From Candidatus Thorarchaeota archaeon (GTDB taxonomy: Archaea; Asgardarchaeota; Thorarchaeia; Thorarchaeales; Thorarchaeaceae): a stretch of DNA of 52,633 nt. A program made the translations under genes and the position numbers. Shown in pieces: positions 1-52,633 of the stretch (positions are counted from its first letter, which is position 1; every line of letters starts with the position of its first letter). The stretch lies in NCBI GenBank assembly GCA_018335335.1, contig JAGXKG010000004.1, forward strand, positions 37,037-89,669, written 5' to 3'. The notes beneath the pieces are model-generated. The model searched no databases. It had not been told where the DNA came from and worked only from the letters and a program-made list of their open reading frames with translations.

Positions 1-189
1 ATTCCACCAATGGAAGTGCGGGACCTGATCCATTGCCGTCACTTTGATACCGATTTCATCAGTAGTCAGCTGAACCATGCCTTGGCTATGCTGATACTGC
101 ATTCCATTGCCCTGTGCTGTCACGAGTGGCAGTGATGCCACCAGCGCAAACAGCGCAAGCGCCATGATTGTTTTCTTGTGTTTCATCAT
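1..189 (-). CDS. Secreted surface protein, partial (5' end only)
   Basis: This is the N-terminal 63 codons of a gene whose remainder lies beyond the left edge of the window. It starts at a double ATG (187-189) and encodes a Lys-rich start, a hydrophobic signal peptide and the first part of the mature domain. The DNA matches positions 1417-1605 of the next gene with a single difference that I can see, a synonymous AAA/AAG lysine codon. The two genes are therefore tandem copies in the same orientation. The role is unknown; by homology with the full copy it is an exported, probably membrane-anchored surface protein. I cannot tell whether this copy is intact downstream. Confidence 0.8.
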   Translation of the reverse strand, partial: MMKHKKTIMALALFALVASLPLVTAQGNGMQYQHSQGMVQLTTDEIGIKVTAMDQVPHFHWWN

Positions 190-217
190 CAATCACACCT
201 GAATATTACTCAAATTA

Positions 218-272
218 GTATATAATATTTTAGTTCGATATTTGTGTAAAGTCGGGTTCGAGCACTCTCGAA
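218..272 (-). promoter_or_regulatory. Promoter with TATA box and inverted-repeat operator candidate
   Basis: Read on the minus strand, a perfect inverted repeat TTCGAG-N4-CTCGAA (257-272) lies about 25 bases upstream of an AT-rich TATA element (about 219-232), which lies about 30 bases before the start codon at 189. That spacing fits an archaeal promoter with a short leader. The whole block is identical in the second gene copy. The repeat is a plausible binding site for a dimeric regulator; which regulator is not shown by the sequence. Confidence 0.55.
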
Positions 273-534
273 ATTGGTTCTGTATGTCACGAAATGGTAT
301 AATGTTAGTATAGAATAGTTATATTGATGAACCATAAATTCTCTGAATGATTGATAAACGATTACAAGTGTATTGTTAACCCTTGAACTTTGAACATTAC
401 TTCAGGAACCTCAAAAGGTGAACGTCCGTTGCGTAGACGATGTGTATATCCTAGTTCTAAGATTGAATACTTGTTTCAGAAAGAATGCTTGAGAACGGTA
501 GGAAGGGTATCTAGGGTCAAATATTAGGAGAATT

Positions 535-583
535 AAAACAAAGAAATAAAAATAAGGTCCGGAGCGAGCATTTCACTCCGGAA
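535..583 (-). terminator. Hairpin plus T-rich tract after surface-protein gene
   Basis: TCCGGAG (558-564) and CTCCGGA (576-582) form a perfect 7-bp stem with an 11-base loop. On the minus strand it lies about 30 bases after the stop at 613 and is followed by a T-rich run (complement of 535-556). It has the form of an intrinsic terminator; in archaea the T-rich tract alone may be sufficient. Confidence 0.6.
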
Positions 584-612
584 CTCTTGCATATTGAACT
601 AGTTTAAGGGCT

Positions 613-1605
613 CTATCGCCTCAGCTTGAATCCAACAACTACCAGCACGACTATAGAGACGCCGCCGGCTACAAGCAAAAGCTGGTTGTAATCGATTCCG
701 AGACCGCCATCAGTACCATCAGTAGTACCATCTTCGGTACCATCAGTAGTACCATCTTCGGTACCATCTCCGGTTGAAGAGAGACCTATTATTGGGTCGT
801 ACTCTAGTGTCTCGTTACCGAAGTACTCGAAAGCCAGATAGACCGACTTGCCCTCTTCACCCTCGGGAGCTGGAGCATAAGTTCCTTGTACTTGAGCTTG
901 TGCATCACCGGCAGAAGCTTCTTCAGCGTACTCCATGAATGCTCCACCGAACTCGAACTGGTTACCTTCCTGAACAAAACCTGGAGGTTCACGAGTTCCA
1001 TTCTCTTCACCACGGTCACTTTCAGAGACGGTGAACTGGAAGACAAGGATTGAGTCCTCTTGAGCCCATTCCCAGCCATCAACAATAAGATCGAACTTCA
1101 TCTGGTCGGGATTTTCCATATCCATATGTACACGAATCTGGATTGTCACATCAAATGAGGTCATCCCTGATCCGGGACCAGTCACTGGTGGTTCGAATGT
1201 CTCAGTAGTGGTGAAATTGAAGTGGACTGCGGTTACGTTTTCGCTACCATCCTCCTCAGTTTCGAAACCACTGAAGTCCCATCCACTAGAAGGTAGTGCG
1301 AACGGTGCACCTACAACACTATCATTCTCTGGAGTGTATGCCCCATCTGTGTCGTTATCATTAGCTTCGAAGAGTTTCAGGAACATCACATGATATTCCG
1401 TCTCGTTCTCCGTTATATTCCACCAATGGAAGTGCGGGACCTGATCCATTGCCGTCACTTTGATACCGATTTCATCAGTAGTCAGCTGAACCATGCCTTG
1501 GCTATGCTGATACTGCATTCCATTGCCCTGTGCTGTCACGAGTGGCAGTGATGCCACCAGCGCAAACAGCGCAAGCGCCATGATTGTCTTCTTGTGTTTC
1601 ATCAT
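613..1605 (-). CDS. Secreted, C-terminally anchored surface protein
   Basis: A protein of about 330 residues of unknown function. It starts at ATG 1605 (or the adjacent ATG 1602); a TTG at 1608 is in frame but less likely. It has a cationic N-terminus and a signal peptide (to about residue 25, ending near TAQ), a 250-residue ectodomain rich in Asn-X-Ser/Thr sequons, an acidic Thr/Gly/Asp linker (about 280-303) made of repeats of TEDGTTDG, then one membrane helix and a short FKLRR cytoplasmic end. This is the layout of archaeal surface proteins held by a C-terminal anchor. The ectodomain is clearly homologous to the gene at 2655: both share an aromatic segment before EN-T-E, a D-D/G-A/VYT acidic segment, GW-W-A, and YDP-IGL near the end. 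The acidic segment could bind Ca2+, but that is a guess. Confidence 0.85.
   Translation of the reverse strand: MMKHKKTIMALALFALVASLPLVTAQGNGMQYQHSQGMVQLTTDEIGIKVTAMDQVPHFHWWNITENETEYHVMFLKLFEANDNDTDGAYTPENDSVVGAPFALPSSGWDFSGFETEEDGSENVTAVHFNFTTTETFEPPVTGPGSGMTSFDVTIQIRVHMDMENPDQMKFDLIVDGWEWAQEDSILVFQFTVSESDRGEENGTREPPGFVQEGNQFEFGGAFMEYAEEASAGDAQAQVQGTYAPAPEGEEGKSVYLAFEYFGNETLEYDPIIGLSSTGDGTEDGTTDGTEDGTTDGTDGGLGIDYNQLLLVAGGVSIVVLVVVGFKLRR
715..762. repeat. 24-bp in-frame tandem repeat in the linker
   Basis: Two perfect copies of a 24-base unit (715-738 and 739-762), followed by a partial third, encode the acidic eight-residue repeat of the stalk linker. Length variation here would change stalk length without shifting frame. 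Confidence 0.8.
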
Positions 1606-1692
1606 CAATCACATGCAGTATATTATCAAATCGGTATATAATATTTTAGTTCGATATTTGTGTAAAGTCGGGTTCGAGCACTCTCGAAATTG
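1417..1692. repeat. Direct repeat, right copy (gene start plus promoter)
   Basis: Right partner of the repeat at 1-276, with a constant offset of 1416 bases. Coding start and promoter block are conserved; the leader between them is not. Confidence 0.88.
1634..1688 (-). promoter_or_regulatory. Promoter with TATA box and inverted-repeat operator candidate
   Basis: This is the same arrangement as at 218-272: TATA element about 1635-1648 and TTCGAG-N4-CTCGAA at 1673-1688, upstream of the start at 1605. The motif does not occur in the 2571-2654 gap that serves the third family member, so control of that gene probably differs. Confidence 0.55.
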
Positions 1693-1730
1693 TTTCGATT
1701 TAGTACGAGACAGCACTCTGAGGGCATAAT

Positions 1731-2570
1731 CTAGAAGGAGGTGGTAGCCAATATTGCCAAAAGAATGAGATTGACGTTCGTGGAGACTAAGGTGACGATG
1801 GCAGCTTGGGAGATACGAACTTTCTTAGCCCTTGCTACTGATATAGTAAGAATAAGTGTACTCCACGAGATAATGAGTGTCAGAAGGAGTGTAAGCGGCC
1901 ATCCAGTCAAGGATTGAGCTGCAGGACCGGAGTACCACAACATCTCAACCAAGGTATGAGGCAGATAGGAAAGAGGAACTGAAAGAAGCAATGCGGGATC
2001 ATACTTTCGCCCTCCCAGTACTGGAATTGAAATTGCTTCAACGAGGAGATACGTTAGTATCCATGATCCAAATGATGCTAATATTGTTAGCCCTGGTTCA
2101 AACGTTCCCTCCAAGAAAAACAAGAGACAAGGAATTAGTCCAACTTCCGAAGCCAAGTAACCGTAACCACCTAGGAGTATCACCACCTCCAAGACAAATC
2201 TGTATGGATCGTTTTGGATTCTCCTGACTAAAGCATCAAGACCGATGAACTCCAGAGATTTTTCAGCTGATGATTGCTTGTTATGTTGCTTGCTAGCCCA
2301 ATTTATCTGATTTTCTCCTTGGACTATGAGATTGTATGCCGCTTCTCCTAATTGTGTGAGGGAATATTGCTTGTTTCTGCCTTTTTCCAGAAGCGGTTCA
2401 TCCGCCTTGAGAAGGATATCAAGATGATGATAGAGAGTTCCGGCCTCTACACCTAACTCCGTTAAGTCTGTATAGCTTATTTTCTGATGATTCCCGGCCA
2501 TGAGAATGATTTTTCGTCTGATGGAATGTGAAAGTGCACTGAACATCTGATCCATCAATTCTTCATCCAT
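1731..2570 (-). CDS. Membrane-tethered ArsR-like HTH regulator
   Basis: A 279-residue protein. Residues about 5-75 form a winged helix of the ArsR type: a helix with SHSIRRKIIL, then a recognition region ending in VEAGTLYHHLDILLKA, then a wing with a NKQYSLTQLGE-like end. After a linker, residues about 124-279 hold some five hydrophobic segments, so the DNA-binding head is fixed to the membrane. The second half could be a Yip1-like membrane domain, but I hold that weakly. It lies between surface-protein paralogues and diverges from the one at 2655, which makes it a candidate regulator of the cluster (inference from position). A TATA-like element at about 2589-2597 lies some 25 bases before the ATG, which suggests a leaderless message. 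Confidence 0.72.
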   Translation of the reverse strand: MDEELMDQMFSALSHSIRRKIILMAGNHQKISYTDLTELGVEAGTLYHHLDILLKADEPLLEKGRNKQYSLTQLGEAAYNLIVQGENQINWASKQHNKQSSAEKSLEFIGLDALVRRIQNDPYRFVLEVVILLGGYGYLASEVGLIPCLLFFLEGTFEPGLTILASFGSWILTYLLVEAISIPVLGGRKYDPALLLSVPLSYLPHTLVEMLWYSGPAAQSLTGWPLTLLLTLIISWSTLILTISVARAKKVRISQAAIVTLVSTNVNLILLAILATTSF

Positions 2571-2654
2571 TGACTAGCCTCACCTTTTGGTATATCTCAC
2601 GATATCTTCTCTACCAAGAATAACTTTATCCGTGCTAATGAAATTATATGTTGT
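2571..2654. promoter_or_regulatory. Divergent promoter region
   Basis: This 84-base gap serves both the minus-strand regulator and the plus-strand surface protein. A GATATACC-type element read on the minus strand (about 2589-2597) is well placed for the regulator. For the plus gene, an AT-rich element at about 2621-2632 is the best-placed candidate. No copy of the TTCGAG inverted repeat is present. Confidence 0.4.
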
Positions 2655-3635
2655 ATGATGCGATCGCAGACTGTATTCCTGTGGAGTATCTTCCTCTTGG
2701 CAGTCTTGGGATTCTTTCCTATTGCCTCCCGAGCAAACGGTATATTCTACAATCTCGATACGTCAGGTTTAGAAAGTGAGAATGGATCTTTCAAGCTCCT
2801 ACTTAGCAAGGAAATGGGTCCCCATTACCGCTTCTTCGATCGTGTAGAAAATACAACGGAATTTCATCTGAAGCTCATCCGCCTTTTCGAGTTTGAAGAC
2901 ACAAACGGAGACGGTGTCTACACCAATGTTTCTGATACCATTCTCCCGCCTCCAATTGGCTTACAAAGCGGCAACTGGGTATTCAAGGGCTTCACCTACG
3001 AGCAGCAAAATGGCTCCATTCAGGAGCTTCAATTTCACCTGAATGGTAGCGATTTCTCACCTATTCAATCATCGCTCAAAATAGGTCTTCGGCATTATAT
3101 TGATGTAACAAACACATCAATTGTAAAGTTTGACATAATCCTATCGGGATGGCAGTGGGCCAATGAAAATAGTAAACTCTGTTTGGCAGCAGTTATCGGC
3201 TCAAGTGACCGCAACGGCACCTCTATTTCGAAAGCTAATGCCACTCAAAAACGTTCGAGAATCGCCTTTCAATCCGCATTCCTTTCCTACCCTCTCAATG
3301 CATCCTTCAACTCCACCCCCGCCGAGGTGAATGTGTCGTTGGGTGAGTTTCCTGAACAGGATGATGGACAGGGTGTCTTATTCTGTTTTCCGAATTTTGG
3401 GGACAATACATTATTCTATGATCCCACAATTGGTTTGAAAGACCTATCTTCTACCACTACTCTGACTACTTCCACCACTACCGAAACCACGACCACCCCT
3501 CCTACCACAGGAACCACTACTTCCACCACTATTCCATCCAATGGACGTGTACTAGGAGCGGAAGAATTCATTTTTCTTGCTGCAGGCACAACAATTGTGG
3601 TTGGGGCCCTCGTATTGACAGTTTCACGAGACTAG
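2655..3635 (+). CDS. Secreted surface protein, Thr-rich stalk (paralogue)
   Basis: A 326-residue paralogue of the gene at 613-1605, in the opposite orientation. It has a signal peptide (about 1-27), an ectodomain with at least nine N-glycosylation sequons, a Thr-rich stalk (about residues 268-298) in place of the acidic stalk of its relative, a membrane helix (about 303-322) and a 3-4 residue tail. Shared landmarks are an aromatic run before ENTTE, an FEDTNGDGVYT acidic segment, a GWQWA core and a YDPTIGL end. The different stalk suggests different glycosylation (Thr-rich stalks are commonly O-glycosylated). Function unknown. The stop lies four bases from the convergent SDR gene. Confidence 0.83.
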   Translation: MMRSQTVFLWSIFLLAVLGFFPIASRANGIFYNLDTSGLESENGSFKLLLSKEMGPHYRFFDRVENTTEFHLKLIRLFEFEDTNGDGVYTNVSDTILPPPIGLQSGNWVFKGFTYEQQNGSIQELQFHLNGSDFSPIQSSLKIGLRHYIDVTNTSIVKFDIILSGWQWANENSKLCLAAVIGSSDRNGTSISKANATQKRSRIAFQSAFLSYPLNASFNSTPAEVNVSLGEFPEQDDGQGVLFCFPNFGDNTLFYDPTIGLKDLSSTTTLTTSTTTETTTTPPTTGTTTSTTIPSNGRVLGAEEFIFLAAGTTIVVGALVLTVSRD

Positions 3636-3639
3636 CCAT

Positions 3640-4446
3640 TTATTCTTCTATATCTATTTCGTCACGGTCGAAAAGAATTCGCCCTTCCATTCCACCTGCA
3701 ACAGTCACAGTTTCTCCACTTATGTGCCCAGTCATAATATCCGAAGCTAGAGCGAGTATCGTGTTTGCAATATCTGAAGGAGTTGCAACTTTCTGCATAG
3801 GGATAGTCTGCAATATTCTCTTCAGTGTCTCTGGGTCCTGAAGTGTTGATTGAGCCATTGGTGTCATGGTCCACCCTGGATTCACAAGGTTAACTCTTCC
3901 CCGTGGAGCCAGATGAACAATCTCGTTCTTCAAGCTCATCATCAATCCGTGCAGTGCTGCTTTTGAGGAAGCGTAGTCCGCGTAGTTTGCCTCACCAAAC
4001 AGACCTGCTGTCGATCCAATCAAAATGAGTGAAGCTGTGTCTTCCGGATACCGTTCCAAATTCTTGAAAAAGTGCTTGGCACAAAGGAAGGCGCCTGCAA
4101 GATTCACGTTCATTGTTTCTTCCCATTGCTCAAATGACATTTTATGGATTGGTGCGGGACCATGTGCAATGCCTGCATTGGCAACCAAGACATCTACCCG
4201 CCCAAACTTGGAGTCTGCTTCAGCAAAGAGATTTCTTACGGAATCTTCATTTCTAACGTCGGTTTGGACAAGCGCGACTCTGTTCTGGTTGTTGTTATGT
4301 ACCAACTGTAATAATGGTTCGCGGTTGGTGTGATACGTGGCTGTTATTCTTGTACTTTCAGCAAGAAATGTCTTGAGGGTTTCCTTGCCGATTCCTCCGG
4401 AAGCGCCAGTCACTATGATGTGTTTATCTTGAAGACCTAAATTCAT
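3640..4446 (-). CDS. Short-chain dehydrogenase/reductase
   Basis: A classical SDR of 268 residues, the usual length. The Rossmann glycine motif TGASGGIG is near residue 14, NAG at the end of strand 4, the catalytic Ser in IGSTAG, and YASSK carries the Tyr/Lys pair. A PGW turn and a C-terminal AGG end the domain. The protein will use NAD(P)H to reduce or oxidise a carbonyl/alcohol. It resembles FabG-type 3-ketoacyl reductases, but the substrate cannot be read from sequence. It ends four bases from the surface-protein gene and is divergent from the next gene, so it is probably a single-gene unit. Confidence 0.9.
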   Translation of the reverse strand: MNLGLQDKHIIVTGASGGIGKETLKTFLAESTRITATYHTNREPLLQLVHNNNQNRVALVQTDVRNEDSVRNLFAEADSKFGRVDVLVANAGIAHGPAPIHKMSFEQWEETMNVNLAGAFLCAKHFFKNLERYPEDTASLILIGSTAGLFGEANYADYASSKAALHGLMMSLKNEIVHLAPRGRVNLVNPGWTMTPMAQSTLQDPETLKRILQTIPMQKVATPSDIANTILALASDIMTGHISGETVTVAGGMEGRILFDRDEIDIEE

Positions 4447-4610
4447 ACATTTTACCTCATCATCACAACAAAGTATGCTACCTAGCTAAAACAAGAGAAC
4501 AACACTTGAAATCTATATTGTTGCTACGATTCTGATTGGACCTAAAGAGATTAGAAGGCTGTCATCATGTGACCAAGGTAACGTCTAATCGCGATTAGGA
4601 GCCCGACCCC

Positions 4611-5603
4611 ATGTACGTGAACAGAATCCTATCGATTTGGAGGCCTGGTATGTATCACGGCTCTCCCAGAATGAGTAACTACTTCGAGGGCTGGTACTTC
4701 AAACTGGTTGACCCGTCCGAAGAGACTATCTATGCGGTGATTCCAGGGGTCTCTTTCAGTAACGGTAGTGAACCGGATCACTCGTTTATACAAGTACTCA
4801 ACGGCAGGACTGTCGGATCACAGTATCATAGATTTGCTGTTGAGGATTTCAGGTATTCCAAGGTGGCTTTCGATATATCTGTTGGTAGGAATCGATTCAG
4901 TGCAGCCGGAATTTCGCTCGACTTGGGGGAGGACCAAAACAGGATTCAGGGGTTGCTTTCTTTTGGGGATTTAATTCCTTGGCCAGTTTCTCCCCTCTCT
5001 CCTGGCGCAATGGGTGTTTTCCAGTTTATTCCTCGTATGGAATGCTATCACGGTATTCTCGGCTTTGATCATAGAATTGAGGGTTCCCTCAATATTGGGG
5101 AATCAAACATTGATTTCACTAGTGGTCGTGGATATATCGAAAAGGACTGGGGAGCGGGCTTTCCAGAAGCCTGGATCTGGATGCAAAGCAACCACTTCCA
5201 AGAGAACGGTGTTTCTTTTACCTCTTCTATAGCCAAGATACCATGGCTCGGATCCAGCTTTGCTGGATTTCTTATCGGTCTGCTCTATGATGAAACTGTC
5301 TACACATTTGCTACGTATACCGGTGCACAAGTATCCAATCTGAGAGTCTCAGAAGACGAGGTTCGTTTCTGGGTTTCTGATAGCACTCATGGTGTTATGG
5401 TACGTGCTGCTCGTACTCAAGGGGGAGAGCTTTGCTCGCCGGTTCTAGGTGAGATGAGTGGACGGATTATCGAGAGCTTGACTGCTCATATTGACATTCG
5501 ATTTTACAGGTTTGAAGGAAATGAATCAACGCTGCTATTCTCAGGGACGGGTCGGAATGCAGGTCTTGAGGTTGTTGGCGACACCCGCGAACTCATCCCA
5601 TAG
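4611..5603 (+). CDS. Tocopherol-cyclase-like protein
   Basis: A 330-residue protein with the hallmarks of the tocopherol cyclase-like family: YFEGWYFK near residue 24, and GYIEKDWG followed by FP-WIWMQSNHF at about 178-198. In plants and cyanobacteria the family closes the chromanol ring of tocopherol; many prokaryotic members have unknown substrates. There is no signal peptide. The rest fits a beta-rich lipocalin-like barrel. No prenyl-quinone or phytyl-transferase gene is nearby, so tocopherol synthesis is not implied; a role with isoprenoid lipids or quinones is a guess. The start ATG at 4611 fits the family N-terminus; no strong ribosome site is seen. Confidence 0.75.
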   Translation: MYVNRILSIWRPGMYHGSPRMSNYFEGWYFKLVDPSEETIYAVIPGVSFSNGSEPDHSFIQVLNGRTVGSQYHRFAVEDFRYSKVAFDISVGRNRFSAAGISLDLGEDQNRIQGLLSFGDLIPWPVSPLSPGAMGVFQFIPRMECYHGILGFDHRIEGSLNIGESNIDFTSGRGYIEKDWGAGFPEAWIWMQSNHFQENGVSFTSSIAKIPWLGSSFAGFLIGLLYDETVYTFATYTGAQVSNLRVSEDEVRFWVSDSTHGVMVRAARTQGGELCSPVLGEMSGRIIESLTAHIDIRFYRFEGNESTLLFSGTGRNAGLEVVGDTRELIP

Positions 5604-5665
5604 CCTACTGTTGTTGTGTTTTCATTACTCTTAAGAGCATCAGAGGGCATTGATGTACAGATATA

Positions 5666-5669
5666 GGAG
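5666..5669 (+). promoter_or_regulatory. Ribosome binding site deciding a TTG start
   Basis: GGAG lies eight bases before the TTG at 5678. It overlaps the in-frame GTG at 5669, so that GTG cannot use it. The TTG is therefore the better start of the oxidoreductase gene. Confidence 0.65.
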
Positions 5670-5677
5670 TGACTAGC

Positions 5678-7393
5678 TTGAAGAAGGGAATCTCCATCGT
5701 ACTATCAGGTGCAGCGGGCCAAGGAATAGCAACGGTTGAAGATTTTTTCGTTTCTATTTTGAAACGTTCCGGATACAATGTCTTTTCAACACGTGAGTTC
5801 ATGTCGCGTATCCGCGGCGGAACGAATTCAACACAAATTCGCGTGGGAGATGGCAATATCTATTCGTACTCAGAGCAATCGGATATAGTCATTCCCTTGA
5901 ACAAACGAGCACTCCCCCACCTGAGCAAATACGGGCGAATTAATGATTCCACACTTGTTGTTGGTGAAGCAGAAAACATCATCAGCGACGTACATCTCCC
6001 TGCGAATCAGATTCTTGAGGTACCATTCACGGCTATAGCGGAAGAAGTGGGTGGCAGAATCTACTCCAATACAGTTGCAGTTGGGCTCCTTGCAGCGGTT
6101 TTTGATGTCGATGAAGACATTGCAACAGACTACTTGACTGAGCGTTTCGAATCGAAGGGGGAAGACATTGTCAATGATAATATTGAGGCATACCGGCAAG
6201 GTCACGAAATCGGTGTATCGAAGCTTGTAGAACGCATGGATGCCATCGATGTTACTTCTGACGAGTCGGTAAGGGATCATATGCTGATCAACGGTGGTGA
6301 AGCTGTAGGTCTCGGGGCTATTGCAGGAGGCTGCAATTTCATCTCGTCTTATCCAATGTCGCCCTCAACAGCTGTTCTCGTCTTTCTGTCCAATCAATCT
6401 CAGGAATTTGGCATAGTCGTGGATCAAGCTGAGAGCGAGATATCTGCTATCAACAAGGGCCTAGGTGCTTGGTATGCTGGAAGCAGAGCGATGGTAACAA
6501 CCTCTGGTGGGGGTTTCGCGCTAATGGTAGAAGGCCTCAGTCTAGCTGGGATGATAGAAAGTCCTATGGTAATTCATCTTGCGCAGCGTCCTGGGCCCGC
6601 AACAGGCCTTCCAACCAGAACTGAACAGGGCGACCTTCTTTTTGCGCTCCGTGCTGGTCATGGCGAGTTTCCAAGAATCATATTAGCTCCAGGGACTTTC
6701 GAGGATGGATTCCACCTTACGCAGAAAGCTTTCAATTTAGCTGACGAATATCAAGTTCCCGTGATTGTACTAACAGATCAGTATCTCATGGATTCGCACG
6801 GTAACATTCCGGTGCTGGATCTTTCTGACATCTCGATTGAGAAACACGTCCAGAAAACAACTGGCGATTATACGCGCTACAAAATGACCGATAGCGGCGT
6901 TTCGCCTCGTGGAATTCCTGGATATGGCGATGGCCTTGTGGTTGCAGATAGTGATGAGCATGATGAAGCAGGTCACATAACGGAAGATTTGGACTTGCGA
7001 ATCGAGATGGTTGAAAAACGAATGAAGAAGAAACTGGAATTGCTTCGAGAAGCAGCTATCCCTCCAGAATACGTTGGTCCCGAAGAATACGATGCTCTCG
7101 TTGTTGCCTGGGGAACTAACTACAATGTTGTTGTGGAAGCACTTGAACGAGTGGGAAGAGATGATATTGGCTTCCTTCATTTCAAACAAGTATTTCCACT
7201 TCATAAGAGCGCCTTGAAGTACCTGGATGATGCGGATCGGCTGGCCTTGGTAGAAAACAGCTCTACCGCACAATTCGCCACAGTTCTTGCAAACGAGACT
7301 GGTTACAGAATCCCTGAAGAAAACCGCCTTTTGAAATACAACGGGTTACCCTTTTCTGTTGAAGAGGTTACGCGATTCTTGGAGGATTTCTAA
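5678..7393 (+). CDS. 2-oxoacid:ferredoxin oxidoreductase, gamma-alpha fusion
   Basis: A protein of about 571 residues. Residues about 1-190 are the gamma domain (a LSGAAGQG loop and SRIRGGTNS), and the rest is the alpha subunit with the YPMSPSTA motif (a variant of the usual YPITPSS) and the long pyrimidine-domain region. With the beta subunit next door it oxidatively decarboxylates a 2-oxoacid to acyl-CoA using thiamine diphosphate and reduces ferredoxin. The gamma-alpha fusion plus separate beta is the two-subunit layout known from aerobic and some anaerobic archaea. The exact substrate (pyruvate, 2-oxoglutarate, branched chain) cannot be called. The start is chosen from the ribosome site at 5666. 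Confidence 0.9.
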
Positions 7394-7399
7394 GGGAGG
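7394..7399 (+). promoter_or_regulatory. Ribosome binding site for the beta subunit
   Basis: GGGAGG directly follows the alpha stop codon and lies eight bases before ATG 7408. The ATG at 7402 would be only two bases away, so 7408 is preferred. Confidence 0.65.
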
Positions 7400-7407
7400 T
7401 TATGAAA

Positions 7408-8286
7408 ATGAAAGCAGACGATTTCGAAATTATGGATGAAGTTGATTACGATATTGCTTGGTGTCCTGGATGCGGCAACTTTGGAATACGAGAGGCTCTC
7501 AAAGATGCTTTGGCTGAGCTGGATATATCCCCACAAGAACTGGTCATGGTCTCAGGCATTGGCCAAGCTGCAAAGATTCCACATTATGTAAAAACAAACG
7601 TATTCAATGGACTGCACGGGCGATCACTTCCACTAGCCCTGGCAATCAAAGCATCAAATCCGAATCTCACAGTTATTGCTGAAAGTGGTGATGGTTGTAT
7701 GTATGGAGAGGGAGGTAACCATTTCACGCACACCATTCTACGTAATCCGAACATCGCTATGTTTGTGCATGATAACATGGTCTATGGATTAACCAAAGGG
7801 CAAGCTTCACCGACAAGCCAGAGGGGATTTGAAACTTCGTTGCAAACAGCAGACCGTGGTGGATGGACCAATACCCAGTTCAATCCACTTGCCCAAGCTC
7901 TTTCCTTGGGTGCGTCTTTTGTAGCACGAGCTTTCATTGGTGACCAAGAGGAAACAAAGGATTTGATGAAGAAAGCTCTCCGCCACAAAGGATTCGCATT
8001 GCTAGACATCTTGCAACCGTGTGTAACCTACAATGATGTCAACACATACAGGTGGTTCAGTAAGAATACCTACTATCTTGATGATGCCTATGATGTAACC
8101 GATCAGGTTGCAGCTTTCGAGACGGCAAAAGACATGAGTAAACTCGCACTTGGCGTGTTATACCGAGATACTTCAAAACCGACCTTTTCAGAGACATCCG
8201 GAGTATATGATGCAGATGACCGCCCCCTCTTCAAGCGGGAACTGGATAAAGAGAAGCTGGAATCTTTGATTGCTTCCATGAAATGA
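7408..8286 (+). CDS. 2-oxoacid:ferredoxin oxidoreductase, beta subunit
   Basis: A thiamine-diphosphate-binding beta subunit of about 292 residues. CPGCGNFG near the N-terminus supplies the conserved Cys pair for an Fe-S cluster. HGRSLPLA, then [14 protein letters not shown] and the downstream Asn in [13 protein letters not shown] form the ThDP/Mg2+ site. SPTSQRG follows. It is translated 14 bases after the gamma-alpha gene and is plainly co-transcribed. Together they are a complete enzyme apart from a delta-type ferredoxin, which this two-subunit type does not need. Confidence 0.92.
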
Positions 8287-8323
8287 ATTTCAAACTTGGG
8301 AGAACATCTTAGGTCTGCTGAAT

Positions 8324-9670
8324 CTACTCGTACTGTTCCCACGCTTTCTCAGGATCCTGCTGTAAACCATGACCCAGCAAGTCATCCAGATTAACCAAGA
8401 ATCCATTGAGCTTGGGGATATGCTTGGTAATCCAGTGGATTATCCGTAGCTGTACACCAGGTTCTCTGTTGTATGGACAGGAACGGATACAGTTGGAACA
8501 ATCACCTCCATTCTCAACCCAGAATTCGTAACAACTTTCCACATCTACATACCATTTGAATATCCCGGGATTGTTAGAGGGTGTTTCTCCGCTCCATGTT
8601 CTCTCAGGGCCATATGGAATCGATTGAGACGGGCAGTGCTCTGCGCATTTTTCACAAACCTCACAGAAGCGAATCACCGATTCACAAAACTCTGTATCCG
8701 GCTGATCTGTCTGAAGGGGCATGTCTGTTAGAACCTTACACAATCTGACCCGTGGACCGTACTCTTCCGTAATCAGCAATCCATGCCGACCATATTGTCC
8801 CAGTCCAGCGTCGATAGCCATCGGAACGCTTAATCCTACATCATTACCACAAGGAATGGCTCCATATCCTAACCTGTTGATGAATGCAGATAGTATAATC
8901 TCCACAAAGGCCATTTTGGAGTATCCTAGCACCGAGGCCGCGGAGCACGGCATGGCAGGAGACGTATTGATACCTTCATAGTCCATCTCAATAGCCATGA
9001 CTATCGCTGTATCGTATTCTTCAGGAATATCATATGGTTCCCCTTTCCTGTTGGTGCTATAGAGCCAGTTTCTATCAAGGTCTGTAACCCCCACGAGGTC
9101 AGCTCCAAAGAACTTTGCAGCTTTCTTGACAAACTCCGTAATTGCCTTCCAATTCCCGTGTATTTGTCCCCTCTCTTGTAAGGGTTGAGCAACTGCGGGT
9201 GTAATCGTATGTTTACTATCATACAGCTTCCAAGCAGCCATAACGAGCTCATGTTCTATTCTCGAATACCCTGGCAAATCCTTGCCAATCATCTCATGCG
9301 CTTTCGAGTAAACAGATTGCTTGTAACAGCTGAAGGATTCGTCATTAATCACACGTGCGAATATGTTGTCTTTCTCTGGAAAAGGGGTGTATTCATCTGA
9401 AACACTGTAGGGTGGTTTCTTATCTACAGGTTTCACATTATCTTCCGGTGTTTTCGTTCCTTTCTCTTTCTGTGAAAACTGTACGATTGCGTCCGTTGGG
9501 CAGGCACGTATACAGCTTAAGCACTTGGTACATTTCTGCTCATCAATGACCGGATAACCCGTCTTATTATCGAAGGTCAGGGGGGCAATGCTCGTATGGA
9601 TTCTTTTGCAAGCATCTACACACTCCAGATCACAGCTTTGCGGCTTGCATCTCTCTTCGTCTACATACAC
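8324..9670 (-). CDS. Reductive-dehalogenase-like protein with RLI-type ferredoxin head
   Basis: A 448-residue protein starting at GTG 9670. Residues 1-62 carry two cluster motifs: C8, C13, C17, C21 in the CKPQSCDLECVDAC pattern of the ABCE1/RLI N-terminus, then C47, C50, C53, C57 as a normal 4Fe-4S motif. Residues about 170-400 match the cobamide/iron-sulfur fold of reductive dehalogenases: MDYEGINTSPA, LGYSKM, IPCGNDVGLSVP, GLGQYGRHGLLIT, then two further cluster motifs (C336-C346 and C380, C391, C394, C398). There is no Tat signal and no RdhB membrane partner, so it should act in the cytoplasm. The substrate is unknown; cytoplasmic relatives need not be dehalogenases. Epoxyqueuosine reductase is a less good fit. 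It converges with the oxidoreductase beta gene. Confidence 0.75.
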   Translation of the reverse strand: MYVDEERCKPQSCDLECVDACKRIHTSIAPLTFDNKTGYPVIDEQKCTKCLSCIRACPTDAIVQFSQKEKGTKTPEDNVKPVDKKPPYSVSDEYTPFPEKDNIFARVINDESFSCYKQSVYSKAHEMIGKDLPGYSRIEHELVMAAWKLYDSKHTITPAVAQPLQERGQIHGNWKAITEFVKKAAKFFGADLVGVTDLDRNWLYSTNRKGEPYDIPEEYDTAIVMAIEMDYEGINTSPAMPCSAASVLGYSKMAFVEIILSAFINRLGYGAIPCGNDVGLSVPMAIDAGLGQYGRHGLLITEEYGPRVRLCKVLTDMPLQTDQPDTEFCESVIRFCEVCEKCAEHCPSQSIPYGPERTWSGETPSNNPGIFKWYVDVESCYEFWVENGGDCSNCIRSCPYNREPGVQLRIIHWITKHIPKLNGFLVNLDDLLGHGLQQDPEKAWEQYE

Positions 9671-9782
9671 ATGATAGACCTCGTCATTGACTGGCTATTC
9701 TGTACCGATGTTGTTGATTAATGAATTGTTCTTGGAAATAAAGTGAACATAGTGATAACAACGGTATACCTCTTTGAGGGTG

Positions 9783-10256
9783 CTATTCCGATGCTTTCCA
9801 TAGAATGCGGGGATAGAGGTCGATAAGAACCTGTGGCCAATCTCCAATTGAACGCAGGAAAAGATCTGCCTTCAATGCTACTCCGTCGTCGATTCTTAGC
9901 TCGTCTAGTTTTGGACATTCAAACAATGGTGAGATATCCACGCTTTCTAGTGGATTCATGTCTAGCGCAAGCTCGGTGAGGTTCTGGCAATCACTCAAAG
10001 GCGAAAGATCAATGCTCTTTATGAGATTATCAGAGAGACTTAGCATCTCCAACTTTTTGCACTTGCTTAAAGGCGATAAGTCCAATTCGGCTATTCTATT
10101 ATGACGGACACACAGTACTTCCAAGTTTTCAGCCCATACGAGCGGCAATAGGTCTATCTCTGCAATATCTCGAAGGTCCAAGTTCATGACCTCCTCGTCT
10201 GTGTCAAATTCTACCTTCTTGTCAATGCCTGCTGCCGTGGTATAGGCGATGAACAT
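9783..10256 (-). CDS. Leucine-rich repeat protein
   Basis: About 157 residues with three clear 24-residue repeats plus flanking partial ones. Each has the shape LEVLCVRHNRIAELDLSPL followed by a short polar turn and Cys, so L-x-x-L-x-L-x-x-N-x-I plus a DLSPL second half. This is an LRR solenoid of the kind used for protein binding. There is no signal peptide or membrane segment. ATG 10256 is preferred to the in-frame TTG at 10265. The partner and function are unknown; it is next to the PAS gene but divergent from it. Confidence 0.8.
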   Translation of the reverse strand: MFIAYTTAAGIDKKVEFDTDEEVMNLDLRDIAEIDLLPLVWAENLEVLCVRHNRIAELDLSPLSKCKKLEMLSLSDNLIKSIDLSPLSDCQNLTELALDMNPLESVDISPLFECPKLDELRIDDGVALKADLFLRSIGDWPQVLIDLYPRILWKASE

Positions 10257-10455
10257 ATCCGCCAAGACTTGGAGACCTCCGTTATCAACGCTTCCTGATG
10301 CGGCGTTACAGATTCATATGCATGTTCACTTAAAACTCAACCTCTCTCAAATCCTACCGGAATTGTAGCGTCTGTTTCGTTTTCCATAGATTAAGCAAAA
10401 CCCTCATATCTATACACGGCTATTCGATAGAGTTGAAATAAGGAGATGAATCATT

Positions 10456-10884
10456 ATGAATGAAGACCCACTTGAAGATGCTCTGAGACAGATGTCTGCT
10501 GACTATCTTAAGCATACTCTGGATGCTTTCCCGATGGAATTCTCGGTCATCGATGCAGACGACAAGGTGCTATTCTGGAACCAACATGAATCTCGTATCT
10601 TCCGCAGACCATATGGTGTCCTTGGAAGAAACGTACGAAACTGCCATCCCGAGAAGAGCTTAGATAAGGTACTGGAAGTTATTGAAGCCCTGAGAAGTGG
10701 CGAACGTGATCATGTTGATTTTTGGATTGATCTTCCAGAGGATGATGAACCCCGAAAATTGTTGATTCGGTATTTCGCGATTAGAGATGACGAGGGCAAT
10801 TATCTAGGAACTCTTGAAGCTACACTAAATCTAACGCCACTGCAGTCAATCGCGGGCGAGAACAGGCTTGGTGATTTTAAGTAG
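10456..10884 (+). CDS. PAS domain protein of the DUF438-associated type
   Basis: A 142-residue protein that is almost entirely one PAS domain. It has the FSVIDADDKVLFWNQHESRI start, then FRR, a GRNVRNCHPEKS motif, an RSGERDHVDFWI strand and a YLGTLEATLNLTPLQ end. That series, especially the R-x-x-CHP segment, marks the PAS type that usually sits at the C-terminus of DUF438 proteins. Here it stands alone, with no output domain. It is probably a small sensory or ligand-binding protein; the conserved Cys-His may bind a cofactor. AAGGAG at about 10439-10444 precedes the ATG. Confidence 0.8.
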   Translation: MNEDPLEDALRQMSADYLKHTLDAFPMEFSVIDADDKVLFWNQHESRIFRRPYGVLGRNVRNCHPEKSLDKVLEVIEALRSGERDHVDFWIDLPEDDEPRKLLIRYFAIRDDEGNYLGTLEATLNLTPLQSIAGENRLGDFK

Positions 10885-10974
10885 GATTGATTCGCGACCG
10901 CGAACCTAGGCTTCTTGGCCATGTGCATTTCAAGGGCACATTGCCTATAAGCCTGAAACCACATACTGTTTTTT

Positions 10975-11316
10975 GTGACGATAGATTCCGATTACCGTAA
11001 AACGTGGCGTGTGACACACCGCCAATACAATTGTGATGTCTGGCAACACCCTGAAGACGGTAGTGTGATTTATGGTACGCGTGTGGGAATTCACCAGACT
11101 TCTTGTACATTTTGTATGAAGTGTATCGATGTCTGTCCCACTGACGTTTTTGAATACTATCCGGAGTCTGAAGAATCTCGAGTAGTTGTTCCCATTAGGC
11201 AGAATGATTGCATAGAGTGCTTGGCCTGTGAAATGGTTTGTCCTACAGACGCGATTTCAGTTGAATCCCGCGCGGGTTCGGAATCGACCCTCAAGGCTTT
11301 ATTGGATGGTGAATAA
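10975..11316 (+). CDS. Ferredoxin, two 4Fe-4S clusters
   Basis: 113 residues starting at GTG. A basic N-terminal extension of some 40 residues is followed by two classic motifs, CTFCMKCIDVCP and CIECLACEMVCP, so two [4Fe-4S] clusters. It ends 26 bases before the acyl-CoA dehydrogenase gene and is probably co-transcribed with it. This pairing resembles FixX-like ferredoxins that serve acyl-CoA oxidation, and no ETF genes are in the window. The direct electron partner is inferred from position only. Confidence 0.85.
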   Translation: MTIDSDYRKTWRVTHRQYNCDVWQHPEDGSVIYGTRVGIHQTSCTFCMKCIDVCPTDVFEYYPESEESRVVVPIRQNDCIECLACEMVCPTDAISVESRAGSESTLKALLDGE

Positions 11317-11342
11317 CAGGTCAGGTCGAGAGGCTGAGCTGG

Positions 11343-12614
11343 TTGTTTGATGTTATACTCACAGACGAGGAGAAAGCTGTAAGAAACGAAGTGCGTGAAT
11401 TTGTTCGAGATCAGGTTGACAGGTCACTCATACTTGCCATGGATTCAAAGGAGAAGGAATATCCGTATGAGTTTATTGGGGCCGCTGGAAAGGCGAATTT
11501 GCTTGGTCTTCGTTTCCCTGACGAATATGGTGGAAGGGGTCTCGGTTGGACAAGTGAGCTCGTTGCCTTGGAAGAGGTAGGAGTCCTTGGGATTGCTCTA
11601 GGATGTGCTTATTCTTTACCTTCTATCGTAGGAGAATCTCTGGATAAGTTTGGTACCGAGGCTCAGAAAGAGGAGTATCTTGCACCAACATTGAAGGGAG
11701 ATAAGATCTGTGCAGAAGGCCTTACTGAACCTCGAAGTGGTTCAGACTTTTTTGGCACTATAACTACCGCTGTTAGAAACGAAGATGGTTTCCTGCTTAA
11801 TGGCGAGAAGAGATTCGTAGCCGGCGGTGTTGGAGCTGACTACTTCTTGATTTACGCGAAAACAGATTTCGAAGCACACCCTCACAAGTCCCTTAGTGCA
11901 TTTATTGTTGATCGAGATTCTGGGATAGAAGTTAACGAAGAATATGAGCTCATGGGCTGTAGGGGTATGGGTGCAGCACGAATTACTATGCGAGATGTTC
12001 AGATTCCTGCTGAGAATCTTATTGGTGATCTCAATGATGGTGCTGCTGTTTTCAATGCCATGATGGTTCCTGAAAGGCTAACATCTGCAGCCGGTCCCAT
12101 CGGTATGGGTCGTGCAGCTCTTGAGATAGCAGTACGCTACGCTGACAAGCGTGAAGCCTTTGGAAGAGCATTAAGGAAATTCGAAGGAATATCCTTCAAA
12201 ATTGCAGATTGTGCCACCAAATTAGATGCCGCTCGGGGTTTAGTATATCGCGCAGGGAAAGTGGCAGATACTGGTCAATGGTGCAGAAAGGAGGTATCCA
12301 TGGCAAAGGCGTTTGCAACTGAAGCCGGATTGGAAGCAGTGGATGAATCAATGCAGATTCTTGGCGGTATCGGCTACACTGATGTATATCCAATTGAGCG
12401 CCTCTTTCGTGATGCCCGTCTGGCCACTATCTGGACCGGTAGCAACGAGGTTCAGAGACTCATAATTCAGAATGAAGTCGTGAAAGAAGTGCTCTCTGAA
12501 GATGCTTCTAAGAAACGAAACATCGAAATGGATACACCAGGCGCTCACAAAGAAGAAGAGAAGGTATTCACGGAAGATCCACAGAAATACTATCCATCCG
12601 ATATGCGAGACTGA
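11343..12614 (+). CDS. Acyl-CoA dehydrogenase
   Basis: A 423-residue FAD enzyme, standard length plus a charged 35-residue tail. Signature segments are EGLTEPRSGSDFFG, the RGMGAARI loop, FGRALRKFEGISFKIAD and QILGGIGYTDVYPIERLFRD. At the usual catalytic-Glu position near the C-terminus (YEG in medium-chain enzymes) it has T365 (IWTGSNEV). However, E244 in VPERL matches the catalytic Glu of isovaleryl-CoA and long-chain dehydrogenases. The enzyme should therefore be active, with the base on the other helix. It desaturates an acyl-CoA at C2-C3; the adjacent ferredoxin is a likely acceptor or mediator. It starts with TTG. Confidence 0.92.
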   Translation: MFDVILTDEEKAVRNEVREFVRDQVDRSLILAMDSKEKEYPYEFIGAAGKANLLGLRFPDEYGGRGLGWTSELVALEEVGVLGIALGCAYSLPSIVGESLDKFGTEAQKEEYLAPTLKGDKICAEGLTEPRSGSDFFGTITTAVRNEDGFLLNGEKRFVAGGVGADYFLIYAKTDFEAHPHKSLSAFIVDRDSGIEVNEEYELMGCRGMGAARITMRDVQIPAENLIGDLNDGAAVFNAMMVPERLTSAAGPIGMGRAALEIAVRYADKREAFGRALRKFEGISFKIADCATKLDAARGLVYRAGKVADTGQWCRKEVSMAKAFATEAGLEAVDESMQILGGIGYTDVYPIERLFRDARLATIWTGSNEVQRLIIQNEVVKEVLSEDASKKRNIEMDTPGAHKEEEKVFTEDPQKYYPSDMRD

Positions 12615-12711
12615 GGCGGACTTCCGTAGATACCGTAACAATATTGCACCAGTCAAAAGACACTAATATGGATAATATTAACGATAGTTAAAGAACACGG
12701 TGTAATCAACT

Positions 12712-12882
12712 ATGACTGAACTCGTTTGCAAAATCTGTGGAGAAGAAATCGATGTACCGGTGCATTGTGGAAAGGAGATGCACAAAGAAGGTGACCAGCT
12801 AGTCTGTTGGATGGGACCGACATGTGGTGAGCAGTCGATCCCTCAACATTGTGGAGAAACCATGATGGTACAACGGGACTGA
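12712..12882 (+). CDS. Small Cys/His zinc-ribbon-like protein
   Basis: A 56-residue protein with an ATG start. Seven ligand-type motifs are packed in it: VCKICGEEI (CxxC), VPVHCGKEM, a single Cys in VCWMG, TCGEQ, and IPQHCGETM. The two P-x-HCG-x-x-M segments look like an internal repeat, and the CxxC makes a zinc or iron knuckle likely. Such small proteins resemble half-rubredoxin or zinc-ribbon proteins; I do not recognise a named family. It ends eight bases from the convergent nitroreductase gene. The coding case rests on this motif density and clean start and stop. Confidence 0.7.
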   Translation: MTELVCKICGEEIDVPVHCGKEMHKEGDQLVCWMGPTCGEQSIPQHCGETMMVQRD

Positions 12883-12889
12883 GAGATTT

Positions 12890-13447
12890 CTACCAACCGT
12901 TCCGGTGGACAATTTCTGACAATGGTTTTCTGTTGGAACGGGATTCTTCTTTCTTTCTTGTCTCAGGATCAAGTTTGTCTAGGTCTTCTTGATAGCCGAA
13001 GAAGACCACCGCGGTAATTCGATAATCGTTTGGAATTCCAGTAATCTCTTTGAGTTTCGTTTCGTCCCATCCAGCTGTTGGATGTCCCATTAGGCCAAGA
13101 TGAACAGCCTGGAGCAACATGTTCTCAATAGCAAGCCCACTGTCCATCATGAAATACGGCAAGCCATGTGCTGGGCACCCAGCATCTTCCTTGGCAGCTA
13201 CGATTATCATAACGGGTGCATCCTTGGCCCAGCTATTGCCTCTGCTTAAACCTTCATGAGCCTGGGTTAGGGCTTCCTCGTCTGTGAGTACAATAAAATT
13301 CCATGCCTGTGTGTTGCTACATGATGGTGCTCGGCGCCCGGCCTGTAGAATGGACTGTAATTTCTCCTCTTCAACAGGTTTGTTTGAATACGCTCTTCCG
13401 CTATGCCGTTTTTTGATTTCTTCAAGCAAAAGTTCTGATGTGTCCAT
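12890..13447 (-). CDS. Nitroreductase family FMN protein
   Basis: 185 residues, typical length. The N-terminal RHSGRAYSNKPVEEEKL with a basic FMN-phosphate-binding Arg, RRAPSCSNTQAWNFIV, and the C-terminal GWDETKLKEITGIP plus FFGYQ mark the nitroreductase fold. It works as a homodimer and transfers hydride from NAD(P)H through FMN. The natural substrate (quinone, flavin, nitro compound or thio-linked) is not predictable. It is a single-gene unit. Confidence 0.9.
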   Translation of the reverse strand: MDTSELLLEEIKKRHSGRAYSNKPVEEEKLQSILQAGRRAPSCSNTQAWNFIVLTDEEALTQAHEGLSRGNSWAKDAPVMIIVAAKEDAGCPAHGLPYFMMDSGLAIENMLLQAVHLGLMGHPTAGWDETKLKEITGIPNDYRITAVVFFGYQEDLDKLDPETRKKEESRSNRKPLSEIVHRNGW

Positions 13448-13554
13448 GATATCTCCCTGTTTAATGTAGAATCAATAAGTAAAACTTTATCGCCCTCCCT
13501 GTCTCAATAACTAGATTGTGGAAAAGAAGAGCAAGTTGATGGAGATTTGTTGAA

Positions 13555-13917
13555 TTGCAGTTACTGGGTATCATGGATGCTGTAGTAAGTTTAACATCAC
13601 TTTCTCTAGGGATAGGAACAGGTTATGTCATTGGTGGTCTGAAGGACGCTGGGAGATTGGAACGAATAGCTCTTGGTGCGTTGATATCGGTGATTGGCGG
13701 CGTTCTAATCTCACTGCTATTTGGCACGTATCTTATGACGCGTCTCCCACCAATCCCTCTGCAAATTGTAGCCTTTACGGTAGGCACAATAACCGGGGGA
13801 GTATGGCACTGGCAGACTCCAGTTAGCAAAGATCCTGACCGTCATATCATCTTTGAGCCTGATGATGATGAAGAATTCGAACGGGAAATCGAAGAAGCTT
13901 TTGAAACCAAAGAATAG
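13555..13917 (+). CDS. Small membrane protein, unknown
   Basis: 120 residues. Three hydrophobic Gly-rich helices (about 8-29, 37-60 and 67-84) are followed by a soluble acidic tail in which residues about 100-120 are mostly Asp/Glu. GGAG at 13541-13544 is ten bases before the TTG start; an ATG at 13573 is an alternative. I do not recognise a family. The acidic tail faces the cytoplasm if the first helix inserts N-out. Confidence 0.6.
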   Translation: MQLLGIMDAVVSLTSLSLGIGTGYVIGGLKDAGRLERIALGALISVIGGVLISLLFGTYLMTRLPPIPLQIVAFTVGTITGGVWHWQTPVSKDPDRHIIFEPDDDEEFEREIEEAFETKE

Positions 13918-13919
13918 CC

Positions 13920-13972
13920 AAGTATATAATTCGTACCTCTATTCTTCTGGTAAGTCACGTCTACCATGGAGG
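13920..13972 (+). promoter_or_regulatory. TATA box and ribosome site
   Basis: A TATATAAT element at 13922-13929 is followed by GGAGG at 13968-13972, ten bases before the TTG start at 13983. This is a compact archaeal promoter with a short leader. Confidence 0.5.
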
Positions 13973-13982
13973 CACCACCAAA

Positions 13983-15128
13983 TTGTTGTCTAAATCAAGA
14001 ATCGCTCTGGTCTTGCTCGGAATCTTGGCTGCTACAGTGCTCGTTCCTCCTACTACTGCTCAACCAGCCGGGTGGAGTGGGGATGATAACTTGGCCTTCC
14101 AGCTTACTGTAAATGGCGTTTCAGCAGCTGAATCCGATGCTAACAATCCAATTCCCGTTGACGCTCATGAGGACATAGACATGCTCCTTGAGATACAGAC
14201 CGGTGACAACCTGACTCTGAAGAGCGGACTCTTTACGATGGAATATCTAAGTGTTAGCATCCTCGAACAAGATTTCAACATCGATACCGTCGTACCTGCG
14301 GGGATTACTGTGGGTATCTTGAATTCCACTATTCCAACCAGCGAGTTGGTTTCATTCGGCAATATCAGTTTGGTGAGCGGAACATTAACCGGTAGGTTAA
14401 ACCTCACTTACTCTCTGCTTGGATCCCCCTCTGTGAACACTACTGTATCAGAGACTTTTGTTGTTAGACTAGGTCCTACTGGGGCTGCAGCAATATTCTC
14501 TGTTAGTGGCTTACTGACCGCGGGATTCACCGTGATGTCAATTTTTTCAATTCTCTTGGCACTTGACGAGTTCCAACAGGGAATACTCGGAGCTATGAAA
14601 GTACGAAGTGCTCATAGTGATGATGAATTGCACTCTTTTCCGAGGCCGGTGGTGCTGAGACGAATCAAAAAGGACCGAGAGAAAATCTCGAAAAACGAGC
14701 TAATTGAACGCGTTCGGAAAGTCGTTCAGAATGAATGGCATCCACGAGAAGAAGCAGCAGAAATGGCTGATAAGGTTGCGGAGAAGGCTCCACGAGCTCT
14801 GAATATCGTAGGATTTGGTTCCAAGGTTCCAGTTGGCACTCTTGCAAAGAAACTAGACTTGAAACCGGATGAAGGCGGTGCACTTGCCGCTGCTCTGACT
14901 GACCTAGGAATCCTACAGACAAAGACTGTGAAAGTGCCGCTTTTCAAAGTGATGCTGGCTGGTGCCACTCTAGCCGGATCCTATGTAAGCTGGAATCAGA
15001 TATTCGGCGGTGTGACACCGTCTTGGGTTGATGTGCTTCTGCTCACAGCTGGTGGTTTGGTTGTATCAGTCGTTATCGCCTACCTCTTCAAATGGTTGGC
15101 AAGGATGCCGGAGCTAGGGTATGAGTAG
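13983..15128 (+). CDS. Signal-peptide membrane protein with cytoplasmic HTH-like domain
   Basis: 381 residues. A signal peptide (about 1-26, ending TTAQ) leads into an extracellular domain with several N-sequons (to about 165). A membrane helix follows (about 168-193), then a charged cytoplasmic region (about 205-317), then two more helices (about 322-340 and 350-372). Within the cytoplasmic part, residues about 278-312 (KVPVGTLAKKLDLKPDEGG then ALTDLGIL) read like a winged-helix core. If so, it could be a membrane-bound one-component sensor-regulator, but the HTH call is tentative. TTG start, supported by GGAGG ten bases upstream. Confidence 0.65.
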   Translation: MLSKSRIALVLLGILAATVLVPPTTAQPAGWSGDDNLAFQLTVNGVSAAESDANNPIPVDAHEDIDMLLEIQTGDNLTLKSGLFTMEYLSVSILEQDFNIDTVVPAGITVGILNSTIPTSELVSFGNISLVSGTLTGRLNLTYSLLGSPSVNTTVSETFVVRLGPTGAAAIFSVSGLLTAGFTVMSIFSILLALDEFQQGILGAMKVRSAHSDDELHSFPRPVVLRRIKKDREKISKNELIERVRKVVQNEWHPREEAAEMADKVAEKAPRALNIVGFGSKVPVGTLAKKLDLKPDEGGALAAALTDLGILQTKTVKVPLFKVMLAGATLAGSYVSWNQIFGGVTPSWVDVLLLTAGGLVVSVVIAYLFKWLARMPELGYE

Positions 15129-15269
15129 AGTCTCTAGTGATTGGAGGTCAAACTCAATCACCGAAAAGCTGTGATACTCGCGCTCAGCTACAAGTGTGCC
15201 CAAAACTATGATAATGTGTAGTGTCTCTATTGCTAGCAGGTACCCTTCCGAGAAAGGAAACTACCGACT

Positions 15270-16004
15270 ATGACACGCGAAGAAGAAACAATCAAATGGG
15301 AAAATGATGATGTACGGGTTCTTGTGCCCTATTCAGCAGCGGGTATCAGTACCTCCATCGCTATTGAATCGAAAAGACAACAAGACATCTTGATAATTGA
15401 CGCTGGAGATGGTACTCTGAGAGACCTTTTTGAAATCTATGGGCAGTCAATAGCTGATAGACTAGTAGCAATAGCAATAACCCACGGCCACTTCGACCAC
15501 ATGGGAGGATTACATAGCATATTGGGCTTTCTTCGAATGCTTGAACGAACCGACCCTGTTGATATTCTAGCACCTTGTGATTCGATTGAAGTTGAGGGTT
15601 GTGTTGACACCTTCAAGGGCTGCTATTCCTCCACAACTGATTTTGATATCCGATTGCAGGAATTGCGGCCAAATGCTGAATTTACTACGGATCTTTTTAC
15701 TGCAAAGGCTTTTGAAGTACAACATTTTGGGAAGGAATCACAACCACCTGGGTCATTGATGCCCTGTTTCGCATACCGCTTTCAAATTCACGATACTGCT
15801 GTAGCCTATAGCGGTGATACAAGAATGTGTGACGGTGTCCGCGATGCTGTTGACGGAGCTGATTTGGCACTTGTTGAAGCAACTCGCAAAGAAGAACCTG
15901 AGCGCGATTTTAGGGTCCACCTTTCAGAAGATGAAGCTGTTTCATTGGGTCAGCTAGCCAAGGAATATGTTTTGATCCATCAATTACCCCATGACAGTAA
16001 GTAG
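15270..16004 (+). CDS. Metallo-beta-lactamase-fold hydrolase
   Basis: 244 residues. The metal motif THGHFDHMGG (H72, H74, D76, H77) is complete. IIDAGDGT gives the first strand Asp, YSGDTR the later metal-bridging Asp, and VHLSEDEA a C-terminal His. The layout resembles RNase Z/arylsulfatase-type MBL proteins. The C-terminus (YVLIHQLPHDSK) may carry the last ligand. The substrate is unknown; small-molecule hydrolase is as likely as nuclease. It is followed after 22 bases by the peptidase gene. Confidence 0.85.
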   Translation: MTREEETIKWENDDVRVLVPYSAAGISTSIAIESKRQQDILIIDAGDGTLRDLFEIYGQSIADRLVAIAITHGHFDHMGGLHSILGFLRMLERTDPVDILAPCDSIEVEGCVDTFKGCYSSTTDFDIRLQELRPNAEFTTDLFTAKAFEVQHFGKESQPPGSLMPCFAYRFQIHDTAVAYSGDTRMCDGVRDAVDGADLALVEATRKEEPERDFRVHLSEDEAVSLGQLAKEYVLIHQLPHDSK

Positions 16005-16026
16005 CATTGAACGTCGGTAGATTGCT

Positions 16027-16929
16027 ATGATGAAACTTGACGGTGTGGTAGTCAATGCCCAAGTTGCTGAACTTGCTCTTCAATATCTTACATCAGAGAA
16101 TGAAACTCTACTCTCTGAACTAGTATCCTGTCCAGCTGCCAAGAAGACACATGCTCATGCTTGCCGCTTTGGCAATACGGATGATTCCATTTTTGGGTTT
16201 TGGAAATCCATCTTACATGACGCCAGTAAGGACCAACCCGGTTGTGAACGACGTATTCAATCGAATCTTGCCTATCTGAAATCCCACAAATCTACACTTC
16301 TTAGCGCAATCCGAGAAATAGAAGAATATTTGCCTGCGAATTATGAGTTCCAAACACGCTTGAATCTTATTCTGGGCTATGATATTGGGATTGTATCACA
16401 AGGAGAAGCCATGTTGAATATTACTCATTCACATTTCTCAAATGACAGACGGGAACTCATCTACCTGATTATGCACGAGCTCCATCATGTTGCTTATACA
16501 GACTATCATCCTATATACTCGCTAGATGATTTGCAAACCACAGATGATTTCATGAGAATCATTCGATATTCCACACAGTTGGAAGGGTTTGGTGTATATA
16601 CATCTCTTAATAGACGTATTGAAGAGAATGGCCTTGGACATGAGGATTATCAGTTTCTGCTCAATCCGAAGGAATGTACTTCTCGGGTTGAGGAGTACTT
16701 CGACATAATTGAGGTACTAAACAATGAAAAGAAGCGTGAGCTGAAGGATTCGGACTTTGAAATCATGGAGAAAATGAGTGGTAGAGGAAGTAGACTCTGG
16801 TATGTTACTGGCGCATACATGTGCAAAGTGATTGATGAAAAGCTCGGCCGGAGGACACTAACGGAAACCATCATCGATGGCCCCGATAGTTTCTTTGAAG
16901 CATACGGAACGGCTAGGAACCGACGCTAG
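16027..16929 (+). CDS. HExxH zinc metallopeptidase-like protein
   Basis: 300 residues, soluble. HELHH at 150-154 gives the zincin HExxH motif. QLEGFGVYT, with E186 some 32 residues later, is a good candidate for the third zinc ligand, as in gluzincins such as the DUF2268/DUF5700 groups. There is no signal peptide, so it is cytoplasmic. The family is only loosely assigned. Its stop codon TAG shares the palindrome CTAG (16926-16929) with the stop of the convergent phosphate transporter. Confidence 0.72.
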   Translation: MMKLDGVVVNAQVAELALQYLTSENETLLSELVSCPAAKKTHAHACRFGNTDDSIFGFWKSILHDASKDQPGCERRIQSNLAYLKSHKSTLLSAIREIEEYLPANYEFQTRLNLILGYDIGIVSQGEAMLNITHSHFSNDRRELIYLIMHELHHVAYTDYHPIYSLDDLQTTDDFMRIIRYSTQLEGFGVYTSLNRRIEENGLGHEDYQFLLNPKECTSRVEEYFDIIEVLNNEKKRELKDSDFEIMEKMSGRGSRLWYVTGAYMCKVIDEKLGRRTLTETIIDGPDSFFEAYGTARNRR

Positions 16930-17954
16930 AACAGGAGATTGATTACATAGAAACATCCCATGGCGAAACCTGCAGATATTGGAACAGTGATGATCCATGA
17001 GATGATGATATCTCTAATCTGCTTCTTTTGTATCCCGGTCTGTTCCACCCATCCTACTGCAATGAGTGCAGCAATCAGAACATGGGTTCCACTCAAAGGC
17101 AGACCGAGAAGTGTCCCGATGAACATAACGATGGATACTGCGACACTTGCAGATAAAGCAGAGGACGGTGAAAGGCTAACAATCTCTGTAGATACTGTTT
17201 GAATCACTTTTCTACCCACTATTATCAGCCCTAGTCCCATCCCTATTCCTCCAATAAGCAGTGGAATTGCAACTCCCGGGATAGCAAGAGCTCCAATATG
17301 GTATACGACACTAAATTCCGGGAGCGCTACAAGTGGTGCAATTGCGTTAGCGACATCATTGCCGCCCCTGCTAAGAGAAGTGATAATCAGGAATACTGCT
17401 AGGCCGTAAGCTGCTATCTGTTCTTGCCTTTCACGTGCGTATAATCCACTGGCTCGATGCTGAGCTTTTCGTATAAGGAAGAAGAATGCGGCAGCAATCA
17501 CGAAGCCAATCAATGGCGAGACAATCCACCCAAGAAACACCTGAAAGAGAACCAAGACATTTACGCTGTGTAACCCCCAGCCTTGTAATCCGAGAAATGG
17601 TGCGATGATACATACACCGATTACAGAACCCACAACACATTGTGTCGTGCTGATGGGAACTCCATGTGATACCGATGCTAGAATCAACCAGATTGCCATG
17701 GATATGAGAATAGCGCAAACCATTTGCATCGTAAGAGTTCGACCGCTTATCAAATCCGAACCTACTTTCTCCGATACGGCACTACCCATGAATACCGCTC
17801 CAATTATATTCACGATAGCTCCGAGGGAAACCGCGGTTCCCAGCGAAAATACATGGGCTCCTACAGCTGGACTCATAGTTTCATCATTGCTTCCGATTGC
17901 GAAAGCCACAAAGAAACCGATGATGAGCAACCCAGCTAGGGTGAGAAATGCCAC
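16926..17954 (-). CDS. PiT-type inorganic phosphate permease
   Basis: A membrane protein of about 342 residues with some ten helices. It carries both inverted-repeat signatures of the PiT family: IGSNDETMSPAVGA near the N-terminus and SRGGNDVANAIAPL in the second half, plus SGTHVL and VPISTTQ motifs. It imports phosphate (or metal phosphate) by H+ or Na+ symport. The frame is open back to 18014, but that would overlap the upstream gene. GGAGGGG (17960-17966) five bases before GTG 17954 marks the better start. It is in an operon with the DUF47 gene, 17 bases apart. Confidence 0.9.
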   Translation of the reverse strand: MAFLTLAGLLIIGFFVAFAIGSNDETMSPAVGAHVFSLGTAVSLGAIVNIIGAVFMGSAVSEKVGSDLISGRTLTMQMVCAILISMAIWLILASVSHGVPISTTQCVVGSVIGVCIIAPFLGLQGWGLHSVNVLVLFQVFLGWIVSPLIGFVIAAAFFFLIRKAQHRASGLYARERQEQIAAYGLAVFLIITSLSRGGNDVANAIAPLVALPEFSVVYHIGALAIPGVAIPLLIGGIGMGLGLIIVGRKVIQTVSTEIVSLSPSSALSASVAVSIVMFIGTLLGLPLSGTHVLIAALIAVGWVEQTGIQKKQIRDIIISWIITVPISAGFAMGCFYVINLLF

Positions 17955-17971
17955 TGTTACCCCTCCAGCTC

Positions 17972-18634
17972 CTAGGAGTATTTGACAGCTAGTGCACGAA
18001 TGAAATCTGCACATTTCTCTGCAGTTACCGCAACTTCGAGAATGGTTCTGGCAACAAGACGTAGATACTGAAGCTCGGTGGGATTTCGTTCTGTATCTGA
18101 TAACAGATGACCAAGAAATTCGAATTGGATATCCCTTGCTTCTTCCCGCACTTTGGAAACTTCGTGGGAGTATTTGACAGATTTTTCAAAATCTTCAAAG
18201 AGGTACTTGATGGCGTCTTGAAGGATATCTGTCGTCTTCCAACACTTCTCCGCAATATCTCTAATTTCTGAGGGAGGCTCGATATCCTTACATATAGCCA
18301 TTATCCGAATGGCTTCTTCTGCTGCATCAACGATATTGTCCATGAGGTTTGTTAGTGTGTGTCTTTCTTGGGTTTGCTGTGGTAGATATGCACGCTCCGA
18401 AAAGATGTTCTCAACAAGCCGATCTCGCATCTGATCACTTTCTCGCTCGATTACGATGATTTCATGTCTAATCTCGAGCAAGGTCTCGATGTCTCCGTAT
18501 CCCCAAGACCTAGAGGCAACGCACAGCTTTGCACTGGCGCTTTGAAGAGCTTTACTCAAATCCAAGATTATTTCGTTCGCTTTTTCCTGAAGCTGCTTTT
18601 TTCCTACACCGAATATTCTTGAGAATGTCCCCAT
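17972..18634 (-). CDS. DUF47 (PhoU-like) PiT accessory protein
   Basis: 220 residues, all helical, with the two PhoU-like three-helix halves. VIERESDQMRDRL and the E-x-x-D pattern, then TNLMDNIVDAAEEA, are the metal-binding helices expected for DUF47. Genes of this family almost always sit before a PiT permease, as here, and are thought to control it. Start ATG 18634. Confidence 0.88.
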   Translation of the reverse strand: MGTFSRIFGVGKKQLQEKANEIILDLSKALQSASAKLCVASRSWGYGDIETLLEIRHEIIVIERESDQMRDRLVENIFSERAYLPQQTQERHTLTNLMDNIVDAAEEAIRIMAICKDIEPPSEIRDIAEKCWKTTDILQDAIKYLFEDFEKSVKYSHEVSKVREEARDIQFEFLGHLLSDTERNPTELQYLRLVARTILEVAVTAEKCADFIRALAVKYS

Positions 18635-18839
18635 TTCTGGTCACTTCCACAGGACGTCTACACTACATATGCAATCTTCGCCTGGATGCTGCAACTCAGC
18701 GAGAATGGCTCTCTATCATAGCAATTACTCTCTGAATGAATCTGAGCTGAGAGCCAGTTTGTATTGCAGTCTTCATAGATTGCCTTTTGAATATAACTCT
18801 ATTTGAGGGTATGACTGAATTATTTTACCGTCTGATGAA

Positions 18840-20621
18840 TTAGTCCGATTCCTGTAGGAATGCATAAATTCTAACAAGACCTGCACCGATACTTTCCTGT
18901 TTTGATATCCTGAAATGCCCTAACTCTCCAGTTCTATCTACATGAGGTCCACCGCAGAGTTCCTTGCTGAAGTCTCCTACAGAATAGACCGATACTCTGT
19001 CCCCATAGCTTTCTTTGAAGAAGGCTAAGGCCCCCCGTTCAATTGCCTCATGATAGGGCATGAATTCGTGTTGCACTTCCTGATCCTTCTCAATCTGTTC
19101 GTTGACCAGTTCTTCAACTCTTTCCAGTTCCTCATCTGTAAGATTTCGGGGGAAGGTGAAGTCGAATCTCAGACGCTCCGCGGTAATATTGCTACCATTC
19201 TGCTTAGCTTTGTCGCCCAATACTTTTCTTAGCGCTGCCTGCAAAAGGTGCGTTGCAGTATGGAGTTTCGTTGTCTCTTCGCTATGGTCAGCTAGACCGC
19301 CCTTGAACTTCTCTTCGGCTCCTGCTTTCGATACTTCCTTATGCTCTTTCTGTTCCTCACGGAAGGTTTCCATGTCTATGTCAATACCTTCCTCAGCAGC
19401 CAACTCCTTGGTCATTTCAACCGGCAGTCCAAAGCTTTGGTAGAGTAGTGCAGCATCCTCTCCCGTTATGGTGCCTTTATTCTCCAAAATTCGGTTGAAT
19501 TTTTTGAGCGCACGGCGAAGCGTTTTGCTGAATTTGTTCTCTTCCCGTTCAAGGTTTTCCATGATGAATTCTCTGTTCCGTTCAACCTCGTCATAGGGCT
19601 CCTTGTAAATATCGATGACAAGCTTTGAAATCTTCTTGGTGAAATCCTGTGATATTCCAAGTTTGCCAGCATGCTGGATACTGCGCCGTATGAGTCTTCG
19701 CACAACATATCCATGCTCTTTGTTTGATGGAATGATTTTCCGGTCGTCTCCCATAATCATGACAGCTGCTTTGATGTGATCTGAGATGATTCTTATCCTT
19801 CGTATATCTTCGTCAGAGAATTCTTCCTTCTCACTCATTGATTTGAGTTTCTCAACAAGTGGAGCCATATTCTCAATTTGGTAGACAGTCTGCTTTCCTT
19901 GAAGCATAGCGGCTGTTCGTTCAAGCCCCATCCCCGTGTCAATATTCTTCTGGTCGAGGATATCGTAGCTACCATTCTCCGTTTTGCTATATTCCATAAA
20001 TACATCGTTCCACACTTCTACGAAATGGCCGCAGTTGCACCCCGGTTTACAGTCTGGGCCACATTTCGGAATCTCATCAACTTCAATGAACATCTCGGAG
20101 CAGGGTCCACATGGTCCCGTCTTTCCTGCTGGCCCCCACCAATTGTCTTCCTTTGGCAGATAAAAGATGCGTTCTCCTGGTACACCAATTTCCTTCCAGA
20201 CTTCTGCGGACTCCTCATCCCTTGGGGCGTTTTCATCTCCCTCAAACAGGGTCACATACAGCTTCTCTGGATCAAATCCCAACCAGGCATCTGACGTGAG
20301 AAACTCGTAGCTCCATCCGATAGCCTCTTCTTTCCAGTAGTCACCTAGGCTCCAGTTACCAAGCATCTCGAAAAAGGTGAGGTGTGTTGTATCACCCACT
20401 TCTTCGATATCGGTGGTTCTGATACATTTCTGACAATTGGCAAGTCGTGTTCCCATTGGATGCTTTTGTCCCAGAAGATACGGTACGAGCGGGTGCATAC
20501 CTGCTGTCGTGAATAGTACGGTAGGATCATGTTCAGGCATAAGTGAAGCAGATCCTATGATGGCATGGTCTTTCTCTTTGAAGAATTCGAGATATTTTTT
20601 CCGCAACTCATCTACGCGCAA
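18840..20621 (-). CDS. alaS: Alanyl-tRNA synthetase, short form without C-Ala domain
   Basis: 593 residues. The catalytic core has TTAGMHPLVPYLLG, the motif 2 region (TFFEMLGNWSLGDYW) and GMGLERTAAMLQG. A helical tRNA-recognition part follows, then the editing domain with HTATH and CGGPHVDRTGE zinc ligands. The protein stops at the end of the editing domain; the DHHA1/C-Ala domain of usual 870-950 residue enzymes is missing. A CGPDCKPGCNCGHF insertion and the whole style of the core resemble the approximately 590-residue AlaRS of candidate-phyla-radiation bacteria more than archaeal AlaRS. Charging of tRNA-Ala and removal of mis-acylated Ser should both be possible. The start is TTG 20621; the nearby ATG is out of frame. 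Confidence 0.92.
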   Translation of the reverse strand: MRVDELRKKYLEFFKEKDHAIIGSASLMPEHDPTVLFTTAGMHPLVPYLLGQKHPMGTRLANCQKCIRTTDIEEVGDTTHLTFFEMLGNWSLGDYWKEEAIGWSYEFLTSDAWLGFDPEKLYVTLFEGDENAPRDEESAEVWKEIGVPGERIFYLPKEDNWWGPAGKTGPCGPCSEMFIEVDEIPKCGPDCKPGCNCGHFVEVWNDVFMEYSKTENGSYDILDQKNIDTGMGLERTAAMLQGKQTVYQIENMAPLVEKLKSMSEKEEFSDEDIRRIRIISDHIKAAVMIMGDDRKIIPSNKEHGYVVRRLIRRSIQHAGKLGISQDFTKKISKLVIDIYKEPYDEVERNREFIMENLEREENKFSKTLRRALKKFNRILENKGTITGEDAALLYQSFGLPVEMTKELAAEEGIDIDMETFREEQKEHKEVSKAGAEEKFKGGLADHSEETTKLHTATHLLQAALRKVLGDKAKQNGSNITAERLRFDFTFPRNLTDEELERVEELVNEQIEKDQEVQHEFMPYHEAIERGALAFFKESYGDRVSVYSVGDFSKELCGGPHVDRTGELGHFRISKQESIGAGLVRIYAFLQESD

Positions 20622-20743
20622 TTTGCCATCACCTATGTATCACTCTGCCAAGAATTCTGTACGATTTTAACGCTTATGATTTGGTGTTCCCAAAGACTCG
20701 CAATTCAGTCAAAACTCACAGTGATGTGGTTTGCCAATTTCAG

Positions 20744-21229
20744 CTACAGCAGTATAAGACCAGATGGTGTCATTCTGTAGCGGTGAAGTCTATCGGGAAT
20801 CCAAGGATAGCGGTCCAGCCAGTCGAGGAAGCGGTCGTTGGAGACAATATCGGCATTCTTACGGTTGGCAAGACGCAAAATCATCGCATCGTCATTTGTA
20901 CCGCTTCTGGCCTCCAAGACCTTTCTCCGTCGCACGAGGTCATCAAGAATACCGGGGTCCTCTACCTTGTATTTCAGAGCGGCTGAAACAACTGCTACGG
21001 GGTTGTATCCCGCATTCCTGAGACTCCGGTCCGCCAAGGCAATATTGTTAGCCTGAGGTGTCCCATTATATGACAAGTAGTATGCTACGTTGTTGCCATC
21101 AATAACGAGATTTCTTCTACTCCGGGATTCCCGTTGTTGATTGCGCCTTCTGCAGACCCGTACATGCTTGTCAAGCTCATATCGATCAAATAACTTTCCA
21201 CAGTATGGACATCTTGCTCTCTTTGGCAT
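20744..21229 (-). CDS. Zinc-finger NYN (Zc3h12a-like) ribonuclease
   Basis: 161 residues from ATG 21229; the frame is open 35 codons further up, but that part is not conserved in character. The N-terminal CPYCGKLFDRYELDKHVRVC is a C2HC zinc finger. From about residue 40, LVIDGNNVAYY, then SGTNDDAMILRLA and ADIVSNDRFLDW, give the four acidic residues of a PIN/NYN nuclease of the Zc3h12a type. A small RNA-directed nuclease with its own nucleic-acid-binding finger is the natural reading. The target is unknown; roles in RNA decay or defence are both possible. Confidence 0.82.
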   Translation of the reverse strand: MPKRARCPYCGKLFDRYELDKHVRVCRRRNQQRESRSRRNLVIDGNNVAYYLSYNGTPQANNIALADRSLRNAGYNPVAVVSAALKYKVEDPGILDDLVRRRKVLEARSGTNDDAMILRLANRKNADIVSNDRFLDWLDRYPWIPDRLHRYRMTPSGLILL

Positions 21230-21387
21230 GGTTTCAGTACCACCATGATTTGGGGACAGACCATCAATTGTTCCCCCTCGTTTCCTATCTAAAACAATTT
21301 TGTTTCGTAAAATCGCTAATATACCAGAAGGCAAACTTCAAGTAAACGAAATACCAGTTATTTACTAAATAGACCAGCTATGCATTC

Positions 21388-21449
21388 AAAAAAGGCGTCC
21401 AGTCTCCGTTTGTGTCTACCCTCCCGGCGGACATTGCGGGGTGGACGCC
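21388..21449 (-). terminator. Long hairpin with T6 tract
   Basis: GGCGTCCA (21394-21401) pairs perfectly with TGGACGCC (21442-21449) around a 40-base loop. On the minus strand the stem lies just after the permease stop (21464) and is followed directly by six T residues (complement of 21388-21393). It terminates the permease array. Confidence 0.7.
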
Positions 21450-21463
21450 ACCTTTTACGTTTT

Positions 21464-22765
21464 CTACAAGAAGAACGATATGAGCAACAACCAGCCTGTT
21501 CCTACTGCTAGATGGATCAAACCCACCAACGTTCCAAGCTTGGCAAATTCTATGAACGTGATATGATTCCCCTCTTTTTCGGAGTAACTTATCGCTACCA
21601 TGTTGGCAGGGGATCCAAGTGGTGTGAATATGTATCCTCCAATGTTTACCGCGAATACCAGAGCCAGAGGGAGCACCGGGCTTATGGTTGTGAATTGGTA
21701 AGCTATGGGTGCCAATACTGCTGAAACAGGGAGATTATCAAGAAAAGCGGAGAGAATCGCTGGAATCCATATCATGAACACGGTCGCTATCACGGGATTC
21801 CCCCCGACTATTCCCTGTATGCCCACACCCAACTCATCAATGATGCCCGTTAGTTCCAGGGATGCTACTAATCCGAATAGCCCTACAAGAAAGAATATGG
21901 TGCTCCATCCGACTTCGCTAAGGAATTGAACTGCTCTATCATGAGCTAGGATGAGAAGCGCGGCGGCGACCATGAGTGCAACCATGACGGGCTCGATGTG
22001 CAATGATGGGCCTAGTGCAAAACCCAGTACTAGGATTCCAAACCCAATAACAGACGCAAAGAAATCACGACGACTCTTTATCATGGTCGCCGGGTCCACT
22101 CTGAAGAGTAAGTCAACGCGCATTGAATCTGCGGTTCCAAACTCCTTCCCGTAGTACTTCATGAAGATTGGGAGTGTAATCAGAAGCAGAATAACAGCAA
22201 GTGGCATGAACACGAGAAAGAGCATACCAGCATCAAGATTCGTCTCTCCTGCGATTACCAGGTTGGGGACCGCCCCGACGATGGATGGAATCGACGCGAA
22301 ATTGCACACGATAGACTCAGAGATGAGATAGGGCTTGAAGTCTATATCCAGGGCCTTACAGACCTGTATCGTGAGCGGAGCCATGATAAGCATGGTAGAT
22401 GTAGTATCGAGGAAGAGAGAACTAACGAACACAAAAATAAGAAATGTCCTGTAGAGATCTTTATGCACACCTCTACTTGGCTTAGAGAGGGTCAGAGCTA
22501 GGAACTGGAATACCCCCGAACCACCAGCAACAGCAACGATGATCATCATAGCCGTCACAAACATGATGGTCCCCCATTCCACATGTTCAAGCAAGATGAT
22601 GAAAGTCGGGGGATCCTCGTAACCTAGTTGAAAAGCAGCCCAGAACACAACCCCGATTATGGTCATTCCCAGAAGGGACATACCCGTGCGATTGACTTTC
22701 TCACTTGAAATCACAAGGTACGTGCCTACGAACACTGCTAAAACGGTAATTGCCAGGGCATCCAT
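21464..22765 (-). CDS. ArsB/NhaD-type permease, copy 1
   Basis: 433 residues, about eleven membrane helices, ion-transporter superfamily (P-protein/ArsB/NhaD). It has two half-domains: SSLFLDTTSTMLIMAPL with ASIPSIVGAVPNL in the first, and SAFLDNLPVSAVLAPI with FTPLGSPANMVAI in the second. In the first half the usual Asp-Asn pair is Asp-Thr (D120, T121); in the second it is intact. The family moves anions or exchanges Na+/H+; substrate not predictable. Third and last of three tandem paralogues in transcription order. Confidence 0.82.
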   Translation of the reverse strand: MDALAITVLAVFVGTYLVISSEKVNRTGMSLLGMTIIGVVFWAAFQLGYEDPPTFIILLEHVEWGTIMFVTAMMIIVAVAGGSGVFQFLALTLSKPSRGVHKDLYRTFLIFVFVSSLFLDTTSTMLIMAPLTIQVCKALDIDFKPYLISESIVCNFASIPSIVGAVPNLVIAGETNLDAGMLFLVFMPLAVILLLITLPIFMKYYGKEFGTADSMRVDLLFRVDPATMIKSRRDFFASVIGFGILVLGFALGPSLHIEPVMVALMVAAALLILAHDRAVQFLSEVGWSTIFFLVGLFGLVASLELTGIIDELGVGIQGIVGGNPVIATVFMIWIPAILSAFLDNLPVSAVLAPIAYQFTTISPVLPLALVFAVNIGGYIFTPLGSPANMVAISYSEKEGNHITFIEFAKLGTLVGLIHLAVGTGWLLLISFFL

Positions 22766-22848
22766 CTCTGTTCACTCGGTGGATTGGGTCCGGTCTTATC
22801 TGCTTAACTAGGACTAAAACCATTGTATTGCTCGCTGTCAGTTATATT

Positions 22849-24315
22849 TTATTCTTGCCGTGATAGAATATCTCGAACGCGACCTATCAACCGGGACAGT
22901 ATCCCTTCCCCCTCCTCTCCTGATGACATGCCATCTGTTCCCAGGTTCGGTAAGATGATAACCAAGAATCCTACAACACCGATGACTACGCCACCGATAA
23001 GGACAGGAATCAAGCTGTAGAACTCAATCAACAGAATCCATACAACGCCGAGGGTTAGATGGAACACACCGGTTAGGGTTCCTGCTTTGGCAAAGTCAGC
23101 GAATGAAATGGGATCGTGTTCTCGTTCTGACGCTGCGATGGCGACCATATTACTGGGAGATCCTAGTGGGGTGAGTATATTGCCACCAACGTTCACTGCA
23201 TAAACCAGTGCGAGCGGAAGAAGGGGGCTGACTGCAGTGAATCTCAAGGCAACCGGTGCAAGCACAGCTGAAACCGGTAGATTATCGAGAAAAGCCGAGA
23301 GTACCGCAGGGATGGTGACCATGAAGACGATTGCTATGACTGTGTTATCACCGATGACATCAACCAGTGCGTCCCCGAGCAAATCGATGATTCCTACGAT
23401 GTCCAATGCACCAACCATACCAAACAAGCCTACAAGAAAGAATATGGTGCTCCACCCGACTTCTTCGAGGAACTCGTTTGCTCGATCGTGGGCCAGAATC
23501 AACAATCCTGCAGCAACGAGAAGAGCGACCATCGATGCTTCAATACCCAGTAATGGTTTCAGAACAAAACCCGTGATGAGTACAGCGAAAGCAATGATTG
23601 ACGCATAGAAATCCTGTCGTGACTTTATCATTGTGGCAGGCTGGATGCGAAAGAGAAGCTCAACTCGCTGGGGATCCGTAGGAACAAATGCGTCACTAAA
23701 ATAGCGAGTGAGAACTAACCACGTGACTAGGAAGAGAATGAACGTAAGGGGCATGAACGTCAAGAACAAATTACCTGCGTCGATGCTGGCTTCTTTCGCT
23801 ATGACGATGTTAGGCACAGCCCCGACGATAGAAGGGATGGATCCGATATTGGCCACGATAGCTTCGGAAATCAGTAGTGATTTGAAATCCATGTCAAGCG
23901 CTTGACAAACTTGCACGGTGAGCGGTGCCATGATTAAAATCGTTGATACATTATCAACAAAGAGTGATATTGCGAAGACAAAGAGCAGGAAAATTGTAAA
24001 GAGCTTCTTGTACACTCCTTCGCTGGGTCCGGCCAGGCGCAGAGCAAGGTACTGGAACATTCCCGACCCGCCTGCAACAGCAACTACGATAAACATGCTT
24101 GTTACAAATAAAATCGTGTCCCACTCAATCATCTCGACAATGTGCACGAAGCTGTAATGCACATCTGGCATGATGGTGCTTGCGACCCAGAAGACGATTC
24201 CCACGAGGGCCAGGCCAAGGAGACTAGTGCCCGTTCTATCGACCTTCTCAGTAGATATCGCAGCATATATAGCAATGAACACGACAATAACTGCAATCGG
24301 TAACAAATCCATCAT
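22849..24315 (-). CDS. ArsB/NhaD-type permease, copy 2
   Basis: 488 residues, the middle member of the array. It carries the canonical form of both motifs (FVDNVSTILIMAPL with D121-N122, and SAFLDNLPVSAVLAP), so it is probably closest to ancestral function. After the shared core it has an extra hydrophobic segment and a charged cytoplasmic tail of about 55 residues not present in the other two. GAGGA lies five bases before the first ATG. Gaps of 83 and 168 bases to its neighbours leave room for separate promoters. Confidence 0.82.
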   Translation of the reverse strand: MMDLLPIAVIVVFIAIYAAISTEKVDRTGTSLLGLALVGIVFWVASTIMPDVHYSFVHIVEMIEWDTILFVTSMFIVVAVAGGSGMFQYLALRLAGPSEGVYKKLFTIFLLFVFAISLFVDNVSTILIMAPLTVQVCQALDMDFKSLLISEAIVANIGSIPSIVGAVPNIVIAKEASIDAGNLFLTFMPLTFILFLVTWLVLTRYFSDAFVPTDPQRVELLFRIQPATMIKSRQDFYASIIAFAVLITGFVLKPLLGIEASMVALLVAAGLLILAHDRANEFLEEVGWSTIFFLVGLFGMVGALDIVGIIDLLGDALVDVIGDNTVIAIVFMVTIPAVLSAFLDNLPVSAVLAPVALRFTAVSPLLPLALVYAVNVGGNILTPLGSPSNMVAIAASEREHDPISFADFAKAGTLTGVFHLTLGVVWILLIEFYSLIPVLIGGVVIGVVGFLVIILPNLGTDGMSSGEEGEGILSRLIGRVRDILSRQE

Positions 24316-24483
24316 ATCATTCCTCGGTATAGAGGTACGTGGGAGTGACCAAGCTGGGGAGTATTCTACCTAGAGATACTCTACACCTTTCATTAATATA
24401 CCGACGCATTCGCGGCTTTTTTCTGTGTTTGAGGAATTTCAAGCAGGCTCACGCCTTCAAATGAACCATTAGAATATATTCTG

Positions 24484-25788
24484 TTAGATTAGGACCATAG
24501 AGAGTACGAGAAGCCATAGTGAACCGATAGCTAACTGAATCAAGCCCACAATTGTGCCGATTTTCGCGAAATCAACGAGGGTCACCGGGTTTCTTTCCCT
24601 TTCTGAATAATCTAGCACAACCATATTTGCAGGAGATCCCAGCGGAGTAAACAGATTCCCCCCAACGTTAACAGCGAGGATCAGTGCAAGGGGGATAACA
24701 GGTGTCAAAACAACAAGATCGCGGGCGACTGGTGCCAACACCGCAGAGACTGGAAGGTTGTTGAGCACTGCTGATAGACTGGACGGAAACCAGACCATAA
24801 CGAGTATAGCGAGGAAGGGATTGTTCCCAACGGCTGCTTGAAGCGAAATCCCCAGCTCCTGGACGAATCCTACCGCATCCAATGCCTCTACAAGGCCGAA
24901 AACGCCTATCAGGAAAAAGACCGTACTCCATCCAATTTCGCTCAGGAATTCAGATGCCCTTTCGTGGGCCATGACAAGAAGTGCAGCTGCAACCAGGAGA
25001 GCAATCATTGCAGGTTGGACGCCCGCAGTGGATCCTAGGACAAAGCCAGTAATCAGGACCGCAAATGCCAGGATTGATGCGTAGAAATCGTGTTTGGATT
25101 TAATCATGGTAGCGGGCTTTAATCTCTTAACGAGTTCTATGCTGGCCTTGTCAGTGTCACCAAACTCGTCCTCAAAGTAGTAGAGCACAACAAACCACGT
25201 TACGACCAATAACAAAGCGGATAGCGGCATCAAGGAGAAGAACAGCAAACCAGCGTTTAGATTGGTTTCACCGGTTATGATGATATTAGGCACTCCACCA
25301 ACAACGGACGGTATTGATCCGATATTACAGACTAGGGCCTCGGACATGAGAAATGGTTTGAAATTGATATCGAGAACCCTACAGACCTGAATGGTCAATG
25401 GCACCATGATGATCATGATTGTGGTTTTTGGAAGAATCAACGATAGAATCCATACGAATAACAGGAAGGTACGGAATAACGATTTGTAATCCCCACCGCC
25501 CAGTTGTGCTAGCCGCAAGGCGATATACTGAAACATACCCGAACTGCCAGCTACGGCTACCACAATCATCATGCTTGTCACAAAAAGTATGGTTGTCCAT
25601 GGAATACCTCCTACGAGTTTCTCAAAACTGAGTTGGTGGTCGGGCTCACCCAGCGAACTCAACCAGAAAATCAGCCCTATGATTGCTAACCCAAAGAGCG
25701 ACATGCCTGTCCTGTTGACCTTCTCGGTTGCAATGATGAGATAGGTCGCGGCAAATACAATCAAGACAACGATTCCAAGTACATCCAT
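24484..25788 (-). CDS. ArsB/NhaD-type permease, copy 3 (diverged motif)
   Basis: 434 residues, homologous along its whole length to copies 1 and 2 (TEKVNRTGMSL near the start, SIPSVVGGVPNIIITGET, FTPLGSPANMVVL). It has lost both conserved Asp residues: the first motif reads LILPKTTIMIIMVPL (P120-K121 instead of D-N) and the second SAVLNNLPVSAVLAP (Asn for Asp). This NN form is nearer to ArsB-like and NhaD-like proteins. A different ion or coupling mode is likely. First gene of the array in transcription order. Confidence 0.82.
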   Translation of the reverse strand: MDVLGIVVLIVFAATYLIIATEKVNRTGMSLFGLAIIGLIFWLSSLGEPDHQLSFEKLVGGIPWTTILFVTSMMIVVAVAGSSGMFQYIALRLAQLGGGDYKSLFRTFLLFVWILSLILPKTTIMIIMVPLTIQVCRVLDINFKPFLMSEALVCNIGSIPSVVGGVPNIIITGETNLNAGLLFFSLMPLSALLLVVTWFVVLYYFEDEFGDTDKASIELVKRLKPATMIKSKHDFYASILAFAVLITGFVLGSTAGVQPAMIALLVAAALLVMAHERASEFLSEIGWSTVFFLIGVFGLVEALDAVGFVQELGISLQAAVGNNPFLAILVMVWFPSSLSAVLNNLPVSAVLAPVARDLVVLTPVIPLALILAVNVGGNLFTPLGSPANMVVLDYSERERNPVTLVDFAKIGTIVGLIQLAIGSLWLLVLSMVLI

Positions 25789-25937
25789 GTGGAGTAAAAA
25801 CCCCTTCTCTAATGTGTTCGGCGTATTCTCTTTCAGCTGTAAGCCATCACATAGATTGTCATACAGTTACTAATCTTTTGCCTTCAAGAGAGCTTTTCCC
25901 AGACCAAGTGCTTCTGACTATGTGTCACAAGTATTGC

Positions 25938-26831
25938 TCAATCGGGATATGGTAGCCCTGTGCAGATATTCCCTTCGACAAAGTGAGTCAGGGTTACATC
26001 GTTGCTTTGTATTTCGATTTCTGCAACAGCTTGGTCAACAAAGGCATCGAGTTTATCGGTAGGCGGTCGACAGTAGCCTATTGGAGCTGTTACTGCTGTT
26101 ATGCCGTCGATTCTCTTCGTGCTTCGGACATGGCTGTGGCCCGAGATAGTGAGAAAAACCCGCTTGTCATTGCGGAGTATTTCACCGGTACTCTTCGCCC
26201 CCATGTATGCAGAGAAGAAATCCCATGGCAATCTGTTCTTGTATACAACCAGGTTTTCAAACGGCAGGTGATGCGACACAGAGACAATCTCAGTCACATC
26301 TTCAGGCAGATTGTCTAAATCGTACTTTAGTTTCCTGTTCATCAGTTGTGTGACTTCCTGATCATTCATCGTCCAGTCGATATTGTAGTAATCTCGCCAG
26401 ACTGCCCCATTGTACTCCTTTTGTCTGTAGGCCTCCATCGGGATATCAAGTTGCTCTACGCGGAAGGAGTAGTCGGACCATCCCAAGGTACCAACGAATG
26501 CTAATGAACTATGAATGTAGGGCTCGTCAGGCAAATGCATCCAGCCGGCTTCTTGGCATACACGACCTATTTTCTTGGAGTATTTTTCGAGTGATGTTGC
26601 TTCCTCTGAAAACCAAACGTCGTGATTGCCCGCAACAAAGAGATTGATACAATCATCGATTGTAAGAGACGCAAGTGATTCCCCCAATACATCAAGTCGA
26701 TCACTGATATCCCCTGCAATAACGAACACATCTGGGTCTGCTTTTTCAACTCTGTGCCTTATTTCTTCGACCAGTTGCTTGTCCTTTCCGTGTGGCCTGA
26801 CATGAATATCAGATACTGCAGCAATCTTCAT
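25938..26831 (-). CDS. Calcineurin-like metallophosphoesterase
   Basis: About 297 residues. All metal motifs are present: DIH in AVSDIHVRP, GDISD, GNHDVWF, SHH in VSVSHHLPF and GHSHVRS. The protein is a soluble two-metal phosphoesterase of the large calcineurin superfamily; substrate unknown (phosphodiester, nucleotide or protein). ATG 26831 with GGTG five bases upstream is preferred to the in-frame GTG one codon earlier. Single-gene unit, divergent from the next gene. Confidence 0.9.
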   Translation of the reverse strand: MKIAAVSDIHVRPHGKDKQLVEEIRHRVEKADPDVFVIAGDISDRLDVLGESLASLTIDDCINLFVAGNHDVWFSEEATSLEKYSKKIGRVCQEAGWMHLPDEPYIHSSLAFVGTLGWSDYSFRVEQLDIPMEAYRQKEYNGAVWRDYYNIDWTMNDQEVTQLMNRKLKYDLDNLPEDVTEIVSVSHHLPFENLVVYKNRLPWDFFSAYMGAKSTGEILRNDKRVFLTISGHSHVRSTKRIDGITAVTAPIGYCRPPTDKLDAFVDQAVAEIEIQSNDVTLTHFVEGNICTGLPYPD

Positions 26832-26989
26832 CACTTACACCTTAGCAGAGCCCTTTGATTGGAGCAGGGGTAAACTGGGAACGATTAAGCCATTTAATGT
26901 ATGCCGGGTATTGAGGTATTTGTGTTCAAACCATTGATTTGATATGTTTGTTTTGTTCTGTGACTATGCTGAACCTGGTGGCAATTAGA

Positions 26990-28630
26990 ATGGGCAACAA
27001 AATCAAGGCAGAGAAGGTACCCGCACCTTCACAGGCAGACATGAAGACAGTATCAGATACTGAGCAAATCAAGGATGTATATGCGCTGTATCTCGACGAC
27101 GAAAGTCATTCCTTCGATGGCGCAACGGAGAGACTTGTATTTCCCACGACAGAAGCTCAAGTGGCAAACGAGCTCCGGAAAGCCTACGAGAATGGTACCC
27201 CTCTAACTATGCAGGGTGGGCGAACCGGTCTGACGGGGGCTGCTGTACCGCTCGGAGGTACCACGCTCAACTTCGAGGAAATGGGTAAGCTACTTTACAT
27301 GAAATACTATCCTGATGAAGATCAGTATTCCATAACTGCTGAACCTGGTGTGCTGTTGGAGGACCTAGTCAAAGCCATCACATCAAAGAATCTTGATGAA
27401 CTGAAGGGGAAGGGCAATATGGAGAATCAAAAAGCATTGGTGAGGTTCTTGGAAGACAAACGAGAGATGTCATTCCCAGTAGATCCTACCGAGATGAGTG
27501 CATGGTTGGGTGGAATTGTTGCATGCAACGCTTCTGGTGCTCGTACATTCAAGTACGGTGCAGTACGTGATTGGGTTAAGCGGATTCGCGTTCTATTGCC
27601 AAATGGAGATGCCCTAGATATTCGCCGAGGAGAAGTTTTTGCGGAAGACGACATTTTCGAAATAGAACTCGCAGATGGATCTAGAATCGAAATTGATATT
27701 CCCGATTATAAAATGCCACGTACAAAAAATGCTGCAGGACTGTATGCAGAATCAAATATGGATCTCATAGACCTCTTTATTGGATGCGAAGGTATTCTCG
27801 GTGCAATCACCGAGGTTGAACTTGTTCTTACTGAATTACCCCAAAATATGATGACCGTCATGGCCTTCTTTCCAAGTGAAGACCATGCAGTCGATTTCGT
27901 GTATGAGATGCGGGAACCTGATTGTGCGGTTCCACCCGAATTCATAGAATATTTTGGCCCGTACGCTCTTGATATGATACGTGAGAAAGCTGGTGATGCC
28001 GGTATCAAAGTGCCTGCTCTTACAAAGGAGACAAAGGCAGTCGTCTTCTTCGAATTTGCTTATGCCGAGAAAGAAATGGAAGAGAAGGTGATGGTGTTGG
28101 AGCAGATTCTAAACAAACACGGCTCTTCTTCGGAATCCAGTTGGGCGGGATTGGACTATCGAGAGCTTGAGAAGATGAAAACAGTCCGCCACTTCGTTCC
28201 TGAAACAATCAACTCTCTGATTGCTCAACGCAAGGCACGATATAAGAAGGTCCACAAAATCGGGACTGATATGGCGGTTCCAGATGATGCTCTTCGGGAG
28301 TATCTATCTTTCTACCGAGAGGTACTTGAAGAACAGGGCATGGAATACGTGATTTTTGGACACATTGGAGACAACCATCTACACGTAAACATGATTCCGC
28401 GCAACAATGAAGAAGTTGACCAAGGCATGGAAAATTACCGTTTGTTTGCAAAACGGGCGGTTGAGCTGGGTGGAACCGTTGCAGCTGAGCATGGAATTGG
28501 AAAACTGAAACGTCAATTCCTGGAAATCATGTATGGCGAAGAAGGCATTTCTGAAATTCAAGCTGTGAAGAAGAAAATAGATCCCAAATGGCTCCTGAAT
28601 CAAGGAAACATGGTATCTATGCCTGAATAG
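26990..28630 (+). CDS. FAD-linked oxidase, glycolate/D-lactate dehydrogenase type
   Basis: About 546 residues. The PCMH FAD domain has MQGGRTGLTGAAVPLGG and GGIVACNASGARTFKYG. The C-terminal cap has HIGDNHLHVNMIP (metal-binding His) and AAEHGIGKLKR, both classic for the GlcD/DLD group. It would oxidise a 2-hydroxyacid such as D-lactate or glycolate to the 2-oxoacid. There is no GlcE/GlcF or Fe-S partner next to it, so the acceptor is unknown. The frame is open 17 codons upstream, but GGTGG (26977-26981) eight bases before ATG 26990 supports the start given here. Confidence 0.88.
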   Translation: MGNKIKAEKVPAPSQADMKTVSDTEQIKDVYALYLDDESHSFDGATERLVFPTTEAQVANELRKAYENGTPLTMQGGRTGLTGAAVPLGGTTLNFEEMGKLLYMKYYPDEDQYSITAEPGVLLEDLVKAITSKNLDELKGKGNMENQKALVRFLEDKREMSFPVDPTEMSAWLGGIVACNASGARTFKYGAVRDWVKRIRVLLPNGDALDIRRGEVFAEDDIFEIELADGSRIEIDIPDYKMPRTKNAAGLYAESNMDLIDLFIGCEGILGAITEVELVLTELPQNMMTVMAFFPSEDHAVDFVYEMREPDCAVPPEFIEYFGPYALDMIREKAGDAGIKVPALTKETKAVVFFEFAYAEKEMEEKVMVLEQILNKHGSSSESSWAGLDYRELEKMKTVRHFVPETINSLIAQRKARYKKVHKIGTDMAVPDDALREYLSFYREVLEEQGMEYVIFGHIGDNHLHVNMIPRNNEEVDQGMENYRLFAKRAVELGGTVAAEHGIGKLKRQFLEIMYGEEGISEIQAVKKKIDPKWLLNQGNMVSMPE

Positions 28631-28636
28631 GTAACG

Positions 28637-28933
28637 TCATTCTTCCTGTCTTGCAGCTTGACTAAGAACCCGGCGTTCAACTTCCTTCATCTTTTCGGAT
28701 GTATCGGGTTTCTCCTTCCGAAGCACTTTCCGATTCTTGACCCCAAGGCATTCCCAGTACTCCTGAATGGCCTGTATTGGAGTAGAATCGTTGTCCCCCG
28801 CTTCATGTTCCAGCTTGGTGAGAATCTCTTTCACCATCTCTTCAATTGATTTCTTTTTGATTTTGATGCGAGCCCAAAAATCACAATTCTTCCCCCGGCA
28901 GGGCCCACCAACCATAGAGCACCAATCTTTCAT
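28637..28933 (-). CDS. Small conserved-looking Cys protein, unknown
   Basis: 98 residues. The N-terminus, WCSMVGGPCRGKNCDFWARI, packs three Cys plus an Asp and looks like a metal or cluster site. The rest is charged and helical. It ends six bases from the convergent dehydrogenase gene. I do not recognise a family; the Cys-rich head argues that it is a real gene. Confidence 0.55.
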   Translation of the reverse strand: MKDWCSMVGGPCRGKNCDFWARIKIKKKSIEEMVKEILTKLEHEAGDNDSTPIQAIQEYWECLGVKNRKVLRKEKPDTSEKMKEVERRVLSQAARQEE

Positions 28934-29075
28934 TCGAAATCATTCCAGAGCGGTAGGCCTGTGGTATTGGCGTCTATCTTTAAGAATTGGCTTGGCGGTA
29001 TAAGCATTCTATCCACTCTGCTGGGTGAAAATTGCCGATATCTGCTTTTCCACGATCCGGAAAAGAAAAACGTCA

Positions 29076-29459
29076 TCAATTTGAAACTTGATAATCAACA
29101 TCAAGCCCTTCCGCTTTCCACCATATTTCCTGTAGGTACTGCACGTATCCACGTGTGACCTTGTCTTCCTTGAATTTGTTATCACTCACGCAGTCATATT
29201 CTCTTTTCAGGCATTTTGCACACCATCGACAATCTGAACTAAGCTTTACATTCTTGTCATCCAGTTCTAGCGATTTGACTTTGTCCAGCGCTCTCAGAAT
29301 TGCCATGAGTTTCATCTGTCTGGCAGTCGTTCCCCTAGAAACCCCTCTGTCTGAGAATCTGAGTGTCTCTTGGGTGATTGGATCCTTGTACTCAATGTGG
29401 TAGCTCCATTCGCCATATCCTGAGGTAGAATCGCCCTTTGTCCAAACTTTGACAACCAC
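29076..29459 (-). CDS. RNase H-like protein with replaced catalytic residues
   Basis: 127 residues that follow the RNase HI pattern: strand with WTKGDS, YGEWSYHIEY, then helix with TTARQMKLMAILRALDKV, then strand with VKLSSDCRW. Of the catalytic residues, the first Asp (TDGS in active enzymes) appears as K8, the helix Glu (MELMA) is K50, and only D76 remains. Cys77, Cys80, Cys83 and Cys90 could form a metal site. It is probably a non-catalytic RNase H fold, perhaps nucleic-acid binding; the alignment is by eye. It stands alone. Confidence 0.55.
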   Translation of the reverse strand: MVVKVWTKGDSTSGYGEWSYHIEYKDPITQETLRFSDRGVSRGTTARQMKLMAILRALDKVKSLELDDKNVKLSSDCRWCAKCLKREYDCVSDNKFKEDKVTRGYVQYLQEIWWKAEGLDVDYQVSN

Positions 29460-29619
29460 AGTAGCATCACCCGTTACCGGAGTAACTGAATTTAGGTAGA
29501 TGAGTATTTTTTCTGTTCTGCAACAGAACGTAATGATCGATGATTAGGAATGATTCAGTTATCTACATTCAACTATGTTCATTGAGTATGATGATTCCTT
29601 CTTCTACCCTCATCAGTAC

Positions 29620-29979
29620 TTACTCTTCGTCTTCTTTGGCGATGTTTTCATAGTGGAAGATCATACTGTCTGTGTCATATCCAGCCAGCTCATAGTCTTC
29701 ACTCATAGTGATTGCGTCTACCGGACACGTATCTGCACACTGGCCACAGAAGAGACAGCGATGCTGGAGATAGATTATCGTTGCTTCATCACGCCGCCCT
29801 TCCATCTTTATGGCTTCTCCAGGACAGATTCGCTCACAGGCTCCGCATCCGATGCAGGTTTTCATATCCCATACAGGTCGCCCTCTGAAATCCTTGGGCA
29901 CTTCCTTACGTTCGAAGGGATATTTCAGTGTCGAGGCTTTTCGGAAGAGTTCCTTCAATGCATCTGTTAGCAACTTCAT
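29620..29979 (-). CDS. Group 4 hydrogenase/complex-I-type subunit I (ferredoxin-like)
   Basis: 119 residues with two 4Fe-4S motifs, CIGCGACERICP and CLFCGQCADTCP, in the NuoI/EchF/HycF arrangement. The end MIFHYENI is of the group 4 hydrogenase type. It wires electrons between ferredoxin and the small subunit on the cytoplasmic side. Last gene of the A-B-H-I unit, seven bases after the H stop. Confidence 0.88.
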   Translation of the reverse strand: MKLLTDALKELFRKASTLKYPFERKEVPKDFRGRPVWDMKTCIGCGACERICPGEAIKMEGRRDEATIIYLQHRCLFCGQCADTCPVDAITMSEDYELAGYDTDSMIFHYENIAKEDEE

Positions 29980-29986
29980 CTCAAAC

Positions 29987-30949
29987 TCACCAGCGAATAC
30001 CGAACTGTATCAGAATTATCTGTAGCACAGCAATTGGAATTGCATATTTCCACATGCCCTCTTCCATCTGTTCTATTCGTAATCGAGCAAAAGATGCTCG
30101 CAAAACTGACAGTAGAACAACCACGAAGATTGTCTTAAGGAGAAAGCTGATTATGGGCGGGAGAAACAAGATTGGTTGAGGTCCTCCAAGATAAAGAGCT
30201 GCCGCTAGAGCTGATACCAGAACAACCTCTAGGTTCTTTCCTAATCGGATGAGAGCAAGCTTTCTACCACTGTATTCTGTCTTCCATCCTGCCACAATTT
30301 CTGTTTTAGCGTGTGGAATATCAAAGGGGATGAATTCCAATTCTGCAAGTAGAGAAACAATCAGGATACTAAAGCCGATTGGTTGTAGGAATATGAACCA
30401 CATTGAGTTGTTCAACTGCCATTGCGCGATATTGCTAATGGAAAGACTTCCAGCAACAAGTGCCGGCCCAATCATTGCTAACCCCATCGGGATTTCATAT
30501 CCCACCATCTGAAGTGCAGCACGAGCACTCCCTATGGTAGAGAATCTGTTCATTGAGGAATAGCCACCGAGAAAAATCACAATCATGATGAGTGTGAACA
30601 TGAACATCATGATTAGCAAGTCCCCTTCAAACGAAATGATGCTGGTTGATCCTGAAATTGGAACAAGGAAAAGTGCAGTAAGCGGAATCGCAAAGAATGC
30701 TATTGGGGCCAAACCGAAAATACGGCTATCAGCTGCATCCGGAGTTAAGTCTTCTTTCTGCAACAACTTGAGGAAATCGGCGAATGGTTGCAGGATACCT
30801 TTTGGACCTGTGTGTAGTGGACCAATCCGTTTTTGAACACTTGCGACTGCTTTTCGATCTATCCATTCGTAGAAGAATGCTAATAGGATTACGAAAAGGA
30901 TTCCCGGAAAAACGAAGATTTGAATCGCTGAGATGATTTCATTAATCAT
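29987..30949 (-). CDS. Group 4 hydrogenase/complex-I-type subunit H
   Basis: 320 residues, eight helices. Family landmarks are EWIDRKAVASVQKRIGP, GILQPFADFLKLLQKED, YEIPMGLAMIGP and FIPFDIPHAKTEIVAGW. In complex I this subunit joins the hydrophilic arm to the membrane arm and forms the quinone-chamber entrance; in Ech/Mbh hydrogenases the homologue anchors the small and large subunits. GGAG ten bases upstream of ATG 30949. Confidence 0.92.
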   Translation of the reverse strand: MINEIISAIQIFVFPGILFVILLAFFYEWIDRKAVASVQKRIGPLHTGPKGILQPFADFLKLLQKEDLTPDAADSRIFGLAPIAFFAIPLTALFLVPISGSTSIISFEGDLLIMMFMFTLIMIVIFLGGYSSMNRFSTIGSARAALQMVGYEIPMGLAMIGPALVAGSLSISNIAQWQLNNSMWFIFLQPIGFSILIVSLLAELEFIPFDIPHAKTEIVAGWKTEYSGRKLALIRLGKNLEVVLVSALAAALYLGGPQPILFLPPIISFLLKTIFVVVLLSVLRASFARLRIEQMEEGMWKYAIPIAVLQIILIQFGIRW

Positions 30950-30956
30950 TCTTGAC

Positions 30957-31430
30957 TTACTCCTCGATTTTTGGAGGCGTTTCAGGTTCCTTGTTTTTGT
31001 GAGTTTGTTTTCCTTGCTTCAATTTCGCAAGCAATTTCGTAACGCCATCAATTATTGCTTCAGGTTTTGGTGGGCAGCCTGGTACGTATGCATCTACAGG
31101 AATCACGTGGTCGACCCCTCCACAAACGCTGTAACACCCTTGGAATGGTGCACCACTACTGGCACACGTTCCAACTGCCACTACGAATTTGGGCTCAGCC
31201 ATCTGTTCATAGATGCGCTTCAGCCGTTTTTCATTCTGTAGTGTAACAGGTCCAGTTACAACCAAGATATCTGCATGTCGAGGACTTCCTTTCAATACGC
31301 CCCCGAATCTCTCGAGATCGAAACTCGGCATAAGAGCGGCTACTATTTCAATGTCACAGCCGTTACAACCACCACTTGGAAAATGTAACAACCAAGGACT
31401 AGATACTTGAGCCCATTGCAAAATACCCAT
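30957..31430 (-). CDS. Group 4 [NiFe]-hydrogenase small subunit (B-type)
   Basis: About 157 residues. The proximal 4Fe-4S cluster ligands are in FPSGGCNGCDIEIV, GTCASSGAPF and YVPGCPPKPEAI. CNGCD is the form of group 4 hydrogenase small subunits (EchC, MbhJ); complex I NuoB has adjacent Cys-Cys. The start is taken at ATG 31430, one base after the A stop and ten bases from GGAG; the in-frame TTG at 31439 is too close to that site. The Lys/Pro-rich tail is unusual but short. Confidence 0.9.
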   Translation of the reverse strand: MGILQWAQVSSPWLLHFPSGGCNGCDIEIVAALMPSFDLERFGGVLKGSPRHADILVVTGPVTLQNEKRLKRIYEQMAEPKFVVAVGTCASSGAPFQGCYSVCGGVDHVIPVDAYVPGCPPKPEAIIDGVTKLLAKLKQGKQTHKNKEPETPPKIEE

Positions 31431-31431
31431 T

Positions 31432-31767
31432 CTAGGCAACTCTCCTATAGAATACCAACAGCCAGCTGGCCGCCAACAAAACCATCGAATAGATGATTGG
31501 TACCAATCCAGCTGCAGGTGATGATGTAGCCAGCATGAATATCAAAACATCGAAGATTAGCAAGTAAATTGCATAGACCAAGAAGTGTTCAATATCTATC
31601 TGCAATTCTTCTCTCGGAAAATCCTCTCCGCAAGCATACAGCTCCCCTTTTGCCCCGCTATCTTTAGACGAGACTTTGACTGATATTTTTCCGCTGTACC
31701 AGTAAATGATCAGGGCCACAACAATAGATATACCGAAGATAACGGGCAGTAATATGAGGGTCGACAT
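31432..31767 (-). CDS. Complex-I-type subunit A in hydrogenase cluster
   Basis: About 111 residues, three helices. LYACGEDFPREE followed by HFLVYAIYLLIFDVLIFML matches the NuoA/FpoA loop with its Cys and acidic pair and the second helix. In complex I this loop borders the active site and takes part in coupling. A-type subunits are usual in complex I and Fpo but not in Ech, Mbh or Hyc hydrogenases. GGGTG six bases before ATG 31767 fixes the start. Confidence 0.85.
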   Translation of the reverse strand: MSTLILLPVIFGISIVVALIIYWYSGKISVKVSSKDSGAKGELYACGEDFPREELQIDIEHFLVYAIYLLIFDVLIFMLATSSPAAGLVPIIYSMVLLAASWLLVFYRRVA

Positions 31768-31797
31768 TCTATGCACCCTGTTTGAGAACAAATTCAA

Positions 31798-31953
31798 TGG
31801 TATCTTTAAGCTTGCGGTCCGGAAGTTCTATGAATCCCTGAAAAGGCTTAGTATTTATTTGATTTTACTTTCGATTGAAAAGTCGGTTTTGAGAAGATTT
31901 TTATTCTACTGCTAGGCCTGCCGAATTAGCGGTTAGTAACGCAGGAGTTTGCC
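31798..31953. promoter_or_regulatory. Divergent promoter of the two main hydrogenase units
   Basis: Between the A-B-H-I unit (minus) and the J-K-N-L-M unit (plus). AT-rich TATA candidates are TTTTTATTC at about 31899-31907 for the plus unit and, on the minus strand, AAATAAATACTAAG at about 31848-31862. AGGAG at 31943-31947 is six bases before the TTG start of the plus unit. One control region could set both units. Confidence 0.45.
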
Positions 31954-32208
31954 TTGGCATTAATGGATATCCCCCTCATCATCTTAATGATTCTAGCTTT
32001 GGGATTTGCATTGTCAACGGTGGAGACAAGAGACCCCCTCTACAGCATTCTTTCCTTTTGTGGAATGTGCATTACAATTGGTAGCATATTCTGGATTCTG
32101 GCAGCTCCATATGTCGCTATCTTTCAGTTGCTAGTTTACGCAGGAGCTGTTGTGGGGATTTTCCTTGCTGCTATTATGTTGACAACGCGAAAGGAGTGCA
32201 TTGAGTAA
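31954..32208 (+). CDS. Hydrogenase subunit J, N-terminal half (MbhD-like)
   Basis: 84 residues, three helices. ETRDPLYSILSF and APYVAIFQLLVYAGAVVG match the first part of NuoJ, whose pi-bulge helix relays conformational change. J is split into two genes here, as in Mbh/Mrp-type systems. TTG start supported by AGGAG; the ATG four codons in is an alternative. The last base of its stop codon is the first base of the next start codon. Confidence 0.82.
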   Translation: MALMDIPLIILMILALGFALSTVETRDPLYSILSFCGMCITIGSIFWILAAPYVAIFQLLVYAGAVVGIFLAAIMLTTRKECIE

Positions 32209-32495
32209 TGAAATATGATAAAATACAGATTGCGGGCTCAATAGTTGCATTGCTGGCAATTATAATTTTGGGCATATTCTTGATTCAAATCCCCTTCCCC
32301 GCCTTCGAATATGCAATCGCTGATGATCATCTGGTTGAGATTACTCAGCCACTGGGTGAGGAAATGAGCGAATTCATGTGGGGGTTCAGAAGTATTGATT
32401 TGTTGGGTCAAGCATTCGTTCTGTTTAGCACCGCTGCAGGATCCCTTGCAGTTCTAATCGGGATAGAACACATGGACGAGGGAGAAACCGAATGA
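32208..32495 (+). CDS. Hydrogenase subunit J, C-terminal half (MbhE-like)
   Basis: 95 residues with a first helix, an extracytoplasmic loop and a second helix containing FRSIDLLGQAFVLFSTAAG, the signature of the Mrp/Mbh segment that continues NuoJ. It overlaps both neighbours by one to four bases, which signals translational coupling. Confidence 0.78.
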   Translation: MKYDKIQIAGSIVALLAIIILGIFLIQIPFPAFEYAIADDHLVEITQPLGEEMSEFMWGFRSIDLLGQAFVLFSTAAGSLAVLIGIEHMDEGETE

Positions 32496-32806
32496 TTCCA
32501 CTGACATATTTCCTTGCCTTTTCAGCAGGATTGTACATCATCGGTATATACTGCTTGATATCCAAACGCAATTTGATTCGACTGGTCCTAGCAATTGAAA
32601 TCCTGTTGAATGCTGCCAATGTCAATTTCATAGCTCTTTCATTGTTTTGGAATGAGGGGTTTGTGGATCCGTTTGCCCAGACCTTAGTGGTGATTTCAAT
32701 AACCTTGGCTGGTTGTGTGAGCGCTGCAGCCCTTTCACTTGTAATCTATGCTTACGAACACTATGGAACATTGAATGCACGAGAGCTCAGGAGGCTTCGA
32801 AAGTAG
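32492..32806 (+). CDS. Hydrogenase subunit K (NuoK/MrpC-like)
   Basis: 104 residues, three helices. SKRNLIRLVLAIEILLNAAN carries the conserved first Glu (E36). The second Glu of NuoK is not there: the corresponding helix reads TLAGCVSAAALSL, which with DPFAQTLVV is closer to MrpC/MbhG. It forms part of the ion path between the H/A/J region and the antiporter-type subunits. Confidence 0.88.
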   Translation: MIPLTYFLAFSAGLYIIGIYCLISKRNLIRLVLAIEILLNAANVNFIALSLFWNEGFVDPFAQTLVVISITLAGCVSAAALSLVIYAYEHYGTLNARELRRLRK

Positions 32807-34261
32807 ATGCTGACTCTACCACTCAACATACTATTCATATTCGCAGTGACAACTCCCGCGGTTGGCTATCTGGGAAACAAATACGGTTACAGGAACCTGT
32901 GTGGAGTATATGCTTTGATAGGTGTCTTTCTTGCTGGGTATGCGGTCTATGATCTTTACTTGGTAGCCTCGGGAGGGGTGTATGTATTCCCATCTGATTT
33001 TACACGCCTTTTTGCACATTTCAGAATCGATACGCTTGGCTTTTTCATGGCATTCATTCAGGTTGGCCTAGGTCTCCTTGCCACATTGTATTCTATTAGA
33101 TATATGGAAGAAAAATGGCCTACTCCACTCTATTACTCCTCGTTATTGGCAATGATAGGCGGAATGATGGGGGTAGTATTTGCTGCTGATTTGTTCACTC
33201 TTTTCGTTTTCTGGGAGCTTATGTGCATTAGTTCCTATATGCTTGTAGCATTCGATAGGGAGTGGGAGCCAATTGAGGCCGGGTTGAAATATCTCCTCAT
33301 GAGTGCCGCAGGATCAGCGACTTTTCTTTATGGTATTTCTCTCATCTACGGTTTTGCTGGCTCTCTAGACTTCGTTACCCTTGCGTCAACTCTGGGTCAA
33401 GCCCCAATTAATAGGTGGTTCAATTTCACCTATTTGCTCATTTTTGTTGGCCTTGGTATTAAAGCCGCAGTCGTTCCTCTGCATACTTGGTTGCCTGATG
33501 CTCACTCTGCGGCGCCAACTCCGATATCCGCAATGCTCTCCGGTATTGTTATTGAAACTGGCCTTTATGCCATGTTTCGAGTTTCCTACACTGCCTTGGC
33601 CTCTATCCATGTAGAGTGGATGCTAATCTTGGCTGTCTTCAGCATTATTACCATGACTCTTGGCAATCTATCAGCTCTTCTTCAGAAAGATTTGAAGAGA
33701 TTGCTAGCATATTCCAGTATTGCACATATTGGATACATGTTAGTTGGGCTATCCATTGGCACCGAACTGGCCTTAACAGGTTCTTTTCTACATATCTTCA
33801 ATCATGCGCTGATGAAGGGTACAGCTTTTCTTTGTACTGGTGCGATTCTTTACCGCTTGGGAACCAGGGATTTGGACAAGATAGGTGGCGTTGGAAGGAA
33901 GATGCCTATCACAGCTATTGCCTTTGGGGTTTCCTTACTTGCCCTATCTGGCCTACCAGGTCTCAACGGATTTGTAAGTGAATTGACCCTCGTCCTTTCA
34001 ACCCTTGAAGAGGGCTTCTTATGGCTCGGTATTGCAGTAATCCTCAATACAGCCATATCGGCAGGATACTACCTACGAATCTTCCGTACAATGATGCAGT
34101 CGCCACCAACCGAGTTAGCTGAGGAAGCTGAAGAGGCGCCTGTGAGTATGCTGGTACCTATCTGTCTGCTAGCCACATTCATTGTAGTTTTTGGTATTTG
34201 GCCTGACATAGTGCTCGATTTGGCGAGACAAGCTGCACAGGGACTTCTGGGCCTAATTTAA
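32807..34261 (+). CDS. Antiporter-type subunit N (NuoN/MrpD-like)
   Basis: 484 residues, about 14 helices. The TM5 Glu is intact (E137 in FVFWELM). GIKAAVVPLHTWLPDAHS gives the TM7 Lys, and QKDLKRLLAYSSIAHIGYM a Lys in the second half. Likely one of three ion-translocating channels of the complex. It starts at the base after the K stop codon. Confidence 0.9.
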   Translation: MLTLPLNILFIFAVTTPAVGYLGNKYGYRNLCGVYALIGVFLAGYAVYDLYLVASGGVYVFPSDFTRLFAHFRIDTLGFFMAFIQVGLGLLATLYSIRYMEEKWPTPLYYSSLLAMIGGMMGVVFAADLFTLFVFWELMCISSYMLVAFDREWEPIEAGLKYLLMSAAGSATFLYGISLIYGFAGSLDFVTLASTLGQAPINRWFNFTYLLIFVGLGIKAAVVPLHTWLPDAHSAAPTPISAMLSGIVIETGLYAMFRVSYTALASIHVEWMLILAVFSIITMTLGNLSALLQKDLKRLLAYSSIAHIGYMLVGLSIGTELALTGSFLHIFNHALMKGTAFLCTGAILYRLGTRDLDKIGGVGRKMPITAIAFGVSLLALSGLPGLNGFVSELTLVLSTLEEGFLWLGIAVILNTAISAGYYLRIFRTMMQSPPTELAEEAEEAPVSMLVPICLLATFIVVFGIWPDIVLDLARQAAQGLLGLI

Positions 34262-34275
34262 CGGAGAGATAACAA

Positions 34276-36309
34276 ATGCTAATTGATATCAATATACTCG
34301 CTTGGTTTACTTGGATATTCCCGCTAGTAGGTGCAGGTATCTCTCTGCTCCTATCCAAAAAGAATGATCGATTTAGCGCCTATGGGACTGTGTTATTCGG
34401 GTTCTTGGGATTCCTCATGGCATTTCTGATGCTTCCAGAGGTTTTCCATCCTGAAGCTATCAATACTACGGCATTTTGGGTAACTTTGCCCGGCGGTATA
34501 TCTGTGTCTATAGGTATGCTCGTTGATCCACTTACAATTATCTTGGCCAATATTGTGAGTTTTCTGGCCTTCCTCATACTTGTTTACTCTGTCAAATATG
34601 TTGAACACGAACCAGGAAAAACAAGATACTGGTTCTTCATGTCTCTATTCATTGGCAGCATGCTACTGCTTGTGATGGCGGACAACTTGATTCTCCTATT
34701 CGTGGGCTGGAAGATGGTTGGCGTATGCAGTTATGCACTTATCGGCCATTACTACAGCGACGAAAAAGAACATTGGATTGGAGGTCCAGAGCCGTTTTCT
34801 TTCCAGAAGCCTTCACGGGCGGGACTGAAAGCTCTACTGGTTACGACCTTCGGAGACGTTTCGCTTCTTGGCGGAATGATTCTCATCTACATGTATTCGG
34901 GAACATTCAACTTCATTCAGCTCTATGAGACGGTTTCCACTTGGGTTCCTGCTATGGCGGCTGATCCCGGAGTACTGACGCTTGCATCTGTTCTGGTTCT
35001 TGGTGGTCCAATTGCAAAATCGGCCCAATTCCCCCTCCATGAATGGTTGCCTGAAGCCATGGCGGGTCCAACCCCTGTATCCGCATTGATACACGCAGCA
35101 ACAATGGTGAAGGCTGGCGTGTATTTCGTTGCTCGAATGGCACCAATCTTCTTCTACGGTTATTGGATTGGTGGTTTCTCTGAAGCTGGAACCTTCTTCT
35201 TGATTACAGCAGCAGTTGGAGGTTTCACTGCTTTTCTAACTGGCACTCAAGCCATGGTGGCTCTTGAACTGAAAAAGGTACTCGCCTTCTCAACCATGAG
35301 CCAAATCGGGTATATGATTCTTGGTCTGGGTGTGGCAGGTTTGAGCCCCGAAGCACTTACTGGTGGCCTTACAGCAGGCATTTTTCATCTTGTAAGTCAT
35401 GGTATTTTCAAGGCAGCATTATTCCTTACTGCCGGTTTCATTCTTCACGCTACAGGCACAATCTATATGTCTGAAATGAATCTTTCACGAACCCGGACGA
35501 AACTGACTTGGGCAGCTATGTGGATAGTAACACTGTCCTTAATGGGGGTTCCACCGCTATCAGGATTCTGGAGTAAAGAAGAAATTCTGACTGTCTGTCT
35601 TGACGGCGGTCATTTCATTCTGTTTGCATTTGCATTATCAACAGTCGCAATCACAGCGTTCTACTCGGTTCGATTTATGGGAATGGTATTCCATGGTCCC
35701 CAAGAGGAGAGCTCTTCTCATCACGAGGCTGACCGAATAATGCTCACTCCCTATGCTCTTCTTGCGATTCTTACATTGGGGCTTGGGATAATCGGTCCTT
35801 GGTTTGGTGAAGGACTGCATCACATATTCGAGGAGTATTTTGTTCACACACTCGGATTCGAAGTGGTTGCAGAATCCACAGCTATAGCCCCATCAATGGC
35901 TCTTTCTGAAACAATACCCTTCTTGATACCCATTCTTTCAATCTCGATGCTCGCTCTTGGAGCACTTCCTGCTTACAGGTTGTATGTTTCAAGAAAGAGT
36001 AATCCAAAAGATATCGTTGGCGAGGAAGGTGTCCTGAAGAAACTACATTCTTTCCTCTGGAACCGTTGGTACATCAACGCAGCATACTTGGCGATAGTTG
36101 ACGGAATAATGGCTATGCGAGAACCACTGAAGAAGTATGTTGAACGACCCATTGATCGAGCTTTGAATGACGGTATTCCTAATCTCTTCTCTGCGATAAG
36201 TAATAAGGTGAGGAAAATCCAAACAGGAAACTTCTCAATCAATATGCTCTATGTATTCGCTTTCTTGGTACTGGCTGGAATCGTACTCCTATTTACGGGG
36301 GTGCCCTGA
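34276..36309 (+). CDS. Antiporter-type subunit L (NuoL-like) with Lys at TM5
   Basis: 677 residues including the long C-terminal lateral helix and final anchor typical of NuoL. Landmarks are SAQFPLHEWLPEAMAGPTPV with the TM7 Lys, and LELKKVLAFSTMSQIGYM. At the key TM5 position (GWE in NuoL) the protein has K146 in LLFVGWKMVGVCSY; the codon AAG is at 34711-34713. Glu here is nearly universal in the family, so this subunit may not pump in the usual way. It starts 14 bases after N. Confidence 0.92.
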   Translation: MLIDINILAWFTWIFPLVGAGISLLLSKKNDRFSAYGTVLFGFLGFLMAFLMLPEVFHPEAINTTAFWVTLPGGISVSIGMLVDPLTIILANIVSFLAFLILVYSVKYVEHEPGKTRYWFFMSLFIGSMLLLVMADNLILLFVGWKMVGVCSYALIGHYYSDEKEHWIGGPEPFSFQKPSRAGLKALLVTTFGDVSLLGGMILIYMYSGTFNFIQLYETVSTWVPAMAADPGVLTLASVLVLGGPIAKSAQFPLHEWLPEAMAGPTPVSALIHAATMVKAGVYFVARMAPIFFYGYWIGGFSEAGTFFLITAAVGGFTAFLTGTQAMVALELKKVLAFSTMSQIGYMILGLGVAGLSPEALTGGLTAGIFHLVSHGIFKAALFLTAGFILHATGTIYMSEMNLSRTRTKLTWAAMWIVTLSLMGVPPLSGFWSKEEILTVCLDGGHFILFAFALSTVAITAFYSVRFMGMVFHGPQEESSSHHEADRIMLTPYALLAILTLGLGIIGPWFGEGLHHIFEEYFVHTLGFEVVAESTAIAPSMALSETIPFLIPILSISMLALGALPAYRLYVSRKSNPKDIVGEEGVLKKLHSFLWNRWYINAAYLAIVDGIMAMREPLKKYVERPIDRALNDGIPNLFSAISNKVRKIQTGNFSINMLYVFAFLVLAGIVLLFTGVP

Positions 36310-37797
36310 ATGGAGATTCCATTCTTACTGCTTCAGACGGTACTCATTCCAGCAGTCTCTGTACCGATTATGGGATTACTTGGCAAGAAAATAGGCAAAC
36401 AAGTCGGCTGGGTTGTAACCGCAGTTCTAGCATACACAACCTTTCTCCTGCTCCTTGGAGGTGTAGATTACTGGGTCAGTGGATCTGCACTCAGTGAGCA
36501 GTATTTCTGGAGCACAGCACTCTTCGACATCGAGTTCGGATTCTTGGCTGATGGTCTCAGCTATCCTGTTGCCGTCATCATGAATATACTATCAATGACG
36601 CTTGCTGTGTATTCCATTCGATATGTTGAACATGCCATTGAGGAGCTCTATGGTGATGGGAATGAAGGCATGAATGGGCTTTACTATGGGCTTTTCATGT
36701 TCTTCCCGACCGGACTTGTGGGAATGTCATTAGCAACGAACCTGGTTGAAATCTACTTATTCCTCGACGTTTTGCTGATTCCTCTCTACTTCATCATAAG
36801 CTATTTTGGACTCATAAAGCGACATCGAATTGCAACCATGGTCTTCCTATGGGGCTTCATAGGCGGTTCACTCTTTCTCATAGGTTCAGTAATGGTATAC
36901 TCACAGATTGGGAGCCTCATGATTAGAGATTTACCAGCTCTCGCAGGGTCGCCTCTAGCGTTCTGGGCAGCGATATTCATGCTCGTAGGGATTCTCACGA
37001 AGATGGCTGCATTCGGTTTTCATGTGTGGCTACCTTGGGTGCATTCAGGGGCTCCAACACCAGTATCTGGTATATTGACTGTCGTTGTCGGTATCATGAG
37101 CTACTTGCTAGGTAGGATATTTGTCCAGAATCTGGCAACTGTTATCCAAGCGCTGTCAACACCACTCATGATTTGGGCATTGATTACTATGCTCTACGGT
37201 GGTCTGCTAACCCTTGCTCAGGATGATATCAAACGTCTGTATGCTTGTTCGACAATAAGCCAGACTGCATACTCCCTCCTGGGATTGGCAACTCTTACGA
37301 CTACGGGAGCCGCTGGAGGTGTATTCTACTTCCTTAGCCATTCCCTCGGCAAGGTCATACTATTCTCTGCCGCTGGGATGGTGATGATCAAGACCGATGT
37401 TAGAGACATCAACAAGATGGGAGGACTTGCGAAGAAGATGCCACTTACGGCGACCCTTTGTGTGATGGGTTCGCTAATTCTATCTGCGATTCCACCATTC
37501 AGTGGTTTGCAAGCGGAATGGATTATGTTCATCGGTATTTTTGAACAAGGTGTCGCTGCAGGCACCCTTCTCAACATAGCAATACCGGTAGCTGGGATAT
37601 TCATCACCTTCATTTCCAGTGTCTATACTTTCTGGCCGGTGATGAGGATATTCTTCGGTCCCCTGCCTAAATCACTAGAAGATGTTGAAGAAGCACCACT
37701 ATCAATGATTGGACCGACTGCGATTCTTGCTCTGATTTCCTTCTTGTTTGGTATCTACCCCGAGTTGGTCATGCGGTTCTTATCGGCCGCGTTCTAA
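36310..37797 (+). CDS. Antiporter-type subunit M (NuoM-like) with Asp at TM5
   Basis: 495 residues, 14 helices. GILTKMAAFGFHVWLPWVHS holds the TM7 Lys and DDIKRLYACSTISQTAYS a later Lys. The TM5 motif FWE-x-x-L-x-P is here LFLDVLLIPLY, with D153 in place of Glu, a conservative change. Abuts the L stop directly. Last gene of the unit, followed by a terminator. Confidence 0.9.
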   Translation: MEIPFLLLQTVLIPAVSVPIMGLLGKKIGKQVGWVVTAVLAYTTFLLLLGGVDYWVSGSALSEQYFWSTALFDIEFGFLADGLSYPVAVIMNILSMTLAVYSIRYVEHAIEELYGDGNEGMNGLYYGLFMFFPTGLVGMSLATNLVEIYLFLDVLLIPLYFIISYFGLIKRHRIATMVFLWGFIGGSLFLIGSVMVYSQIGSLMIRDLPALAGSPLAFWAAIFMLVGILTKMAAFGFHVWLPWVHSGAPTPVSGILTVVVGIMSYLLGRIFVQNLATVIQALSTPLMIWALITMLYGGLLTLAQDDIKRLYACSTISQTAYSLLGLATLTTTGAAGGVFYFLSHSLGKVILFSAAGMVMIKTDVRDINKMGGLAKKMPLTATLCVMGSLILSAIPPFSGLQAEWIMFIGIFEQGVAAGTLLNIAIPVAGIFITFISSVYTFWPVMRIFFGPLPKSLEDVEEAPLSMIGPTAILALISFLFGIYPELVMRFLSAAF

Positions 37798-37818
37798 GAT
37801 CTAGTGAGAAGCACAGTG

Positions 37819-37863
37819 CTGGGGCTCTATCTTGAGCCCCTCATTCTTTCTTTGCATCAGTTT
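37819..37863 (+). terminator. Hairpin and T-rich tract after subunit M
   Basis: GGGGCT (37821-37826) and AGCCCC (37835-37840) form a 6-bp stem with an 8-base loop, followed by a pyrimidine-rich TCATTCTTTCTTT run. It closes the J-K-N-L-M unit, so the following oxidoreductase genes need their own promoter. TATA candidates for these lie at about 37904-37912 and 37924-37931. Confidence 0.65.
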
Positions 37864-37983
37864 TTGGTTCATAGATGCTGCCGCTGTTTCTGAATGTGTT
37901 CAGTGATATACCACATCAACAAGTCTTTTATCCCGGCGGTCTTGTAGCCCAATTGTCAGTAAAAGAGAGTCTGAGGCAAAGAT

Positions 37984-38829
37984 ATGACCCAAGTACACAC
38001 TCAAACACTCAAGCACCCCATGGCGAAATACATACGAGAGGATCGCCAACCATGGATCTATTGCCCTGGATGCAGCATTGGCATTGTCACCAATATGGTT
38101 GCACGGGCAATTGATAATCTTGGCTTGAATTACCATGATGTGGTAGTCGTCTCAGGTATCGGTTGCACTGGACGTACTTCCGGGTATTTTGAAACTGGTT
38201 CCTTCCATACCACCCATGGCCGGGCTATTGCCTTTGCCAGTGGTGTGAAGATAGCTAATCCTGACCTGGAAGTGATTGTTGTATCTGGAGATGGAGACAT
38301 TGCAGCAATCGGAGGAAACCATCTCATCCATGCTTGCCGCCGAAATGTCGACATAACCGTCGTATGTGTTAACAACTTCAACTATGGTATGACAGGTGGC
38401 CAATTCGGACCGACAACCGAGCATGAGAGATACACTCAGACTTCGCCAAAACCGATTGGGAATATCGAACATCCTTTCAACCTTGTGAAACTGGCTGCAT
38501 CATCTGGAGCCACATTTGTTTCACGATGGACTGCGGTGCAGGCACGACGAGCTACCCAGTCAATTGAGAAAGGCATTGCGAAAGATGGTTTCTCGTTCAT
38601 TGAGGTTGTTGGCGCTTGTCCTACTGCATACGGTCGGCGAAATGATATGGGCGCTGGTGTCGAAATGCATAGGCATCTTCTTGAAGTAGCCGAGATACAG
38701 AATGGTCTTCCCCCTCATGAAGCAACATTGGATTACGATAATAAAATCATCTGTGGAGAATTCGTAAACATAGAGAAGGCTGAATATACTGACATATTGA
38801 AGGCTGCTCGTCAAAAGGTAGAGGGGTGA
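37984..38829 (+). CDS. 2-oxoacid:ferredoxin oxidoreductase beta subunit (KorB-like)
   Basis: 281 residues. YCPGCSIGI, SGIGCTGRTSGYFE, HTTHGRA, SGDGDIAAIGGNH and NNFNYGMTGGQ give the ThDP and Mg2+ site of the KorB/VorB type. It is distinct from the beta subunit at 7408. No alpha subunit lies before it (only 186 bases separate it from subunit M) and none follows, so it must use an alpha encoded elsewhere if it is a full enzyme. It is on the plus strand inside the hydrogenase region. Confidence 0.9.
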   Translation: MTQVHTQTLKHPMAKYIREDRQPWIYCPGCSIGIVTNMVARAIDNLGLNYHDVVVVSGIGCTGRTSGYFETGSFHTTHGRAIAFASGVKIANPDLEVIVVSGDGDIAAIGGNHLIHACRRNVDITVVCVNNFNYGMTGGQFGPTTEHERYTQTSPKPIGNIEHPFNLVKLAASSGATFVSRWTAVQARRATQSIEKGIAKDGFSFIEVVGACPTAYGRRNDMGAGVEMHRHLLEVAEIQNGLPPHEATLDYDNKIICGEFVNIEKAEYTDILKAARQKVEG

Positions 38830-39398
38830 TTCAGGTGTCACGTTTCGAAGTACGAATGGGCGGTTTTGGAGGACAGGGTATTGTCACCATGGCTGTTGTG
38901 CTTGGTGAGACAGCATCACTGATTGAAGGCAAGGAGTGCGTACAAACACAGTCGTATGGCCCTGAAGCTAGAGGCGGAGCAAGCAAGAGTGAGGTGGTAA
39001 TCAGCGATGATAAAGAGGTTGATTATCCCAAGGTCATTGCTCCAGACGTGTTTATCGTACTGAGCAGAGCAGCTTATCTTTCATACAAGGATGACCTCAA
39101 AGAAAATGGAACACTCATCGTTGATGAGGATCTAGTAGAAATCGAGGGCGATTTGCCCGAGGGTACTAGAATATACAAAATCCGTGCTACTCATATCGCG
39201 GACAACAAAGTGGGTTCCAAGCTTGCTACGAACGTCGTTATGCTCGGAGCGTTCTCAGCAATCACGGGTGAAGTAACACTCGAAGGATTGAGAGAACGAG
39301 TAGCTCAGCGGTGGCCGCGATTCAAGGACACCAACCTGAAAGCCCTTAAACTTGGATATGAAGCTGGGGAGAAGGCTGTAGAAGAAGCCGAATCTTGA
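38826..39398 (+). CDS. 2-oxoacid:ferredoxin oxidoreductase gamma subunit
   Basis: About 190 residues: MGGFGGQGIVT loop, QSYGPEARGGASKSEVVIS, and a C-terminal helix. These are the marks of KorC/VorC gamma subunits. GTG 38826 overlaps the beta stop; GTG 38835 behind GAGGGGTG is an equally good start. Co-translated with beta. There is no delta ferredoxin gene. Confidence 0.9.
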   Translation: MIQVSRFEVRMGGFGGQGIVTMAVVLGETASLIEGKECVQTQSYGPEARGGASKSEVVISDDKEVDYPKVIAPDVFIVLSRAAYLSYKDDLKENGTLIVDEDLVEIEGDLPEGTRIYKIRATHIADNKVGSKLATNVVMLGAFSAITGEVTLEGLRERVAQRWPRFKDTNLKALKLGYEAGEKAVEEAES

Positions 39399-39474
39399 GA
39401 TCCATGCCATAACTGCTTACATGATTACTTGTACCAGGTTTTACTTGAGACTTGCACTCATGTAAGACCCTGAG

Positions 39475-39540
39475 AGAAAAAAGAAACTAGGAGTGGATTC
39501 CCGTCATATTAGGCGGGTTCACCACTCAGATTTTTGTTTT
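39475..39540. terminator. Bidirectional terminator between convergent units
   Basis: GAGTGG (39491-39496) pairs with CCACTC (39522-39527), with an inner CCCG/CGGG stem (39500-39503 and 39514-39517). The plus strand continues into TTTTTGTTTTTG, and the minus strand into a T-rich run (complement of about 39475-39486). It can end both the gamma gene and the large-subunit gene. Confidence 0.7.
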
Positions 39541-39544
39541 TGCT

Positions 39545-40765
39545 TCACTTGTTTTCTTCGTACGCCTTGTTCGCCCGTACTCTGAGCTGCTCCTTGGACA
39601 CGATTTCGATTGACTCGTCTTCTGCATCAACAAGAGCAATCCGATCTGTACAACTGTAGCATGGGTCGATTGCAGCCAAGATGATTGGTGCGTCTGCAAT
39701 TTGATAGCCTCTCAAGGTATGTTCCATGCTGACCCAGTTAGCGTGGGTCGGTGCCCTAATCTTAACACGTTCTGGCTTGCTTGTACCATTGGTAACCAAG
39801 TAATGCACGAGTTCACCACGTGGTGCTTCATGCCTTGCGACAACCTCGTTTGGATCGATCCTGGGACTCATTCTGGTCTGAATGTCTCCATCCGGCAAGT
39901 TCTCAATGAGCCATCGTGACATCTCGATTGCCTGAACAATTTCCTTCAACCTGACAATGGTTCTGCCGGCAACGTCGCACCGGTCTGACAGAATCATATC
40001 CCAGTTGCCCGTATCAATTAGGTGGGGGTACGCTTGGGTGGGGTCGGTGAAACGTACATCTACCGGAACATTACTACCTCTCGCGGTTGGACCTACAGCT
40101 CCATGGCTTTTTGCCATTGAAGTCTCAAGGACACCAACATCCTCTACACGATTGAGAAGGCTTCTCTCCTTGATTGCGGTATTGAGGTAGTAATCCATCT
40201 GCTCCTCAAGCTTATCGAGGCGCTTGAGCAGGCTGTGTGCTAGCTCGTCAGAGATGTCTCTTCTGACTCCACCAATGGAATTCATATCATGGTGAATACG
40301 TGCCCCGGATAGCTCCTCGAGCATATCGAGGGATAGCTCTCGGTCTCGCCACGCATACATGAATAGTGTTTCGAATCCGATCTCGTGGGCTGCAACGCCA
40401 AACCAGAGCATGTGTGAATGGATTCGGTCCATTTCCCATGTCAGGGTTCTGATGAATTTGGCTCGTTCAGGAGGTTCCTTTTCGGCTGCAAATTCAACTG
40501 CTTGAGCATAGTTCCCGTTATGTGTTGCAGAACAGATACCACAAATCCTAGCTAGCAAGTACAGGTTCTGGGTGTGAAGGTTGCCTTCCGTTGCCTTTTC
40601 TATGCCCCTGTGATTGTAGGATATGTTCACTTCGGCGTCGACAATCTCCTCACCATCCAAGGTAAGCTTGAACATACCTGGTTCTTTCAGTGCTGGATGC
40701 TGGGGACCAATTGGAATGGTAATTCGAGGGGGTACGAATGTCTTCCTCTGTTCTTTCGAGGTCAT
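39545..40765 (-). CDS. Group 4 [NiFe]-hydrogenase large subunit (D-type), NiFe ligands kept
   Basis: 406 residues. The fold is that of NuoD/EchE/HycE large subunits (IPIGPQHPALKEPG start, NHRGIEKATEG, TWEMDRIHSHMLWFG, MNSIGGVRRD). Both nickel-binding pairs are present: C75 and C78 in RICGICSATH, and C369 and C372 in DPCYSCTDR. Complex I and Fpo large subunits lack these Cys. After R375 there are 31 more residues, close to the 32-residue peptide removed from E. coli HycE during maturation, so C-terminal processing is plausible. Catalyses H+/H2 interconversion with electrons from ferredoxin. One base after the C gene. Confidence 0.93.
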   Translation of the reverse strand: MTSKEQRKTFVPPRITIPIGPQHPALKEPGMFKLTLDGEEIVDAEVNISYNHRGIEKATEGNLHTQNLYLLARICGICSATHNGNYAQAVEFAAEKEPPERAKFIRTLTWEMDRIHSHMLWFGVAAHEIGFETLFMYAWRDRELSLDMLEELSGARIHHDMNSIGGVRRDISDELAHSLLKRLDKLEEQMDYYLNTAIKERSLLNRVEDVGVLETSMAKSHGAVGPTARGSNVPVDVRFTDPTQAYPHLIDTGNWDMILSDRCDVAGRTIVRLKEIVQAIEMSRWLIENLPDGDIQTRMSPRIDPNEVVARHEAPRGELVHYLVTNGTSKPERVKIRAPTHANWVSMEHTLRGYQIADAPIILAAIDPCYSCTDRIALVDAEDESIEIVSKEQLRVRANKAYEENK

Positions 40766-40766
40766 C

Positions 40767-41336
40767 TTACTGTGCCTCCTTTTTTGCTGACGGTACGGGT
40801 GGTCGCTTTATTCTCTCTCTGACCCCTCTCGGATCATCCCAGTCCTTTCTAAGGGGATGCTCATCTTCGGGCCAATCTTCGGGAAGTTCCACTCTATGTT
40901 TCTTCTCAAGCCCTACAGCAACAACTCCATACATCTCGTATAGCTCATTTTCTACATATTCGAAAGCGGGAAACAGGTCTACGATTGAAGGATATTCTGG
41001 CTTATCTCGAGGAACGTTGACTCGAGCAGTCAAGGATATGTTTCTATCGTTGAGGAAGAAATGATAGCACGCCTGAAGATCGTCTCCGAGGTCTCTTCCT
41101 GAGAGAGTAGAGCATTGCCAGACTCCCTGTTCTTCCTTCAGGTATTTTGCGAAGTCACGGAATTTGTCCTTCTTGACTTGAATAAAGACCCGGCGTGGTT
41201 GCTTGTGTACATAAGACCCCTCCTCGATCACAGCATCTGGGTTGTCATTCATAATTTCATCAAAGAGCTCGTACTCTGTCTCATGACCTTCCCTATCAGC
41301 GGGATGGTGTTCGCCTGGTTCTTCTTTATCACTCAT
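40767..41336 (-). CDS. Group 4 hydrogenase/complex-I-type subunit C
   Basis: 189 residues. An acidic 30-residue N-terminal extension is followed by the NuoC/HycE-N domain: VFIQVKKDKFRDFAKYLKE, then FEYVENELYEMYGVVAVG and LPEDWPEDEHPLRKDWDD, the family end motif. It scaffolds the large subunit on the cytoplasmic side. C and D are separate genes, as in archaeal complexes, not fused as in HycE. Start ATG 41336. Confidence 0.92.
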   Translation of the reverse strand: MSDKEEPGEHHPADREGHETEYELFDEIMNDNPDAVIEEGSYVHKQPRRVFIQVKKDKFRDFAKYLKEEQGVWQCSTLSGRDLGDDLQACYHFFLNDRNISLTARVNVPRDKPEYPSIVDLFPAFEYVENELYEMYGVVAVGLEKKHRVELPEDWPEDEHPLRKDWDDPRGVRERIKRPPVPSAKKEAQ

Positions 41337-41620
41337 GATGTAGCAGCCTCTTGGATTTCTCTAATGAACGGTCCTGTTGAATTGCTCATTAGTATCGCCT
41401 GGACCACGATAGATTTCGTTGTCGACTGACTGGCTGGAAATCATAGCAGCCGGCAGTCGTTACAGGCCGCAATTGTCGCTTTTTGCAACCCTCATATAAT
41501 GTTTAGGTTCAACACATATCAAACCACTCATATGGATATGAAAGAAGAAACTTGGAATACAGTTGAGTTCGCCTTGAACAGATATTGTTGGTCTGGGCGT
41601 TGAAAATGATGTTATTCTCT
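41337..41620. other. Intergenic region upstream of hydrogenase C-D unit
   Basis: 284 bases. A strong TATA-like CATATAATG at about 41490-41500 reads on the minus strand as CATTATATG and would give the C-D unit a leader of some 130 bases. Several short frames exist but none has coding character. Confidence 0.4.
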
Positions 41621-42391
41621 TCACTGGATGGACAGTAGTGCGGCCCCTAAGGCACCCGTGAATTGAGCTTCTTGCGGCACCGAGATGTCTTCACCAAGTG
41701 ACTTCCCGAGATAATCTACAAATGCAGGATTTAGCGCTACTCCACCTGTGGCGACTACTGGTGCGACAATGCCTACTCGCCTTGACATACTTGCAATCTT
41801 GCCTGCCATGGACTGATGAATACCCGCAGCTATGTCTTGGGGCGATTTTCCAGAGCTTATTTGGCTGATAACTTCACTTTCAGCAAACACGGTACAGGTG
41901 CTGCTTATGGAACACGGATTTTGAGACTGAAGAGCTAGAGGTCCCAGCCCCTCAATTGGAACATCCAGCACTCTTGCCATCACTTCAAGAAAGCGGCCCG
42001 TTCCAGCTGAGCATTTATCATTGAGCTCAAAATCAGTAGGTCTACCTTCTGAACCGACTCGTATTGCTTTTGAGTCTTGCCCGCCAACATCTATAGCAAG
42101 CTGAACATCAGGGAAAATATGATGCACCCCTAGGCTATGACATGTGATTTCTGTTACCTCTCTATCTGCAATAGAAATCAGTTTGCGTCCATACCCTGTA
42201 CTAACAACTGATTGGTCTATGGCTTCTCCATAAGATTCCTCTATTTCATCCAAAACAGATTCTGCTGCATCGTTGGCGGATGCGCCAGTGGAACGGATTG
42301 AAGAAGCTACAATCTGGCCATTGCTGTTGATAATGACTCCTTTAGTAGTAGTAGACCCAACGTCAATACCGATGCCCACCTTCTCTCTCAT
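41621..42391 (-). CDS. 2-hydroxyacyl-CoA dehydratase/BCR activator ATPase
   Basis: 256 residues of the BadF/BcrAD/HgdC family, ASKHA fold. GIDVGSTTTKGV and AIDVGGQDSKAI bind phosphate, and ATGGVALNPAF the adenosine. The bridging 4Fe-4S cluster ligands are the Cys in NDKCSAGTGRFLE and SSTCTVFAESEV. As a homodimer it uses ATP to fire one low-potential electron into the dehydratase or reductase. Ten bases after the second component gene; only one ATPase is present, which favours the dehydratase type over four-subunit benzoyl-CoA reductase. Confidence 0.92.
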   Translation of the reverse strand: MREKVGIGIDVGSTTTKGVIINSNGQIVASSIRSTGASANDAAESVLDEIEESYGEAIDQSVVSTGYGRKLISIADREVTEITCHSLGVHHIFPDVQLAIDVGGQDSKAIRVGSEGRPTDFELNDKCSAGTGRFLEVMARVLDVPIEGLGPLALQSQNPCSISSTCTVFAESEVISQISSGKSPQDIAAGIHQSMAGKIASMSRRVGIVAPVVATGGVALNPAFVDYLGKSLGEDISVPQEAQFTGALGAALLSIQ

Positions 42392-42401
42392 CCCGCTTCA
42401 C

Positions 42402-43619
42402 CTATTCAATCATCTCTATCAACGCATCGATCCTTGTCTGTATCTGAGCTTCATTGAACAATCGGCTGTCCACCATGTCCCCCTCTATTACCACACCCGG
42501 AACGCCGGTTCGTTCAGTCACCAAATCCTTTGAGACTAGCTGACCAAGGGAGTACCGCTTACAAGATCTAACCGAAAACATGACAAAACCATCCAAGTCA
42601 TATTCCTCAATCAGCCCTGTCATTTTGTCTACTTTCGCTCGCAAACCCCTGTTAAGATAGACGTTGGAATAGATATCAACCATGCGATTCAGAATGCCCT
42701 CTCCTTCAAGTGAGCCTGTCCAAGCATGAGTGTAGGTGTCTGCTGGAAAAACCACTCCCCTCTTGGCTAGGCCGTTGAAGAACTTGTATATACTAAACCA
42801 CGGTGGAATATTATCCCAAAGCAAACGAACTCTCTCATTTCTAATTGCTCCGATACCCTGCTGCACCCGCCCTTCGACTTCGTCGAGGAGAGATTCATAA
42901 TACTCCAGAATATGCTTCTTCCCCCTCATTGAAACAACTGGAGCCATTGCGAGAAATCTATCCGCGCAATTGAGTGGTGATGGCTTATGCTTACATGCTT
43001 CAAGAGATTTCGTCCAGAGGTCGATTGCTTTGGTAGAATTCGATGCCACCTCCTGAAGCTTCTCTTCTTCGAGAGATGTATCGAACTCCTCACCCAGGAA
43101 GTCAATGAGCTCTTCAAGACCCGCCCTCACATACTCCTTGTGATGAGATGGTTGCCTTCGTTGAACTGGTGGTGTATCCAAGAGAAAGACGGGTGCACCC
43201 GTAAGCTCAGAAACCGCCTCATACCATCGAAGTACGGTTCCACAGATGTTGTTACAGGCGAGCAGTACCTGTGGCTCAGGAAGACCCCCTAATGGGCTAT
43301 CATCTGGTCTGTCTGTGGAACCAATACCAGCTCGAGCGTATGAACATAGCTCCTGCGAATATCCAAGGTCCTCAGCAAAACCACACACCTCGGGACCAAC
43401 CTTCTGCGATCCAACAACGGCCGTATATTGCTCTGGATAGCTGACCCCTAAACCCATTGCCAGTGGGATTTCGACCGGGAAACCAGATGTTACCCACGCA
43501 AGCTTGCCTTCTTCGCTTGCTGCTTGAGCCTCAAGCATGTACCTGAACATTGTCTGCTGCAACAGGCTACTTGACTCGAGTTTTCTGTAAGCCCTTTCTT
43601 TACTGTCGTTGCTCGCCAA
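42402..43619 (-). CDS. 2-hydroxyacyl-CoA dehydratase-type subunit (HgdB/BcrC family)
   Basis: 405 residues. AWVTSGFPVEIPLAMG, LGGLPEPQVLLACNNICG and the C-terminal VIEGDMVDSRLFNEAQIQTR match the HGD-D family. Cys in PEVCGF, QELCSYARAGIG and RSCKR are candidate ligands of its 4Fe-4S cluster. It pairs with the gene at 43623, also 405 residues, as a pseudo-symmetric heterodimer. The reaction is either syn-elimination of water from a 2-hydroxyacyl-CoA or ring reduction of an aryl-CoA; sequence alone does not decide. Three bases after its partner. Confidence 0.88.
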   Translation of the reverse strand: MASNDSKERAYRKLESSSLLQQTMFRYMLEAQAASEEGKLAWVTSGFPVEIPLAMGLGVSYPEQYTAVVGSQKVGPEVCGFAEDLGYSQELCSYARAGIGSTDRPDDSPLGGLPEPQVLLACNNICGTVLRWYEAVSELTGAPVFLLDTPPVQRRQPSHHKEYVRAGLEELIDFLGEEFDTSLEEEKLQEVASNSTKAIDLWTKSLEACKHKPSPLNCADRFLAMAPVVSMRGKKHILEYYESLLDEVEGRVQQGIGAIRNERVRLLWDNIPPWFSIYKFFNGLAKRGVVFPADTYTHAWTGSLEGEGILNRMVDIYSNVYLNRGLRAKVDKMTGLIEEYDLDGFVMFSVRSCKRYSLGQLVSKDLVTERTGVPGVVIEGDMVDSRLFNEAQIQTRIDALIEMIE

Positions 43620-43622
43620 TTC

Positions 43623-44840
43623 TCAGACCTCCATTTGCGCAGATAACGTCTCTAAGAAGCTCTGTATTCTTCCTTCCAAGCGTGCCTTGTCCGAAAACTC
43701 CGCATCGACAGGCAATCTTAGCGTAGTCACACCTACATCTTGTGCGGCCTTCACTAGAGACGGAGTTTCAAACTCATCTGGGTCACAGAATGACATTTCC
43801 GTAACAATCAGTCCATCAATGGAGAAATTCCGGAGCAGTTTCTTGAGGAAAGCAACTCTTGTTTTGAGTCCCTTCTGTGTTGGTGCCGTTGGTGCTTTGA
43901 CCGTCATTTCAGCAAGACCCTTGAACAGATGTCTTTCAAGTTTCGCTGTTGGTTTGAATATCATCCTGTACCCAAAGGAGAGCAGATCTAGTACAATAGC
44001 GGCCTCGGTGGGGCTTGCTACCGCATCAAACAGTTCACCCATACGAATGGGGTCCGTCATTCCTCCTGCAACAACTATCCGTAACGGGGGCGACTTTACT
44101 GGAAACGCCATCTCATCCATATGGCCCTGAAGGAGAGATTGTCTTATCTTGGAAGCGGTGCTTGGTCGTTTCACTGAATTCTTGACCCTTCGGTAGATGG
44201 TTTCTAGCTCTTCTAAGGCGACAACCGATGGTGATTCGAGGAAGGAACACAGCAGTTGCACGAATTCTGTATATCGAAGAATATCCGGTTGAAGCACTCT
44301 TGCTGCATAGATTTCTTGACACATATTTCGAAACCATTTGAAGACATTCAGCGCTTTTCTGAGCCGCATCATATCAAGCGATCGATAAACAACGCCCTGA
44401 ATACTTGCACTCAGCTTCCCCAATTCGCCAGCAAGGTATTCTACAGATCTTTCCTTGTCTTCAACAACAGGATATCCTACCTGTAGGATATTGTCTCTTG
44501 GAAATTCTACCTCCCAGATATCATGGAGATTCTGCATAGAGTCGCACATATTGCTTGGAAAGAGCAAACCCTCAAGATGTGAGAGATTTCCCTGGACTCT
44601 TTGGCTCAGCAGGTTCCGGCTAAAAGAACATGCAAATGTCTGTAGGCTAGATTCGAAACCGGTAGCGGGCTTCCTAGACGCCCTTACAAGGGATGGGAGG
44701 GCTGTGTGAGCCACAATCATCTCAAGTGGAGCTCGATGATCGAAATATCCTATCTTGGGAATCTGGGAATCATCAGAGGTAGGAAGTATCTCCTTAGCTT
44801 CGAGCAAGACTTGGTCTCCCTTCATTGTGTTTATCTCCAT
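43623..44840 (-). CDS. 2-hydroxyacyl-CoA dehydratase-type subunit (HgdA/BcrB family)
   Basis: 405 residues, more diverged. KIGYFDHRAPLEMIVAHTAL, FACSFSRNLLSQR, LFPSNMCDSMQNL and MSFCDPDEFETPSLVKA align with the HGD-D fold, and the Cys of these motifs would hold its cluster. The end RLEGRIQSFLETL is typical. First gene of the three-gene operon. ATG 44840 or ATG 44825 could be the start. Confidence 0.83.
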   Translation of the reverse strand: MEINTMKGDQVLLEAKEILPTSDDSQIPKIGYFDHRAPLEMIVAHTALPSLVRASRKPATGFESSLQTFACSFSRNLLSQRVQGNLSHLEGLLFPSNMCDSMQNLHDIWEVEFPRDNILQVGYPVVEDKERSVEYLAGELGKLSASIQGVVYRSLDMMRLRKALNVFKWFRNMCQEIYAARVLQPDILRYTEFVQLLCSFLESPSVVALEELETIYRRVKNSVKRPSTASKIRQSLLQGHMDEMAFPVKSPPLRIVVAGGMTDPIRMGELFDAVASPTEAAIVLDLLSFGYRMIFKPTAKLERHLFKGLAEMTVKAPTAPTQKGLKTRVAFLKKLLRNFSIDGLIVTEMSFCDPDEFETPSLVKAAQDVGVTTLRLPVDAEFSDKARLEGRIQSFLETLSAQMEV

Positions 44841-44999
44841 GTAATGGCCTAACGTTTCATAGTTACAGCTAGCTGTCTTATTTGTTGTGGGGGACCGACG
44901 AAGGAGTTATGAGGCTTTGTTCTATGCATCACTGATGTACCTTGGTCCGTTTGGGGAGAAGAAACAGGCCAAGAAGAGAAAGTAGAGGAGAATTACATA

Positions 45000-46748
45000 A
45001 TGGAAGAAATGCTATGGCACAAATACAAGTGGCCAGCCGATGCTCCGAAGTCCATTGAGTATCCGGAAGAACCACTTTTTGCAATGCTTGATAGGTCTGC
45101 TGAGAAGCGTGGTGATCAACCGTTTACTCTGTGGGAAGGGGTATCGCGCACTTTTGCGGAGGTGAGAGATGATGCTGACAGAATTGCTAATTTTCTGGCC
45201 AGCAAGGGAATCGGTAAAGGGGATACAGTAGCAGTGTTCTTACCAAACACACCTCATTTCCCGGTTATTTTCTTTGGTATTCTGAAAACGGGGGCACGAA
45301 TTTGCACCTGTAATCCGATGTACAAGGCTGGCGAGTTGAATCATCAGCTGAATGACAGCAAGGCTGTTGCTGTCTTTGTTCTTGACCATCCCACCTTCAC
45401 ACCTACGTGCTACGAGGCAGTAAAAAACAGTCCTGTAGAGACTGTGGTTGTGTGCAGTGTTAAGAGATTCCTTCCGAAGATAAAGGCGATTCTAGGAGGT
45501 CTACTCGGGAAAATCCCGAAAAGTCCATCCTACGAGGAAGACAAGACTGTTTTCTATGATGAAATAATGGACAACTACGAACCGACTGCTCCAGATGTGG
45601 ACGTAGACCCGGATGATGTTGCTCTCATACTTTATACAGGAGGGACTACTGGTACACCAAAAGGTGCAGCGCTTACGCACAAGAACATGGTCTCTAACGT
45701 CAAACAGGTTTACGAATACGTCAATCTAGACCCTGCGGATATGGATGCCCCACGGAAAATCGTGTATGGTGAAGAAGTCTTTGTCGGTGCATTACCATGG
45801 TATCACAGCTATGGCTTGACACTTACCATGTTGATGGCGGCAGAATATGCTGGACAACTCATATGCATACCGGACCCACGAGATGGTGATCCCCCTCTGT
45901 CTGTTCTTCTGGAGGATATTGAAAAGTACGGCGGTACGATTCTGAATGCGGTACCAGCACTCTATGCAGGAATTGTTGAACATCCAAATGTCGACGATTA
46001 CGACTTGAGTTCCATTAAAATCTGCAGCTCCGGTGCAGCCCCACTCCCTCCTGAACTAGCTAAGAATTTCGAGAAGGTGACTGGTGCTGTCATCTTCGAG
46101 GGATACGGCTTGAGCGAGACCTCTCCAGTTACGCACGTGAATCCCACTAACAGGAGGGATAGAAAGTTTGGATCCATAGGTCTGCCAGTGCCAGACACTA
46201 TTGCCAAAATTGTTGATATCGAAACGGGTACCCGTGAACTCCCCCAGGGAGAAACTGGAGAAATTGCTATTCACGGCCCGCAGGTGATGAAGGGATATTG
46301 GGAAAAGCCTGATGAAACCGCTAATATCATGCGAGAAATCAAAGGCAAGAGATTCTTCCTCACAGGCGATATCGGATACATGGATGAGGAAGGCTACTTT
46401 AAGATTCAGGATCGCAAGAAAGATATGGTCAACGTGGGAGGGCTGAAGGCATACCCGCGTGAGATCGAAGACTACCTGTACGAACATCCCAAGGTTGCCA
46501 TGGCCGCAGCCATCGGTGTCCCACGAGAAGAGGATCCCAGTAATGAATTCGTCAAGGCCTTCATCGTACCGAAAGATGGTGTTGAAGCTACACCTGAAGA
46601 ATTCATCGAGTGGGCTCGAGACAAGATGGCGGGGTACAAGCGACCGAGAGAGGTAGATCTCGTTGATGAATTACCTCTGAGTAGTGTCGGAAAGGTCCTG
46701 CGAAGAGTGCTGAGAGAGGAGGAGCTGGAAAGGAGAGGTATGGCATAA
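45000..46748 (+). CDS. Acyl-CoA synthetase (AMP-forming)
   Basis: 582 residues. The P-loop is LYTGGTTGTPKGAALTHKN; YGLSETSPVTH (A5), TGDIGYMDEEGYF (A7) and DRKKDMVNVGGLKAYPREIE (A8) follow, and the catalytic Lys is in LPLSSVGKVLRR. Length and PWYHSYGL fit long- or medium-chain fatty acid ligases (FadD group). It activates a carboxylic acid with ATP and CoA. It is divergent from the dehydratase operon and could supply its substrate. GAGGAG lies about ten bases before the ATG. Confidence 0.93.
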   Translation: MEEMLWHKYKWPADAPKSIEYPEEPLFAMLDRSAEKRGDQPFTLWEGVSRTFAEVRDDADRIANFLASKGIGKGDTVAVFLPNTPHFPVIFFGILKTGARICTCNPMYKAGELNHQLNDSKAVAVFVLDHPTFTPTCYEAVKNSPVETVVVCSVKRFLPKIKAILGGLLGKIPKSPSYEEDKTVFYDEIMDNYEPTAPDVDVDPDDVALILYTGGTTGTPKGAALTHKNMVSNVKQVYEYVNLDPADMDAPRKIVYGEEVFVGALPWYHSYGLTLTMLMAAEYAGQLICIPDPRDGDPPLSVLLEDIEKYGGTILNAVPALYAGIVEHPNVDDYDLSSIKICSSGAAPLPPELAKNFEKVTGAVIFEGYGLSETSPVTHVNPTNRRDRKFGSIGLPVPDTIAKIVDIETGTRELPQGETGEIAIHGPQVMKGYWEKPDETANIMREIKGKRFFLTGDIGYMDEEGYFKIQDRKKDMVNVGGLKAYPREIEDYLYEHPKVAMAAAIGVPREEDPSNEFVKAFIVPKDGVEATPEEFIEWARDKMAGYKRPREVDLVDELPLSSVGKVLRRVLREEELERRGMA

Positions 46749-46911
46749 GTACAGTGGATAGGCATCTAACTCTAACAAAAATTTGTGCATGAAGGGTGCC
46801 ATAGAAACAAGAAGGCATGCATCCCTTTCAAGGAGGAGATACCCCAAATAATCCGCCATGAAAAGAGTAAAGTGAGGACTTTTAGTATTTTGAGTGTTCC
46901 GGGGGATTGGA

Positions 46912-48219
46912 TTGTTTAGCGAGAAGAAACCGCTGTACATGACCATAGTTGCCATCATTTCATTGTGGTTCATTGAGTCAGTGGTCGACTATTTTCTTGT
47001 TTACGATAAGACATTCTTAGAGGTGTTTGCCTTTAATCTTCCACCTCACGAGCTTTGGATGCGGCTAGTTACATTAAGTGTTCTTATAATTACTGGGCTT
47101 ACCCTTTCCGCCATGACGGATAAGCTGAAGATAGCTCATCAAAAGGCTGAAAGTGATCGAGAATTTCTAGTAGCCGTAATGGATTCGATGAAGCATCCTT
47201 TCTATGTGATAGACCCCTCAAACTACAACATTTTGAAAGCCAATAAAGCAGCTATCGGAGAGCTTCCATTGGATGGAAACAAGTGCTATGAAGTGACGCA
47301 TGGGCGCTCTCAGCCTTGCAAACAACCATACCATGAATGTCCGATACAGAGGGTGCAAGAAACAGGGGAGCCTATCGTGATCCATCATCTTCACCAAGAT
47401 AGGCAAGGTCAAAGCCGACTAATCGAAGTTCGAGCACACCCAATTAAAGGACCGGAAGGAGAAATCTTTGCGGTAGCCGAGAACATGATTGATGTAACTG
47501 ATGTACACCGAGTGAAGCAAGCACTCCAAATTTCTTCTGACTATTCGCTTTTCTATATGGACCTTCTAACACACGATTTTCGAAATAAATTACAGAGCAC
47601 ACTTTTGCTTACAGAATTGGTGGAAGAAAGTACGGATAACCCAAGAATAGTGAGAGCAGCAAGACGAACATTGAATCAACTCGAAGATATGAGAGATATG
47701 ATATCAAAGCTGACTCTGACAAAATCACTTGGACCCGCTCCAATCAAGGAAGTGTCCCTAACAGATGCGATAGACTGGTCTGTAGAAAAACTAGGGAAGA
47801 AATACCAGAACTTCGAAATATTCTCAAACATCGAAAATGAAGAAGCGATAATTCTAGCTGATCAGCATATGAAGTATCTCGTCTTTAACCTGTTGGAAAA
47901 TGCGGTAGAACATAATCCAAAGCCAAACAAGCGAATTTGGCTTCACCTCGCGGAGAAAGAAACTGGTTATGAACTCAGTATTGCTGATAACGGTCCAGGT
48001 ATTGATGACAAAAGAAAAGATGAACTGTTGAATCCGAACCGACGGTTTGGTGGGGTCGGTTTACACCAAGCTCAGCACATTGCAAGGAAATACGGAGCGA
48101 CTCTTGAAATCAGTAATCGGGTGAAAGACATGCCTCACCAAGGGGCTGAATTGAAGGTCTTCTTTCCGCACGAACCAACACCCAAAGCAAGCCCAACGAA
48201 CCTGTACTTCCCCCTTTGA
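46912..48219 (+). CDS. Membrane PAS sensor histidine kinase
   Basis: About 435 residues. There are two membrane helices (about 8-30 and 50-68), a short coiled coil, a PAS domain (about 83-200) with an inserted Cys-rich segment, then the kinase: H-box LTHDFRNKLQS, N-box FNLLENAVEHN, G1 DNGPGI and G2 GVGLHQAQHIARKYG. The PAS insert CYEVTHGRSQPCKQ and HECPIQRV, with three or four Cys, may bind a metal or cluster or act as a redox switch. No response regulator is nearby. TTG 46912 behind GGGGG is preferred to the in-frame GTG 46894. Confidence 0.87.
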   Translation: MFSEKKPLYMTIVAIISLWFIESVVDYFLVYDKTFLEVFAFNLPPHELWMRLVTLSVLIITGLTLSAMTDKLKIAHQKAESDREFLVAVMDSMKHPFYVIDPSNYNILKANKAAIGELPLDGNKCYEVTHGRSQPCKQPYHECPIQRVQETGEPIVIHHLHQDRQGQSRLIEVRAHPIKGPEGEIFAVAENMIDVTDVHRVKQALQISSDYSLFYMDLLTHDFRNKLQSTLLLTELVEESTDNPRIVRAARRTLNQLEDMRDMISKLTLTKSLGPAPIKEVSLTDAIDWSVEKLGKKYQNFEIFSNIENEEAIILADQHMKYLVFNLLENAVEHNPKPNKRIWLHLAEKETGYELSIADNGPGIDDKRKDELLNPNRRFGGVGLHQAQHIARKYGATLEISNRVKDMPHQGAELKVFFPHEPTPKASPTNLYFPL

Positions 48220-48268
48220 GTATTCTTACTGCTTTGCCTATATTGAAGGTGAAGTCCATTCTCCGTTC

Positions 48269-48781
48269 TTACTGTTGGTTTTTATACGATTTGCTCAATT
48301 CGACATAGACTTTTGCGCCTGTCATGAATGATTCCTTCAATTCGTCAGAAACTTCCTTCTTTACCTTCCCGGGAATCCCAAGCACCAGCGATTCTGGTGG
48401 GATTTCTGTGTTTTCAGTAACTATAGATCCTGCACCAATTACGCTATCGGAGCCTATCTTTGCACCAGTAAGGATGACAGCACCAATTCCGACAACTACT
48501 CGATCTCCGATTTCGGCACCATGAATAACACAGTTGTGCCCCGCAGTAACGTAATCTCCAATGTGTGTTGCATGTGTTACTTCTGTATGAACCGTACAAT
48601 TGTCTTGGATTGAAGTACCATTCCCTATTCTTATTTTGTTCATATCGGCTCGCAAGACTGCTGATTCCCAGATGCTTGAATCAGGTCCAATCTCAACATC
48701 TCCTATGACTGAAGCCCGTGGAGAAACATAGGCTTCATCGCTGACAACTGGTATCTTTCCTTCGAATTCATAAAGTCCCAA
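48269..48781 (-). CDS. Gamma-carbonic-anhydrase-like hexapeptide protein
   Basis: About 170 residues of left-handed beta-helix. Zinc ligands of the Cam/CamH/PaaY group are visible: His in NCTVHTE, and both His in YVTAGHNCVIHGAEIG. The end GIPGKVKKEVSDE is typical. It is either a carbonic anhydrase or a metal-bound acyltransferase relative. TTG 48781 with GGTG seven bases upstream is the best start; the frame runs 20 codons further, but that part is not family-like. Confidence 0.85.
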   Translation of the reverse strand: MGLYEFEGKIPVVSDEAYVSPRASVIGDVEIGPDSSIWESAVLRADMNKIRIGNGTSIQDNCTVHTEVTHATHIGDYVTAGHNCVIHGAEIGDRVVVGIGAVILTGAKIGSDSVIGAGSIVTENTEIPPESLVLGIPGKVKKEVSDELKESFMTGAKVYVELSKSYKNQQ

Positions 48782-48913
48782 TATGTAACACCTTTGGTAA
48801 TGGGAAATAATCCACTTCATAAGGATATTGCACAATAGCAAAATTGTGTGGATTCATATTACTCAAGAATAACATCTTGTTGAATGCTCAATCTAGAATG
48901 GACGAAAAACATC

Positions 48914-49486
48914 ATGCCCTTTACTCTACTCCATTACAGCGTTGCCTATGCTTTGCATAGGGGTGAGAAGCGATTCCCCCTTCCCGCATTGGCGGTAGGT
49001 TCTGTCATCCCTGATATCGAAGTTCCATTCTTAGCAGTTTTCTTTTCAGGCATTTTGCCAGACCATTTCATACTGCACAGTTTTGTAGGCGGTTTGACTC
49101 TGGGTGTGATTGGTGCGGTTCTTACAACCCGTTTCATTTATCCTCCGGTGATATCTCTTCTTTTCGGTATTGAAAAAGAACGACTGAAAGAAGCATGCCG
49201 TATTTCTCCCATGATGGTGTTGTCGTGTGTGATAGGCCTTCTAGGTCATATCTTGCTCGACTACCCGATGCATTGGTATAACGCAATCTTCTGGCCATGG
49301 GTAGAGCCAACCAATGTAATCGGCTCATTTGTACTCTATTTCTCTTCTGTTGGCGAAATTTCGGGTGTTGCTTTCACACTCGCAAATGGAACTACAAACC
49401 TGTTCATGCTACTCATATTCGTATACGTAATGGCCCATGAATGGAGTGATCGATGGGAGAGCATTTGGGTTGGAGACGAGCAGTAG
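48914..49486 (+). CDS. Membrane protein with MPFTLLH start (DUF4184/YdjM-like)
   Basis: About 190 residues, four to five helices. MPFTLLHYSVAYAL and GSVIPDIEVP at the N-terminus, and LLGHILLDYPMHW in the middle, give the His/Asp pattern of membrane-bound metal-dependent hydrolase-like proteins. An ATG ten codons upstream (48884) is in frame, but the family begins at MPFT. Function unknown. Confidence 0.7.
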   Translation: MPFTLLHYSVAYALHRGEKRFPLPALAVGSVIPDIEVPFLAVFFSGILPDHFILHSFVGGLTLGVIGAVLTTRFIYPPVISLLFGIEKERLKEACRISPMMVLSCVIGLLGHILLDYPMHWYNAIFWPWVEPTNVIGSFVLYFSSVGEISGVAFTLANGTTNLFMLLIFVYVMAHEWSDRWESIWVGDEQ

Positions 49487-49495
49487 TCCGGACGA

Positions 49496-50455
49496 CTACG
49501 ATGTGGGTACTGTTGCACCGGGAACAAACCATTCTTCTAAGGAGATTTGCGACTTGGTGTCAAGAACATCTTCATTCTGATAGAGAGCTCTGAGAAAGCT
49601 GTTATATTCGTCAACGCTGGCAGTCCTAACCGTAGCAAACAAACAATATTCCTCGCCTGTACGATGGAGGTCCCAGACTTTTTTCATATTACTGACATAC
49701 TCTGCAGTTTCTCCGATTCTTCCAGGTAACGGCTTGATTTGTAGGAAGAACTTGATTGGTTCACCTACGTAACTGAAATCAAGATCTATCGACTGCCCGA
49801 TTATGACACCTTTATCTATTAGGTCCGAGATTGTTTTTGAAACAGAAGGTTGACTGATTTTTGAACTCATCTTCTGCCCGATTTCGCGTTGAGAGAGGCT
49901 TGAAGGGTGTCTTTCGGTAGGTCTTTGCCGATGGATAACATTCAGCAGATCCCACTCTTTTGCGGTCAGGGGTGTAGTTGGCGTATCATCGACATTTAGT
50001 TTGAAACCGTGCGTTTTGTAGGTGCTTAGCACTTGAACGAGATTGTATGTCTTCGCTTTCGATTTCGCTACAATCGTGTCAATTCGGTCAAGAAAATCTG
50101 AGAACGCTCCAGCTTGACGGAAGCGGAAAAGCCCAAGAAGTGAATGTTCACCAGATATTCCATCCAATGATTTAAGCTCGGGCATCTGAAGCAGTGAACG
50201 GCTTATGTCCTGTTCACGAGGGTTAGATTTCAGAAGTAGGATGGTGCTGCTTTCAGCATAGACCTTCACAGGATCGAAGACTGTAATATAAGCCCTCAGT
50301 ATTCTCTGCTTCACCAGCTTCTTAACCCTCCTTGCTACCCAGTTACGTCCCTTTCCGAGCTCATCACCCAACTCTGAGATTGTTCTGCTTGAATCTCGCA
50401 AGAGCAATCTAAGCAACTTTTGTTCAACTGGTTGGAGGAATTTAATAGATTGCAT
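49496..50455 (-). CDS. Double Lrp/AsnC-type transcription regulator
   Basis: 319 residues in two tandem modules: HTH (about 8-55) with a sensory half (to about 150), then a second HTH (about 165-225, with SLSQREIGQKM and SQPSVSKTISDL) and a second sensory half. One chain thus equals an Lrp dimer. No ligand can be predicted. GAGGTGAT (50461-50468) is a good ribosome site and an ACTTTTATC element at about 50508-50516 a TATA candidate. Confidence 0.8.
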   Translation of the reverse strand: MQSIKFLQPVEQKLLRLLLRDSSRTISELGDELGKGRNWVARRVKKLVKQRILRAYITVFDPVKVYAESSTILLLKSNPREQDISRSLLQMPELKSLDGISGEHSLLGLFRFRQAGAFSDFLDRIDTIVAKSKAKTYNLVQVLSTYKTHGFKLNVDDTPTTPLTAKEWDLLNVIHRQRPTERHPSSLSQREIGQKMSSKISQPSVSKTISDLIDKGVIIGQSIDLDFSYVGEPIKFFLQIKPLPGRIGETAEYVSNMKKVWDLHRTGEEYCLFATVRTASVDEYNSFLRALYQNEDVLDTKSQISLEEWFVPGATVPTS

Positions 50456-50569
50456 GAAATATCACCTCGAATAAATACAATCTATTATTGCTTTCGGGTG
50501 ATTTCTGATAAAAGTTGGGATGTACATACGGATAGGGACTACCCTGTTGATGCAAAGCATTTTACAGAC

Positions 50570-50602
50570 GGGAGGACTGCTGTCCTGCCGAACAATCCTC
50601 CC
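50570..50602 (-). terminator. Possible 3' hairpin of the PH-domain gene
   Basis: GGGAGG (50570-50575) pairs with CCTCCC (50597-50602), with an inner AGGAC/GTCCT-like pairing. It lies about 60 bases after the stop at 50660. There is no long T run after it, so the call is weak. Confidence 0.35.
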
Positions 50603-50659
50603 GACGCGATTTCTATACTGTCTTTATTATCTGTTTCTACGGACCAAAGGCATCGTGTG

Positions 50660-51046
50660 CTATTCCAATTTTTCCACTAATCGCTTGATTGGAGCAACAC
50701 TGTCTCTGATTTCACGTAATAGGAGTAGTGTTTCATCTTGGGCGGCCCCTTCATATTCCATTGCTGGTGCTCCCTCCTGGGTTACAACCTCAGTTCCTGT
50801 GACATAGGGAGCTCTGAACTTACGGAGCTCGTGCAGAATGTAATCACGCAGTTCCTCGTAGAATACTATACCTTCGATTTTCTCTTCGGGTCCGCCAGAG
50901 GATTTGGGCCCAGAGAATCCCGCAGTCTGGATTTCGACATTGCCTATATTCAACAGCCTGTCGATTGGTCTCGCCCTGCTAGATATGTTCGTAATGGTAC
51001 GGAAGGGAACATGTTTCCGTGTTACATTCACGATGCCTTTCTTCAC
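50660..51046 (-). CDS. Short bacterial-type PH-domain protein
   Basis: 128 residues. GIVNVTRKHVPFRTITNI, DRLLNIGNVEIQTAGFSG and PEEKIEGIVFYEELRDYIL match the bPH_2 (YdbS-like) PH fold, followed by a polar linker and an amphipathic helix (TLLLLREIRDSV). The usual N-terminal membrane helices and first strand are missing, since the frame is closed by TGA about ten codons upstream. Yet GGAG lies six bases before GTG 51046, so a short soluble protein may really be made. A decayed, truncated gene is the alternative. Confidence 0.65.
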   Translation of the reverse strand: MKKGIVNVTRKHVPFRTITNISSRARPIDRLLNIGNVEIQTAGFSGPKSSGGPEEKIEGIVFYEELRDYILHELRKFRAPYVTGTEVVTQEGAPAMEYEGAAQDETLLLLREIRDSVAPIKRLVEKLE

Positions 51047-51375
51047 ATAAATCTCCGGAGTAGCTTCTCCTCTTTCTCATGACCGTGTTTGACGTGATTG
51101 AAATGAATCAAAGGATAAGTGCCTTTGTTGGTGAGGGAATTTTTGAATCACTATTCAATATGCTTGCTCCCTGTGTGGTTTTAATTATTGGTTGCCTGAC
51201 AAAAAATCCAGCATTAAGAGATAGTCTCTCCCAGACCAACTACCCTCTGCCTGCAATAATACAACTCTTCCTAGTGAATAGAATGCAGCTGAGCGGGCAT
51301 CCTTGAGGTATACTGTATTCGTTTCTCTTATGGAGGATTCATAAGGTGATGTATGCGATGTCAATCTAGGTGAGT
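51047..51375. other. Intergenic region before ahcY
   Basis: 329 bases. A plus-strand frame of 75 codons (51079-51306) has one hydrophobic patch but no ribosome site or recognisable motif, and I do not call it. GAGGTATACTG at about 51305-51315 is a TATA candidate for ahcY. I looked on the minus strand for the missing membrane part of the PH protein and found none. Confidence 0.5.
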
Positions 51376-52633
51376 ATGATGCCTGACTATAAGGTAAAAG
51401 ATATAGACCTAGCGGAAGAAGGCAGGTCTCTTATTGACTATGCCGAGACGCACATGCCAGTTCTCATGCACCTGCGAGAGAAATATTCAGAAACAAAACC
51501 CCTGGATGGAATGAGGATATCTGGCTGCCTTCATGTTACGAAAGAAACAGCAGTGCTTGTGGAGACACTGCGAGAGGTCGGTGCTGAAGTAGCATGGTCT
51601 GGTTGCAACCCCCTATCAACCAACGACAAGGTAGCAGCTGCACTTGCAGCAAATGATGTACCTGTGTTCGCGTGGCACGGACTAGATACAGACGATTATT
51701 ATTGGTGTATCGAGCAGACACTCAAAATTAAGCCAACAATGACGTTGGATGATGGAGCCGATCTGATTTTTACATTACACAACACCCATACTGAACTCAT
51801 CGATAATCTGTACGGTGGCGCAGAAGAAACAACGACGGGCGTTATTCGTATAAGAGCCATGGCCGAGGACGGGGCACTCAAGTACCCAATCATGGCAGTC
51901 AATGATGCCGATACCAAGCATCTGTTTGACAACGTATATGGCACGGGACAAAGCTCTTTCGATGGCGTGCTTCGAGCATCGGCTATTCTAATAGCTGGCA
52001 AAACCGTTGTAATCGGAGGCTATGGCTACTGCGGTCGAGGCCTTGCAATCCGAGCTGATGGTCTTGGCGCAAACGTCATTGTTACTGAAGTAGATCCAGT
52101 GCGAGCACTCAAGGCACGTATGGACGGCTTTAGAGTGATGCCAATGATTGATGCGGCCCCTGAGGGTGACTTGTTCATCACAGCAACGGGAATGCGTGAC
52201 GTCATCACCAAGGAACATATGGAACTGATGAAAGATGGCGCAATCCTTGGAAATGCTGGACATTATGACGTCGAAGTGAACAAGAACCACCTTGAAAACC
52301 TGAGTAAGACCAAGGAACGTGTACGCCACGCTCTCGATGCCTACCGACTCAAAGATGGACGTACGCTCTACCTCCTCGGTGATGGCCGGCTTGTTAATTT
52401 GGTTGCAGCCGAGGGTCACCCCAGTGAAGTCATGGACTTATCGTTTGCAGCCCAGCTTAACGCGATGCTCTGGTTGAAAGAACATGGCAGGGATCTTGAG
52501 CCTGATGTTTACGAGTTTCCAAAGGAGCTAGACAAACAGACAGCAAAGCAGAAGCTGAAAACCATGGGCATTGAGATTGATGAATGGACAGAAGAACAAG
52601 AGAAGTATGCTCATGCTTATGCAGAAGGTACCT
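51376..52633 (+). CDS. ahcY: S-adenosylhomocysteine hydrolase, 3' end cut by window
   Basis: 419 codons are visible and probably lack only the stop and at most a few residues, because the text ends in the family-like AEGT. LHVTKETAVLVETL, WSGCNPLSTNDKVAAAL, VNDADTKHLFDNVYGTGQS (catalytic Lys and Asp), the NAD loop GGYGYCGRG and NAGHYDVEV are all intact. It splits S-adenosylhomocysteine to adenosine and homocysteine with bound NAD+. The length matches archaeal enzymes, which lack the bacterial/eukaryotic insertion. Two ATG codons are adjacent (51376 and 51379); AGGTGA at 51368-51373 suits the second. Confidence 0.95.
   Translation, partial: MMPDYKVKDIDLAEEGRSLIDYAETHMPVLMHLREKYSETKPLDGMRISGCLHVTKETAVLVETLREVGAEVAWSGCNPLSTNDKVAAALAANDVPVFAWHGLDTDDYYWCIEQTLKIKPTMTLDDGADLIFTLHNTHTELIDNLYGGAEETTTGVIRIRAMAEDGALKYPIMAVNDADTKHLFDNVYGTGQSSFDGVLRASAILIAGKTVVIGGYGYCGRGLAIRADGLGANVIVTEVDPVRALKARMDGFRVMPMIDAAPEGDLFITATGMRDVITKEHMELMKDGAILGNAGHYDVEVNKNHLENLSKTKERVRHALDAYRLKDGRTLYLLGDGRLVNLVAAEGHPSEVMDLSFAAQLNAMLWLKEHGRDLEPDVYEFPKELDKQTAKQKLKTMGIEIDEWTEEQEKYAHAYAEGT

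Follow-up and report, generated by a model that had tools for sequence, protein, structure and literature searches.

An RdhA-family core carrying an RLI/ABCE1-type two-cluster head in Thorarchaeota and other Asgard archaea

Among the reductive dehalogenases (RdhAs), PceA of Sulfurospirillum multivorans (4UQU) belongs to the respiratory class, which is exported through Tat and partnered by RdhB; PceA is headless. The catabolic cytoplasmic enzymes NpRdhA and JtRdhA have no Tat signal and use a soluble electron donor, which in JtRdhA is a fused module, a C-terminal FMN/2Fe-2S reductase; NAD(P)H-driven RdhAs with such a C-terminal reductase domain are the precedent for fused electron modules (PMC10463259). 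The cobalamin-binding domain is duplicated in both NpRdhA and JtRdhA. Reductive dehalogenases of Asgard archaea, including Hermodarchaeota (PMC8163825), have been taken as evidence that these organisms respire organohalides. Manoharan et al. (2019) described thorarchaeotal enzymes that lack Tat and RdhB, keep the PceA active-site residues and carry an extra N-terminal 4Fe-4S domain absent from proven reductive dehalogenases; they recorded this head as one pfam00037 domain, present in Thorarchaeota but not in the other lineage they studied (PMC6737245). A further point of comparison is the N-terminal Fe-S domain of ABCE1/RLI (PF04068 plus Fer4), which sits on twin ATPase domains. This domain is needed for ABCE function, and its clusters are described as diamagnetic [4Fe-4S]2+ (PMC6088178).

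The window analyzed here is a stretch of 52,633 nucleotides from a Candidatus Thorarchaeota archaeon. An earlier interpretation made from the letters of this DNA (the sequence-only reading) had described an open reading frame with a Cys-rich head and an RdhA-type core holding two more cluster motifs, and the gene has this composition (Table 1). Its eight head and eight core cysteines fit four 4Fe-4S sites, in line with the up to four clusters proposed at the time. The protein shares with the enzymes of Manoharan et al. (PMC6737245) the reductive dehalogenase core, the N-terminal 4Fe-4S domain, the lack of Tat and of a nearby RdhB and the PceA Tyr, Asn and Arg, but its head is an eight-Cys RLI-type two-cluster domain and not a single pfam00037 domain, and four or more Asgard families besides Thorarchaeota have such heads. 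That standard RdhAs lack such a head has been in print for Thorarchaeota since 2019, where it was noted as an extra pfam00037 domain absent from proven reductive dehalogenases (PMC6737245). The fusion itself is not new. What this analysis adds is that the head is of the RLI type, with eight Cys, and that further Asgard families have it too. We found no mention of a relation between the thorarchaeotal head and RLI in the literature searched.

Table 1. Features of the RdhA gene and its upstream neighbor (window positions).
Feature	Position	Strand	Basis or remark
Whole gene: RLI-type ferredoxin head fused to RdhA core	8324..9670	(-)	448 aa, GTG start
N-terminal two-cluster RLI/ABCE1-type head, 8 Cys, residues 1-63	9482..9670	(-)	NF009945, hhalign, Cys conservation
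Head motif CX4CX3CX3C, Cys 8, 13, 17, 21	9608..9649	(-)	
Head motif CX2CX2CX3C, Cys 47, 50, 53, 57	9500..9532	(-)	
Linker, residues 64-90	9401..9481	(-)	Residues 66-83 predicted disordered, AlphaFold2 pLDDT <50
RdhA-type corrinoid/2[4Fe-4S] core, residues 91-448	8327..9400	(-)	TIGR02486, Foldseek to PceA
Tyr250, aligned with PceA catalytic Tyr246	8921..8923	(-)	
Asn276, aligned with PceA Asn272	8843..8845	(-)	
Arg309, aligned with PceA Arg305	8744..8746	(-)	
Core cluster motif CX2CX2CX3C, C336/339/342/346	8633..8665	(-)	
Core cluster motif CX10CX2CX3C, C380/391/394/398	8477..8533	(-)	
LRR protein, upstream and codirectional	9783..10265	(-)	Homologue adjoins RdhA gene in 4/16 clustered regions; association

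The core belongs to the RdhA family. It scored 205 bits against the NCBIfam reductive dehalogenase model TIGR02486 (cut-off 160.35), and it is the only gene in the genome above this cut-off, whereas the Pfam Dehalogenase model PF13486 stayed below its threshold on the window's copy (13.7 bits, cut-off 24.3). A sequence search of the PDB returned 8q4h (E 4.7e-55) and PceA (E 2.6e-54) far ahead of the epoxyqueuosine reductase QueG (E 1.2e-05). Most of the core is confident in the AlphaFold2 model, and using Foldseek with this model we obtained the same order, with 8q4h at E 3.9e-30, PceA at ~1e-25 (TM ~0.61) and QueG at ~1e-7 (TM ~0.33). The core thus shares with PceA the fold, two 4Fe-4S motifs and the active-site Tyr, Asn and Arg, at an identity of ~30% in the model comparison. 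In an alignment of 28 sequences, Tyr250 and Asn276 are invariant and Arg309 nearly so; seven of the eight core cysteines are likewise invariant and the eighth, C346, nearly invariant. It is very improbable that the gene encodes QueG or another non-RdhA relative: the two families belong to a common superfamily, which shows in weak matches to sequence and structure, but the QueG model TIGR00276 reached only 57.1 bits against a cut-off of 200 and the structural agreement is far poorer than with PceA. The better match to QueG that the sequence-only reading had allowed for did not come true, and its RdhA assignment stands. Among plasmid records, we found distant RdhAs only, none spanning 80% of the query.

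Among Fe-S models of NCBIfam, the head was matched best by the RLI model NF009945 (36.4 bits over residues 3–63; next model, 26.9 bits). All eight of its cysteines are invariant in 12 of 12 thorarchaeotal copies, and their spacing is therefore not a product of chance. With hhalign, a profile of the collected heads aligned to Asgard ABCE1 heads (probability 99.4%); the 63 gap-free columns are 40% identical, and the Cys spacing is the same. Against an ABCE1 profile, the window's head scored 47 bits, compared with 3 for the neighboring ferredoxin, 9 for the dicluster of the core and 29 for the C-terminal dicluster of IOR, which, together with the top rank of the RLI model, weakens the option, also raised in the sequence-only reading, that the head matches ordinary Fer4 only. 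The separation is incomplete, in that some heads scored as low as 24 bits, under the 29 of IOR. Because of these few heads, and because the ABCE1 profile was built from four sequences only, the assignment to RLI holds well for the family as a whole but is weaker for any individual protein. The RLI/ABCE1-style head proposed earlier is accordingly upheld by its Cys spacing and its best NCBIfam model. PF04068 remained below the Pfam cut-off of 23 in the window's copy (15.4–16.5 bits); an orthologue in genome G009 (24.6 bits) and the head in G088 (31.5 bits) exceeded it. Elsewhere in the compared genomes, PF04068 occurred in ABCE1-sized frames and in short proteins of ~180–200 aa. Matches resembling PF04068 but below the cut-off were also observed in frames of ~792–799 aa in three genomes (G039, G045 and G050), a further possible RLI-type architecture.

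A survey of the fusion in Asgard genomes, as suggested in the sequence-only reading, located the head in five Asgard families. In Thorarchaeota, the family of the window, it is present in all full-length copies examined, and the headless copies of this family are truncated at contig ends or interrupted by frame breaks. Full-length copies from four more families (f9, f13, f15 and f18, the last with n = 4) possess it as well. In the copies read, of which a few are cut by contig ends, the head was not seen in families f2, f11, f20, f22, f27 and f28, in some f9 copies, or in relatives from Bipolaricaulota, Chloroflexota, Nitrospinota, Bathyarchaeota and Borrarchaeota. The best tree of the core places the presence of the head at two changes, and a single clade of headed copies was not rejected (p-AU 0.398). 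In-frame stops were noted inside three RdhA orthologues, L012 (G028), L014 (G011) and L025 (G030); they may reflect sequencing error, a pseudogene or recoding.

The gene has neither the Tat signal nor the adjacent RdhB partner of the respiratory RdhA class. We found no RR-x-F motif in the open reading frame, which extends only 8 aa upstream in frame, and within the window no RdhB-like small ORF with two or three transmembrane (TM) segments lies near the gene, both as the sequence-only reading had stated. The only small ORFs of this kind in the window lie at 31.4–32.8 kb, inside a complex-I-like cluster. This cluster, a membrane oxidoreductase at 29990–37794, comprises NADHdh and 20-kDa subunits on the (-) strand, and small TM ORFs and three antiporter-like subunits on the (+) strand.

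The genes around the window's copy encode Kor, PAS, ferredoxin and acyl-CoA dehydrogenase proteins, and most of them are common to its own genus only. Genes for the alpha and beta subunits of a 2-oxoacid:acceptor oxidoreductase (5669–8286) are convergent with the RdhA gene; among the regions compared, they adjoin it in the same genus only. A two-cluster ferredoxin gene adjoins the acyl-CoA dehydrogenase gene at 10975–12614, and this pair also flanks RdhA in loci L013 and L014; the pair and an LRR gene each recur in a few other Thorarchaeota. Neighbors in the other headed families, judged by eye, are unrelated and mostly housekeeping. No conserved redox partner adjoins the gene beyond small groups of genera. 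With neighbors that are genus-limited or unrelated elsewhere, the context names neither substrate nor partner. Separately, the frame at 4611–5603 matches the tocopherol-cyclase family (PF14249) at 68.6 bits (cut-off 26.6), here in an Asgard archaeon.

On balance, we lean towards a cytoplasmic RdhA-family reductase that would depend on corrinoid and 4Fe-4S clusters and most likely acts as a dehalogenase; its tethered head would serve as a low-potential electron entry. The core would bind a base-off cobamide and two 4Fe-4S clusters. CobS was not found in the genome, so that the cobamide would need to be imported or salvaged; CbiM and three genes for B12-binding domains score above their cut-offs, a combination that suits cobamide salvage. 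The RLI/ABCE1-type two-cluster head, standing where respiratory enzymes have the Tat signal and RdhB, may collect low-potential electrons from a soluble ferredoxin or from a ferredoxin-reducing enzyme such as a 2-oxoacid:ferredoxin oxidoreductase. Electrons would then pass from the head through the core clusters to the Co(II)/Co(I) couple, and the substrate would most likely be a small halogenated organic compound. In its soluble donor and lack of Tat, such an enzyme would resemble NpRdhA and JtRdhA, with the difference from JtRdhA that the fused module is an N-terminal 2[4Fe-4S] domain.

The main doubt concerns conduction of electrons by the head, because the ABCE1 clusters are described as diamagnetic in the 2+ state, and descent from RLI alone does not imply electron transfer. 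We can only infer the "built-in electron wire" of the sequence-only reading, because the head is modeled at a confidence too low to yield cluster-to-cluster distances (pLDDT ~57, both in the full AlphaFold2 model and for the head alone). The head could instead have a structural or docking role like that of RLI in ABCE1; its clusters would then remain in the 2+ state, and the core would receive electrons directly from a separate donor. Such a role would follow the precedent of ABCE1, where the domain acts in ribosome recycling instead of redox catalysis (PMC6088178); it also agrees with headless sister Asgard RdhAs that have the same core, and with a linker predicted to be disordered and the lack of a confident predicted docked pose. 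The simplest account of four 4Fe-4S sites in a single reductase chain is, however, a relay, and full-length copies of five families keep the head; we regard a purely structural head as rather unlikely.

The doubt about the substrate is of another kind. An RdhA-fold corrinoid reductase acting on a non-halogenated substrate, or a protein with a corrinoid-handling role, would account for the identity of only ~30% to PceA and for a setting without a dehalogenation gene cluster. A stand-alone gene kept in many Asgard genomes also fits housekeeping better than occasional use of organohalides. Retention of the PceA Tyr, Asn and Arg, and a score 45 bits above the reductive dehalogenase cut-off, speak against this assignment, to which we give a fairly low probability. 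More tentatively, and with some reservation, the headed proteins may form a distinct Asgard class of cytoplasmic RdhAs, in which an RLI-type two-cluster domain was captured once and became a low-potential electron port; the outcome would be either a non-respiratory dehalogenase driven by ferredoxin or a corrinoid reductase with a new function.

For the Asgard lineages in which reductive dehalogenases have been taken as a sign of organohalide respiration, a tethered RLI-type head without Tat and without RdhB points instead to a soluble enzyme that is fed by ferredoxin and has no part in respiration. Should the head carry current, an RLI domain would be in use for redox catalysis and not for ribosome recycling, and the protein would be a self-contained, anaerobic equivalent of the fused dehalogenases that run on NAD(P)H.

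Follow-up and report, generated by a model that had tools for sequence, protein, structure and literature searches.

The analyzed window, a stretch of 52,633 nucleotides from a Candidatus Thorarchaeota archaeon, codes between positions 29620 and 41336 for what is very probably a membrane-bound, Fpo-like (Hfo) [NiFe]-hydrogenase of group 4, with 12 genes and a mosaic composition in this genus. Open reading frames together with Pfam and NCBIfam searches gave subunits A-D, H, I, and K, a J divided between two genes, a single NuoL-like protein, two proteins that are NuoM/N-like, and no NADH module within the cluster, which confirms the gene set that a first-pass annotation had read from the DNA. 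On the minus strand lie the NuoI/MbhN-like I subunit (29620-29979), the eight cysteines of which form two 4Fe-4S ferredoxin motifs, the NuoH/MbhM-like H subunit (29987-30949; PF00146, E 5e-90), the B subunit with its CxxC motif (CNGC; 30957-31439), and the A subunit with a YACGE motif (31432-31767). The divergent block on the plus strand comprises J1, the N-terminal half of the split NuoJ (31954-32208; PF00499), J2, its second half (32208-32495), the NuoK-like K (32492-32806; PF00420), the antiporter-type, NuoM/N-like N1 (32807-34261; PF00361, E 1.5e-76), the NuoL-like L (34276-36309; PF00361), and N2, likewise antiporter-type and NuoM/N-like (36310-37797; PF00361). On the same strand follow KorB and KorC, the beta (37984-38829; PF02775) and gamma (38826-39398; PF01558) subunits of a 2-oxoacid:ferredoxin oxidoreductase, which lie inside the hydrogenase span and were absent from the first-pass account. 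Beyond them, on the minus strand and apart from A-B-H-I, the [NiFe] large subunit D (39545-40765) and the NuoC-like C (40767-41336; PF00329) were found. The adjoining flank, assigned by profiles and synteny and lying outside the enzyme, consists of a BcrAD_BadFG activase and two HGD-D proteins (41621-44840, minus strand).

Each hydrogenase subunit gene was identified by the profile searches except J2, which had no family match in Pfam or NCBIfam and was assigned by its position and relatives only; with this assignment, the cluster represents each of the 11 subunits that Nuo and Fpo share (A-D and H-N). In the 14 genes that run from I through C, beside which two small open reading frames lie at 28637 and 29076, no NuoEFG, FpoFO, or Mrp module (MbhABCF) was found. 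The window A protein by itself scored just below the Pfam cut-off (22.1 versus 23.3 bits). In a set of 31 A proteins, 29 matched PF00507 at E<=1, and at the same threshold the profile of all 31 reached 27 PDB sequences, of which 26 were chain 3/NuoA/Nqo7 of complex I or of plant or cyanobacterial NDH and the last an MBH subunit (chain I, E 0.64). Judged by these profiles, the A gene is a NuoA/ND3 homologue, and a spurious small membrane reading frame was ruled out. It adjoins B in 68 of the 76 named relatives with a recognized B, so that an A-like gene is common in the subclass and loses the role of a distinguishing mark. For L, an AlphaFold2 model (pLDDT 77 overall, about 52-73 in residues 571-650) contained long C-terminal helices at residues 577-650 and a last helix at 655-673. 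NuoL-type structures were its top Foldseek matches, and the 50 matches listed comprised 47 of complex I or NDH and three of Mrp; the rmsd was 17-19 Å in most of them, and the helix placement is therefore not established by Foldseek. From the model, L is predicted to carry the full-length lateral helix HL of NuoL-like subunits, as described for the complex-I-like hydrogenases of Asgard archaea (PMC11291895).

The D subunit has cysteines at positions 75, 78, 263, 369, and 372 and retains both nickel-binding CxxC pairs, C75/C78 and C369/C372, as the first-pass annotation had stated; it had also noted CNGCD in the small subunit B. Its motifs CGICSATH and DPCYSCTDR satisfy the L1 (C[GS][ILV]C[AGNS]xxH) and L2 ([DE][PL]Cx[AGST]Cx[DE][RL]) motifs printed for Hfo (PMC7886697). 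The best solved relatives of D were P. furiosus Mbh (PDB 6cfw, E 1e-77) and E. coli HycE (PDB 7z0s, E 5e-74), and the tail of D after DPCYSCTDR aligns with that of HycE. The match to Mbh, together with the recurrence of the cluster in a second genome of the genus (see below), excludes a chance origin of the cluster. In the tree, D grouped with nickel-bearing hydrogenases, and a topology uniting the D of the genus and complex-I-like D in one clade was rejected (p-AU 3.6e-6), by which a D subunit nested in complex I or Fpo with its cysteines present by chance is ruled out. Tree, AU test, and profiles thus support the proposed [NiFe]-hydrogenase of group 4 that carries the whole membrane arm of complex I. 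Among the 127 scanned D-type reading frames, 13 were without both nickel motifs, their sources being complex-I-like or partial loci. The L2 motif reads DPCICC in eight of the D reading frames; the D reading frames of L056 and L238 run off contig ends, and that of L063 is in two parts. Of the maturation genes, HypA, HypD, and one HycI-type protease were found in the window's genome.

Most likely, reduced ferredoxin from 2-oxoacid oxidation would pass electrons via I and B to the Ni-Fe site of D, where H2 would be made; through H, A, and J this reaction would be coupled to ion transport, K, L, N1, and N2 moving H+ or Na+ outwards. The ferredoxin-linked ion pumping suggested earlier is thus plausible, and the enzyme may also work in reverse. 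Whether a real complex at this locus would instead be mainly H2-consuming and ferredoxin-reducing, or quinone-linked, has to be weighed, and we consider this unlikely but worth keeping in mind. The reaction is reversible in principle, and the accessible text on Bathyarchaeia Hfo proposes that ferredoxin is reduced with H2 while membrane potential is spent (PMC7886697). However, the neighboring KorB and KorC suggest a supply of reduced ferredoxin, and the four nickel ligands, the HycE-like tail, and the maturation genes argue for an active Ni-Fe site, and hence for H2 and not for a quinone.

Compared gene by gene, the cluster divides into two parts. Ten of the 14 genes (I, H, B, A, J1, J2, K, N1, L, and N2) were nearer to the Hfo-bearing genome G007 or to Bathyarchaeota and 'Thaumarchaeota' clusters, the Bathyarchaeota records being called Hfo by gene content and not by accessions shared with PMC7886697, whereas D, C, KorB, and KorC were nearer to the family's own hydrogenase loci. 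Identities reached 58% to Bathyarchaeota L110, the closest, versus 36% to the family for I; 63-64% to Hfo versus 42% for H; 68% to Hfo versus 63% for B; 70% to Bathyarchaeota L096 versus 36% for J1; and, to G007, 58% versus 42% for N1 and 56% versus 35% for N2. Conversely, D was 71% identical to the family versus 48-49% to Hfo, and KorB (81%), KorC (72%), and C (up to 63%, best match) were close to the family. In the D tree (53 rows), the window and G001, the other genome of its genus, fell inside the family clade (12 rows at 100/100, 7 rows at 99/99); by name, this tree covers Odin-, Heimdall-, and Hermodarchaeia through L154 (Heimdall) only, which sits on a long branch, L121 (Hermod) having been left out, and its deep branches are without resolution. 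C was placed inside the family as well (9 rows, support 100). The H tree (53 rows), which came with long-branch warnings, united the window with G001, G007, Bathyarchaeota L096 and L110, and 'Thaumarchaeota' L089 (6 rows, 97/95) and kept the family H clade separate (10 rows, 100/100). A fell on the Hfo side, K grouped with G007 (support 88), B was weakly resolved by itself (support 75), and the I tree left G007 outside the window's group. A quick L tree placed the window with G007 and L089 (99-100) and scattered L110, L145, and L096, for some of which other antiporters were perhaps picked.

Combined alignments gave the same division. The C+D tree (25 rows) joined window and family at 100/100, and the A+B+H+I tree (25 rows) joined the window with four Hfo rows at 86/91 and, with L145 added, in a group of 7 rows at 100/99. 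AU tests, the clades of which were named after the single-gene trees had been seen, rejected the window with Hfo for C+D (four Hfo-type rows; dlnL 303, p-AU 5e-64) and the window with the family for A+B+H+I (dlnL 78, p-AU 4e-4). The frame subunits, as followed by H, A+B+H+I, and the quick L tree, are placed in the Hfo lineage and the large subunit outside it. Contrary to the first-pass view of one inherited unit, the cluster is, as judged from sequence, highly likely to be a mosaic of two lineages, with C and D as well as KorB and KorC of the family's own type and A, B, H, I, and the membrane arm from the Hfo side, B being the least sure member. An ordinary, vertically inherited Hfo or Asgard group 4 hydrogenase, in which the conflict of D and C would be a rate-driven tree artefact, could draw on the long stems of the genus's D and C (0.39 and 0.34), on the greater distance of both from the family compared with KorB, and on the broad hydrogenase group that D and Hfo D have in common. 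It is nevertheless very improbable, as the swapped placements were rejected in both directions, the plain identities of H and D split alike, and synteny, as independent evidence, shows D-C where the family has it and no A, B, H, or I there. The rate ratios were 1.95 for D, 1.73 for C, and 1.63 for KorC; since KorC is also fast, the speed of D and C is not attributable to new partners. Base composition carried neither a mark of a foreign block (GC 0.43-0.46 inside versus 0.45-0.48 around) nor a signal of recent transfer.

KorB-KorC face I in eight of the nine family loci compared, the exception being L041 in G005, with KorB-KorC on the A side and two genes between, and activase and HGD genes come after A in six of the nine. 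The same flank lies beside the window hydrogenase, where KorB and KorC run towards the opposing D and C, followed by the activase and HGD genes, and where I, H, B, and A are missing from their family places. A-B-H-I and the arm of the window correspond to the G007 layout minus C-D. The Hfo of G007 itself sits between orthologues of two window genes, 13983-15125 and 15270-16001. These two are neighbors in the window, and in G002, G003, and G008 their orthologues are no more than about 0.25 kb apart; the window hydrogenase module lies about 14 kb from the site matching this position, and Hfo may have entered the two genera in one insertion or in two. The search for the same gene set in related genomes succeeded in G001, where the genes from I through C are ordered alike, the upstream region is collinear, and identity is 97% for D and 98% for H. 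A D of the window's type, H (at E<=1e-40), B, and A occur once each in G001 and in G000, the window's genome, always in the locus, and no second NuoL-like gene was found in either, only L and N1 of the locus matching at E<=1e-20; the native catalytic pair thus has only a foreign-type frame now. A family-type KorA is located on another contig. At the sequence level, the mosaic is borne out alike by trees and AU tests, by synteny, and by the second genome. A metagenome assembly or binning artefact is extremely improbable, for although G000 is a draft metagenome-assembled genome (176 contigs, 97% complete, 3.6% contamination), the cluster is internal to the single contig C4 (89669 bases) and G001 repeats its order and surroundings.

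The mosaic probably arose by a change of chassis, in which the native C-D pair remained at the family position, A, H, I, and, least surely, B came with the whole arm from a distantly related Hfo complex of Bathyarchaeia-like source, and D and C of the resulting hybrid enzyme evolved faster to fit. The ancestor would have had the family hydrogenase, A-B-C-D-H-I with KorD-KorA-KorB-KorC alongside, and probably also J-K-L-N-N genes on another contig; a whole Hfo cluster of Bathyarchaeia type would then have come in. Genes may next have been lost from both sides in complementary fashion, A, B, H, and the membrane arm from the family set and D and C from the Hfo set, with the family C-D pair on an Hfo frame as the outcome. 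From these comparisons we infer that the subunits assemble into one hybrid, ion-pumping complex, and likewise which way electrons and ions flow, what the donor was, and in what sequence the events took place.

Complex I is commonly held to derive from the union of a hydrogenase with an ion-pump module. As a mosaic of two lineages, the locus represents a derived arrangement and not a preserved intermediate. If the chassis change is true, the working enzyme would be a hybrid in which the hydrogen site is native and the pump foreign, and catalytic pair and frame would still be exchangeable between lineages differing in about half their residues. This would be a concrete case of the modularity presumed by assembly models, which the search of Asgard genomes found in a single genus. 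A further implication is that a whole complex can be misplaced when only its large subunit is put into a tree. With the mosaic, it becomes possible to test which contacts of D (with B, H, and I) have to co-evolve.

A hydrogenase with the full complex-I arm is an already known form, and what is new here is the mosaic origin. The first-pass annotation had inferred an intermediate form, but a singular, undescribed one is not supported: an 11-subunit "Fpo-like hydrogenase" (Hfo) of Bathyarchaeia, with the same evolutionary argument, was published by Loh, Herve, and Brune in 2021, and the accessible text also names Hfo-like clusters in Ca. Methanomethylicus and Pyrodictium delaneyi (PMC7886697). 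The window cluster resembles Hfo, as described there, in subunits A-D and H-N, the L1/L2 nickel motifs, and the absence of a NuoEFG/FpoFO or Mrp module, and its A, H, I, and arm proteins, and weakly B, group with Bathyarchaeota clusters. It differs in that C and D stem from another lineage and lie apart from A-B-H-I, that J is in two genes, and that KorB-KorC lie within the locus; the Hfo gene order is described as almost that of Fpo (PMC7886697), which does not hold for the window, where A-B-H-I and J-J-K-N-L-N diverge and C-D lie beyond KorB-KorC. Complex-I-like group 4 hydrogenases were reported in Asgard archaea (Freyarchaeia and Atabeyarchaeia) by Valentin-Alvarado et al. in 2024 (PMC11291895), and in the accessible text these share with the window the group 4 large subunit, a NuoL-like protein with a long lateral helix, several antiporters, and a proposed coupling of ferredoxin oxidation to ion transport. 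That text names L, M, K, and S chains, with no mention of NuoA or of a mosaic origin, and describes a block with Hdr, a group 3 hydrogenase, and ATP synthase, which is absent from the window cluster.

Family-type group 4 hydrogenases were recognized in G003, G004, G005, G009, G011, G013, G015, G016, G019, G023, and G024. They share KorB-KorC beside the hydrogenase and a D subunit 67-73% identical to that of the window, but A-B-C-D-H-I stand together on one strand where the contig covers them, and the J-K-L-N-N arm is on another contig in the eight genomes read. These arm genes presumably serve the family hydrogenase, and because of them a pumpless, six-subunit family enzyme is disfavored. The Mbh and HycE complexes, which have fewer complex-I arm subunits, keep the nickel ligands as well; no confident A subunit was found for them, MBH chain I meeting the A profile only at the E value given above. 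Complex I and Fpo have the complete subunit complement, A-D and H-N, in common with the window. The D subunit of complex I is without the four nickel cysteines, whereas the window D has all four and stands outside the complex-I branch (p-AU 3.6e-6).

The twelve hydrogenase genes (29620-41336 in the window) were recovered as open reading frames at the positions proposed in the first-pass annotation, and profile searches assigned every one of them except J2. The annotated cysteines of the large subunit D (positions 75, 78, 369 and 372) are present, position 263 is also a cysteine, and both PF00374 and PF00346 match the protein. The best hits among solved structures are P. furiosus Mbh (E 1e-77) and E. 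coli HycE (E 5e-74). D extends past DPCYSCTDR with a tail that aligns with the HycE tail, and the PDB chain of Mbh stops at the same arginine that ends this motif, which would fit removal of the tail on maturation. Regarding maturation genes, for which a search had been proposed, the window's own genome (G000; 2.94 Mb, 176 contigs) encodes HypA, HypD and one HycI-type protease. Six loci of this genome have matches to the NiFe large-subunit family; of these, only the window locus is a close D match, the others reaching E 1e-6 to 1e-9.

The A subunit by itself gives a weak profile match. In a set of 31 A proteins, 29 matched PF00507 at E<=1, and a profile of the set retrieved 27 PDB sequences at E<=1, 26 of which are chain 3/NuoA/Nqo7 of complex I or NDH; by these comparisons, the A set is identified as NuoA/ND3. 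Y, G and E of its YACGE motif, which presumably corresponds to the ND3 loop of complex I, are invariant in all 31 proteins, while C is not. The spread of A was surveyed by scanning named genomes with D, and the best 80 loci among the matches listed (41-53% identical) include Elusimicrobia, Omnitrophota, Bacillota, Acidobacteria, Chloroflexi, Bathyarchaeota and Asgard records. B could be identified in 76 of these 80 loci, 68 of which also have an A-like ORF no more than 1.5 kb from it; in three (L093, L133, L157) of the remaining eight, B begins at a contig end. The D proteins of L106, L113, L115, L126, L129, L133, L139 and L143, from Aminicenantes, Acidobacteria and one Chrysiogenales record, read DPCICC in the L2 motif, with Cys where a small residue is usual.

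With regard to phylogeny, which had been suggested for D, B and A, the subunits fell into two groups. In the D tree (53 rows), in which many deep branches are unresolved, the window and the other genome of its genus (G001) lie within the clade of the same Asgard family (12 rows 100/100; 7 rows 99/99), and C groups as D does in a quick tree. In the H tree (53 rows; long-branch warnings for L057, L058 and complex-I-like rows), both genomes join the Hfo-type sequences of G007, two Bathyarchaeota and one 'Thaumarchaeota' record (6 rows 97/95), with the family H as a separate clade (10 rows 100/100). In quick trees, A, I and K grouped with the Hfo sequences at modest support values, with G007 outside the group for I. 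L joined G007 (99) and the 'Thaumarchaeota' locus L089 (100), with L096, L110 and L145 scattered, and B leaned to the Hfo side with a support of 75 only; for J1, J2, N1 and N2, the comparison used identities alone. The best-match identities of all 14 genes show the same split, which is narrow for B (68 vs 63%). Concatenated C and D (25 rows) united the window with the family (100/100), and concatenated A, B, H and I (25 rows) united it with four Hfo rows (86/91) and, further, with L145 (100/99). The opposite groupings were rejected, window plus Hfo for C+D (dlnL 303, p-AU 5e-64) and window plus family for A+B+H+I (dlnL 78, p-AU 4e-4); as the groups were named after the single-gene trees had been seen, the p values carry less weight, whereas the differences themselves remain as large. 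H matches at E<=1e-40 were found in 115 of 227 genomes of the phylum; besides the window's own genome, only G001 (98%) and G007 (63%) exceeded 52% identity.

The gene layout was compared as well. Some D match occurs in all 39 genomes compared, own genome included, and eleven genomes from other genera (G003, G004, G005, G009, G011, G013, G015, G016, G019, G023, G024) have a D that is 67-73% identical. Family loci of sufficient length carry A-B-C-D-H-I together on a single strand, and J1-J2-K-L-N-N lies on a separate contig in the eight family genomes read. KorB-KorC face I in eight of the nine family loci compared (L042 to L048, L050) and lie on the A side, with two intervening genes, in L041. 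In six of the nine (L044, L045, L046, L047, L048, L050), the genes after A encode the activase and HGD proteins; L041 and L042 continue there with other window genes (48269-52633), and L043 is cut on this side. The best matches of the window to these nine loci reach 78-82% for KorB, 69-73% for KorC, 66-71% for D, 54-63% for C, 58-65% for the activase, 70-74% for the first HGD and 36-43% for the second. Compared with the family order, the window lacks family-type I and H in the interval from KorC to D, as well as family-type B and A in the interval from C to the activase, and an Hfo-type block (I-H-B-A, J-J-K-N-L-N) abuts KorB. G007, of the same family, instead carries an entire Hfo-type cluster, in which N2-L-N1-K-J2-J1 and A-B-C-D-H-I are divergent. 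The window module equals this layout minus C and D, and the D proteins of G007 and the window are only 49% identical. The gene neighbourhood of the G007 cluster (contig C94; L055, L240) is that of the window itself: the cluster is flanked by the orthologues of 13983-15125 and 15270-16001, two stretches that adjoin in the window. Eight loci of same-family genomes (L067, L069-L074, L078) hold a second, nickel-less complex-I-like cluster that comprises A, J, K, C, D, H, I and antiporters, B being located separately; in L071-L074 and L078, the B match is a roughly 650-aa ORF at a distance of a few kb. This cluster occurs both in genera that have the group 4 hydrogenase and in genera that lack it.

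The simplest history would be acquisition of a whole Hfo cluster, followed by complementary loss. One H each (E<=1e-40) was found in G000 and G001, in the hydrogenase locus, and the L search (E<=1e-20) returned only L and N1 of the locus. With B and A of the family (L044) as queries, one B and one A per genome were found, both in the locus, which strengthens the single-copy reading; the copy-number searches covered H, L, B and A. The ratio of mean window-to-family to family-to-family distance is 1.95 for D and 1.73 for C (10 rows each), compared with 1.19 for KorB and 1.63 for KorC (10 rows each) and 1.31 for the activase and 1.19 for HGD (8 rows each), which is compatible with, but no proof of, D and C having co-adapted to new partners.

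By analogy with the protein families, ferredoxin electrons would pass through the two 4Fe-4S clusters of I and through B to the Ni-Fe site in D, releasing H2, and A, H and J would couple this site to K, L, N1 and N2. The structure model of L, of low to moderate confidence, predicts a C-terminal extension that forms helices in the 577-650 region and a last one at 655-673, and 47 of the 50 Foldseek matches listed are complex I/NDH entries, the other three being Mrp. L-like ORFs of 1012-1095 aa in L117 (3484-6519), L128 (2527-5811) and L140 (3829-7113) are apparently two fused antiporter subunits. In family loci that extend far enough, KorB-KorC neighbour the hydrogenase, which points to 2-oxoacid oxidation as a likely origin of the ferredoxin. 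KorA of G000 lies on another contig (C15, L247; 12365-13867; 80% identical to KorA of G005), apart from KorB-KorC in a split operon, and by eye it is preceded by a ferredoxin ORF, KorD, with Hdr-like genes nearby; relatives that show KorA have it adjacent to KorB or within about 2.5 kb. A second 2-oxoacid:ferredoxin oxidoreductase lies at 5669-8286, about 30 kb from KorB-KorC (long ORF about 30% to family KorA; beta about 29-36% to family KorB).

No mosaic of this kind was found in the literature portions covered (including PMC12361115, PMC9723677 and PMC12533140), most subscription papers being outside this scope. Loh et al. 2021 (PMC7886697) describe Hfo with 11 subunits and genes organised like Fpo, retaining the nickel motifs without NuoEFG or FpoFO, and propose it as a closer link than Mbh between hydrogenases and respiratory complexes. 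For Asgard archaea, Valentin-Alvarado et al. 2024 (PMC11291895) report a group 4 hydrogenase that resembles complex I and has a lateral helix of the NuoL type. The central claim of the first-pass annotation is therefore already in print: its hydrogenase on a complex-I frame is real and was well read, but the form itself is known rather than new. The part of the finding worth keeping is the mosaic, with family-type C and D beside KorB and KorC, and Hfo-type A, H, I, membrane arm and, least surely, B.
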